A stretch of DNA of 34,925 nt from Fibrobacter sp. (lineage in GTDB: Bacteria; Fibrobacterota; Chitinivibrionia; Chitinivibrionales; Chitinispirillaceae): assembly GCA_012728995.1 (NCBI GenBank), contig JAAYEB010000061.1:1-34925 (forward strand), given 5' to 3'. The position numbers and the translations under genes are program-made. Under the pieces are notes generated by a model. It was not told where the DNA came from. It saw only the letters and a program-made list of their open reading frames with translations, and searched no databases. Positions within the stretch are counted from its first letter, which is position 1; each line of letters starts with the position of its first letter. This document shows, one piece after another, positions 1 through 34,925 of this stretch.

Positions 1-145
1 GCGTACCGGTGTGATAGTAAAATCCACTTTCATCGGCAAACCACATTGCCATTGCACGTAAATGGGGCTGATCGCCAGCACCGGTGCCCAGCCAGGTAGT
101 GGGATTCTGATTGGCAAATTCCCTGATTTCTTCAATGGTTTTCAT
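1..145 (-). CDS. Pyridoxamine 5'-phosphate oxidase-like (FMN split-barrel) protein, N-terminal part
   Basis: Only the first 48 codons lie in the window; the gene runs off the left edge. The start ATG at 145 is preceded by a clear GGAGG ribosome-binding site at 151-155. The translation begins MKTIEEIREFANQ and continues with a WLGTGAGDQPHLRAM segment and a FYYHTGT segment. This layout (short helix, strand with a small-residue turn, then P-x-x-R-A-M) is typical of the N-terminus of general-stress-protein-26 / pyridoxamine-phosphate-oxidase-like flavin-binding split barrels. Substrate cannot be predicted. An AraC regulator lies upstream on the same strand and might control it; that is inference from position. 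Confidence 0.7.
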   Translation of the reverse strand, partial: MKTIEEIREFANQNPTTWLGTGAGDQPHLRAMAMWFADESGFYYHTGT

Positions 146-409
146 GTATACCTCCGTGGTTGCAAGAAAAGTTATTCGTAAAAAAAAACAGTTTTAAACC
201 ATTCTTTGAGTTTATGAATGACACACCACCCTTTAGATTAGCGGATTTCGCAGCTCTGTTCCACATATCTCAAAGGTGATATAGTCAAAGGACAGTCGAC
301 TCGACAAGCAAAGGAAGCAAGGTATTCACTCCATAAGAATCGTCTGTTGCAAATTAAAATAACACAAAATTGAATAATTACACTTTCGATATCTGATCGA
401 AAATTATTA

Positions 410-1288
410 CTATTCTGCTGTAAGAAAGTTTTTCCGGTAGTCGGAGGGCGAGATTTTGAATTCCCGGGTGAAACACTGATAAAAATAAGAAGAACTGTTG
501 AAACCACAATCCAGTGCAATTTCACTGAGGGACTTTTCATTAACACGCAGCATCCGCTTGGCATATTCCAGGCGGGTCATCATTATGTATTCGATTGGCG
601 ACATCAAGGTTTGCTCTTTGAACACACGTGAAAAATGGGATGAAGAAAGATTAGCCACACGGGCAAGATCCTCTACTGAGATTTTTTCTCCATAATGTGA
701 ATTCAGGTATTCCAGAACCCGTGTAACAGACATACGAAAATGAAATTTCGTGTTGCTTTTATTAACTCCAAATAATTGCCGGATCAACAGATGGGCGATT
801 TTGAGTCCCCCGGCATCGAGTAACTGTCTGAAACCCGGAGCTGCTTCCTCATAATCGGTCATGAATTCCTTGAGAGCATCCACTAACCTCTGATTAATTC
901 TGCAGGTCATCCCGGAAGTCAGCGCGTTCAGGGATAAATTGTATTCAGCAAGCTGTTGCCGCAGAAATTGAGTGTCAATCACCACGGCTATATAACGGGC
1001 AACCGTTTCGGATGGAAGCTCCTGATGCGGCTCGCTGGTAGACAGCACGAATACTGTAGATGGATCAGGTACGATAATTTTTCCCCTCAACCGGATTCTG
1101 CATTTACTGTCAAAACAGAAAATGAAGGACCAGGCAGGGTGAGTATGATCCTGTGTGATGGCATAACCGCATTGACCAGCAACCGGCATAAAAACCCCTA
1201 CCCTGTCATTTACCGCATAATCAACATACTTGAGCTGTTCGGCTGTGATACAACCAACCAACTGACGAATCTTGTCGAGATCTTTCAT
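410..1288 (-). CDS. AraC-family transcriptional regulator
   Basis: About 292 residues. The N-terminal two thirds look like the cupin-type sensor of AraC proteins (HTHPAWSFIFCFD, then a PHQELPSE segment). The C-terminal 100 residues hold the two helix-turn-helix motifs: KISVEDLARVANLSSSHFSR, and SLSEIALDCGFNSSSYFYQC followed by FKISPSDYR, the family signature end. I chose the ATG at 1288. A TTG at 1321 extends the frame by 11 residues, but it overlaps the end of the decayed reading frame upstream and has no better ribosome site. The 264 bases between this gene and the flavin-barrel gene downstream show no further gene. It probably acts as an activator responding to a small ligand; the ligand is unknown. 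Confidence 0.88.
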   Translation of the reverse strand: MKDLDKIRQLVGCITAEQLKYVDYAVNDRVGVFMPVAGQCGYAITQDHTHPAWSFIFCFDSKCRIRLRGKIIVPDPSTVFVLSTSEPHQELPSETVARYIAVVIDTQFLRQQLAEYNLSLNALTSGMTCRINQRLVDALKEFMTDYEEAAPGFRQLLDAGGLKIAHLLIRQLFGVNKSNTKFHFRMSVTRVLEYLNSHYGEKISVEDLARVANLSSSHFSRVFKEQTLMSPIEYIMMTRLEYAKRMLRVNEKSLSEIALDCGFNSSSYFYQCFTREFKISPSDYRKNFLTAE

Positions 1289-1317
1289 GTTTGAAAAATA
1301 AATTGCATCACAGATAT

Positions 1318-1947
1318 TCAAAAGAACTCAATGTACCAATCTGCTCTGCTGTTAAAAGGAGATGTACTTGTTAAAGCACGAGTCTTTTCTTCGAGTCTTT
1401 TAGCGTAAACCTCAGCAGCAGATCTTTCGATAATAAGTGAACCGGCTTCAAGTCTGACAAGTGTGCCTTTACCGAAGCAAATATTAATGTATTTGTCCTG
1501 TTCTTTTCCAGACTACGTGGACGAAATATCCTGTTGAATGGAGTCCCTTTGCAATTGTTTGCACTAGAACGCCTTGATCCTTCAGTTTTGGCATATAAAG
1601 ATATTCACACATGTCTCCCCAGAGATCACACTCCTCAATTTTACACTTAGCTCTTGTAAGCATATCCTATCCAGAAGATTCTTCAGATGTATGGGAGCCC
1701 CATCTACTATCAAGAGTTCCTCTGCTTTGAGAATCCGTTCGATGTCATCAAGGATATCAGGAATAGAGGGTGAAACCTGTTTCTCTACCCACTTGAGGGA
1801 CGGTGTATCATTGATAAACATTTCTGTTGGAACCAGCAACCACTTATACGCTTCACGAACTGTCTGGCGTACATATGTACACAATCTATCTGCTAGTAAC
1901 ATCATGTTTGGCTGGTCTGACACTCTCGTTAAAGATTTTAATAGACT
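1318..1947 (-). pseudogene. Decayed gene of unknown function, broken by frameshifts
   Basis: Three consecutive minus-strand open stretches in different frames each read like ordinary protein. About 1947-1582 contains LLIVDGAPIHLKNLLDRICL. About 1596-1485 contains VLVQTIAKGLHSTGYFVHVV. About 1483-1318 contains LVRLEAGSLIIERSAAEVYA. Each has stop codons in the other frames, and none has a convincing start with a ribosome site; the longest open part starts at best with a GTG at 1923. The simplest reading is one ancestral gene of about 200 codons with two frameshifts. I do not recognise the family. Its last codons run into the AraC gene, so it may once have been co-transcribed with it. Confidence 0.5.
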
Positions 1948-1986
1948 TTACAGGAGTGTGAGCCAGCTTGTCAGTTTATATAATCA

Positions 1987-3495
1987 CTAGGGGATGGTAG
2001 TGATATTTATTCTTTTGTTAATTATGGTCCGATTTCCGTTTTTAACTCTCAGTATAAATGTTCCCTTTGGTGCAAGAGAGTTAAGAGTGAAACTATGTAT
2101 TCCTGATCCTAAGTTCTCTTTGTGAATCATTTTGCCTCTGAGATCATAAAGAGAAACACTACAGTTGCTTCCATTGGAGGCAGCCAGTCTTAATGTGTTT
2201 CCTTCATGTATAGCATTTTCCTCATTTGCCAAAAGCACAGGGGAAACAGAAACTGGAGGTTTTACTGTAACTGTCATGGTAGATGTACTCTGTGCACCAC
2301 AACTGTTTGTGTAAGTGGCAACATACTCTCCGGACTGATTAGTCTGAATTGAAGTGATTGTGACAGTCCGGGTGTTTGCAGAAAACCCATCCGGTCCACT
2401 CCAGCTCCATGAACCTCCTGAAACCGGATGTGGTCCGAATTCAACTTCATCCCCCTGGTTCACCGTAACATCGGAGATTTCCTGCCAGGAGCCATCATTG
2501 ACCCGGGCATTGGGCGTAATAGAAGTAGGGATGCATTCACTGTCACACCTCCTGCTTACGTCGGCATAGCTGCCCGAACCGGAAACTGATACGGATGACT
2601 CGCTGCAACCAGCCTTAACGCTGCAATTAGTTCCGTTTTCTATCCAAATACCAATATCAGAACATTCATAAATTTCTGCATTGTTCAAATGACAATTAAC
2701 AGTAGGTCCTGATTGAACGATGAAAAATCCCCTGCCACAACGATCTGCCTTAAGCTTGTTCGTAATAATGTTATTACATGCGTTTGCATAACGCAAACCG
2801 GCATATCCCTGTCCCCAGCTACAGTTGTATGCATCTACTGTAGCAACAGTTCCGTTATGGGTTTGGTTAAACAATACACCACAACCACCAGTGTTTCGGG
2901 CAGTTATTGTGCCTTCTATAATCATACCGTCAATGCTATAAGTCTCAAGGCCATGTGACCCACAATTTTCAACGTGAATATCCTTCATATAGAGGTCGTA
3001 AATTGTGTGATTCCACGGATTGCTCGTCCTACTGTCAATACGAATGCCAATCCAGTCAATGTCAATTGTTTTCACATTTACAAAACGCAGGTCACTGGCT
3101 GCACTACTGCGGATACCATAGCCTCCCACAACATTTCTAAGGGTTAAATCGGAGATTTCAAACCCATTATGGCCGTTATTTATAATACCAGAGCCAGTAA
3201 AGTTGCAGTTAAGGGTATTGCCATGAAAGCGCAACTTTACACCTGATGCTGACACATTGATAGTCTGGGTAATTGTTCCGCTGACCAAAATATCGATTTC
3301 GCGGTTTACACCCATGGTGTTCATAATTGCAACAGCAAGATTACTCGTGGTACCTTGATCTACGTTGTCCACACGCCATACGTAGCTGCTTCCTGATTCC
3401 CTCACTTCATGTGTGTAGGCCATAACATCATTCATAAACATTGCCCCAAAAGACAATAATAAGACACAGATAACTAATTTATTAAAAATTTTCAT
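1987..3495 (-). CDS. Secreted right-handed beta-helix protein with Ig-like and C-terminal sorting domains
   Basis: 502 residues with a cleavable signal peptide (MKIFNKLVICVLLLSFGAMF, cleavage near residue 26). Residues about 40-310 are repetitive beta-helix sequence of the pectate-lyase / parallel beta-helix type (GFEISDLTLRNV, GIRSSAASDLRFVNV, HGLETYSIDGMIIEG, and so on). Residues about 320-410 form an Ig-like domain (SWSWSGPDGFSANTRTVTIT, then SGEYVATYTNSCG). The last 80 residues (VSLYDLRGKMIHKENL, then FILRVKNGN) match the pattern of T9SS type-A-like sorting tails. It probably acts on, or binds, a polysaccharide outside the cell. Catalytic residues could not be assigned, so lyase activity is only inferred. 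It lies downstream of the GH53 galactanase gene on the same strand. Confidence 0.75.
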   Translation of the reverse strand: MKIFNKLVICVLLLSFGAMFMNDVMAYTHEVRESGSSYVWRVDNVDQGTTSNLAVAIMNTMGVNREIDILVSGTITQTINVSASGVKLRFHGNTLNCNFTGSGIINNGHNGFEISDLTLRNVVGGYGIRSSAASDLRFVNVKTIDIDWIGIRIDSRTSNPWNHTIYDLYMKDIHVENCGSHGLETYSIDGMIIEGTITARNTGGCGVLFNQTHNGTVATVDAYNCSWGQGYAGLRYANACNNIITNKLKADRCGRGFFIVQSGPTVNCHLNNAEIYECSDIGIWIENGTNCSVKAGCSESSVSVSGSGSYADVSRRCDSECIPTSITPNARVNDGSWQEISDVTVNQGDEVEFGPHPVSGGSWSWSGPDGFSANTRTVTITSIQTNQSGEYVATYTNSCGAQSTSTMTVTVKPPVSVSPVLLANEENAIHEGNTLRLAASNGSNCSVSLYDLRGKMIHKENLGSGIHSFTLNSLAPKGTFILRVKNGNRTIINKRINITTIP

Positions 3496-3647
3496 ATTAA
3501 AACAGGCCTTTCATTTAAGTGTAATTTATCGTAGAGATTCAATATTCAACAAAACGCTCTTAATCCAGTCAGGGTCATCCCTACATAATGAGAAGAGGGG
3601 GTCTTTGTGTTGTATATTCTTGTTAATTAATAGAAAACAAGATATAA

Positions 3648-4967
3648 CTAACGAAAAAATTGAGTAGTAAAGACCTTTCTTTGTTGCCCACGACTGTCGA
3701 TTATTAGTACATATCTGCCCGACTGCACCGTTGAAGTACCAGAGATGTCAAATGCTGGATGATAAATACCAGGTGACTTTATTTGGCACTGTCCAACAAG
3801 GCGTCCCTTGAACGTAAACATTGAAACAGTTGCCGGATCATCTGAAAAATAGCGCAAAACTCCGTTATCCGAACTGAAGAGAAACTTATCTGATTGTGAG
3901 GTTATTCCCTGGTATAAAGTAAATGGGTAATCATTATCACCTGTTGATACCTTATCTCCAAAATCATCATTGCCATACTCCTGCGACATTACAGGATAAA
4001 GATGAATTTTCTCGTTTGTTTCACGTCTGTTATTTCTCCAGGTGAGAAGGACATCTCTCCAATCGCATGGTTCCCATACAAATGTACCCATTCCCTGATT
4101 GTTTGGCAGATCGAAAATAACATCATTAACACTTCGATGCTGTTCAGAATATTCAACTACAACTATCTTCTCATTGTGATTAGCAGCTATAGCGTTAACC
4201 ATGGACCTCAAATCGCTCACAGTTCCATGCCACTCTTCATAATAGGAAAGTCCGAAGACATCAATACGGTTGACTCCAGCATTTTTCAGACTTGTTAGCC
4301 AGTTATTCGGGTTACGCTCTGCAATTGTATGGATCATTATCAGTATGTTCTCATCAACATCCTTTACTCCATCAATTCCAGCATTTACAAGAGTAGCAAA
4401 GTTGGACATGTTGCTGTTTCTGCCATCCGGCCAGATCATACCTCCCACAACCTCATTACCAACCTGGACCATATCAGGCAATACGCCTTCCTGCTCAAAT
4501 CTTTCGAGGGTTTCTCTGGTGTAAGATCGTACTTTTTCTGTGAGTTGATTAAAATTCAGTTCTCTCCATGACATTGGTTTATGCTGTTTTCCAGGATCTG
4601 CCCACGTATCGCTGTAATGAAAATCAAGAAGGAACTTCATTCCTGCATCTTTTACCCGTTTAGCCATTTGCAGGGTAGATTCCAAACCACAATAACCCTG
4701 TCTGGAATATGGAGATTCGCTTTCACCAGGAACTGTAGCTGTTGGATCAACAAAAAGCCTCAGCCGAATATAATTGAACCTGTAATCACCAAGAATCTCA
4801 AATATATCTTTTACTGTGCCATTGTCTGCATACCTGACACCACCAGCTTCCCTTTGTGGAATCCATGAAATATCAGCTCCCAGAATGAATGGCTCTGATC
4901 TCGAAAAAGTGTTTGACACAGAACAACAAAAAAGTATCAATGAGATTTTTACCAAATTATTAATCAT
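3648..4967 (-). CDS. Secreted GH53 endo-beta-1,4-galactanase (arabinogalactanase)
   Basis: 439 residues from the ATG at 4967, chosen because AGGAG lies 11 bases upstream and a signal peptide (MINNLVKISLILFCCSVSNT) follows at once; an ATG at 4994 gives a less likely 9-residue extension. The body is a classical GH53 barrel: FILGADISWIPQREAGGVRY, YIRLRLFVDP, MKFLLDFHYSDTWADPGKQ, MVQVGNEVVGGMIWP, DVFGLSYYEEWHG and VVVEYSE. The expected acid/base is Glu172 (QVGNEV) and the nucleophile Glu272 (VVEYSE). A C-terminal tail of about 90 residues resembles a cell-surface or secretion sorting domain. The enzyme hydrolyses beta-1,4-galactan side chains of pectin. It sits between the LamG lipoprotein and the beta-helix protein, so the cluster probably attacks pectic material. 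Confidence 0.92.
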   Translation of the reverse strand: MINNLVKISLILFCCSVSNTFSRSEPFILGADISWIPQREAGGVRYADNGTVKDIFEILGDYRFNYIRLRLFVDPTATVPGESESPYSRQGYCGLESTLQMAKRVKDAGMKFLLDFHYSDTWADPGKQHKPMSWRELNFNQLTEKVRSYTRETLERFEQEGVLPDMVQVGNEVVGGMIWPDGRNSNMSNFATLVNAGIDGVKDVDENILIMIHTIAERNPNNWLTSLKNAGVNRIDVFGLSYYEEWHGTVSDLRSMVNAIAANHNEKIVVVEYSEQHRSVNDVIFDLPNNQGMGTFVWEPCDWRDVLLTWRNNRRETNEKIHLYPVMSQEYGNDDFGDKVSTGDNDYPFTLYQGITSQSDKFLFSSDNGVLRYFSDDPATVSMFTFKGRLVGQCQIKSPGIYHPAFDISGTSTVQSGRYVLIIDSRGQQRKVFTTQFFR

Positions 4968-5002
4968 TTTGCATTTCTCCTGTTTCGGTAACATGAACAG
5001 AT

Positions 5003-6712
5003 TTATTTGTAAATATATACAAGCTTGTTTTCTTCCTGTTGATTCATATAACTCAGTCTGATCCAGGAATCAGAACGGATCACAGAGCAAACCCTGACTT
5101 CATCGATAATGCCGGTAAAATTCCTGGAAAATTTCATATTGCCATGGGTTCCAATTGTAGTGTTTTCACCTGCTCCGGCATATTGAATTGGGACGGAAGC
5201 TGTTTCTGAACAGCATAACTGTCCGTTTATAAAAAAGCGATGTTCCAGTGTCTGACCGTCAAATTGATATACCAGAAAGTTCCACCCGGTTTTTTGCAGA
5301 AATATTCCAGATCCAAGGAACTCATGAGTCACAGTGTCTGGTGCAGTTGGATCAAATAAATAAGCACCATGGGTTCCCTTACTATTCCAACTGTCATCCA
5401 TACGGATCAGTGCAGCATCCCCGATAGAGATCACCTCACTTCCAATTATATCAGGCGTATCAAGAAGTGCCCATGCAGACAGTGTTACAGTGCTCAACTC
5501 TCCCAGTAAGCTGCTTATTCTGATATAGTCGTCATCATTGCCATGAAATCGTTGGGCTCCACCCAGAATACCACCTGTATCTGTTACATGACCCATCTTG
5601 ACTCCGGAATGGTTATTGGCTGTAGCATCATCACAACCCTCAGAAAGATGCCAGACTGCAGTGAATCCATCCGCAGTATCGAAAACATTACCAGTTAAAA
5701 TATTTTGCATGGAATCGGTATTGCCCCAGAACATGCGTAGACTCTGAGTGCTGTTGTTTCCATACACTGTATCAACAAGTATCCAGACAAGAGCCTCACC
5801 ATTTTCACGATCCCAATGTTCAATTGCAACAGGTAATGGCCTGCTATTTTGATTTGTAATTACAAGGTCGTGACCATCAGATGTAAATTCGTTTAAATTG
5901 ATGTTAAAATCTGCGAGTCGTAACGCTAAAGGGAAGTTGTAGATATCCTCATCAATAGCAGCTCCATTTGATGTGGTATTGAGAAACAGTGTCTGATGAA
6001 ATATTCCGCTTTCAGGCAGTATCTGTGTTGTCTGATCACTAAGAACTATGGCAGAATTTGATAAACGGAGATCTGATACATCTGAATCAGTTGAAGATAA
6101 ATAGATTGCAGGCAGTACTCCTGCGGGTACGTGGTCTATTACTGCCCGACCAGCTCCAGGTTTAACATAAGCATGGTATTCGGTACCACTTAGATATACA
6201 AATTCTACCGAGTCATGAAAATTGTCTGGAAGGATAATTTCGAGGGTACCTGGTTTATGTAATGTCTGATTCTCGAGAAGAAGAGTATCCTCTGTAAAAG
6301 AAATACCCATACAAAGAAGAGAGGTACGACTTGTTTGATTATGTGCCTGAAGATTATAAGTGTTTGTAATACTCAGAGTGACAGAATAATAACCATTACT
6401 GTCGGTGATACCCATTGGTACTTCCGCATTATCTTTATTGGGAACATAATCTTGAGGTATGAATTTAACTTCAGTTTGTATACCTGGTGAACCATCCTTA
6501 TGGATAATATGACCTGTTGCAACAAAGGTGTTTGGTAAATCGGTTCCACCACCAGCATTTGTTGGAGAGTTACATTGAATTATGCCCATACTTAAGACTA
6601 TAAGAATACAAAACAAGGGTATTAAAGCATGGTAAACAGGCTTGAAATATGCAGTCCAGAAAATATCCTGATTTGGTTTGTTGAACTGTTTTTCTGTAGA
6701 ATGATACTGCAT
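5003..6712 (-). CDS. Surface lipoprotein-like protein with DUF2341 and LamG-type lectin domains
   Basis: 569 residues from the ATG at 6712, which has AAGGA 9 bases upstream; a TTG at 6727 opens the frame slightly earlier. A hydrophobic stretch (ALIPLFCILIVLSMGIIQCN) ends in Cys, suggesting a signal peptide with a permissive lipobox. Residues about 60-160 look like a carboxypeptidase-regulatory-like beta fold (ATGHIIHKDGSPGIQTEVKF, DSNGYYSVTL). Residues about 255-340 are DUF2341 (FPLALRLADFNINLNEF, LVWILVDTVYGN, MFWGN). Residues about 350-565 are a LamG / concanavalin-like jelly roll (FTAVWHLSEG, GIIDEVRVCSVIRSDSWI). Such proteins bind carbohydrate or act as adhesins. It starts 16 bases after the TIGR02147 regulator, so the two are surely co-transcribed. 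Confidence 0.8.
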   Translation of the reverse strand: MQYHSTEKQFNKPNQDIFWTAYFKPVYHALIPLFCILIVLSMGIIQCNSPTNAGGGTDLPNTFVATGHIIHKDGSPGIQTEVKFIPQDYVPNKDNAEVPMGITDSNGYYSVTLSITNTYNLQAHNQTSRTSLLCMGISFTEDTLLLENQTLHKPGTLEIILPDNFHDSVEFVYLSGTEYHAYVKPGAGRAVIDHVPAGVLPAIYLSSTDSDVSDLRLSNSAIVLSDQTTQILPESGIFHQTLFLNTTSNGAAIDEDIYNFPLALRLADFNINLNEFTSDGHDLVITNQNSRPLPVAIEHWDRENGEALVWILVDTVYGNNSTQSLRMFWGNTDSMQNILTGNVFDTADGFTAVWHLSEGCDDATANNHSGVKMGHVTDTGGILGGAQRFHGNDDDYIRISSLLGELSTVTLSAWALLDTPDIIGSEVISIGDAALIRMDDSWNSKGTHGAYLFDPTAPDTVTHEFLGSGIFLQKTGWNFLVYQFDGQTLEHRFFINGQLCCSETASVPIQYAGAGENTTIGTHGNMKFSRNFTGIIDEVRVCSVIRSDSWIRLSYMNQQEENKLVYIYK

Positions 6713-6728
6713 AAATATTTCCTTCAAC

Positions 6729-7610
6729 TTATCTTGTCCAGGATTGATCTGGAGTACTCTTCATCACTGGGAATAGCTGCACATTTAAAGCATAAACAAT
6801 ATTGCAGTTTTCCCCCTTTTCATTACACTCCAGAAATTCTTTGCGTAACTGGTCTACTTTTGTGCAAAATTGTTCATATTTTTCCCGACTAATACCCTTT
6901 ATAGACATTGAAATATGGCGATCTTCCATGGATAACGTCTCCATTGCATGGAGAGACGATTCTATATAAAACCTTTTTACATCATTTACAACAGCATGAG
7001 GCATGCTGGAGTAAGTGATTACTTCCGGGGTATTTGCAGATCGGAAACCTCCATGTTCAGTATCTTGTGTGATAAGCTTCCAGCCTATAAGCTTATCAAC
7101 TATCCGTCGTATCTCTGCCAGTGGAATAGAGCAGTGGAGAAATGAACGGGAGATCTCTTTTACAGATCCGACATAGCCCCGGCTCTCTATATACTCACGA
7201 ATGAGAGGATATTTCCAGGAACTAAAATATTCTGCTTGGTTGTTTGCAACAATTTTGTTAAGATTCTTTTCTCTGTATTGTGCTAATTTTTTCAGTATGG
7301 TAACTTTCATGTCACCTTTTGTTGCATGTTCCTTCTGGACCAGCAGTGAAAAATACTGAGCCTGATCACCAGAGAGTTCCAGCGCGGTAATAAATCCCTG
7401 GACATGTTTGAGAGCTAATTTTTTACGTTTTGACAGTATATCAGAAAAATATGCTTGTGATCCGACTCCTGCCAGTTTGATAAAAGTGTTTTGTGTCAGT
7501 CTGTATCTTTTTGCATAATCGTACCATGCTCTTAGATAATCAACATAATCATCAAAAACAAAAACAGGTGTAGAGAGTCTTTTCTTTTTCTGGATATTGT
7601 GTTTTGCCAT
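6729..7610 (-). CDS. TIGR02147-family regulator-like protein
   Basis: 293 residues, basic, without signal peptide. The N-terminus has the hallmark VFVFDDYVDYLRAWYDYAK, followed by LTQNTFIKLAGVGSQAYFSD and a RKKLALKHVQGFITALELSG segment. This is the profile of the TIGR02147 family (DUF4423-like C-terminal part), a paralogous family best known from Fibrobacter succinogenes and also from Bdellovibrio. The N-terminal part resembles a helix-turn-helix fold, and the middle (VKEISRSFLHCSIPLAEIRR) looks like a winged helix. Function is not established; members typically precede genes for lipoproteins or surface proteins, as here, so a regulatory role for the gene downstream is inferred. No strong ribosome site precedes the ATG. 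Confidence 0.82.
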   Translation of the reverse strand: MAKHNIQKKKRLSTPVFVFDDYVDYLRAWYDYAKRYRLTQNTFIKLAGVGSQAYFSDILSKRKKLALKHVQGFITALELSGDQAQYFSLLVQKEHATKGDMKVTILKKLAQYREKNLNKIVANNQAEYFSSWKYPLIREYIESRGYVGSVKEISRSFLHCSIPLAEIRRIVDKLIGWKLITQDTEHGGFRSANTPEVITYSSMPHAVVNDVKRFYIESSLHAMETLSMEDRHISMSIKGISREKYEQFCTKVDQLRKEFLECNEKGENCNIVYALNVQLFPVMKSTPDQSWTR

Positions 7611-8290
7611 TTAGAAGGTAATATAAACAAAAAAGTGAAGGAAAGGGAGAAGAATGTTATATTAAAATGATAAATAATGTATAATATCGCATATAAGATA
7701 TTGTTATTAAATAAGATAATATTTATATGAAAATTAATAAGTGATAATATAAAACTGCACAGATTTATTGTTGGGGAGATACGCATGGTGTTAATTCGGT
7801 TAAAAAAAATTATCATGCTCGCCGAGCGGACACGACCCCCGCGGTAACAATTGAAAATTCGAAATAATTAATACGAAATTCGAAACAAAACGATCAGGAA
7901 AATTCTAAATACGAAATATAACCAAAGAAAAAGCATGAAAATAAGCAGGAAAAATCAAAAACCGAAATACAAAACAGGAATAGAACAAAAAATTGATATA
8001 GGGGCGTGTGGAAAGCTGTATCTTAATTATAAATTGTGAATTGAGAAATTAAGAGTAATACTATAACATACTCTTTAGCTGTTTTAAACTATGAATTGTA
8101 TGATTATCCGGATGAGATTCTGACGTAAAGCAGTCATAAAAAACTTCTGTGAAATTATCACAAAAGTAAAAATAATAAACTCACTTTAATTATGTATATA
8201 TGGTCTTACATAGCTGAAAGGTGGCTGGAAATAAATGGAAGTTGTGAAACCAGCGTGAAGTGCTTTTGTTCAGCTATCCGATAAAAATCA
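7611..8290. other. AT-rich intergenic region without recognisable genes
   Basis: Very AT-rich sequence with no credible gene. Around 7850-7980 there are many scattered variants of CGAAAT / TTCGAA (cgaaataatt, acgaaattcgaaac, ccgaaatac), a degenerate low-complexity block. The promoter of the TIGR02147 operon should lie in 7611-7800, but I could not single it out. Confidence 0.5.
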
Positions 8291-8325
8291 AAAAAAAAGG
8301 CTGATTCCAATTTCTTGAAATCAGC
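8291..8325 (-). terminator. Rho-independent terminator, probably the original tRNA-fMet terminator
   Basis: On the minus strand a GCTGATT/AATCAGC stem (8319-8325 with 8300-8306) is followed by a run of eight T (8291-8298). It lies right behind the orphan tRNA 3' end at 8336-8381. It therefore looks like the terminator that served the tRNA before the element separated them. Confidence 0.7.
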
Positions 8326-8335
8326 TTTTAATGTA

Positions 8336-8381
8336 TTGGTAGCGGGGGCTGGATTTGAACCAACGACCTTTGGGTTATGAG
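8336..8381. repeat. attL: orphan 3' part of tRNA-fMet
   Basis: 46 bases identical to 25022-25067. On the minus strand it corresponds to the anticodon, T-arm, acceptor 3' strand and CCA end of the tRNA. To the right the match stops abruptly (agcaaag here, cccaacg at the intact gene), so this copy has no 5' half and is not a functional tRNA. Confidence 0.93.
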
Positions 8382-8444
8382 AGCAAAGTTCTGTTAATTA
8401 AACCCTTTATTCATAGGTGTTTTAGCATTTTGTATAATTAAAAA

Positions 8445-8465
8445 CCGGTACAAAACCGGTACAAA
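8445..8465 (+). repeat. Two CCGGTACAAA repeats near the left end (candidate integrase arm sites)
   Basis: Two copies of CCGGTACAAA begin at 8445 and 8456, spaced 11 bases and located about 65 bases inside attL. The same word in the same orientation is repeated many times inside attR. Short direct repeats inside both ends of a tyrosine-integrase element are the usual layout of arm-type binding sites. Confidence 0.7.
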
Positions 8466-8562
8466 TTCCACTATAAACCGTATCGTATATACAAATAATA
8501 ATTTTATTTTTAAACTGCTTTTGTAAACACTTCGTTCTTGTCTTTTAATTAATAATAATAAT

Positions 8563-8604
8563 AAAAAACCGCCCCCGGAGAAAACAGGCCAAGTCCGGGA
8601 GCGG
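8563..8604 (-). terminator. Strong rho-independent terminator of the left-arm operon
   Basis: An 11-bp GC-rich stem (8594-8604 with 8569-8579, one mismatch) is followed on the minus strand by six T and a T/A-rich tail. It lies 40 bases after the stop of the last leftward gene and insulates attL from element transcription. Confidence 0.85.
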
Positions 8605-8645
8605 CTACCCTGGAAGCAGGCAAAAGAAACCAGAGTATGAGCGTA

Positions 8646-8936
8646 TTATTTATTAACGATTCGGTTTAAAATCTGTTTTGCCTTATCAAGAGCAATACCT
8701 GTATCGTTCGTTGAAACTACAGGCTTTTTCCAATATTTATTATCTTTGGTATCCTGATTAGCTGCCCTTAATCCCTTAATAGATGATTCTCGAACATCTA
8801 TTGAACCTTTATCATCAATAGAAATGCAGATAAAACCTTTAAAGCTCAATTGTACCTCCTCACCCTTCTGACTAAATGGGGTTTGATTTTTAGGTTGATA
8901 TTTATTGTAACATACCATAATATCTGAATCACACAT
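8646..8936 (-). CDS. Hypothetical protein, last gene of leftward operon
   Basis: 96 residues, starting MCDSDIMVCYNKYQPK. I chose the ATG at 8936, which overlaps the stop of the tail-hub-like gene by 8 bases and has AAGG at a normal distance; an ATG at 8945 is possible. The middle (LSFKGFICISIDDKGSIDVR) suggests beta strands and the C-terminus (GIALDKAKQILNRIVNK) a helix. No family recognised. The overlap and the terminator just downstream show that it belongs to the same transcript as the tail-hub-like gene. Confidence 0.65.
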   Translation of the reverse strand: MCDSDIMVCYNKYQPKNQTPFSQKGEEVQLSFKGFICISIDDKGSIDVRESSIKGLRAANQDTKDNKYWKKPVVSTNDTGIALDKAKQILNRIVNK

Positions 8937-10875
8937 AAACAACATCCTTGATTTCTGCTGTGGTTTCGAATATTACACAGGCCTGATAAATCTTTGTTTC
9001 GTCTTCTGCCCATATAGACGGATCATATATTCTAAACCTATAAAAAAACAACAACAGATCCTCTATTGCTCTATACTCTGAAACGGATTCACACAACTCA
9101 AAAAACGTGTAATTACTGATTGTCTTATACAGTCCGCTGCTTTCAGGCTCTTCGGTTCTAAAAAAATTCTTGTTTTTCGTGTCAGGTTCAGGACTATAAT
9201 AAAAATCTGGAATATTATCTATAAATGCCCCGTCCCCTGCTTCATCCAGTTTTTTGTCATCTAAAACATTGCTGACCCTGTTTATATAGCCGCGTTTCAT
9301 TATATAAATATTTTGTGGATTATGAACATGAATACACTTGCTCCAAAGCTTCAAACCAAGATAGGCTTTTGTAAATGTCATATTGTCGGGTATTTCTGGA
9401 AGTTTAATTTTAAAAGCCTTCTGTAAATTTCCTATAGTATGGCCAGCTGCTCCGTTTGTGTGCCTAAACCTGATTTTCCAGTATGCAAAAGTATCGTGCT
9501 TTCTGTCGTATACGTTGCTTTCATTATTGTATGCTGTCAATAATTCAAGATCTGTAACTGGCTCAATAGGATCACTATATACGCCGTCTATTCTCTTTTC
9601 ATAGATACTCATATCAGTTTCCGTTGTACTGTACGCTCCGAGGTCATTATCTGTTTGCAAGCCAAATGATTCGACTGGTATCGTATGGTAAGTATTTACA
9701 TTATCTGGATTGTTACTAAAATGTAAGGGATTACTTTTTATGCTATTGTTATTTTCGGTTGTAACTTCCAAGCTTTGCGGGGGAATTCGTATTATTTGAC
9801 CGTCTTCACCTTCGGTATAAACCTCTGCTTTACTATCTGGTATAGGTTCCCCGGTTTCGCTGTCGAAAAAGCCGCCACATGCGCCCGAATCTGCTGAATA
9901 CTCCTTTTCAAGATCATATATTTCAATCCATGCCTGTTTTGTTTCTGTCCCGTCCCAATTGCCAACCATATCAACAGGCAGATAACTTTCTACTGTAATT
10001 TGAATTACCCTCTCATCTGTCGGGGGAGTGATCCCGACTTCCTGAGCTGATAATATTTTCCTGTACACGTCCTTGTTTGTGCTATCACCTTCAACGCATT
10101 TAATGTATTTACCAACCAGACTACTTGCGTCAACGCTCATATCTGATGATCCGATTCGAAATGTATAGATATTTTCACCAAAACTATATTCCGTAATCGG
10201 GAACAATCCGAACTTGACCGGGTAATATGCGCTTTCAGGGTTCACTATATCCTTATTCAACAACTGGTCTTTTTTGTTCCTGTCACATATCATTTTAAAA
10301 AATCTGCCGTTTGCCGGATCGGATTGACCAAATGTTACGGGTAATATTTTATTTTCGTTGCTACCTGGTACATACGGCCGATTATTTTTGTTGATTACAT
10401 AACTGAGATTAGCGCGTTTTTTCTTGCGACTGCTTGTAGCTTTTAGTTGTATTACTTTATCATCCCATTCGTACGTATTACTAATCATGCCAGCAGCACG
10501 TCTTTTTGTGCTGATTGAATCACTGTCTGCATCGGTCCCCTTAAATTCGTAAATCTCAATATCTTTTCCTTGCAGCTTAATATTTAATTCTTCCAGTTTT
10601 AAACTAAGCTGGTCATTGTTGTATACTGTTACATCAAATGACGTGTCAGACATTACGCCGCCGCCAAATCGCATCAAATTTGCCTTCTGTGAAATAGGGC
10701 TAACACTTTTTATTATATGAGGCAAATAGCTTTCTTCTGTATTAAAAACAGGTGATTTACACCATCTTAATTCAGACATGCGCGAAGTATCAGAGGGAGT
10801 ATATAGCCCGATTTCGTGATGCTCCACGTATCTGTCATTTAATATTATTTTTACAACCTGTTTTAATACGCTCAT
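8929..10875 (-). CDS. Large phage tail-hub / tail-tip-like protein (tentative)
   Basis: 648 residues, start supported by GGAGG 9 bases upstream of the ATG. No signal peptide or membrane segment. The N-terminal 200 residues have the rhythm of phage tail hub or tail-tip proteins: YLPHIIKSVSPISQKAN, then FDVTVYNNDQLSLKLEELNI and LQGKDIEIYEFKG, then ENKILPVTFGQSDPANGRFF. In such proteins an opening beta domain describes an orifice or segment and is followed by a conserved P-V-x-x-G strand. The rest is a string of beta-rich segments without recognised repeats. No other virion gene is present in the element, which is odd. An alternative is an unrelated large beta-rich surface protein. It forms an operon with the small gene downstream and probably with the HTH genes upstream. 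Confidence 0.5.
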   Translation of the reverse strand: MSVLKQVVKIILNDRYVEHHEIGLYTPSDTSRMSELRWCKSPVFNTEESYLPHIIKSVSPISQKANLMRFGGGVMSDTSFDVTVYNNDQLSLKLEELNIKLQGKDIEIYEFKGTDADSDSISTKRRAAGMISNTYEWDDKVIQLKATSSRKKKRANLSYVINKNNRPYVPGSNENKILPVTFGQSDPANGRFFKMICDRNKKDQLLNKDIVNPESAYYPVKFGLFPITEYSFGENIYTFRIGSSDMSVDASSLVGKYIKCVEGDSTNKDVYRKILSAQEVGITPPTDERVIQITVESYLPVDMVGNWDGTETKQAWIEIYDLEKEYSADSGACGGFFDSETGEPIPDSKAEVYTEGEDGQIIRIPPQSLEVTTENNNSIKSNPLHFSNNPDNVNTYHTIPVESFGLQTDNDLGAYSTTETDMSIYEKRIDGVYSDPIEPVTDLELLTAYNNESNVYDRKHDTFAYWKIRFRHTNGAAGHTIGNLQKAFKIKLPEIPDNMTFTKAYLGLKLWSKCIHVHNPQNIYIMKRGYINRVSNVLDDKKLDEAGDGAFIDNIPDFYYSPEPDTKNKNFFRTEEPESSGLYKTISNYTFFELCESVSEYRAIEDLLLFFYRFRIYDPSIWAEDETKIYQACVIFETTAEIKDVVYV

Positions 10876-10898
10876 GTTTTTTTGCCTCCAAGTTTATA

Positions 10899-11327
10899 TT
10901 AGTTTATTGAAAAGGTCGGTTTCGTTAAAATAAAATGCGTCGATATTGTTTTTTGCGATTCGTTTTTACATGCTGTTTTTGTAATCTTATTCGCCAGTCT
11001 TTCGTTCATTTCATCACCCAAAACTTTTGAAGGTTTACCGTCCAGGGGGAAGTCAGGAGTAACGCCACCGATTTTAATATTTTTCCAGTCGTAAATAAAC
11101 AGATCTACTATTTCAGCAAAGTATTTTTTGCATACTTTTAACAGGTCGGTCTGAAGCGCAAACATTTCGCTTATACTATCGGTAATTTCGCAAGTCCTGA
11201 GCTTTGAACTAAAATCAGAATCAAAATATCTGCCTGTTATTTCCTCAAGCTTGTCTGCAATTTCTGGATCAGGTTCGCGGATAAAGAACTTCATTCCCGA
11301 GCTGTGGATATATGATAATTTATTCAT
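10899..11327 (-). CDS. Hypothetical protein upstream of the tail-hub-like gene
   Basis: 142 residues from the ATG at 11327, 12 bases after the stop of the preceding HTH gene; a TTG at 11375 would lengthen it by 16 residues but overlaps that gene. Mixed helical protein: IADKLEEITGRYF, LLKVCKKYFAEIVDLFIYDW, then a hydrophilic C-terminus. No family recognised. Its size and place just before a tail-hub-like gene would suit a structural chaperone, but the sequence does not show this. The next gene starts 23 bases downstream. Confidence 0.65.
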   Translation of the reverse strand: MNKLSYIHSSGMKFFIREPDPEIADKLEEITGRYFDSDFSSKLRTCEITDSISEMFALQTDLLKVCKKYFAEIVDLFIYDWKNIKIGGVTPDFPLDGKPSKVLGDEMNERLANKITKTACKNESQKTISTHFILTKPTFSIN

Positions 11328-11338
11328 ACCTGTTTTTT

Positions 11339-11572
11339 TTACCTTGTTAAAATTGCGTTCTCCTGTGAATTGCAATACTGGTTTTCTCTGCCTGACTTTC
11401 GTTCGTTAATTAACTGCTGAATTGTATTTCTTGCATGGTCCGGGAATTTACTATACCCGTTTAACCACTGCTGCACTGTGCTATATGGTCGATTTAACCG
11501 CATCGCGACATCATGCGGAGTGATGCCGAAAATTCTCATTTCATTTTTTAATCTTGTCTGTGGCTTGTACAT
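11339..11572 (-). CDS. Small Cro/XRE-like helix-turn-helix protein (copy B)
   Basis: 77 residues. The stretch ITPHDVAMRLNRPYSTVQQW followed by LNGYSKFPDHARNTIQQLI is a typical Cro/XRE helix-turn-helix with a W-L-N-G turn. An AAAGGGG ribosome site precedes the ATG. It resembles the next gene upstream (11584-11811) over the whole HTH, so the two are tandem paralogues. It is likely a DNA-binding regulator of element genes, but which operator it binds is unknown. Confidence 0.8.
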   Translation of the reverse strand: MYKPQTRLKNEMRIFGITPHDVAMRLNRPYSTVQQWLNGYSKFPDHARNTIQQLINERKSGRENQYCNSQENAILTR

Positions 11573-11583
11573 ATAAAACCCCT

Positions 11584-11811
11584 TTATAAAATTTTACCTC
11601 TGATTGCCGTACGTACACCCGATGAAAGGATTTGCTCCCGCTTGTTATTTAGAAGTTTTTCAATTTTAATTTTTGCATCATCTGTTATAGACCTGTTACC
11701 ATTTAACCAGTTTGCAACAACATATTCAGGCTGCTTTAAACTTTCAGAAATTTCTGCATTAGATAGCCCTACCATTTTGATTCTTTTCTTCAATTCTTGT
11801 ACGGATAACAT
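11584..11811 (-). CDS. Small Cro/XRE-like helix-turn-helix protein (copy A)
   Basis: 75 residues, first gene of the leftward operon that leads to the tail-hub-like gene. The HTH is LSNAEISESLKQPEYVVANW followed by LNGNRSITDDAKIKIEKLL, matching the downstream paralogue at W-L-N-G and the last helix. AAGGGGATAAGG precedes the ATG. A promoter-like sequence lies 40-65 bases upstream. Tandem Cro-like proteins suggest a two-regulator switch for the genes that follow; that is inference. Confidence 0.8.
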   Translation of the reverse strand: MLSVQELKKRIKMVGLSNAEISESLKQPEYVVANWLNGNRSITDDAKIKIEKLLNNKREQILSSGVRTAIRGKIL

Positions 11812-11848
11812 AAACCTTATCCCCTTTTGTTGTTGTTGTTACAAATGA

Positions 11849-11876
11849 ACATTATAAATTTTAATAAGATAGTCAA
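11849..11876 (-). promoter_or_regulatory. Candidate promoter of the HTH / tail-hub operon
   Basis: On the minus strand TTGACT (11871-11876) is followed after 16 bases by TAATGT (11849-11854), overlapping a TATAAT (11851-11856) at 14 bases. The next gene starts 38 bases downstream. The surrounding 350 bases (11812-12169) hold no gene, only this promoter and two terminators. Confidence 0.45.
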
Positions 11877-11914
11877 GGTTTTTCGCAAGGAATCGTACAC
11901 AAATCGGAAGGGAT

Positions 11915-11946
11915 AAAAAAAAGGCCGATCCATTTACGGACCGACC
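11915..11946 (-). terminator. Rho-independent terminator
   Basis: A 9-bp stem with two G-U type pairs (11938-11946 with 11923-11931) and a 6-base loop, followed on the minus strand by eight T (11915-11922). It closes the upstream leader-controlled operon before the HTH promoter. Confidence 0.75.
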
Positions 11947-12044
11947 TATAATTTGTATACGGCTTTTTTTTGGGGATAAAAGAAATAAAATGTATAAAAC
12001 AATTTTATAACGTATACACTATTTTGAATATATTAAAGAAACAG

Positions 12045-12073
12045 AAAAGGCGCAAGAGTTTATCCCCTGCGCC
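12045..12073 (-). terminator. Rho-independent terminator, weaker
   Basis: Stem GGCGCA/TGCGCC (12049-12054 with 12068-12073), followed on the minus strand by a short T run (TTTTC). It is the first of two terminators behind the leader-controlled operon. Confidence 0.55.
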
Positions 12074-12169
12074 TGTTGTAACGTACGTACGCACCGCACC
12101 AGTTCCCTGCTGCCCCTGATCAATTGAGCAAGACCGGGAGCCACCCGGCCAACAGGTACTTAAAATCGT

Positions 12170-12517
12170 TTATCCGGCCGGATACAATCCGACCTGTAAT
12201 AATAGGTCTATGATTTCGGATTCTATATTTACCCGGTTCAGGTCTGGAACAGGTCCGGGATCTGAAACCGGTTTCTGATCCTGTTTGGTGTCCGGTTCCA
12301 CATTCGTTTTTAAATTCAGTTTCAACAGACAATCAGACAGATACTCATTCATTTTTCTTTCTGCTTCCGCGTCCTTTACCACCTCATAAAACATGCGTTC
12401 AAAATGCTGTTTTTCTTCTGTTAATGCTTTTATCTGATTTCGCAATTCTGCCACCAAACTATTAAAATGATTTGCTTTTTCAATCCAGTATTCAAGATGT
12501 TCTGTTTTATCGTTCAT
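12170..12517 (-). CDS. Small coiled-coil protein, last gene of leader-controlled operon
   Basis: 115 residues, start supported by GGGAG upstream. Residues about 10-75 (HLEYWIEKANHFNSLVAEL, IKALTEEKQHFERMFYEVV, DAEAERKMNEYLSDCLLKL) form a long amphipathic helix, likely a coiled coil. A polar linker with QDQKPVSDPGPVPDL follows, then a final short helix (IIDLLLQVGL). No family recognised. It begins with MNDK, as does the upstream 134-residue protein, which may reflect shared translation-start sequence. Possibly an oligomerising accessory protein. Confidence 0.7.
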   Translation of the reverse strand: MNDKTEHLEYWIEKANHFNSLVAELRNQIKALTEEKQHFERMFYEVVKDAEAERKMNEYLSDCLLKLNLKTNVEPDTKQDQKPVSDPGPVPDLNRVNIESEIIDLLLQVGLYPAG

Positions 12518-12588
12518 GATATATTACTCCCTGTGTTACTGTGTGGGGATCTGGAAACGATCCCCTGTTTTAATAGCCCCCTGAATTA

Positions 12589-12993
12589 TTAAGGAATCTT
12601 CCTTTCCCGACAATCAAACCCATAATTGCAAAGCGGACATTTATAGCAATCATTATCATTTTGAGTACAATAACTTCGGGGTTCTGACCCATTCAGGCCG
12701 TCAATGTAACCAATAAGCCGGGCACCTGTATAAATCGAAGTGCTGCCATTATAATTTTTATTCAGACTGCTACGCCTTTCGTTCTGGCCTGTCCTGTATC
12801 CTGAAATATAATCCTCACTGCATTTTTCAAGGTCTTGAGATCCGTTTATAATTGCTGATGCGGGATTCTGTTTAATCAATGCCTGTTCAGATTCGGTTAA
12901 TGAATCCCATTTGCAGCAATAAGCTCCCTGTTCATCATAAACTTTTCCGTATTGATCTACGCGATATTCTGTTGTTACGTTTTTATCGTTCAT
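12589..12993 (-). CDS. Hypothetical protein with Cys-rich C-terminus
   Basis: 134 residues; AGGAG precedes the ATG. The N-terminal half is mixed (EYRVDQYGKVYDEQGAYCCK, SLTESEQALIKQNPASAI). A SGYRTGQNERR segment follows. The C-terminus ends with five cysteines in CTQNDNDCYKCPLCNYGFDC, which could bind zinc or an iron-sulfur cluster. No family recognised. Spacing to its neighbours is 60-80 bases, each gene with its own ribosome site. Confidence 0.7.
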   Translation of the reverse strand: MNDKNVTTEYRVDQYGKVYDEQGAYCCKWDSLTESEQALIKQNPASAIINGSQDLEKCSEDYISGYRTGQNERRSSLNKNYNGSTSIYTGARLIGYIDGLNGSEPRSYCTQNDNDCYKCPLCNYGFDCRERKIP

Positions 12994-13074
12994 TTTTTGT
13001 TACTCCTGATTTAAACTGTTTTTTTCTGGTTCCCGGAACCACGCTCCCGCCGGGGTTCCAGATCCGACACTGTT

Positions 13075-13314
13075 CTACATCATTTTAAGGTCTGTCACCT
13101 CTGGCCGCCCGTAATATGCGCTTGATACAACAAGGGGTAATCCTAATCGCTTCCATAGTTCCCGACCTGCTGAAGCAGCCTGTTCGAGCGTCTCATAAGT
13201 CGAAATTACTTCTACTATCTGGTAACTTGAACGCAAGGCCAATGCAGGACACCAATTGACTGAATCGCCTTTTTCATAAACGTGTTTTATTATACAAATA
13301 TTATCTGGATTCAT
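13075..13314 (-). CDS. Hypothetical small protein
   Basis: 79 residues with GGGAG upstream of the ATG. The reading MNPDNICIIKHVYEKGDSVN, then YQIVEVISTYETLEQAASAG and RELWKRLGLPL, suggests a compact alpha/beta fold. The part IVEVISTYETLEQA..AGREL resembles small accessory proteins in which a strand is followed by a helix, but no family is assigned. Second gene of the leader-controlled operon. Confidence 0.65.
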   Translation of the reverse strand: MNPDNICIIKHVYEKGDSVNWCPALALRSSYQIVEVISTYETLEQAASAGRELWKRLGLPLVVSSAYYGRPEVTDLKMM

Positions 13315-13397
13315 GTCTTTTTTTCTCCCGATTAAAATATTCCGATTTCAGTGAAAGCAGGACCGCGCTTATGTGGTCCTGCTGTGATCCGCCCGAT

Positions 13398-14012
13398 TCA
13401 GTTAAAACAAATACTGGAAACGATTTTCTCAAAATGTGTTTCCCAATAAGATTTAATCCCATTTAAACGGAGTTCCAAGGCTTCAGGGCTTTCACTGGTT
13501 TCAAAGGAACCTATAAGGCCAGATAAAATATCGTACCCTGCGCTTAGTTTATCAATCATTGTCGCGGTTATGTGTGCCGCCGGGGATCTATACTGAAGCG
13601 GGATACCCTGAAAATTCGTATCACTGAGGAGTAAGTCTTCCATGTAATCAATGGCGTTTCTGAACGTTCCGACACCAAACAAGCAGCCTGTACCCCTGAT
13701 GTTTTTATCGGTTTCAGACACAAATAAGGTTCCGATAATGGCAGATTCCAAACCCTTGTCATCAATATGAATCAGGTTAATATGCGGCCCCTTATTTTCT
13801 GAATAAGACTCAACAGGCAGGATAATATTTTTATCTGGAATGCCGCCCCTGAATTGTAATAGAATCAAATCGGAATCGCCTGAAGGGGTTACGGGTTCAC
13901 TTTTGCGGAGCAAAAACTTGTACCAGTTGTACATCTGCCTTTGAAGGTCTGTAACTGCTGAATTAACCAGGGCTGAAGCGGAATCAATAGAAGAATAATC
14001 GCGTCGTGTCAT
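13398..14012 (-). CDS. Hypothetical protein, first gene of leader-controlled operon
   Basis: 204 residues. The ATG is preceded by a very strong Shine-Dalgarno (AAGGAGGTG), which is itself part of a possible RNA switch in the leader. The N-terminus is helical (ASALVNSAVTDLQRQMYNWY), the middle beta-rich (LILLQFRGGIPDKNIILPV, HINLIHIDDKGLESAIIGTL) and the C-terminus helical (LELRLNGIKSYWETHFEKIV). No signal peptide, membrane segment or recognised motif. As the gene directly under the leader it is probably the most tightly controlled product of the operon. Confidence 0.75.
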   Translation of the reverse strand: MTRRDYSSIDSASALVNSAVTDLQRQMYNWYKFLLRKSEPVTPSGDSDLILLQFRGGIPDKNIILPVESYSENKGPHINLIHIDDKGLESAIIGTLFVSETDKNIRGTGCLFGVGTFRNAIDYMEDLLLSDTNFQGIPLQYRSPAAHITATMIDKLSAGYDILSGLIGSFETSESPEALELRLNGIKSYWETHFEKIVSSICFN

Positions 14013-14173
14013 GGTGACACCTCCTTAAGTTTTTTGATAAATAAAAATGCCCTGAACTCAAAACGCCTTAAGGAGCGTCCCGGTCCTCACGGATACCGGA
14101 TTCAGGGCAGTATTTTTCCAATAAAAATAGCCGGATTACGGACCGGGGAAAACGCCGCCTTAAGTCTTTTGAT
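14013..14173 (-). ncRNA. Structured 5' leader RNA, candidate translational switch
   Basis: A transcript from the promoter at 14180-14208 would carry about 160 untranslated bases. An outer stem GCCCTGAA/TTCAGGGC (14101-14108 with 14049-14056) encloses two hairpins: one with CCGGT/ACCGG arms (within 14082-14098), and one with ACGCTCCTTAAGGCGT (14063-14078 read on minus). In the second, CTCCTTAAG (14067-14075) is the exact reverse complement of CTTAAGGAG in the Shine-Dalgarno region (14021-14029). A third copy, CTTAAGGCG (14155-14163), near the transcript start could compete for the same segment. No known riboswitch class was recognised. The adjacent gap up to 14305 contains no gene. Confidence 0.6.
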
Positions 14174-14179
14174 ACTCTA

Positions 14180-14208
14180 AGTATAAGAAATATTTTCAGG
14201 GAATGCAA
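14180..14208 (-). promoter_or_regulatory. Sigma70-type promoter of the leader-controlled operon
   Basis: On the minus strand TTGCAT (14203-14208) and TATACT (14180-14185) are separated by exactly 17 bases. Transcription would begin near 14173, some 160 bases before the first ATG. Confidence 0.75.
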
Positions 14209-14305
14209 GCAGTTTTTTTATGTGCCTGGTGTAACTGGTTCCAGGTGTGGTTTTTATGGGGTTCGGGTTAATGTGTGGTCGGGGGTGTTTTTGGGAAATG
14301 CTGCT

Positions 14306-14749
14306 TTATGTAATACTACACTTTGAACCTTGAGTACAAAAATCTTCAATTGCACAAAGATCAGAGTGAAATTGTTGGGCTTGTTTAAATGTAAAAGCAT
14401 TATAGTTGCTATAACGTGCGGTTGAAGATGCATTTGATAAGCGTTCAAAACGGGATGAAATGTCTGAGTTCATTTGCTTACAAGCCAGTTGTTTTCTTAT
14501 TACGTGTTTTGGGGGGATGTCTGCAGACCTTCTTTTTAAAATTGCAAAATAGTTATCAATTGAACTGCATTTTATTTTTTTATTATTACATTCAATATCT
14601 GTTGGGAAAATTTTTGAATCAATAAAATGCAAAGCAGAGTAAAATGCAGTAGTTATCATCCAATCAGGATATTTTTGAACCGTTCCAATGTGTTCACATG
14701 CTTCTTTATTATGATTTGCATGTTTTATTTTTTTTTGTTTTATATTCAA
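14306..14749 (-). CDS. HEPN-domain-like protein
   Basis: 147 residues from the TTG at 14749; no ATG is available until residue 31, and no good ribosome site is seen. Translation is probably coupled to the upstream gene, which it overlaps by 41 bases. The pattern KYPDWMITTAFYSALHFIDS, then KQLACKQM and SSTARYSNYNAFTFKQAQQF, matches the four-helix HEPN fold as in families of small HEPN proteins in defence islands. A canonical R-x4-6-H RNase motif is not certain: the only nearby candidate is RRSADIPPKH. HEPN proteins are often RNases working as toxins in two-gene modules. The arrangement fits this, but activity is unproven. Confidence 0.6.
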   Translation of the reverse strand: MNIKQKKIKHANHNKEACEHIGTVQKYPDWMITTAFYSALHFIDSKIFPTDIECNNKKIKCSSIDNYFAILKRRSADIPPKHVIRKQLACKQMNSDISSRFERLSNASSTARYSNYNAFTFKQAQQFHSDLCAIEDFCTQGSKCSIT

Positions 14750-15209
14750 AGAAAAACCCGTCAGCCTTTATCATATCTCTGTCAATTGTATTGGTATTGG
14801 ATACCGCCATGTAGGAATAGTCTATCAGAATGTTATTTTCGCTTATATCAGAAAAATAGCATCTACTGTCTTCATAAACTTTAAGCATTTCTTCTGAAAT
14901 ATAAAAATCAGTTTCCAAACCAATTAAAACACTAAACCGATATAAGCTTTCAGGTCTCACAAACATTGTATTTACAGGGATGTTACTATTTTTTAATTTT
15001 TCAAACCAAAACTCTGTTTTGTGTAAAACTGATTTTAAGTTTTGGTTAAAAGCTTTATCTATAGCCTGCTTTTTTATATCATCAGCAAGCTCCATTCCCT
15101 CAACAAAGATTTGTATTGCTTCACTAATCGTGAGTGAATTAGGAGGAGAAGTACTCCAAGACTCATCTTTATAAACAGTATCAAAGTTACTACAAGTCAT
15201 CTGTAACAT
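14709..15209 (-). CDS. Hypothetical partner of the HEPN-like protein
   Basis: 166 residues; ATG at 15209 (another at 15200), both with weak ribosome sites. Cytoplasmic, mixed alpha/beta. Helical part LTISEAIQIFVEGMELADD and LHKTEFWFEKLKNSNI; then MFVRPESLYRFSVLIGLETD, which looks like a strand-helix; then LIDYSYMAVSNTNTIDRD and MIKADGFFFEY. I do not recognise the family. The 3' end overlaps the HEPN-like gene, a layout typical of toxin-antitoxin pairs in which the first gene could be the antitoxin. A nucleotidyltransferase partner, common for HEPN, is not supported: no GS-x-A-x-G motif is seen. Confidence 0.6.
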   Translation of the reverse strand: MLQMTCSNFDTVYKDESWSTSPPNSLTISEAIQIFVEGMELADDIKKQAIDKAFNQNLKSVLHKTEFWFEKLKNSNIPVNTMFVRPESLYRFSVLIGLETDFYISEEMLKVYEDSRCYFSDISENNILIDYSYMAVSNTNTIDRDMIKADGFFFEYKTKKNKTCKS

Positions 15210-15361
15210 ATATAAAATCTATGATAATGGTTTTTCTACCACCCCTACATCCATGATACAAATGTGCAGGGATCAAACTTAATCTTATAATACCACTTTA
15301 ATATATATTACGCATTAAAAAATCAAATAGCCACTATAATAATATTTTTCCAGTTCAATTT

Positions 15362-15685
15362 TCATGCCTGCGCTTTATGGTATCCGGGGGTATCACGTAC
15401 CGCCTGCTTTAAATCTTCGGTTCCTTTCTCGTTAATCGTTTTAAGTTCTCCGTAAGTTTTGCCTGATACTCCAAGTTCTTTTGCGAGTTGGTCTCTTACT
15501 TTTCCTGGCTCCCCCCGATGTGGTAAATTTACCACATCGGGAAATTTAGTTCCTTTCTTCAAATTAGCGTTCTTTATTCTGTTTTTAATATCCGCCAATA
15601 TCGGTTCCTTCCTTGCCAACAATGCCGCCTTATCCAGATCAGACAGATTGCGCCTGCCAAGCTGGTTGTTTATTATGTGTAGCAT
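15362..15685 (-). CDS. ParB-like protein fragment (HTH part without the N-terminal domain)
   Basis: 107 residues. It begins IINNQLGRRNLSDLDKAALL and continues with a helix-turn-helix (KVRDQLAKELGVSGKTYGEL) and ELKTINEKGTEDLKQAVRD. This is the C-terminal half of plasmid or phage ParB/Spo0J-like nuclease-HTH proteins, where the sequence normally follows a ParB N-terminal domain of about 90 residues. That domain is absent upstream, where the DNA becomes AT-rich noncoding sequence. An AGGTGG lies 15 bases before the ATG, so the short form may still be translated. A 28-base perfect palindrome is embedded in the gene. It is either a remnant or a stand-alone DNA-binding protein. Confidence 0.6.
   Translation of the reverse strand: MLHIINNQLGRRNLSDLDKAALLARKEPILADIKNRIKNANLKKGTKFPDVVNLPHRGEPGKVRDQLAKELGVSGKTYGELKTINEKGTEDLKQAVRDTPGYHKAQA
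15514..15541. repeat. Perfect 28-base palindrome inside the ParB-like gene
   Basis: The arms CCCGATGTGGTAAA and TTTACCACATCGGG match without a mismatch or spacer. It encodes PDVVNLPHR of the ParB-like protein on the minus strand. The arm end CACATCGGG recurs in the scrambled tRNA copy near 25190. It could be a protein-binding site, a partition or origin site, or a small palindromic insertion. Confidence 0.7.
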
Positions 15686-15724
15686 GATCGGGTTATGGTT
15701 CCACCTGTTTTTTACACGTCCAGA

Positions 15725-16089
15725 ACCGACCTAAATTATTATAAATTATTACGTTAAATTATCATATATCAAATTATATTCGATCATATCTTATTAAATC
15801 GAATCTGATTATCAGGTCACGTTTTTCAGATCCGGCCTGTTCCCCTTTGTAAATCAAATATATGAATTATAACAATTTACTGACCTGTGTAATGTAACAG
15901 TCTGAGATAAAAATTTGTGCGCATTTTTTGTGCGCTTCCTTTACCTCATTGCGTTTATATCTCTGGTAGTACCTACTGTTTTGTATATCAATGACTTACA
16001 TTGCTGTATTATTATCACATTGCAAGTATTTATATTGATATATAATAAATATATTATGCTTTGTTAATTTATTTTTAATAAGATATATG
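15725..16089. other. AT-rich, gene-free stretch; possible unwinding region
   Basis: Mostly A and T, with runs such as AATTATTATAAATTATTACG and TTGATATATAATAAATATAT. A small hairpin (GCGCA/TGCGC) lies near 15920-15935. No gene seen. Its position beside the iteron cluster would suit a DNA-unwinding element of an origin; this is inference. Confidence 0.35.
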
Positions 16090-16590
16090 CCTGGTGTTCT
16101 GGTCTGCTGGTCTGCTGGTTGTTATCAGGGTTCACTTGGTTATGATCTGATTTGCTGTGTTATTACTCTGGTTCCTGTGGGTGTGTAATAGTTGTTATTA
16201 TCCGGGTATTATACATGCTGGTTATAATGAGTTTATTCTGTGCTGCTGGTTCCGGTTCGGGCTGTGTTGTGTTGTGTTGATTCGTGATCAGTATTCACTG
16301 GTTATGATCTGATTGCTGTGCTGTTAATCCTGATCTGGTTTATTGATTATGGTTATTCCCCTGGAACTATACATGGTGTTTTATACTGTGTGCTGGCCTG
16401 TGCTGATTCGTGTTGCTGTGATACTGTTATTACTGATCTGCTGTTCGTGCCTGTGGTGTATACTCCTGCTGTGCTGGACCTGTTACCACTGATCAGGTGT
16501 TCGGGTTGCTGGTATCACTGGTTGTTTGTGGTACAAGTCTTATATTCTCGCCCATGCCTTCACTGGTAGTGTATTGTGCCAGTGTCGGAA
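16090..16590. other. Strand-asymmetric G/T/C-rich noncoding block with imperfect repeats
   Basis: About 500 bases in which the plus strand is conspicuously poor in A and full of CTGG, GCTG and TGTG words. A segment of about 40 bases is imperfectly repeated (16124-16166 and 16287-16326, sharing GGTTATGATCTGATT). The only open frame (16318-16569) consists of simple-composition residues and lacks a ribosome site, so I do not call it a gene. Confidence 0.5.
16533..16548 (+). repeat. 16-base direct repeat flanking the iteron region (left copy)
   Basis: ACAAGTCTTATATTCT occurs here and again at 17054-17069, the two copies enclosing the iteron cluster. Confidence 0.75.
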
Positions 16591-16643
16591 AACCTTACAG
16601 TTTTATTGCTGAATCGTTTTTTTTGAAATAGTTTTCAGAAAAC

Positions 16644-16966
16644 ATTAACCTCATTAACCCTCATTAACCTTTTGGCCTTTAAGCTTCAAAAAGGGCATTT
16701 TTTGGGTTAATGGGGTTTTTGGTTTTTTTGTCCATGGGTTAACGGGGGTTAACAGGGTTAACGTTTTCTAAAAACTTTCCTATGTATCTTTTTTTTGTAA
16801 AACTTTTTATAAATGATTAACCTCATTAACCCTCATTAACCCAAAAGCTTAATATTGCTTTATATGAGCTGGAAATGGCATTTTTATTTATATATAAATC
16901 TTGCTTTTTTATAATCTAATTAACATCTCATTAACCCCGTTAACCCAATTGCCTTAAATGGGTTAA
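16644..16966. repeat. TTAACC iteron cluster, candidate replication origin
   Basis: Thirteen copies of TTAACC or its complement GGTTAA in 323 bases. Plus-oriented copies start at 16645, 16654, 16664, 16817, 16826, 16836, 16931 and 16940. Minus-oriented copies start at 16705, 16737, 16747, 16756 and 16961. Within groups the spacing is 9-10 bases, nearly one helical turn. A 26-base unit is identical at 16644-16669 and 16816-16841. Groups face each other as inverted repeats. With a D5-like primase-helicase in the same element and AT-rich DNA nearby, this is the best origin candidate. Confidence 0.7.
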
Positions 16967-17053
16967 AAACGCCGTTTCTGCTATGTTCCCCTGTATCGTT
17001 CCTGCCTATATTAATCAGAATCCCCGTTTTCTTTGCTTCATTAAACTTATTCA

Positions 17054-17069
17054 ACAAGTCTTATATTCT
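17054..17069 (+). repeat. 16-base direct repeat flanking the iteron region (right copy)
   Basis: Second copy of ACAAGTCTTATATTCT, 521 bases after the first. Confidence 0.75.
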
Positions 17070-17158
17070 GGTGTGCATTCCCCGGACGTTATAAGCCGTT
17101 TCACTTAATGAAGTATTCTTATAAATGTTATACTCCCCTTAAAAACTGTAAAACCTGT

Positions 17159-17569
17159 TTATATTACTTCGATTTCTACCACTTCGCTTTTATTCAAATC
17201 GGATCCGCAAAATCTGCATTTGATTGCGTCTTTTTTAATCTGCTCTGAGCAGTACGGGCATTTCATCATTGAGGTTGCTTCAATTGCTGCTGGTGAATCT
17301 GCTGGTATTGTATTATGATTATTGCAAACCGGGCATATTGCTAACAGCTTTGAGCTTCTCCAGATACTATATATCAGGCCAGGGATTATAAAAGATAGCC
17401 ATAATATAAGTTCGATAAATCCATCCCCTTGATACCTTCGTTTTGTCCTTCCAGTATAACCGCAATCGGTACAATAATATTCTGTTGTTCTGGCCTTGAT
17501 TGAACTTTTGATTTTTAGAGATAGTAAAACAATCAGAAAAAGTACACAGATGATTATAAAAGGTGACAT
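17159..17569 (-). CDS. Membrane protein with zinc-ribbon motifs
   Basis: 136 residues from the ATG at 17569, which has AAGGAG 9 bases upstream; the frame opens at a GTG at 17578. Order: N-terminal membrane segment (FIIICVLFLIVLLSL); a Cys pair (YYCTDCGYTG); a second hydrophobic segment (FIELILWLSFIIPGLIYSIW); CPVC; then a zinc ribbon (MKCPYCSEQIKKDAIKCRFC). The first two Cys pairs probably form one split zinc site around the membrane hairpin. Similar small proteins occur in many bacteria and phages with no defined role. It is transcribed leftward from the divergent region at 17.57-17.95 kb, opposite the XRE-like gene. Confidence 0.75.
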   Translation of the reverse strand: MSPFIIICVLFLIVLLSLKIKSSIKARTTEYYCTDCGYTGRTKRRYQGDGFIELILWLSFIIPGLIYSIWRSSKLLAICPVCNNHNTIPADSPAAIEATSMMKCPYCSEQIKKDAIKCRFCGSDLNKSEVVEIEVI

Positions 17570-17772
17570 GAGGTTCACTCCTTTTTAAGGTTATTTGATT
17601 TTTATTCAATTACAATTAATATAATAAAAAACCAGATCCGGCCTGCTCCCTGCCCTTCGTTTGACAAAACGGTAATAGTTCTTTGATCTGAAAACCCCTG
17701 TTTCTGGTCGTAATAATTAATAATAATGTTTTTTTTATTTTAGTTGTCACGTTTTTCCCCATTGCTCCCTAT

Positions 17773-17801
17773 ATTATAGCCATGATTGTTGAAATTGTCG
17801 G
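17773..17801 (-). promoter_or_regulatory. Candidate leftward promoter of the divergent region
   Basis: On the minus strand a perfect TATAAT (17773-17778) is 17 bases from CCGACA (17796-17801), a 4/6 match to TTGACA. The -35 lies 8 bases from an 18-base palindrome. The transcript would reach the membrane zinc-ribbon gene after about 200 bases. Confidence 0.5.
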
Positions 17802-17809
17802 GTGTGATT

Positions 17810-17827
17810 AACCCGTATATACGGGTT
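17810..17827. promoter_or_regulatory. 18-base perfect palindrome, candidate operator between divergent genes
   Basis: AACCCGTATATACGGGTT lies in the 384-base gap between the leftward zinc-ribbon gene and the rightward XRE-like gene. It is next to the -35 of the leftward promoter and overlaps TATA-like sequence usable rightward. The XRE-like protein encoded next door is the obvious candidate binder. No gene was seen in the rest of the gap. Confidence 0.55.
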
Positions 17828-17953
17828 ATACGGTTTATTGGTCAATATTGGTATTGATTATCGGGAATTCTGTTTGTAAATTTTGTACATGACTTTAGAG
17901 AGTCTGTTTTTTTTGAAAGTATATGAATATTAATTAATATAGGAGGTTTATTC

Positions 17954-18310
17954 ATGCAAATGTCAAAAGAGGTTAATATTAGGCTGGGAGCAATCGAGAA
18001 GACCCGCCAAGAGCTTATTGAGGAGGTAAATAAGCGATGGGGAAAAATATCTTATAATTCATTCACTCAAGTACTTAATGGCTATGTAAAGCCTAAACAC
18101 AATCTTGTTAATACTATCTTTGAAGTACTTGCTGAATGGGAAAGAGCTGCAGGTATTAGAATTGAAATATCGCAATTCCATTTTGAACCAGTGCGGATAT
18201 TTAAAGATGACAAACCTATTAAAGAGGTATCACAATGTGAGTCTTCAAGGTTTAATCCTGATGGTTCGGCAAAGGCACCGAGGCCAATGCGGCCGCCTGA
18301 GTTTTCATAA
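17954..18310 (+). CDS. XRE/Cro-like regulator
   Basis: 118 residues; AGGAGG precedes the ATG at ideal distance. Residues about 12-65 (LGAIEKTRQELIEEVNKRWG, then ISYNSFTQVLNGYVKP and LVNTIFEVLAEWERA) resemble the short HTH of phage regulators with an L-N-G turn. The C-terminal 45 residues are polar and Pro-rich, without a domain. It is the first gene of the rightward arm that leads to replication and integration genes. It is probably the switch regulator and may bind the palindrome 130 bases upstream. Confidence 0.65.
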   Translation: MQMSKEVNIRLGAIEKTRQELIEEVNKRWGKISYNSFTQVLNGYVKPKHNLVNTIFEVLAEWERAAGIRIEISQFHFEPVRIFKDDKPIKEVSQCESSRFNPDGSAKAPRPMRPPEFS

Positions 18311-18364
18311 TTTAAGATTACCAAACTAAACTGATTAACATTTTTCATAAGGAGTAATAAAATC

Positions 18365-19186
18365 ATGAGTAAATTGATAGATAATAAAAACGATTTCGAG
18401 TTCAAATTTCCCGAAGGCTACACCCCACCCGAGCGCGTCGAACACAATATTTCAGAAATACTTGCCGCCGGTGAAGCTGACTTAAAAGAAAGTCAAATAA
18501 AATTGAATAAAGCAATAAATAAGCGTGATTCAATCAAGCAGCGTATCACTGAAACAGAGAAAACAATCGCTGACTTGAAAGGTAAATTGCCTGAATTAAA
18601 AGAAAATTTCGAGCAAGCGGTATTTGATAATACTCCCACTGAAGGGATTCAAAGAGAAATGCAAGAAGTAAACTCATCTTTAAGCACACATGAAATGTGC
18701 CTGAGTTCTCTTAAGAATGCACTGCCAATTATTCAGGAGACAATAACCCATTTGCAGAACGATATTAGGCAAGCTGAGTGCTCAGGGTTTGTTGTTGAGC
18801 TTATAAAGCTGGCCCCCCAATACAACGAAACAGCAAACAGGCTTGCGCATATTATTCAATCAATCTCAAAGGCACTCTTCAATATCAAGAATAAAAATCC
18901 TGATCTCTTGGCTAAAAACAATATACCAGGGCTTGATTTCGGGGAATTCTCAAAAGTTATTAACCATTTGGAACAAGTACCTGTTCTGTTTCATGGCTTC
19001 GAGTCTGAAATAAAACTAGGTCCTAAAGATTTCAGATATTATTGGATTTATCGGCCAAAATTCGATTTGCCGGGAAGTTATGCTCATTTAAGAGATTTTA
19101 CTTTTGAGGAACCATGGGACGAAAATTCACCATATCTTGAACATTCATTAAAAGGCACTGACCAGGAGGGTAATGTTACGAGGTGA
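18365..19186 (+). CDS. Coiled-coil protein of unknown function
   Basis: 273 residues, AAGGAG before the ATG. Residues about 28-150 form long amphipathic helices (LKESQIKLNKAINKRDSIKQ, ITETEKTIADLKGKLPELKE, ETITHLQNDIRQAE), a likely antiparallel coiled coil. The C-terminal 100 residues are globular (LGPKDFRYYWIYRPKFDLPG, YAHLRDFTFEEPWDE). No family recognised. The stop codon overlaps the start of the SprT-like gene by 4 bases (GTGA), so the two proteins are translationally coupled and may act together. Confidence 0.7.
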   Translation: MSKLIDNKNDFEFKFPEGYTPPERVEHNISEILAAGEADLKESQIKLNKAINKRDSIKQRITETEKTIADLKGKLPELKENFEQAVFDNTPTEGIQREMQEVNSSLSTHEMCLSSLKNALPIIQETITHLQNDIRQAECSGFVVELIKLAPQYNETANRLAHIIQSISKALFNIKNKNPDLLAKNNIPGLDFGEFSKVINHLEQVPVLFHGFESEIKLGPKDFRYYWIYRPKFDLPGSYAHLRDFTFEEPWDENSPYLEHSLKGTDQEGNVTR

Positions 19187-19842
19187 ATAAATATATTGAT
19201 AAATGCAAAGAGATGCTTCGGGAGATATTCATTAAGGCTTACCGCCGGGATGATCTCCCGTTCCCAAAAGTCACGAGTTACGAGTTAAGTGAGTCAATAG
19301 GGCTTTATATACCGGGCAACAAGTCAGAGCCGCATAAAAAGTTTGATCCTGGTATTATCGTTATAGATTCAATGGTTTTTAATTTTAACGATTGGGAACA
19401 ATTGGCTTTTGATATACTCCTGCACGAGCAATTGCATTGTATGCAAGAGTATAGAAAAGTTTTATCGGGCTCAAAAATTTTTTCTCCGCATGGAGAGGAT
19501 TTTTTTAATGATGCGTGTATGTTAAGCAACGTTTACAATTTGCCTGAGCCGGACCGAGCTTTTACAAGCGGCTTAGGTGTTCAAAATTGGCCGAATAACG
19601 TACGCTGTGCTGCCGATCCGGGTTATAATCGGGTGTATATTGATTACCTTATGGCGCGTGATGAAAAGTATCATTCCGGCTGCCCTGTTGTAAAAGACCT
19701 TTGCAAGCGCAATAAGATTGATTCAGTAAATGAAGCAGCCCGGAAGCTTTGGGGAGTCTTGCATGATGATCAAAAGGAATATTTGGTTTTACTGGTTGAT
19801 AATATTAGAAATTTAGTAGGTATAGAGATAAGGGTATTGTAG
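19183..19842 (+). CDS. SprT-like putative zinc metalloprotein
   Basis: 219 residues from a GTG that overlaps the previous stop. The motif HEQLH at residues 81-85, in LLHEQLHCMQEY, is the zinc-binding HExxH. A HGEDFFNDA segment at 103-111 supplies the probable third ligand, as in SprT-like domains (HExxH followed by HGxxF). The C-terminal region has a further SVNEAARKLWGVLHDDQKEY helix. SprT/Spartan proteins act on proteins bound to DNA. In an element this may serve DNA-protein crosslink removal or anti-host functions, which is inference. It lies 2 bases upstream of the primase gene. Confidence 0.7.
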   Translation: MNKYIDKCKEMLREIFIKAYRRDDLPFPKVTSYELSESIGLYIPGNKSEPHKKFDPGIIVIDSMVFNFNDWEQLAFDILLHEQLHCMQEYRKVLSGSKIFSPHGEDFFNDACMLSNVYNLPEPDRAFTSGLGVQNWPNNVRCAADPGYNRVYIDYLMARDEKYHSGCPVVKDLCKRNKIDSVNEAARKLWGVLHDDQKEYLVLLVDNIRNLVGIEIRVL

Positions 19843-19844
19843 AA

Positions 19845-22334
19845 ATGAAAACCTGCTATGCTAACAGAGGTAACCAAACATGGTTAAATACAATTAAGAA
19901 AGCAGGCCATAATAATATGAAAAACGATATTTACAAGCTACACAAGACAGGGTTTAACCTGGTTCCAATTGCCGATAAAACCAAGCGGCCGGGTGTCTCA
20001 ACCTGGAGGCAATGGACGCAAGACAAACAAACCGAATCTGATATTAACAATCTGTTCACAGGTAATTATTATGGAGTCGGTTTAATTTGTGGCCAAGTGT
20101 CTGGTATTGAGGTCCTTGATATAGATTGCAAATATGATCTCACAGGTACATTATTCGAAGATTTACTTACAATCGTTTTTGGCCGAGATAATAATCTTAT
20201 TAAGAAAATAGCTTGTCAAAAAACTGTTTCAGGAGGATATCATCTGATATATAAGTGCAGTTCGATTGCAGGGAATCAGAAGCTTGCAATCAGAGCAGCC
20301 ACCGAGCAGGAGTTAAGTAAATATCCGAATCGAAAGCAATATGAGGTAATTGAAACTCGCGGTGAGGGAGGTTACATTTGTTGCGATCCTACACCAGGGT
20401 ATAAGTTCGTTACTGAACAATGCGGGTTTGATTTTTCTTCGATTTTCGACCTGAAGGAAATTACACCTGAGGAGCGTGTAACACTGATTACGTCTGCAAA
20501 AGCACTTAACCAGGCTGTTGCGCCTGTTAATGCTGTGAAAAATGAACCAGACCAGAAGCCAAATTCAGAATGGATAATCTCACCCTTAGATGATTATAAT
20601 GATAAGGTTTCTGATCAAGATATGCTTTCACTGCTGCAAAAACATAAATGGACAATCACAAAGCAAACCAGTAAAATTATTCACCTGGCCCGGCCTGATA
20701 AAAAAACAGGAACCTCTGCGACTTACGGGTATCACAACAAGTGCTTGTACGTGTTCACTTGTAGCGATTCTGTATTTGCTGGACCGCGAGGCTACACACC
20801 TGTTCAGGTACTGGCATTGTTAGAATATAATGGGGATTTTTCAAAAACTGCAAAGGATTTATTAAATAAAGGCTTTGGTAAAAAACACCAGTTATCCATA
20901 CCTTGCAATACATCAAATAACGATACTTCAGGCAGTCAGGTTAAAGAACCGTTAAAATTAACAACTGATCAATCTGGAGAGCTGCAAATCTCTGATGCAC
21001 TTTTAGCACAATATGTTGTTGATCAAATCAAAGATCGGTTCAGGTATAACCGGTCTATAGAAAGTTTTTGCATTTATAAAAACGGTAGATTTCAACTTGA
21101 CGAAAAAAAGCACTTTACAACTATTGTTCAGAAGTACATAAGGCAGATGCGCCTTGAAATTCATGATGCTTTTCCTTGGCTTGAGTTCAAAACTAAGCAG
21201 AGTATTGATAAAACTTTTATCCGATATTTGAATACAAAAAAAACACGTGAGGTTATCGAGCGAATTAAAGATACACCAGAAATTGAGGTTTTAGAAAAAG
21301 AACTCGATCGAGACCCTGATTTGTTAAACTGCAAAAATGGTTTTATAAATTTGAGGTCTGGGAGCTTTTCCCACCATACCCCTGATTGCTTATTCAGCAA
21401 GGTTTCAGGAACAGGCTACGACCCTAAAGCCACCTGTCCGAAATGGAAAAATTTTCTGGCCGAAATTATACCAGATCAAGAAATAAGAAATTATTTACAA
21501 GTATTAGTCGGGTATAGTTTAACAGGAGATACAAGCGGACAAGCACTAATAATCCTTTTTGGATCTGGCGCAAACGGTAAATCTGTTTTTGTCCATATTA
21601 TGGAAAAGTTAGCTGATGAATATTATAAAACCCTTCAGCCTGATGCACTGATTTATAAATACCAAAGCACTTCTGGTAATGCCACACCTGAAATTGCAGG
21701 CTTGCGCGGAGTTCGTTTTGCTGTCAGTCCTGAAGTTCCCGAAGGTAGACTTGATGAAAGCCTTGTAAAATATTTAACAGGAAGTGATCTTGTAACCGCG
21801 CGGTATTTATACGGTAAGCCCTTTACCTTTCGCCCGTCGCATAAGATTTGGTTAACAAGTAATTATCTGCCAACAATCAGAGGGAGCGATTACGGGATCT
21901 GGAGAAGAATCCACGTTATACCTTTTAGTGTTCAGATACCAGAAGAGAAGCGGATACCGTTTACTGAGCTGTGCAATGATTTAATAACAGAATTACCCGG
22001 AATACTGAATTGGGCTATTGTTGGAGCAAAGAAATACTATGCTGAAAAAAGGCTTAAGCCGCCTGAAGGTGTTACGAAAGCCTGTAGCGAATATAAACGA
22101 AGTGTTGACACAATTGAAACCTTTATAACTGATCAGTGTATAATAAGCGATTACATTTCTATTAAAGCAAAGGATCTTTACAAGGCTTATTCTGAATGGT
22201 GTCATGATAACAATGAGTATCAATTTAAATCACGAGATTTTTATAAAAATGTAGAATTGAAGGGTTTTGAGAAAAGAAACGCTGCAAAAAATCATGTACA
22301 CTTTTTCGGAATTTCCCTAAAGGAAGAATTTTAA
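19845..22334 (+). CDS. Primase-polymerase / SF3 helicase replication protein
   Basis: 829 residues from the ATG at 19845; the ATG at 19917 (residue 25) also fits, since the domain begins GFNLVPIADKTKRPG. N-terminal bifunctional primase-polymerase domain (about 28-215): YGVGLICGQVSGIEVLDID with Asp92 and Asp94 as metal ligands, SGGYHLIY with His133, and GEGGYICCDPTPGY. A linker follows, then a D5-N-like region. The superfamily 3 helicase starts near residue 540 and has Walker A GSGANGKS (about 573-580), AGLRGVRFAVSPEV, and IWLTSNYLPTIRGSDYGIWR. The last 60 residues form a winged helix (IKAKDLYKAYSEWC). Such P4-alpha / poxvirus-D5-like proteins recognise iterons, unwind and prime. It probably fires the TTAACC origin in the left arm. 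Confidence 0.92.
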   Translation: MKTCYANRGNQTWLNTIKKAGHNNMKNDIYKLHKTGFNLVPIADKTKRPGVSTWRQWTQDKQTESDINNLFTGNYYGVGLICGQVSGIEVLDIDCKYDLTGTLFEDLLTIVFGRDNNLIKKIACQKTVSGGYHLIYKCSSIAGNQKLAIRAATEQELSKYPNRKQYEVIETRGEGGYICCDPTPGYKFVTEQCGFDFSSIFDLKEITPEERVTLITSAKALNQAVAPVNAVKNEPDQKPNSEWIISPLDDYNDKVSDQDMLSLLQKHKWTITKQTSKIIHLARPDKKTGTSATYGYHNKCLYVFTCSDSVFAGPRGYTPVQVLALLEYNGDFSKTAKDLLNKGFGKKHQLSIPCNTSNNDTSGSQVKEPLKLTTDQSGELQISDALLAQYVVDQIKDRFRYNRSIESFCIYKNGRFQLDEKKHFTTIVQKYIRQMRLEIHDAFPWLEFKTKQSIDKTFIRYLNTKKTREVIERIKDTPEIEVLEKELDRDPDLLNCKNGFINLRSGSFSHHTPDCLFSKVSGTGYDPKATCPKWKNFLAEIIPDQEIRNYLQVLVGYSLTGDTSGQALIILFGSGANGKSVFVHIMEKLADEYYKTLQPDALIYKYQSTSGNATPEIAGLRGVRFAVSPEVPEGRLDESLVKYLTGSDLVTARYLYGKPFTFRPSHKIWLTSNYLPTIRGSDYGIWRRIHVIPFSVQIPEEKRIPFTELCNDLITELPGILNWAIVGAKKYYAEKRLKPPEGVTKACSEYKRSVDTIETFITDQCIISDYISIKAKDLYKAYSEWCHDNNEYQFKSRDFYKNVELKGFEKRNAAKNHVHFFGISLKEEF

Positions 22335-22336
22335 AA

Positions 22337-22573
22337 ATGGGCAAAATCCTAAATTTTAAATATACATCTGTTAATGAATTCCTGAAAATGAATCCGTTTA
22401 TTAATCGGGTGATAAAAATTCAGGCAGGTTTCCTGTTCAAAATATATGTAAAATGGTGTACAAGTAACGACCATTGCCCTGTATCCCGGAACCTGTTCTA
22501 TCGAGCAATGACACACGAGAGTTTCAAAAAAATTAATAGATCTGGACATGTAATTTTTGTTCGGGAAAACTGA
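22337..22573 (+). CDS. Stand-alone winged-helix protein, copy of the primase C-terminal domain
   Basis: 78 residues, starting 2 bases after the primase stop. Its IKIQAGFLFKIYVKWCTSND aligns with IKAKDLYKAYSEWCHDNN of the primase tail; both continue SR-x-FY and end in a short F/H-rich strand. It is therefore a detached duplicate of the D5-like C-terminal winged helix. It might bind the same DNA sites and modulate initiation, or dimerise with the primase. No other family is seen. Confidence 0.7.
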   Translation: MGKILNFKYTSVNEFLKMNPFINRVIKIQAGFLFKIYVKWCTSNDHCPVSRNLFYRAMTHESFKKINRSGHVIFVREN

Positions 22574-22584
22574 GCTGGTAGAAT

Positions 22585-22758
22585 ATGCCAATACTAAAAA
22601 AGATGCACTATTACCGAATAAAGGAGGTTTACAAAAAGAGAACAAAATTTATATCTGAAATAATACCACACAAAGATATCGAAGTATCGGAAAAGATGTT
22701 TAAGCAATTTGAAGAGGTTAAACCGCGAAACATTAAAAAAAAGGAGCAAACAGAATGA
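22585..22758 (+). CDS. Small basic hypothetical protein
   Basis: 57 residues (MPILKKMHYYRIKEVYKKRT at the start, ending NIKKKEQTE), strongly basic. The ribosome site before the ATG at 22585 is weak; the ATG at 22603 is an alternative. A strong AAAGGAGG at 22620-22627 lies inside the frame without a usable start codon after it. The stop overlaps the start of the next gene (ATGA), supporting translation. Confidence 0.5.
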   Translation: MPILKKMHYYRIKEVYKKRTKFISEIIPHKDIEVSEKMFKQFEEVKPRNIKKKEQTE

Positions 22759-22913
22759 AATTTCAAAGTGTATTAATCAATACTTATGATCTTCAGGCGC
22801 AAGATCGAAAAATAAACTCAATGTATGAAAGCGGGTTCGAACACTATGAATCTGTGTGTATTCCCGGATCATCTGAAATAATTCTGAGGTTCAGAGCAAT
22901 CGAGGAAGATTAA
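22755..22913 (+). CDS. Small hypothetical protein
   Basis: 52 residues (MKFQSVLINTYDLQAQDRKI, then ESVCIPGSSEIILRFRAIEE). An AAGGAG lies 9 bases before the ATG, and the start overlaps the preceding stop. Short alpha/beta protein; no family recognised. Part of the chain of tiny genes between primase and integrase. Confidence 0.6.
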   Translation: MKFQSVLINTYDLQAQDRKINSMYESGFEHYESVCIPGSSEIILRFRAIEED

Positions 22914-22944
22914 AAATCTGATATATAGCTGAAAGGAATAAACC

Positions 22945-23100
22945 ATGAATAGATCGAGTTTTACAGATTGGGGTAACCGGGGGGAAATAAAACGGACCTG
23001 CCCAAACTGCGGCCATGAATGGACCGGGCACCGGGCTTCAAAATGCCCTGAATGCGGCTGGCACCATAGAACCGGGAAGAAAAGGGGTGTTGTAAAATGA
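22945..23100 (+). CDS. Small zinc-ribbon protein
   Basis: 51 residues. TCPNCGHEWTGHRASKCPEC gives two CPxC pairs 12 residues apart, a compact zinc ribbon, with basic tails on both sides. AAGGA precedes the ATG. The stop overlaps the next start (ATGA). Likely a nucleic-acid-binding accessory protein; target unknown. Confidence 0.7.
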   Translation: MNRSSFTDWGNRGEIKRTCPNCGHEWTGHRASKCPECGWHHRTGKKRGVVK

Positions 23101-23363
23101 ATAAATATATCACTTCAAAACAGGTTGCTGTACTGGCCGGTACTACAAAAAACCGGGTAAAAAGTGAACCGTTTCGATTTCCTGGAGCTGTTCGGGATAA
23201 ACGAAACAGGCTTCGATTTGAAAAACAGGAAATTGTAGAGGCTTTCTTCCGGGGGGATCTGGAAAATACGAACAGGGTATACCCTGTAAAAGTTGTTGCG
23301 AGCTTTGAATCGGGTTCAATATCCGAATCTGTACCGGGTTCTGATCTGGATATTGATATCTAA
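23097..23363 (+). CDS. Excisionase/MerR-like HTH protein (first copy)
   Basis: 88 residues. The start MNKYITSKQVAVLAGTTKNR, then FPGAVRDKRNRLRFEKQEIV, is the winged-helix pattern of excisionase and AlpA-like proteins: helix-turn-helix, then a wing with R-x-R-F. The C-terminal 30 residues are acidic (SESVPGSDLDIDI). It is paralogous to the next gene. It could act as a directionality factor or a regulator of the integrase. Confidence 0.65.
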   Translation: MNKYITSKQVAVLAGTTKNRVKSEPFRFPGAVRDKRNRLRFEKQEIVEAFFRGDLENTNRVYPVKVVASFESGSISESVPGSDLDIDI

Positions 23364-23383
23364 AAAAAAGGAGTGTTGAAATT

Positions 23384-23569
23384 ATGGAAATGGAAAAAGA
23401 GTTGATAACCAGCAAAGAGCTTGCAAAAATGCTTAGTTTTTCAGTGAAATTTATCGAAAAACACCGTAACAGAATAATAGGAGCCCAAAAGGTTGCAGGT
23501 CGTTGGAGATATAATATAAGGATTATAAGACAAAGACTTGCTACGGGTAAGGATATTATTATCAAATGA
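23384..23569 (+). CDS. Excisionase-like protein directly upstream of the integrase
   Basis: 61 residues, AAGGAG before the ATG. ELITSKELAKMLSFSVKFIE, then HRNRIIGAQKVAGRWRYNIR, is the classical small excisionase/AlpA winged helix (HTH followed by a G-R-W-R wing). Its size, charge and position 79 bases before the integrase support a role as recombination directionality factor, bending DNA at the terminal repeats to favour excision. Confidence 0.72.
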   Translation: MEMEKELITSKELAKMLSFSVKFIEKHRNRIIGAQKVAGRWRYNIRIIRQRLATGKDIIIK

Positions 23570-23624
23570 ATCCGGGTAATTTTTATTCTGTGGTAAAAAA
23601 AAGTATTTTGTTGCTGTATATGCG

Positions 23625-23650
23625 ATACGGTAGAAAGGTATCTGCCGTAT
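23625..23650 (+). promoter_or_regulatory. RNA hairpin enclosing the integrase ribosome-binding site and start
   Basis: Arms ATACGGTAGA (23625-23634) and TCTGCCGTAT (23641-23650) pair over 10 bases with one G-U pair, leaving the loop AAGGTA. The Shine-Dalgarno AAGG sits in the loop, and the first two bases of the start codon (ATG at 23649) are in the stem. This should dampen integrase translation unless the hairpin is opened by coupling or a factor. A DNA operator is an alternative. Confidence 0.65.
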
Positions 23651-24713
23651 GAGTATTGAAAAAATCGGACCTAATAAGTGGCGTATCAAGGTTTGTGTTA
23701 GAGTTCCGAATAAGGATAACCCTGTTAAAAAGCAGGAAACTTTTAAGGGCACTAAAACCGAAGCTGATATTCGCAAGTCCGAAATCATTAAAGAGATCAG
23801 AAGCAAAAAACAGGCTTCACGTTCTTTGAAACTAACAAATTTTGGAGCAGCACTTGATATCTATGCAGACAAAAAGAACAAAACGTCTGCCCCTGATATT
23901 AGCAGGATAAAAAAGCTTAAAAATGATTTGGGTGATATATCACTGGCGCAATTTGCAGACCGGTTTGAAATCTATTTGCAGGAACTTAAAATTACTCCTA
24001 CATATAGAGGCAATCTTCCAACTGGCGCAACTATAAACCGGATAATCGAAATTGTGAGAGCAGTTTTTAATCTTCTGGCTGCCTTGGATCTTATTGATAA
24101 AAACCCGATAACAAAAGCCCGATTCCCAAAAGCTATACAAAAACCGCGCGACCGTTTTCTTACAGAAGAGGAATGCTTAAGGCTTCTTAATGCCATAAGA
24201 AAACACAGGTCGTATTTACTGCCTTTTGTGGAATATAATCTTTCGGTTCCATGCAGGAAAGGTGAGTTAATAAACGCCCGAAGAGAGCAATACAATCAGG
24301 TTAGTAATACTATTTATATACCCGATTCGAAGGCTGGAATTCCTATTCATAAGCCCGTCCCGGATCACTTGAAGGAGTATTTTAGAAATATTCCTGCTAA
24401 TTGTCCTTATCTTTTTTATAGACAGGATTCTGAAGGGAACTTTTACCCATTAGGTGATTGTAGAAAAGCATGGAAATTTTGTCTGGAAAAAGCAGGTCTT
24501 AAGAATGTACGCATTCACGACCTGAGACACATAAGCGCAACAAAACTATATGAAGCTGGTAACCCTGAAAGAGTGATCATGGATATTGCTGGCTGGCAAA
24601 CTCCAATGCTTTCTACTTATCGACACAAAGACAGTTTTAAATCAGCTAAATCAATCCGCTTTAACGCTTCCCGAGAAACCGTAAAAAATAGCAATTTAGT
24701 TTCATCTAATTAA
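23649..24713 (+). CDS. int: Tyrosine-recombinase integrase
   Basis: 354 residues. N-terminal AP2-like arm-binding part (SIEKIGPNKWRIKVCVRVPN), a core-binding SAM-like domain (about 60-160), then the catalytic domain. The active-site residues are all present: Arg203 (PCRKGELINA), Lys228 (DSKAG), His290 and Arg293 (IHDLRH), Trp316 (GW) in the position of the second His, and Tyr324 (TYRHKD). It catalyses integration at the tRNA-fMet 3' end; the repeat 310 bases downstream is the attachment site. Translation probably depends on a hairpin at its start. CCGGTACAAA repeats just behind the gene are its probable arm sites. Confidence 0.95.
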   Translation: MSIEKIGPNKWRIKVCVRVPNKDNPVKKQETFKGTKTEADIRKSEIIKEIRSKKQASRSLKLTNFGAALDIYADKKNKTSAPDISRIKKLKNDLGDISLAQFADRFEIYLQELKITPTYRGNLPTGATINRIIEIVRAVFNLLAALDLIDKNPITKARFPKAIQKPRDRFLTEEECLRLLNAIRKHRSYLLPFVEYNLSVPCRKGELINARREQYNQVSNTIYIPDSKAGIPIHKPVPDHLKEYFRNIPANCPYLFYRQDSEGNFYPLGDCRKAWKFCLEKAGLKNVRIHDLRHISATKLYEAGNPERVIMDIAGWQTPMLSTYRHKDSFKSAKSIRFNASRETVKNSNLVSSN

Positions 24714-24743
24714 ACCCACCTTTTAACGCTTTCTTTTAAAAAA

Positions 24744-24854
24744 CCGGTACAAAAACCGGTACAAAAACCGGTACAAAAACCGGTACAAAACCGGTACAAA
24801 ACCGGTACAAAATATTAACTTAAAGGCTTAAACCGGTACAAAGTCGGTACAAAT
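24744..24854 (+). repeat. Array of CCGGTACAAA repeats near the right end (candidate arm sites)
   Basis: CCGGTAC followed by A-runs begins at 24744, 24756, 24768, 24780, 24791, 24802 and 24833, plus the variant TCGGTAC at 24844. Spacing is 12, 12, 12, 11, 11, 31 and 11 bases. All copies share one orientation, the same as the two copies near attL. It starts 31 bases after the integrase stop. Probably integrase or excisionase arm sites. Confidence 0.75.
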
Positions 24855-24982
24855 TCGGGGTAAAATGTAGTAATATAAGGTAGTCATAAATTAATTACAT
24901 GTAAACAATTGTACATGCATTATCAATGGGGTTTGATTGCGGGAAACGCTGTTTAAAGCGATTTTAAGGCAATTTTCAATAA

Positions 24983-25018
24983 AAAAAAGGAGTCTTGAAA
25001 ACTCAAAACTCCTTTTTA
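24983..25018. terminator. Bidirectional terminator between integrase and tRNA
   Basis: AAAAAGGAGT (24984-24993) and ACTCCTTTTT (25008-25017) form a 10-bp stem with flanking A and T runs. It can stop rightward integrase transcripts. It also serves the leftward tRNA transcript, replacing the original terminator left behind at 8291-8325. Confidence 0.75.
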
Positions 25019-25021
25019 TAT

Positions 25022-25099
<78 letters not shown>

Positions 25100-25123
25100 A
25101 TCATTCTACTAAACTTTTAATAC

Positions 25124-25210
25124 TGGTGAATCGAACTTTTAAAGTCCGTTTGCTCGTTGTATATAGCCCAACGAGCTACTCCCGATTTCACATCGGGACT
25201 CCACCCCGCG
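25124..25210 (-). pseudogene. Scrambled second copy of tRNA-fMet
   Basis: Read on the minus strand, the first bases (CGCGGGGTGGAG) repeat the intact tRNA start, and the upstream flank gatcattct is repeated as well. The D-arm is replaced by a TCCCGAT/ATCGGGA hairpin, then GTAGCTCGTTGGGCT returns. The anticodon loop is replaced by TATATA, with CTCGTTG/CAACGAG forming a 7-bp hairpin. A T-loop-like TTCGATTC and ACCA follow, but acceptor and T-stem cannot pair. Non-functional, possibly a relic of an older insertion. The rest of 25100-25415 holds no gene. Confidence 0.6.
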
Positions 25211-25416
25211 ATCATTCTTATTTCAAATTATATCAGCATTTAATATCAATTCTTATGCCAATATTGTATTTCTCTTAGCGAGATTTTTAATATACCTTTT
25301 TGCGAATCTAACCACAAGGAAAAAGATTAATTAAAACATAAACATCATCTTATACCCCCATAGATGCGAAACGCGACAATGACTTAATCGTCTAAATTCA
25401 AAAATACAAATTATGC

Positions 25417-25438
25417 AAAGTGACTCTCGCGTCACTTT
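25417..25438. promoter_or_regulatory. Inverted-repeat operator upstream of the efflux operon
   Basis: AAAGTGAC and GTCACTTT, perfect 8-bp arms with a 6-base spacer, lie 4 bases before the -35 of the operon promoter. This is a typical place for the TetR regulator encoded at the end of the operon to bind. Confidence 0.6.
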
Positions 25439-25442
25439 AGAG

Positions 25443-25471
25443 TTGACTTGGTCGCTGTTTTTTCGTATTAT
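25443..25471 (+). promoter_or_regulatory. Promoter of the RND efflux operon
   Basis: TTGACT (25443-25448) and TATTAT (25466-25471) separated by exactly 17 bases; 45 bases to the first ATG. Confidence 0.8.
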
Positions 25472-25515
25472 TTAATTAACTGAATCGATAAACCTGCAGT
25501 TTGAGGGTAAAAACA

Positions 25516-26931
25516 ATGAAATCCAGTATCTTGTTTCTCCTGTTATTAATACCAATATCAATTTTTAGTGAGAAATTATCAAAAAATGATGTACTTACTT
25601 ATGCCTTTAAACACTCAGAAAATCTTCGCATTATTGAAAACGAAATGGCATCAGCACAAAGCCTGGAAAAAGAGTATCGCGGTAAGGGATTACCTACCAT
25701 TGAAGCTTCAGTTAATTACAAATACGCCTTCAATCAATATAATCCTTATTCATTTGATATTGGAGATGCAGGTAACCTCTCTGCAATGATAGATCAAGAC
25801 CAACCTGGTTTCATGAATGATGCCACAATTGCCGGTGCATTGGATCAGATACTCTCTTCCTTTTCTGATATCGAATTAACCCCACCTCCTAATGCAGTTG
25901 CCATGGAACTATCCTTAACTCAACCAATCTATGCTCAGGGTAAAATTTCCAGAGGTCGTAAAGCTGCCAAAATGTATCACGACAACCTCACTCTCAAGTA
26001 CGAAAACACAAAACTTACCCTGGCAAAAGAGATTACAAATGCTTACAACAGTGCCATACTGGCAGACCAGAACCATAAAGTTCAAAAACAGGCTGTTTCA
26101 TTGGCACAGGAAACCCATAAACTGACAAAAGCACGTCTTGAAAGCGGTAAAGGCAATGTTCTTGACACCCTGAATTCAAAATACTCACTGCAACAATCAA
26201 AATTCGAACTAAGGGAAGCAGAGAAAAATAGATATATGGCTTTTAAGAAGTTGTTTACCCTTGCATCGATGGACAAAGATCCCGATTCAATTGAATTAAC
26301 CGATTCACTTGCTGTAGTCGAGTTTACAATTTCCGAAGATGAAGCGATTGATTTGATGCTCAACAAAAATCTCAGTCTTAAACAGATCAATAATGGAATC
26401 CAGTTGCATCAAATGCAGATAGAAATAGCAAAATGTGACTTTTTGCCAACAGTTTATGCCGGAGCATCAGTATCAAAAATCTCCATGTTTGATTCTTACG
26501 ACAGAACCAGTTGGGGTGATGATCAGAAGATATTTATTGGTGCATCCATACCAATCTATTCCGGGGGACAGAAAGTCCAGAAAGTCAAACAGGTATCCTT
26601 TGAAGAACAAAGTTTACACGAAACAAAAAGGAAAACCATAAGTCAGCTAACCCTTGCACTCAATAACTATTTCGAAGAGCTCGCTGTTGCACGTGAAGAA
26701 TGTATTGAAGCACGCCACCTCATTTCATTAACCGAACAGGGTGTGGAAATCTCTTCACTCTCCTATGAAATCGGACAAATAACCCAGAACGAGTTGACTC
26801 AAAGCAAACAACACCTTAGTATGTCACAGCTTGCATATAACAATGCCGTATATAAATTAAACACTGCAATTGCAAATATAAAAATGCTGCTGGGAGATGA
26901 AACGTTACTTTCAACCAAAGTGGAGGATTAA
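25516..26931 (+). CDS. TolC-family outer-membrane efflux protein
   Basis: 471 residues from the ATG at 25516, which has GAGGG 9 bases upstream. Signal peptide MKSSILFLLLLIPISIFSEK. Two OEP repeats: long alpha-helical hairpins (EITNAYNSAILADQNHKVQK, QAVSLAQETHKLTKARLESG; later TLALNNYFEELAVAREECIE) alternating with beta segments (AVAMELSLTQPIYAQGKISR; IFIGASIPIYSGGQKVQKVK). The repeated pattern and LESGKGNVLDTLNSKYSLQQ are diagnostic of the family. It forms the outer-membrane channel of the tripartite pump encoded by the next two genes; the adaptor gene starts 3 bases after its stop. Confidence 0.93.
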   Translation: MKSSILFLLLLIPISIFSEKLSKNDVLTYAFKHSENLRIIENEMASAQSLEKEYRGKGLPTIEASVNYKYAFNQYNPYSFDIGDAGNLSAMIDQDQPGFMNDATIAGALDQILSSFSDIELTPPPNAVAMELSLTQPIYAQGKISRGRKAAKMYHDNLTLKYENTKLTLAKEITNAYNSAILADQNHKVQKQAVSLAQETHKLTKARLESGKGNVLDTLNSKYSLQQSKFELREAEKNRYMAFKKLFTLASMDKDPDSIELTDSLAVVEFTISEDEAIDLMLNKNLSLKQINNGIQLHQMQIEIAKCDFLPTVYAGASVSKISMFDSYDRTSWGDDQKIFIGASIPIYSGGQKVQKVKQVSFEEQSLHETKRKTISQLTLALNNYFEELAVAREECIEARHLISLTEQGVEISSLSYEIGQITQNELTQSKQHLSMSQLAYNNAVYKLNTAIANIKMLLGDETLLSTKVED

Positions 26932-26934
26932 TAA

Positions 26935-27972
26935 ATGAAAAATATTCTTTGTATATTTTTAGTTCCAGCAGTTCTTATGCTGGCAGAATGCAGCAATCGA
27001 ACAAAAGATCAAAATGCACCAAAAACGATTCAGCAGATGCACAATGAAAAAGGCATTCCAGTAACAACCAGTAAAATCGGAAATGGAATTATCAGAAGAA
27101 TTGAACGAAGCAATGGTACTCTTAGCGGAGTAGTCGAAGCTACACTTGCCAATGGAATGGGCGGTACTGTTAAAAGAATCAACGTTTCTCTTGGTGACAG
27201 GGTAAAAAAAGACGCGGTAGTTGCCGTTATGGAAATTGATGGTGGTTCACCGATTGATGTTGCCCAGAGTGCTTATGATTATGCCAAAAAAGCTTATGAA
27301 CGCGCAAACAAACTTCAGGAAAAAGGTGCTATATCAAAAGAACAGGTTGAAGGTGCACGGGTTCAGTATGAAGATGCAAAAAGAAAATTGGGCCAGGCAA
27401 CTGTCGGCGTTAATGTAAAAGCTCCTTTTGCTGGAACTGTTATTGAAATTTATGAAACTGTAGGCAGTAAAATCGGTGAGAAAACTCCTCTGATAAAAAT
27501 TGCAGATCTTTCAACTATTAAAATTGAGATGCAGGTAAATCAGCAGGCGATTGATTATTATAAAACAGGTCAGAAATCTTTTTTACTTTTAAATAATGAT
27601 ACATTATGGGGATCTATTGAGCGCATTGCTCTGGGTGCCAACCAACTGGCACACAGCTTCAAAGTAACTGCACTATTCCCCAATAACGATCAACGCCTGA
27701 GACCTGGATCATTTAAACAGGTATACACTATTGTTGAAGAAAAAACACAGACATTGTATGTACCAATCGAAGTTGTAAATTTCGATCCTGATAACACCCC
27801 CTACATTTACACTTTTGTTAAGGGTAAAGCTGCAAAAACAAACGTCACTCTCGGAATTACAACAAAACAGTTTTACGAGATTACACAAGGGTGTACATCT
27901 GATGATCAGATTATTGTGTCGGGCCTGACGATGCTTAATGATGGCGTCAAAGTCAATGTGATTAATAAGTAA
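26935..27972 (+). CDS. RND efflux periplasmic adaptor (membrane-fusion) protein
   Basis: 345 residues with a lipoprotein-like signal (MKNILCIFLVPAVLMLAECS, Cys near 20). Order: barrel-sandwich half (LANGMGGTVKRINVSLGDRV), helical hairpin (YAKKAYERANKLQEKGAISK, EQVEGARVQYEDAKRKLGQA), second lipoyl half (VNVKAPFAGTVIEIYETVGS), beta-barrel and membrane-proximal parts (LRPGSFKQVYTIVEE; YEITQGCTSDDQIIVSGLTM). This is the HlyD/AcrA adaptor architecture, linking the inner-membrane pump to TolC. GGAGG lies upstream of the ATG. Confidence 0.93.
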   Translation: MKNILCIFLVPAVLMLAECSNRTKDQNAPKTIQQMHNEKGIPVTTSKIGNGIIRRIERSNGTLSGVVEATLANGMGGTVKRINVSLGDRVKKDAVVAVMEIDGGSPIDVAQSAYDYAKKAYERANKLQEKGAISKEQVEGARVQYEDAKRKLGQATVGVNVKAPFAGTVIEIYETVGSKIGEKTPLIKIADLSTIKIEMQVNQQAIDYYKTGQKSFLLLNNDTLWGSIERIALGANQLAHSFKVTALFPNNDQRLRPGSFKQVYTIVEEKTQTLYVPIEVVNFDPDNTPYIYTFVKGKAAKTNVTLGITTKQFYEITQGCTSDDQIIVSGLTMLNDGVKVNVINK

Positions 27973-27983
27973 AGGAGCGTGGA

Positions 27984-30900
27984 ATGAATATAGCCGGAAT
28001 CAGTATTCGACGGCCACTAATGATAATCATGATCATTCTGGCATTGGCAATGTTTGGAGTGGTTGGTTTCTTACGGTTACCAGTAGATAAATTACCGGAT
28101 ATGGAACTGCCATTTATAACCGTTCAGACAATATACCCCGGAGCAGGTCCGGATCAGATAGAACAGAATGTAGTCAAACCTATTGAGGATCAGATCAGTA
28201 CAATTAGTGGAATAAAAAACATTAACTCATATTGTCTGGAATCGGTAGCTTTTATTATTCTTGAGTTCAATGCAGGGATTGATGCAGATTTTGCAGCCAT
28301 TGATGTCAAAGACAAGATTGATCAGATTCTCTATACGCTTCCGAATGATCTTGAGAAACCAATTATCAGTAAATTTAATCCGAATGATAAACCTGTAGTT
28401 ACTCTTTCGGTAACAGGACCTGTCAGTCCGGAAGAATTACGCCATTATGCTGACAATGAATTGAAAGATCATTTTGCACAGATAAATGGAGTAGCAAAGG
28501 TTGAGATTATCGGGGGGCGTGAGAGAGAGATAATTATAGACCTGGATGCCGAAAAACTTTCTGCTCATAACCTTACAATTTTTCAGGTTGCAGCTCTTCT
28601 CAATGCACAAAATTCAACCATACCGGGTGGATTCATTACCGGAAAATTAAGAGAATATTCAATTAAAGTAGAAGGTGAATTTGCATCACTCGATCAGATC
28701 AGGGAAATGCGGATTCCTGTATATAAACAGTACGGCCCGATTAACGAGAATTACACTGTTCATCTTAAGGACATCGCAACAGTAAAAGATGGATTTAAGG
28801 AAGTACGTGAATCCGCTCGTTTTCAGGGCAATGATGCAGTTCTTCTTTCTATTACAAAAAGCTCCGATGCAAACGTTGTTAATACTGCAGATTTAGTCCT
28901 GAAAAAAATTGAAGAAATCACTCCATTACTTCCTTCAGGTTATTCTGTTGATATCGTTGAAAACTCCTCCACCTTTATTAAAAATACTGTTTATGATACT
29001 TATGGTAACATTATAACTGGTGTTATCCTTACTGCACTCATTCTTTTATTATTTCTCTTTGACTTACGCCTTGCAATAATTGTTGCCATTACAATGCCGG
29101 TTTCTTTGATACTTGCCATTATAGGAATGAGTATTGCAGGTCTTACCCTCAATATTATTACACTGATGTCGTTAACGATATCCATTGGAATACTTGTCAC
29201 CAATTCTATCGTAGTGATTGAAAATATCGTTCGACACCGTGATTCCGGCCAATCAGTACGCAAAGCTTCACAAGAGGGTACAAATGAGATTTTCATGGCA
29301 GTACTGGCTTCAACCCTGACAAATCTTGCAGTTTTCATTCCTATTGCAACAACAACCGGAGTTATCGGCAGTGCGTTTAAATCTCTGGGACTCACGATTG
29401 TGTTCGCAACTGTTGCATCCATCTTTCTGAGCTTCACTTTGACTCCACTTATGGCATCCAGAATGCTCAAACGGAAAGATGTAAATAAATCAAAAGATAA
29501 TCGCACAAATCCAATTGATCGGCTTCTTGCCCTGGTTGATCGTTTGTATGAAACCATTCTTGACAGAATACTCTCAGGCAAATTGGCACAATTTGCCATA
29601 GTTGGATCTGTGTTAATAATCTTTTTGGGCACCGTGATATTTATTACTCCAAAATTAGGTTCAGAATTCATTCCAGATATGGATGAAGGTATTATTGTTA
29701 TCTCAATTGAACTGCCATCCGGAACTCCAGTTGATGTTACTAAAAAGCAAGTACTTGCTGTTGAAAACCTGGTAAAGGAGCTTCCTGATCTCATAGCAGT
29801 ATCATCAACAATCGGTGGTTCAGGAACCAAAACCGGAGTTCAGTATGGCCAGATACAACTTCAGTTTACCCCGGAGAACCAGAGGAAAGAATCGGTTTAC
29901 GACAAAATGAATATTATCCGTCCGATGCTTTCGGAAATACCGGATGCCAAAATCAGTCTGGTTTCAATTGGAGGTTTTGGTGTTGATGAGGCAGATATGG
30001 TTATTGAAATTAAGGGCAGGGAAATGGAAAAACTTATTGCCATCTCAGATAAGGTTGCCGGGATTGTTTCCCGAACTCCGGATATGACAGACATTAACAG
30101 TTCATGGAAAGGAGACAAACCACAAGTAGTTATTATTCCCAATCGTGAACGGATGGAACACTATGGCCTTTCTCCAAACCTATCACAGGCAACTACTATC
30201 CAGATGCTCGGTGGTCTTGTCAGATATAATATAAGCGGCAACGATGAGGCGATCTATCGCGAAAATGGTGAAGACTATCCGATACGAATACAGTTGGACC
30301 AGCATGCTCGAAGCAATATTCGTGATATTCAAACCATGGAAGTACTCACCCCAAAAGGCCCTGTACCGCTTGAAGCAATTGCAGATGTCTGTTACAGCAG
30401 CGGCATATCATCGATAACCCGGAAAAATAAACAACGAATGATTGAGATCACTGCAAATAATACAAGAGGCAATATCGGGAAGAAAATGTCAGCAGTTAAA
30501 GAACAATTAGACGGGTTGCAGCTTGATCCAGGGTACAGTATTGATTTTGCCGGTATGAAGGACATGCAGGATGATGCTTTTAACCAGTTAGGTTTTGCAG
30601 CTATTCTCGCAATTGCTTTAACATTCATGCTCCTTGTGGCGCTTCTGGAATCTTTTTCAATGGCTTTTGTTATTATGCTTACCATTCCACTCGGACTTAT
30701 TGGCGTTATCTGGTTTCTTTTCCTTAGTAACAGTGCACTTTCAATGGTCTCACTGATGTCGATAGTTATGCTTATAGGAATTGTTGTAAACAATGCAATT
30801 TTACTTATAGATTATGCACGACATCAGAGACTCAGTAAAGGAATTGATGCCAAAGAAGCTATTGTCAAGGCTGGCGGCACAAAACTCAAGGCAATTATCA

Positions 30901-31112
30901 TGTCCAATACAGCAATTATTATTTCCATGATTCCAATGGCATTCGGTATTGGAAGCGGTGGTAATTTCAGGGCTCCATTTGCTATTACAGCCATAGGCGG
31001 AGTCACATGTGCAACATTATTTACTTTTTTCCTTATTCCGATCTTATATGTCTGGACTGCACCATCATTGGAACACCTTAAAAAAGAATATGATTCTGAA
31101 CACTCTGTTTAA
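27984..31112 (+). CDS. RND-family inner-membrane efflux pump (AcrB/MdtB-like)
   Basis: 1042 residues, the normal length for HAE1-type RND pumps. It begins with a membrane helix (RRPLMIIMIILALAMFGVVG), then the first periplasmic porter loop (TVQTIYPGAGPDQIEQNVVK). A block of helices starts at ITGVILTALILLLFLFDLRL and includes the conserved GILVTNSIVVIENIVRHRDS. The second periplasmic loop and a C-terminal helix block (MLIGIVVNNAILLIDYARHQ) follow. It uses the proton gradient to expel drugs, detergents or metabolites; the substrate cannot be read from sequence. The TetR regulator begins 15 bases after its stop. Confidence 0.95.
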   Translation: MNIAGISIRRPLMIIMIILALAMFGVVGFLRLPVDKLPDMELPFITVQTIYPGAGPDQIEQNVVKPIEDQISTISGIKNINSYCLESVAFIILEFNAGIDADFAAIDVKDKIDQILYTLPNDLEKPIISKFNPNDKPVVTLSVTGPVSPEELRHYADNELKDHFAQINGVAKVEIIGGREREIIIDLDAEKLSAHNLTIFQVAALLNAQNSTIPGGFITGKLREYSIKVEGEFASLDQIREMRIPVYKQYGPINENYTVHLKDIATVKDGFKEVRESARFQGNDAVLLSITKSSDANVVNTADLVLKKIEEITPLLPSGYSVDIVENSSTFIKNTVYDTYGNIITGVILTALILLLFLFDLRLAIIVAITMPVSLILAIIGMSIAGLTLNIITLMSLTISIGILVTNSIVVIENIVRHRDSGQSVRKASQEGTNEIFMAVLASTLTNLAVFIPIATTTGVIGSAFKSLGLTIVFATVASIFLSFTLTPLMASRMLKRKDVNKSKDNRTNPIDRLLALVDRLYETILDRILSGKLAQFAIVGSVLIIFLGTVIFITPKLGSEFIPDMDEGIIVISIELPSGTPVDVTKKQVLAVENLVKELPDLIAVSSTIGGSGTKTGVQYGQIQLQFTPENQRKESVYDKMNIIRPMLSEIPDAKISLVSIGGFGVDEADMVIEIKGREMEKLIAISDKVAGIVSRTPDMTDINSSWKGDKPQVVIIPNRERMEHYGLSPNLSQATTIQMLGGLVRYNISGNDEAIYRENGEDYPIRIQLDQHARSNIRDIQTMEVLTPKGPVPLEAIADVCYSSGISSITRKNKQRMIEITANNTRGNIGKKMSAVKEQLDGLQLDPGYSIDFAGMKDMQDDAFNQLGFAAILAIALTFMLLVALLESFSMAFVIMLTIPLGLIGVIWFLFLSNSALSMVSLMSIVMLIGIVVNNAILLIDYARHQRLSKGIDAKEAIVKAGGTKLKAIIMSNTAIIISMIPMAFGIGSGGNFRAPFAITAIGGVTCATLFTFFLIPILYVWTAPSLEHLKKEYDSEHSV

Positions 31113-31126
31113 AAGGACCAAAGACC

Positions 31127-31789
31127 ATGGAAACAATAGATACCAAAGAATTAAGAAAAGAGAAAATACGTGCTGCCAAAACAGAACTTATACTCGATGC
31201 AGCATTACAGATACTGTCTCAAAAGGGATATCATGAAACACGCCTTGAGGATATCGCAGAAAAAGCCGGATTTTCAAAATCTGCCCTTTACCGATACTAC
31301 AAGGATAAAGATGAAATATTTTTTAATATTGCAGTACGGGAAAGAAACAAGATAATCGATAAACTTACAACCGGCCCATACAGATTGAATGAAAACAAAC
31401 ATATAAGCGATAATCTTCACTCTCTTCTGAATGTAATATTTGAAACATTTGGGAAAAACTTCCCTTTCATTCTTACATTAAACTCATTTCAGGTTATTGC
31501 TCTGGTAAATGCACTCAGACAACAGGCTACATTGATGAAAATTGAAAAAGAATTCCTTACAAGCGAAAGTAAATTCGCTGAGATAATAATTCGGTTATTT
31601 AATAATGCCAGGAACAAAGGAGAGATATCCACTCCCCTGGATTCAGAAGTTCTTTTTGAATTTTTTCAGGGACTCCTGTTTTCTAAAGTAAGGGTATGGC
31701 ACGAGAAGAAAAAAGTGGGTAATATCAAAAAGGAAGTTGATGAAATACTTGTTTTTCTGGCTGATGGTTTAAAATATGGAAAACAATAA
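31127..31789 (+). CDS. TetR-family repressor of the efflux operon
   Basis: 220 residues. N-terminal HTH (ILDAALQILSQKGYHETRLE, DIAEKAGFSKSALYRYYKDK, DEIFFNIAV) is diagnostic. The C-terminal helical domain would bind an inducer, often a pump substrate. As last gene of the pump operon it most likely represses its own promoter through the inverted repeat at 25417-25438. AAGGAC lies before the ATG. Confidence 0.92.
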   Translation: METIDTKELRKEKIRAAKTELILDAALQILSQKGYHETRLEDIAEKAGFSKSALYRYYKDKDEIFFNIAVRERNKIIDKLTTGPYRLNENKHISDNLHSLLNVIFETFGKNFPFILTLNSFQVIALVNALRQQATLMKIEKEFLTSESKFAEIIIRLFNNARNKGEISTPLDSEVLFEFFQGLLFSKVRVWHEKKKVGNIKKEVDEILVFLADGLKYGKQ

Positions 31790-31857
31790 TTTAACCCCTG
31801 AAAAATAATAAATCAAATAAAATAAGCCTTAATTCCATTTTCATTCTGCAGTAATAT

Positions 31858-31890
31858 AAAAAAAAGCAACAATCCTTTAGCCGTTGCCTT
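31858..31890 (-). terminator. Rho-independent terminator of the DUF362 gene
   Basis: On the minus strand GCAAC and GTTGC arms (31883-31887 with 31866-31870) are followed by a run of eight T. It lies about 90 bases after the stop of the leftward gene, in the convergent gap with the TetR gene. Confidence 0.65.
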
Positions 31891-31980
31891 AACAAATCCC
31901 GTTTATGCGTATTTTGCCAAATCCACTTTTTTTAATATGGTTTATAGGTGTAAACGTAAAATTTACAACTTATAACATGC

Positions 31981-33441
31981 TTAAACAATTGTCAACTTAC
32001 CTGATATGAATCTCCCATTAAATCCCAATCGCACAATGTATTGTCCGGCAGGGACAATTGATCCCTGGTTATTACGACAATCCCATTCAACAGAATATCC
32101 CCCTGCCAGAAGGTATTCGCTGCCAAGTTTGCGGATTTCTTTACCATTTATATTGTAGATTTTAAGAGAGACTGCGAAACTGGCTGGCAAACTGAATCTG
32201 ATTTTTATCCGCCCTTTTCGCATACTGCTCTCAGTCTGTGGATATAGAAACGGTTTGGGATCCAGATAACGTGAGTCGAGAACTGAAGTAACAGGTTTGT
32301 CCAGAACCGTCTCGGGTGGTCCACCACTCCAGCTTGTCTGGTATGAAGGTTCATCAGTATATGATCTTGGGAGCCTGTAGGTTTTGACATAGTTTTGAAG
32401 CTCATCCATTGACCCATGTATAAAGTTTATTTTATCGAGGTCATAGTTACCAATACCGGCATTTGAGAGCCAGAGTAAAGTACGCGCATCGGTGAAGCTA
32501 GGATTAGCCTTGTCTATCGGGTCTGTAGGGATATCAGAAAGCCCCATTAACTTTGCGCACAAGCGGTCAACAGCAAGAGGGTCGGTTCCAGCTATTGCAC
32601 AGTACTGCATAACACTTGTTCCATTACCAGGCCCTTCACCTTCCATTCCCTCCCATGCATCAAGTACACTTAAAGAAGGTATTCTCTTTTCAAAAATCAT
32701 ATTTCCAAGCTGGTATATGTTATAAGACAGACACTTATTCTCACCATCCTTTGTACCATCCCACCAGCCGATCTGACCATGCATCTGCTGTTTGTGACTT
32801 ACAGCCGGTGCACCCATCAGTACATTCTTGCAAACTCCGGTAATCACCTGGCAGTTATGAGTCTTGGGCCTGCAGATTGAAATAACATAGTATTGCGAGT
32901 CAAGAAAAACACTATGTACCGGAATTTTTACTGTTGATGTCAAATCGGGCAGCCATATTTGACATTCATCTGTTGAAAATTTATCAGTCGCATCCAGATC
33001 CACAATCGAAATATTACTGTATTCATTTAATAAATCATTATATCCATAACTCTGAAATCCATGAGTAACTCCATAACCAGCAGCAGATTCAGCTATTATT
33101 ATGGGCTGTTCTGTAATGCTTCGTAAATAATCCAGTAATCCCCGTAATGCATCGACATGCGTAGCAACAAGCGGGTTGAAACTGGAAACAACATTTACCT
33201 TTATTACAATAGTTTTCCCCTCAATTCCCTCTTTTACCTTTTCACGCCACGGCTCAAGCACATCAATAATCATCTGTTTTCTCGTACCAGCCGCTGATGA
33301 CCCCACAAAGGAAACATCACTAATATTACTTGAAAGTGGTTCTTCTGCAAAAACTTTGCTTTTAATCACTGCAGGTCCGGCAGCAATCATGGCAGCACAA
33401 CTTCCGGATATTCGTAAAAATGCCCGCCGATTAAAACTCAC
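31981..33441 (-). CDS. Tat-exported DUF362 protein with C-terminal sorting domain
   Basis: 486 residues from a GTG at 33441 that has GGAGG 8 bases upstream. The ATG at 33456 gives five more residues, but the Shine-Dalgarno lies inside it. The start NRRAFLRISGSCAAMIAAGP is a twin-arginine signal. The body has DUF362 features: IVIKVNVVSSFNPLVATHVD, PIIIAESAAGYGVTHGFQSY, ISICRPKTHNCQVITGVCKN, and IAGTDPLAVDRLCAKLMGL. The last 75 residues (FAVSLKIYNINGKEIRKLGS, IVPAGQYIVRLGFNG) form a FlgD-like or T9SS-type tail. DUF362 function is unknown, although some members carry ferredoxin domains; none is seen here. The 300 bases to the divergent SMP-30-like gene hold no gene. Confidence 0.85.
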   Translation of the reverse strand: MSFNRRAFLRISGSCAAMIAAGPAVIKSKVFAEEPLSSNISDVSFVGSSAAGTRKQMIIDVLEPWREKVKEGIEGKTIVIKVNVVSSFNPLVATHVDALRGLLDYLRSITEQPIIIAESAAGYGVTHGFQSYGYNDLLNEYSNISIVDLDATDKFSTDECQIWLPDLTSTVKIPVHSVFLDSQYYVISICRPKTHNCQVITGVCKNVLMGAPAVSHKQQMHGQIGWWDGTKDGENKCLSYNIYQLGNMIFEKRIPSLSVLDAWEGMEGEGPGNGTSVMQYCAIAGTDPLAVDRLCAKLMGLSDIPTDPIDKANPSFTDARTLLWLSNAGIGNYDLDKINFIHGSMDELQNYVKTYRLPRSYTDEPSYQTSWSGGPPETVLDKPVTSVLDSRYLDPKPFLYPQTESSMRKGRIKIRFSLPASFAVSLKIYNINGKEIRKLGSEYLLAGGYSVEWDCRNNQGSIVPAGQYIVRLGFNGRFISGKLTIV

Positions 33442-33741
33442 GTTTAGATCCTCCATATGATAATTGTTTTACTAAATTTATCTTATTTTCTGGTTAGTGA
33501 TAAGCAGACCAGTTTTTGATCAATTTTTTTAACCATAAGAAATATGATATCTCCTGTTTTCTTTTAAAACAACCTCATTTCCTGTTTTTGATAATATTGA
33601 ATACTTACTATAAAAACAATTTAGATATAAGATGTTTTAATTTCTTTTTAAAATCATTATATTCTGGTTATTGTTACTTATATACTTTTGGTTAAAAGGT
33701 AAACGAGTAGAATTAATTCTTATGTTTTCTGGAGATCATAT

Positions 33742-34917
33742 ATGCAGAATTTCATAGCTTTTCACAGAATGATAATTCCTGTGTTGATTATATTGGTGGG
33801 GGTAATAAGTGGTTTTGCACACACAGTTACCCTTCCCGAAAACCTTGTATCGGGAAATGAAACAGTTCAAACAGTTAAAACCGATATTAATTTTGGTGAA
33901 GGCCCGGCAGTTGATTCATCCGGAAACCTGTATTTTACGGATAGAGATCCCAGCCGGATCTGGAAAATAACCCCTGATGGTAATGCTGTTGTTTATAGAA
34001 ATCCTGCAAACAATGCGAATGGCCTTATTTTTGACTCAGAAAACCGGTTAATAGTGTGTGAAAAAAACGGTCTGACACGAGTTGAAAGCGACAGTTCAAT
34101 TACACAATTACTAAAAGCTGACACGCTTGGAAGCGAAGGCCCTAATGATCTTTATTTAACATCAAATGGCGGTATTTTTTTCACAAGCTCTGTCTGGAAC
34201 AGCTCGGGGAGACTATTCTACCTCTCTTCTGATGGTAATGTAAAAACCATTCTCTCTTTCTTAGGAATGAATTATCCCAATGGTGTTGCATATATCGAAG
34301 AAAAACAACTCCTGTACTTGTGTCTCACACAAAGTAACAGGGTCTTGAAGTATCAAGTCAATGATGACATGAGTGTTTGGGAAATCGGAAAATTTTGTGA
34401 TGTCGGATCACCTGACGGGTTAGCTGTTGATAACGACTGCAATTTATGGATAGCCGGTACTGATGGGGGGCAGCCGGGAGTAATAGTTTTTGACACATCC
34501 GGTAACAAGTTAGGTAAAATTGCTATCAGTGGTCAGATCAGTGTACAAAATTGTGCATTCGGTGGACCAGGCAGAAAAATACTGTATATCACAGGAAAAA
34601 CCGCTGTTTACAGTATCAAAACTGTAATTGGAGGAAGGAGTACTACTGGAAATACCACAAGTATCAAGAAAACAGGCAAAAATGATCTGGCTGCAGGATA
34701 TAATCATGTTTTTAAAAAGAGTAATTCTTATATAAAAATATGGAGCCTTGATGGAAGATATATAGCAAATTATAAATACCAGAACAGCAACACTGAAACC
34801 GACAACACAATTTCAGTTCCAGACATTATTAAAAATCGCTTATCTTACGGTGCCTATTATCTGGATTATACAACCAAAAATTCAAAACAAAGAAAACTTT
34901 TCATTATGAGTAAATAA
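33742..34917 (+). CDS. Secreted SMP-30/gluconolactonase-like beta-propeller protein
   Basis: 391 residues, GGAG before the ATG. Signal peptide (IIPVLIILVGVISGFAH). A six-bladed propeller follows: FGEGPAVDSSGNLYFTDRDP, RIWKITPDGNAVVYR, NANGLIFDSENRLIVCEKNG, GPNDLYLTSNGGIFFTSSVW, MNYPNGVAYIEEKQLLYLCL, and GSPDGLAVDNDCNLWIAGTD. The E-G-P, P-N-D and P-D-G positions are the usual metal-binding loops of SMP-30/gluconolactonase. The last 80 residues (IKIWSLDGRYIANYKYQ, then LSYGAYYLDYTTKNSKQRKL) look like a secretion sorting tail. It may hydrolyse sugar lactones outside the cell; substrate unknown. Confidence 0.87.
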   Translation: MQNFIAFHRMIIPVLIILVGVISGFAHTVTLPENLVSGNETVQTVKTDINFGEGPAVDSSGNLYFTDRDPSRIWKITPDGNAVVYRNPANNANGLIFDSENRLIVCEKNGLTRVESDSSITQLLKADTLGSEGPNDLYLTSNGGIFFTSSVWNSSGRLFYLSSDGNVKTILSFLGMNYPNGVAYIEEKQLLYLCLTQSNRVLKYQVNDDMSVWEIGKFCDVGSPDGLAVDNDCNLWIAGTDGGQPGVIVFDTSGNKLGKIAISGQISVQNCAFGGPGRKILYITGKTAVYSIKTVIGGRSTTGNTTSIKKTGKNDLAAGYNHVFKKSNSYIKIWSLDGRYIANYKYQNSNTETDNTISVPDIIKNRLSYGAYYLDYTTKNSKQRKLFIMSK

Positions 34918-34925
34918 ACTCTCTA

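Follow-up and report, generated by a model that had tools for sequence, protein, structure and literature searches.

Temperate phage P1 and satellite P4 keep their own early genes silent by means of an RNA switch, the c4-type antisense RNA, and the c4/CI RNAs represent the textbook case of RNA-based phage immunity. In P1, a separate antisense RNA blocks the translation of read-through transcripts (PMC5320573, PMC8198154, PMC12197685), and Icd of the same phage suppresses cell division (PMC8198154). P4 CI is an antisense RNA with an upstream (seqA) and a downstream (seqC) target (PMC4825925); the P4 cI region matches the Rfam C4 family, to which P1 c4 also belongs. To note, an annotated protein gene, cI, overlaps this match in the P4 record (L049, 1021-1306, minus strand; 74.9 bits), so that its label, “transcriptional repressor”, covers an RNA gene. 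The group 1 sRNAs of Acinetobacter baumannii are C4-like as well, many of them, with different specificity loops, being found in a single genome (PMC5320573). The c4 RNAs compiled by Weinberg (2010, PMC2864571) cover Proteobacteria and phages. For the mechanism in P1 and P4, this account relies on later publications and on the annotation of the two records.

The window analyzed here, a whole stretch of 34,925 nucleotides from a Fibrobacter sp. contig (JAAYEB010000061.1), contains on its minus strand a leader of ~160 nt (14173 to 14013) that precedes a 204-residue ORF, the ATG of which is at 14012 (Table 1). Very probably, this leader is the control locus of an integrated, P4-like satellite and works through a c4/CI-type antisense RNA. 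The assignment is based on a full-length match to the Rfam c4-2 family, on the P1-like order of the sites and placement of b' and a', and on the C4 match of P4 CI. It is also based on the covariation of the pairing segments and of the closing stem, on the P4-family primase, integrase and tRNA repeat of the element, and on other loci: some that share the P2 hairpin motif pass the c4-2 cut-off, and related RNAs precede Bro-N genes. Counted against it are a c4-2 score under the cut-off, the absence of RF01695 and RF03163 matches, related loci devoid of a downstream target, and a 204-aa protein unlike Icd or an antirepressor.

Table 1. Features of the leader and of the element carrying it, in window coordinates.
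Feature	Position	Strand	Basis and remarks
Promoter TTGCAT-17-TATACT	14208-14180	minus	Read from the sequence
Upstream target site R1	14158-14172	minus	a1 TCAAAA (14172-14167) and b1 CTTAAGG (14164-14158); predicted RNA 5' end; covaries with the antisense in 8 loci
Spacer between upstream target and core	14110-14157	minus	Sequence and alignment; contains a hairpin-forming sequence
c4-type antisense core	14048-14109	minus	P1 closing stem 14109-14100/14057-14048; P2 hairpin with GUGA loop 14099-14080; P3 hairpin 14078-14063; from the Rfam c4-2 match, closing-stem covariation and the predicted fold of 8 cores
Antisense segment	14058-14075	minus	b' CTCCTTAAG (14075-14067, P3 loop) and a' TTTTGA (14063-14058, junction); from covariation and b' and a' placement equal to phage P1 c4
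U-rich run after closing stem	14036-14047	minus	In 5/5 distinct leaders and in the c4-2 consensus; putative terminator tail
Downstream target site R2	14018-14037	minus	a2 TCAAAA (14037-14032) and b2 CTTAAGGAG (14029-14021); covers the Shine-Dalgarno; covaries with the antisense in 8 loci
204-aa target gene	13398-14012	minus	ORF; matches no known family
P4-like integrated element	8336-25072		16.7 kb; the tRNA-Met 3' part is directly repeated over 51 nt at its two ends
Small HTH proteins, phage-repressor-like	11339-11811	minus	PHROGs
P4-family primase	19845-22334	plus	Pfam, NCBIfam TIGR01613
Phage integrase	23649-24713	plus	Pfam

The preliminary description of this DNA had reported a consensus promoter. 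A promoter is present and its position is kept in all five distinct leaders (the window; paralogous leaders on contigs C7, C87 and C480 of the same genome; and that of G010 and G016, two genomes from another genus of the family, with TTGACA), but its -35 box matches the consensus at three of six positions only and it is absent from the output of a consensus promoter scan. Further downstream, the segment CTCCTTAAG has two complements, CTTAAGGAG at the ribosome site and CTTAAGG, contained in CTTAAGGCG near the 5' end of the leader. The internal complement of the ribosome site and the competing 5' copy, both described before, are indeed there, and the complementarity is longer than had been claimed: the adjoining TTTTGA pairs with the TCAAAA preceding both copies. 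One upstream target and one at the ribosome site of the first gene, both complementary to the antisense and within the same transcript, are what a c4/CI locus displays. The spacer also harbors CCCCGGTCC (14148-14140), complementary to part of P2.

A permissive Rfam scan matches c4-2 (RF02944) over its full length (1-79) at 14111-14044, with 37.5 bits and an E-value of 7e-7, and the C480 paralogue reaches 38.5 bits, both below the curated cut-off of 41 bits. The c4-2 features present in the window are the closing stem, P2 with its UA bulge and GNRA loop, P3, and the terminal U-run, while the loop sequences differ. Since membership in c4-2 is borderline, the RNA was filed as a variant working like c4/CI. 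The c4 antisense RNA family (RF01695) has no match in the window at E up to 10, phage P1 scoring 68.8 in the same test; under the same limit, the window also lacks the upstream a1b1 hairpin motif (RF03163), which P1 has. Known riboswitch classes were excluded, as no riboswitch family of Rfam matches the window at the gathering threshold or at E up to 10.

Scanning 168 Fibrobacterota genomes with c4-2 returned C480 alone, because sub-threshold copies are missed. The exact P2 hairpin motif, CCGGTATNCGNGAGGACCGGG, occurs in 10 viral contigs and 7 genome contigs, and two viral contigs with the identical motif exceed the c4-2 cut-off, with 46.1 and 44.4 bits. A gene encoding Bro-N, a domain common in phage antirepressors, follows the RNA motif in L044 (Desulfoluna) and in L031 (a viral contig resembling a prophage). 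Clear upstream pairing without an evident match at the next ribosome site is found in L022/L028, L044 and L046, the targets of which may be located elsewhere. No DNA relatives of the leader were found in phage records. On another viral contig (L026, minus strand), two c4-like cores are apparently arranged in tandem upstream of the P2 motif, with a GTTTCCGTGAGGAACCGC hairpin before the second.

Taken alone, the window locus is only suggestive, because 88 of 5000 dinucleotide-shuffled leaders (1.8%) also contain 9 nt perfectly complementary to the Shine-Dalgarno region and because the fold energy of the leader is ordinary (z -1.75). The question of complementarity was settled by covariation across eight loci with different sequences: the window, C7, C87, C480, the G010/G016 leader, and L023, L031 and L045, these last three from viral contigs and Desulfoluna. 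The 5' copy, internal segment and Shine-Dalgarno copy of each related leader differ from those of the window and yet remain complementary, G010 and G016 displaying yet another code. All three segments change together. Loss of the complementary segments in homologues, which the preliminary description had named as grounds for refutation, is not what the comparison shows; its outcome favors the pairing. With segments picked by eye, the own antisense-target duplex at the Shine-Dalgarno site is the best in 8/8 rows and columns of the comparison (mean energy -21.5 kcal/mol, versus -11.9 for foreign duplexes), and 1 of 40,320 permutations is as good as the own assignment. The upstream site yields the same proportion of permutations, its own pair being the best in 6/8 rows and 7/8 columns; the upstream copy of C87 is a poorer fit to its own antisense. 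The antisense is predicted to pair more strongly with the Shine-Dalgarno site than with the upstream site, which fits a role of the latter as a competitor.

The three-way junction suggested earlier is confirmed by the closing stem: of the 160 pairs that it could form over 16 loci, 150 are present, each position showing 3-5 pair types, as compared to a mean of 80 pairs and a maximum of 114 for shuffled arms. These pairs were counted on hand-set arms, MAFFT having misplaced the stem, a procedure that favors pairing and is corrected in part by the shuffled-arm control. Predicted folds of eight cores share this three-way junction.

For P1/P7 c4 (RF01695; operon c4-icd-ant), the annotated P1 record gives the order a1-b1, c4, a2-b2 and icd, which is also that of the sites and first gene in the window. 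As in P1 c4, a closing stem and two hairpins form the core; the P3 loop holds b', and the junction after it holds a'. Besides the missing RF01695 and RF03163 matches, the window departs from P1/P7 by the distance between the a and b sites (2 nt, against 7 and 22), by a b2 that covers the Shine-Dalgarno completely, by the U-run after the closing stem, and by a different first gene. Satellite P4 shares with the window a P4-family primase, integration at a tRNA, and an antisense RNA whose targets lie upstream and downstream of it in its own transcript. For P4 CI, the described effect is transcription termination, whereas the target in the window is the ribosome site; the other gene content differs. 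Unlike the Acinetobacter baumannii group 1 sRNAs, each complete copy here keeps its own upstream and downstream targets and its own target gene. What the strong covariation upholds of the preliminary description is a leader with three mutually exclusive partners that controls translation; a riboswitch-like reading, as a ligand sensor of no known class, is not supported, structure and layout matching those of the c4/CI antisense RNAs of P1/P7 and P4, which act by base pairing.

The mobile context known from c4/CI loci is present too: the leader is carried by an element with an integrase, a P4-family primase and the tRNA-Met repeat, the two copies of which span 8336-8386 and 25022-25072. No capsid or terminase gene was recognized among the element proteins scanned, which represent part of its ORFs. 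The contig of the G016 copy contains an ORF that, judged by eye, is tape-measure-like. Upstream of the leader, two overlapping ORFs of 147 and 166 residues (14306-15209, minus strand) have no family match; by eye, they are possibly a HEPN-like pair, perhaps cargo of the element. Repeats of AAAAACCGGTAC lie just inside both element ends, as one short copy on the left (8440-8465) and a tandem array near the integrase (24739-24853), and are possible excision or integrase sites.

By analogy with P1 and P4, the RNA most likely blocks translation of the 204-aa gene and confers immunity on the element. The promoter position, target sites, antisense core, covariation and mobile context are seen in the sequence, while P1 and P4 supply the remainder of the scheme. 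A single promoter would give rise to an RNA comprising the a1b1 site, the structured core and, overlapping the ribosome site of the 204-aa gene, the a2b2 site; within the core, the anti-Shine-Dalgarno sequence would be displayed in the P3 loop and adjoining junction (b'a'). RNAs ending past the closing stem and U-run, or excised from the precursor, would accumulate. As the c4-2 consensus has this U-run too, the RNA 3' end may be generated by termination. The core RNA would then pair with a2b2 on read-through transcripts and mask the Shine-Dalgarno, the upstream a1b1 copy competing for the same antisense segment. Such a circuit would keep the 204-aa gene off in cells already carrying the element, and allow its expression for a short time in cells that the element has just entered. 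Judging from predicted pairing energies, copies with different a/b sequences should cross-react poorly, as in P1/P7 heteroimmunity.

The target gene itself is less readily classified. The 204-aa protein belongs to no family in Pfam, PHROGs, NCBIfam or PADLOC, its matches to solved structures are all insignificant, and its AlphaFold model is unusable (mean pLDDT of 39). It resembles neither Icd nor an antirepressor, and no relatives were found in phages, plasmids or viral contigs. Among the 168 Fibrobacterota genomes, the RNA motif and the 204-aa family are found in exactly the same three, and a leader of the same kind precedes 6/6 of the phylum relatives with an intact 5' end. Between the coding regions of C7 and C87, 48 codons differ synonymously and 9 non-synonymously, which indicates that the coding region is under purifying selection, and b' and b2 have changed together between the two loci.

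This tight association of RNA and protein, together with the purifying selection, would also suit a toxin-antitoxin-like pair, in which the 204-aa protein would be a growth inhibitor of the Icd/Kil type and the c4-like RNA its antidote. Such a function is compatible with a c4/CI-type locus, has a precedent in the action of P1 Icd on cell division, and would account for single-gene cassettes persisting outside elements. The protein, however, has no similarity to a known toxin and, with 204 residues, is long for a type I toxin; we therefore regard the proposal as possible, although on the unlikely side.

The cassettes in question are those of C7, C87 and C480, where leader and gene lie outside any recognizable element. 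Contigs C60, C61 and C484 end inside the gene and C330 in the promoter, a pattern to be expected of assembly breaks at repeats. The neighbor of the cassette is a BREX system in C7, a type II restriction-modification set with EcoRII-C in C87, a second BREX locus in C484, a type III restriction enzyme in C61, and PDC-M41, a PADLOC candidate system, in C330; C480 is the exception, with neighbors that by eye look like housekeeping genes. On five contigs of the window's own genome, the cassette or part of it is thus found with nearby defence genes (L033, 1018-18771; L034, 253-4774; L035, 1-7883; L036, 559-5315; L038, 687-3048), an adjacency that is a descriptive finding rather than a measure of enrichment. 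An ordinary explanation is available, since P4-like satellites carry defence hotspots (PMC9122126; PMC8628076). It is rather improbable, in our estimate, that the stand-alone cassettes (a c4-like RNA and a gene of 203-211 residues, each with its own code) serve as functional components of chromosomal defence islands, where the resident RNA would silence the corresponding early gene of an incoming satellite or phage, or where the pair would guard the adjoining BREX or restriction system. If this were true, c4-type RNAs would provide heritable, code-based immunity against mobile elements outside phages.

That R1, core and R2 share one transcript, that R1 is at its extreme 5' end, and that pairing of the internal segment with R1 and with R2 is mutually exclusive might also describe a purely cis-acting switch. 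Within a single RNA, the internal segment would then pair with the 5' copy in the on state and with the ribosome site in the off state, the U-run perhaps acting as an attenuator, and there would be no separate RNA acting in trans. The core structure is, however, that of known separate antisense molecules, and several related loci have no downstream target in cis, which makes this arrangement improbable. A ligand-binding riboswitch of a new class, to which the conserved P2 hairpin and the alternative pairing with the ribosome site might point, is disfavored and hardly credible, as the conserved core is a c4-type fold, the antisense code differs between copies as expected of RNA-RNA specificity, and the controlled genes belong to mobile elements and to no metabolic pathway.

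For a c4/CI-type control locus, the mechanism is already known. New are the Fibrobacterota host, in which a limited literature search found no paper on c4-type RNAs, the target protein family, the target site at the extreme RNA 5' end, and the presence of several stand-alone cassettes that differ in code and mostly adjoin BREX or restriction genes. The c4/CI design now extends to Fibrobacterota, to contigs labelled Desulfoluna and Hydrogenedentes and to diverse viral contigs, and acquires a new target protein family; the adjacency to BREX and restriction systems ties satellite immunity RNAs to defence islands. Several differently coded copies in one genome provide a natural set for following how antisense immunity codes diverge without cross-talk. 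In G010 and G016, leader and promoter are identical (L007 and L008, ~1250-1500) while the downstream proteins have clearly diverged, which suggests either a recent exchange or a very strong constraint on the RNA.

Follow-up and report, generated by a model that had tools for sequence, protein, structure and literature searches.

Direct-repeat arrays at the two ends of a tRNA-Met-bounded element of Fibrobacter sp.: predicted arm-type sites of the element's own integrase

Which protein reads a short word that stands ten times, always in one orientation, just inside the two ends of a bacterial element? The question is raised by a stretch of 34,925 nucleotides from Fibrobacter sp., called here, in its entirety, the window. 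An exact direct repeat of 46 bp, matching the 3′ part of a tRNA-Met gene, bounds an element of 16.7 kb within it (Table 1); the preliminary description of this DNA was thus right to speak of element ends. The left pair of words begins 63 bases inside the core, and the right array stops 168 bases short of it. Beside the intact tRNA-Met gene, at 25165-25218, lies a second, interrupted copy of the tRNA 5′ half and its flank, in which AGCCCAACGAGCTAC and CTCCACCCCGCGATCATTCT are repeated; this is perhaps the scar of an earlier integration.

The word itself, CCGGTACAAA, occurs in nine exact copies in the window: seven on the right, starting at 24744, 24756, 24768, 24780, 24791, 24802 and 24833, two on the left, starting at 8445 and 8456, and none elsewhere. 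One variant, TCGGTACAAA, starts at 24844, and all the copies, the variant included, stand on the + strand. An exact-word search thereby confirmed the tally first reported (seven exact copies and one variant against two, in one orientation). Its span, 24744-24854, begins correctly; the end is one base too far, as the variant ends at 24853. Spacings of 11-12 bases, as first reported, account for most of the right-hand steps (12, 12, 12, 11, 11, 31, 11) but overlook the one of 31. The further suggestion that bound proteins would share one DNA face is correct in part: at 10.5 bp per turn the rotational positions are 0, 51, 103, 154, 171, 189, 171 and 189 degrees; that is, the last five copies are in phase, within about 35 degrees, and the first three are rotated away.

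The distal block of the right array consists of six identical words with spacers of A only. Left pair and proximal right pair agree in their 11-bp step and in CGGTACAAATTC; the basic plan therefore appears to be one pair per arm, with six extra copies on the right. Chance origin of the right array is excluded: when the 309-nt right arm was shuffled 20,000 times, no shuffle contained more than one exact copy. A role as promoter or terminator found no support; four of the eight scored terminator-like stem-loops fall inside the array, as a product of the repeated ACCGGT.

Table 1. Coordinates of the element's ends, repeats and named genes in the window
Feature	Position	Strand	Basis
attL: 46-bp core copy, tRNA-Met 3′ part	8336..8381	.	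exact direct repeat
Left (P′) arm pair, predicted: 2 exact CCGGTACAAA, 11-base step	8445..8465	+	exact-word search
Primase-polymerase / D5 helicase replication protein	19845..22334	+	D5_N, Prim-Pol, phrog_1156
Excisionase-like helix-turn-helix protein, 61 aa	23384..23569	+	HTH_17 0.00038 (fails Pfam's cut-off); phrog_66 0.0016
Tyrosine integrase, 354 aa	23649..24713	+	PF00589 5.9e-15, phrog_1; modelled N-terminus
Right (P) arm distal block, predicted: 6 exact CCGGTACAAA, steps 12, 12, 12, 11, 11	24744..24811	+	
Right (P) arm proximal pair, predicted: exact CCGGTACAAA + TCGGTACAAA, 11-base step	24833..24853	+	
attR: 46-bp core copy	25022..25067	.	exact direct repeat
tRNA-Met (CAT), integration target, intact	25023..25099	-	ARAGORN, Rfam RF00005

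One way to understand the arrays is to look to the gene that ends 30 bases before the right one, the integrase. R203, K228, H290 and Y324 are conserved throughout an alignment of 21 integrases, and R293 almost throughout; these we take to be the catalytic residues of the tyrosine recombinase family. The AlphaFold model of the whole protein opens with three strands and a helix (E2-7, E10-17, E26-33, H36-52), and residues 1-61 modelled alone give the same order, three strands then one helix. This is the topology of an arm-binding domain as set out in the excerpted text of PMC8138268, and the modelled N-terminus has it. Full-length lambda integrase chains are the top matches of the whole model in both Foldseek and VIA-align; the latter aligns model residues 1-332 with lambda 14-351 (Z 18.3; rmsd 14.8 over 307 residues). 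So large an rmsd is presumably due to a different placement of the domains. The model of the 61-residue N-terminus, compared with the PDB in isolation by the same two programs, gave no significant or meaningful match; arm-binding domains were absent from the matches, which speaks neither for nor against the assignment.

Three features of a lambda-type att site are present: a tyrosine recombinase with its catalytic residues, a modelled arm-binding domain, and a word that recurs in the two arms, clear of the core. The repeats are very probably arm-type sites, as predicted from sequence, of the element's own lambda-type tyrosine integrase (Int). In this perspective, the N-terminal domain of Int would grip CCGGTACAAA in the arms, and the other two domains would hold the tRNA-Met core; a bend in the DNA that separates arm from core would join them, and a tetramer would bridge arms and core. 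The bridged tetramer would carry out integration and, with the small excisionase, excision. The basic set would be the pairs 8445/8456 and 24833/24844. The six distal copies would have arisen from that set, probably through tandem duplication; they would provide redundancy or load Int locally, and would add no new step.

Comparison with related integrases bears on this reading. Within the order, 16 of 40 genomes yielded 35 integrase matches at E up to 1e-40; the class-level search covers the same 40. The comparison uses the window and 32 of the 34 other matches, the two dropped (G026:C189 and G039:C62) being cut off at the contig start; G157:C9, a match of a further search, stands outside it. 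Searches with single-sequence patterns of the integrase found one weak archaeal locus and none in viral contigs; an alignment as query succeeded. The relatives carry other words at the same spot, immediately to either side of the int stop; in loci with a visible target, these fall between int and the 3′ end of a tRNA. L050, 58% identical over the alignment, has GTTACCACAAA four times; L053 has a ACCACTACAAA-like word four times, and L058 a CCACCACAAA-like word five times, two of them inverted; L057, L054 and L074 have two copies each of GTGACTACAAAA, GTCACTATGAAT and GTGTGAAGACG, respectively. The L054 integrase (6447-7526) contains one internal TAA in its reading frame, and may therefore be inactive or misassembled.

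Among 167 genomes of the phylum a tandem pair of CCGGTACAAA occurs in one, the window's own. Absence of the repeat from otherwise similar elements had been named beforehand as a finding that would speak against arm sites. The exact word is indeed absent from them; since they bear a different word at the same place, its absence does not refute the reading.

Tandem pairs near the int stop (at least 10 matching bases at a lag of 10-13, between -60 and +110 of the stop) were found for 23 of the 33 integrases (the window's is among the 33); of 2594 control windows of the same size from the same loci, 70 passed. The search zone was set after the first loci had been seen and the relatives are not independent of one another, so that p-values for these counts are only indicative. 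The other 10 of the 33, with no pair at that threshold, count against the arm-site reading. Both att repeats could be found in four relatives (L062b, L074, L070 and L067). In the first three the other arm repeats the word without change of orientation; in L067 a diverged word is repeated there, by eye, at a copy count below the threshold. L062 (contig G001:C141) has, near 58.2-60.6 kb, a single 46-bp att repeat at which two integrases, oppositely oriented, meet; apparently two elements share one target.

Several of these loci combine the parts of the system in different ways, and this allows a closer view of what the word follows. L062a and L068 have the same word, with integrase N-termini 87% identical and the rest of the protein 51%; L062b and L074 likewise share a word, with figures of 92% and 49%. 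L062a and L062b, conversely, have the same 46-bp att repeat and different words; their N-termini are 31% identical and the rest 70%. The word thus follows neither the catalytic half nor the target. Relatives of the excisionase-like protein were found by tblastn in 18 related loci (19 rows, L062 being present in both orientations), and their identities in the three comparisons are 73%, 75% and 32%. As judged from these sequences, then, the word follows a module made up of the Int N-terminus and the excisionase. The shuffled pairs cannot part Int from Xis, as the excisionase moves with the Int N-terminus.

A second perspective would assign the word to the other member of that module. That is, the repeats would be operators of an excisionase of the Xis/Cox/Apl kind, which occupies direct repeats, one turn apart, in head-to-tail order and bends the arm in preparation for excision. 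Excisionase operators with about this spacing are known from phage 186, for which the extracts from PMC7498355 give five at attP and, at pR-pL, seven; the window's repeats, too, are spaced by about one turn. The excisionase-like gene lies just upstream of int, and its product varies together with the word in the shuffled pairs. Four observations make this explanation unlikely all the same. Classical excisionase sites are confined to one arm, whereas here, as in three of the four complete relatives, both arms carry the word. No exact copy lies near regulatory or replication genes. L052 and L054 have the same word and N-termini 98% alike, but excisionases only 59% alike. Finally, other repeats in L053, L052 and L056, with a period of 10 bases and situated between the arm pair (or its place) and the core, are better candidates. 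Such 10-base-period direct repeats are seen immediately downstream of the arm pair, or of its place, in L052, L053, L055, L056 and L100, for example GATGTAACTT, AGATGCAATA and GGAAAAGACA, and are candidate excisionase sites. In the window itself, a search for a further direct repeat between right array and core (period 9-15, at least 6 matching bases) found none, nor did a simple pattern search reveal IHF-like sites in either arm.

The presence of the word in both arms and the L052/L054 case thus favour Int as the reader. Broader comparison is less telling. Word similarity was correlated with protein similarity for 24 integrases, namely 22 of the 33 (11 having no clear word) together with L100 and L102: the partial rank correlation is 0.21 for the N-terminus and 0.23 for the catalytic domain, and in a reduced set the N-terminus gives 0.19 against 0.13 for the excisionase. 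These are weak correlations, and the N-terminus does not stand out among them. The window and L050 tell against the arm-site reading, with N-termini 60% identical and only six of nine word letters in common. On balance, the designation ‘arm-site array’ is upheld by the position of the repeats, their occurrence in both arms, the equivalent pairs in relatives, and a word that appears to track the Int N-terminus (with Xis) over the catalytic half.

The element also encodes a Prim-Pol/D5 protein, and multi-copy direct repeats of 11-12 bp resemble iterons; the arrays, the six-copy block above all, might then be replication iterons bound by the primase-D5 helicase. This is very improbable. The exact word is found only at the element ends, with no copy near the rep gene, and only one of the four complete related elements with arm pairs (L070) has a D5 homologue within its ends. 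A separate cluster of TTAACC at 16645-16966 (13 copies, eight forward and five reverse, several in 9-10-bp steps) sits upstream of the rep genes, where open frames are few, and is itself the likely replication origin of the element. Directly after the D5 protein, a 78-aa frame at 22337-22573 matches parts of phage primases (phrog_864, 7.1e-05) and looks like a split-off or duplicated piece of primase-helicase. The remaining genes of the element are mostly unnamed.

What is left to account for is the number of copies. The preliminary description had proposed comparing array length among relatives, and the window's eight proves to be the largest of the 23 integrases counted, all of them with a word and all from the set of 33 (copies with at most one mismatch near the int stop): it is followed by 5, 4, 4, 4, 3 and 3; 14 integrases have two, one has a single copy and one has none. 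The zero belongs to L055, whose pair lies just outside the counting zone. Reversed words, as a control, gave two copies in all for the 23 integrases. Tandem repeats were also scanned for at 113 integrase ends, of which 96 had sufficient sequence, and the window again ranks first.

A lambda Int tetramer has four arm-binding domains, and most of the ten sites could therefore not be used at once; that a single tetramer could not make use of eight copies is a point against arm sites. It also weakens the original proposal of a cooperative, filament-like excision complex, which is not borne out: most relatives have two sites near int, the phasing is imperfect, and a tetramer brings only four arm-binding domains. 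Redundancy, local loading or neutral expansion would suffice to explain ten sites.

Given arm sites, the six-copy block may simply be a neutral expansion of a functional pair by slippage, a possibility that falls only a little short of even. In its favour are six identical words with A-only spacers, and most relatives have only two copies. Against this, more than two copies are found in close relatives as well (L058 with five, L050 and L053 with four each), and their arrangements are in part other than plain tandem units; this hints at some selection for extra sites. A bolder proposal, and an unlikely one, is that the distal block serves as a loading platform, collecting Int in cis beyond the four molecules of the tetramer and so dosing the bias between integration and excision; array length would then be an evolvable dial for directionality and stability, and the lengths of two to eight among relatives would be its settings.

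The window's word also turns up beside a distantly related integrase, and this speaks for arm sites. A scan of viral contigs for the tandem pair gave 12 stretches. L089 and L090 have it near an integrase gene's 3′ end; of the remaining ten, most resemble coding repeats when inspected by eye. The L089 phage integrase and the best query are 26.6% identical over 207 residues. At L089 the last codons of the integrase frame contain the word twice; some 170 bases on comes another exact copy, the third, with CCGGTCACA after it. Between the pair and the third copy is a stretch that looks tRNA-like by eye, and in which ARAGORN called no tRNA. Twelve other proteins of the window's element have no significant relative at the L089 locus (best E 0.43).

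More generally, the lineage yields well-delimited att sites of the lambda type with fast-changing words, and natural shuffles of the Int N-terminus and excisionase against the catalytic half. Such a set could be used to learn how arm-binding domains read DNA, and whether the number of arm sites matters.

The arrangement as such is known biology, and the expanded copy number, eight against two, is its sole notable point. Literature searches on tandem arm sites of satellites and on swapped domains turned up nothing directly useful; the arrays are not claimed to be unpublished. Lambda Int is heterobivalent in the excerpted account of PMC4880445: an N-terminal domain for the arm sites is joined to a core-binding and catalytic part, and five arm sites flank the core, away from the cleavage sites. 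The window shares this plan, has sites on both sides of the core, and encodes an Int whose best structural match is lambda's; it differs in having ten sites, split eight and two, and another word. In the mycobacteriophages CrimD and Pixie (Cluster K), the predicted arm sites are pairs of 11-bp repeats around the core, and in the CrimD group the word differs where the Int N-terminus differs; Pixie has six predicted sites, called an ‘unusual array’, around a tRNA core (sections of PMC3203893). Sites are fewer in both, and the CrimD pairs are mutually inverted; the likeness drawn here is one of arrangement. ICEMlSym-R7A likewise has several sites of one consensus, though they number five and read TGKTGGTATC; all five, in an attP of 283 bp, are needed for efficient integration by IntS, as the excerpt of PMC11963761 puts it. 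The operators of phage 186 Apl resemble the window's repeats as one-turn direct repeats at attP, in five copies; in the portion of PMC7498355 cited above they are also found at the lytic and lysogenic promoters, whereas the window's exact word is confined to the two element ends. The window's ten sites exceed the counts of lambda, ICEMlSym-R7A and Pixie; in kind they are the same.
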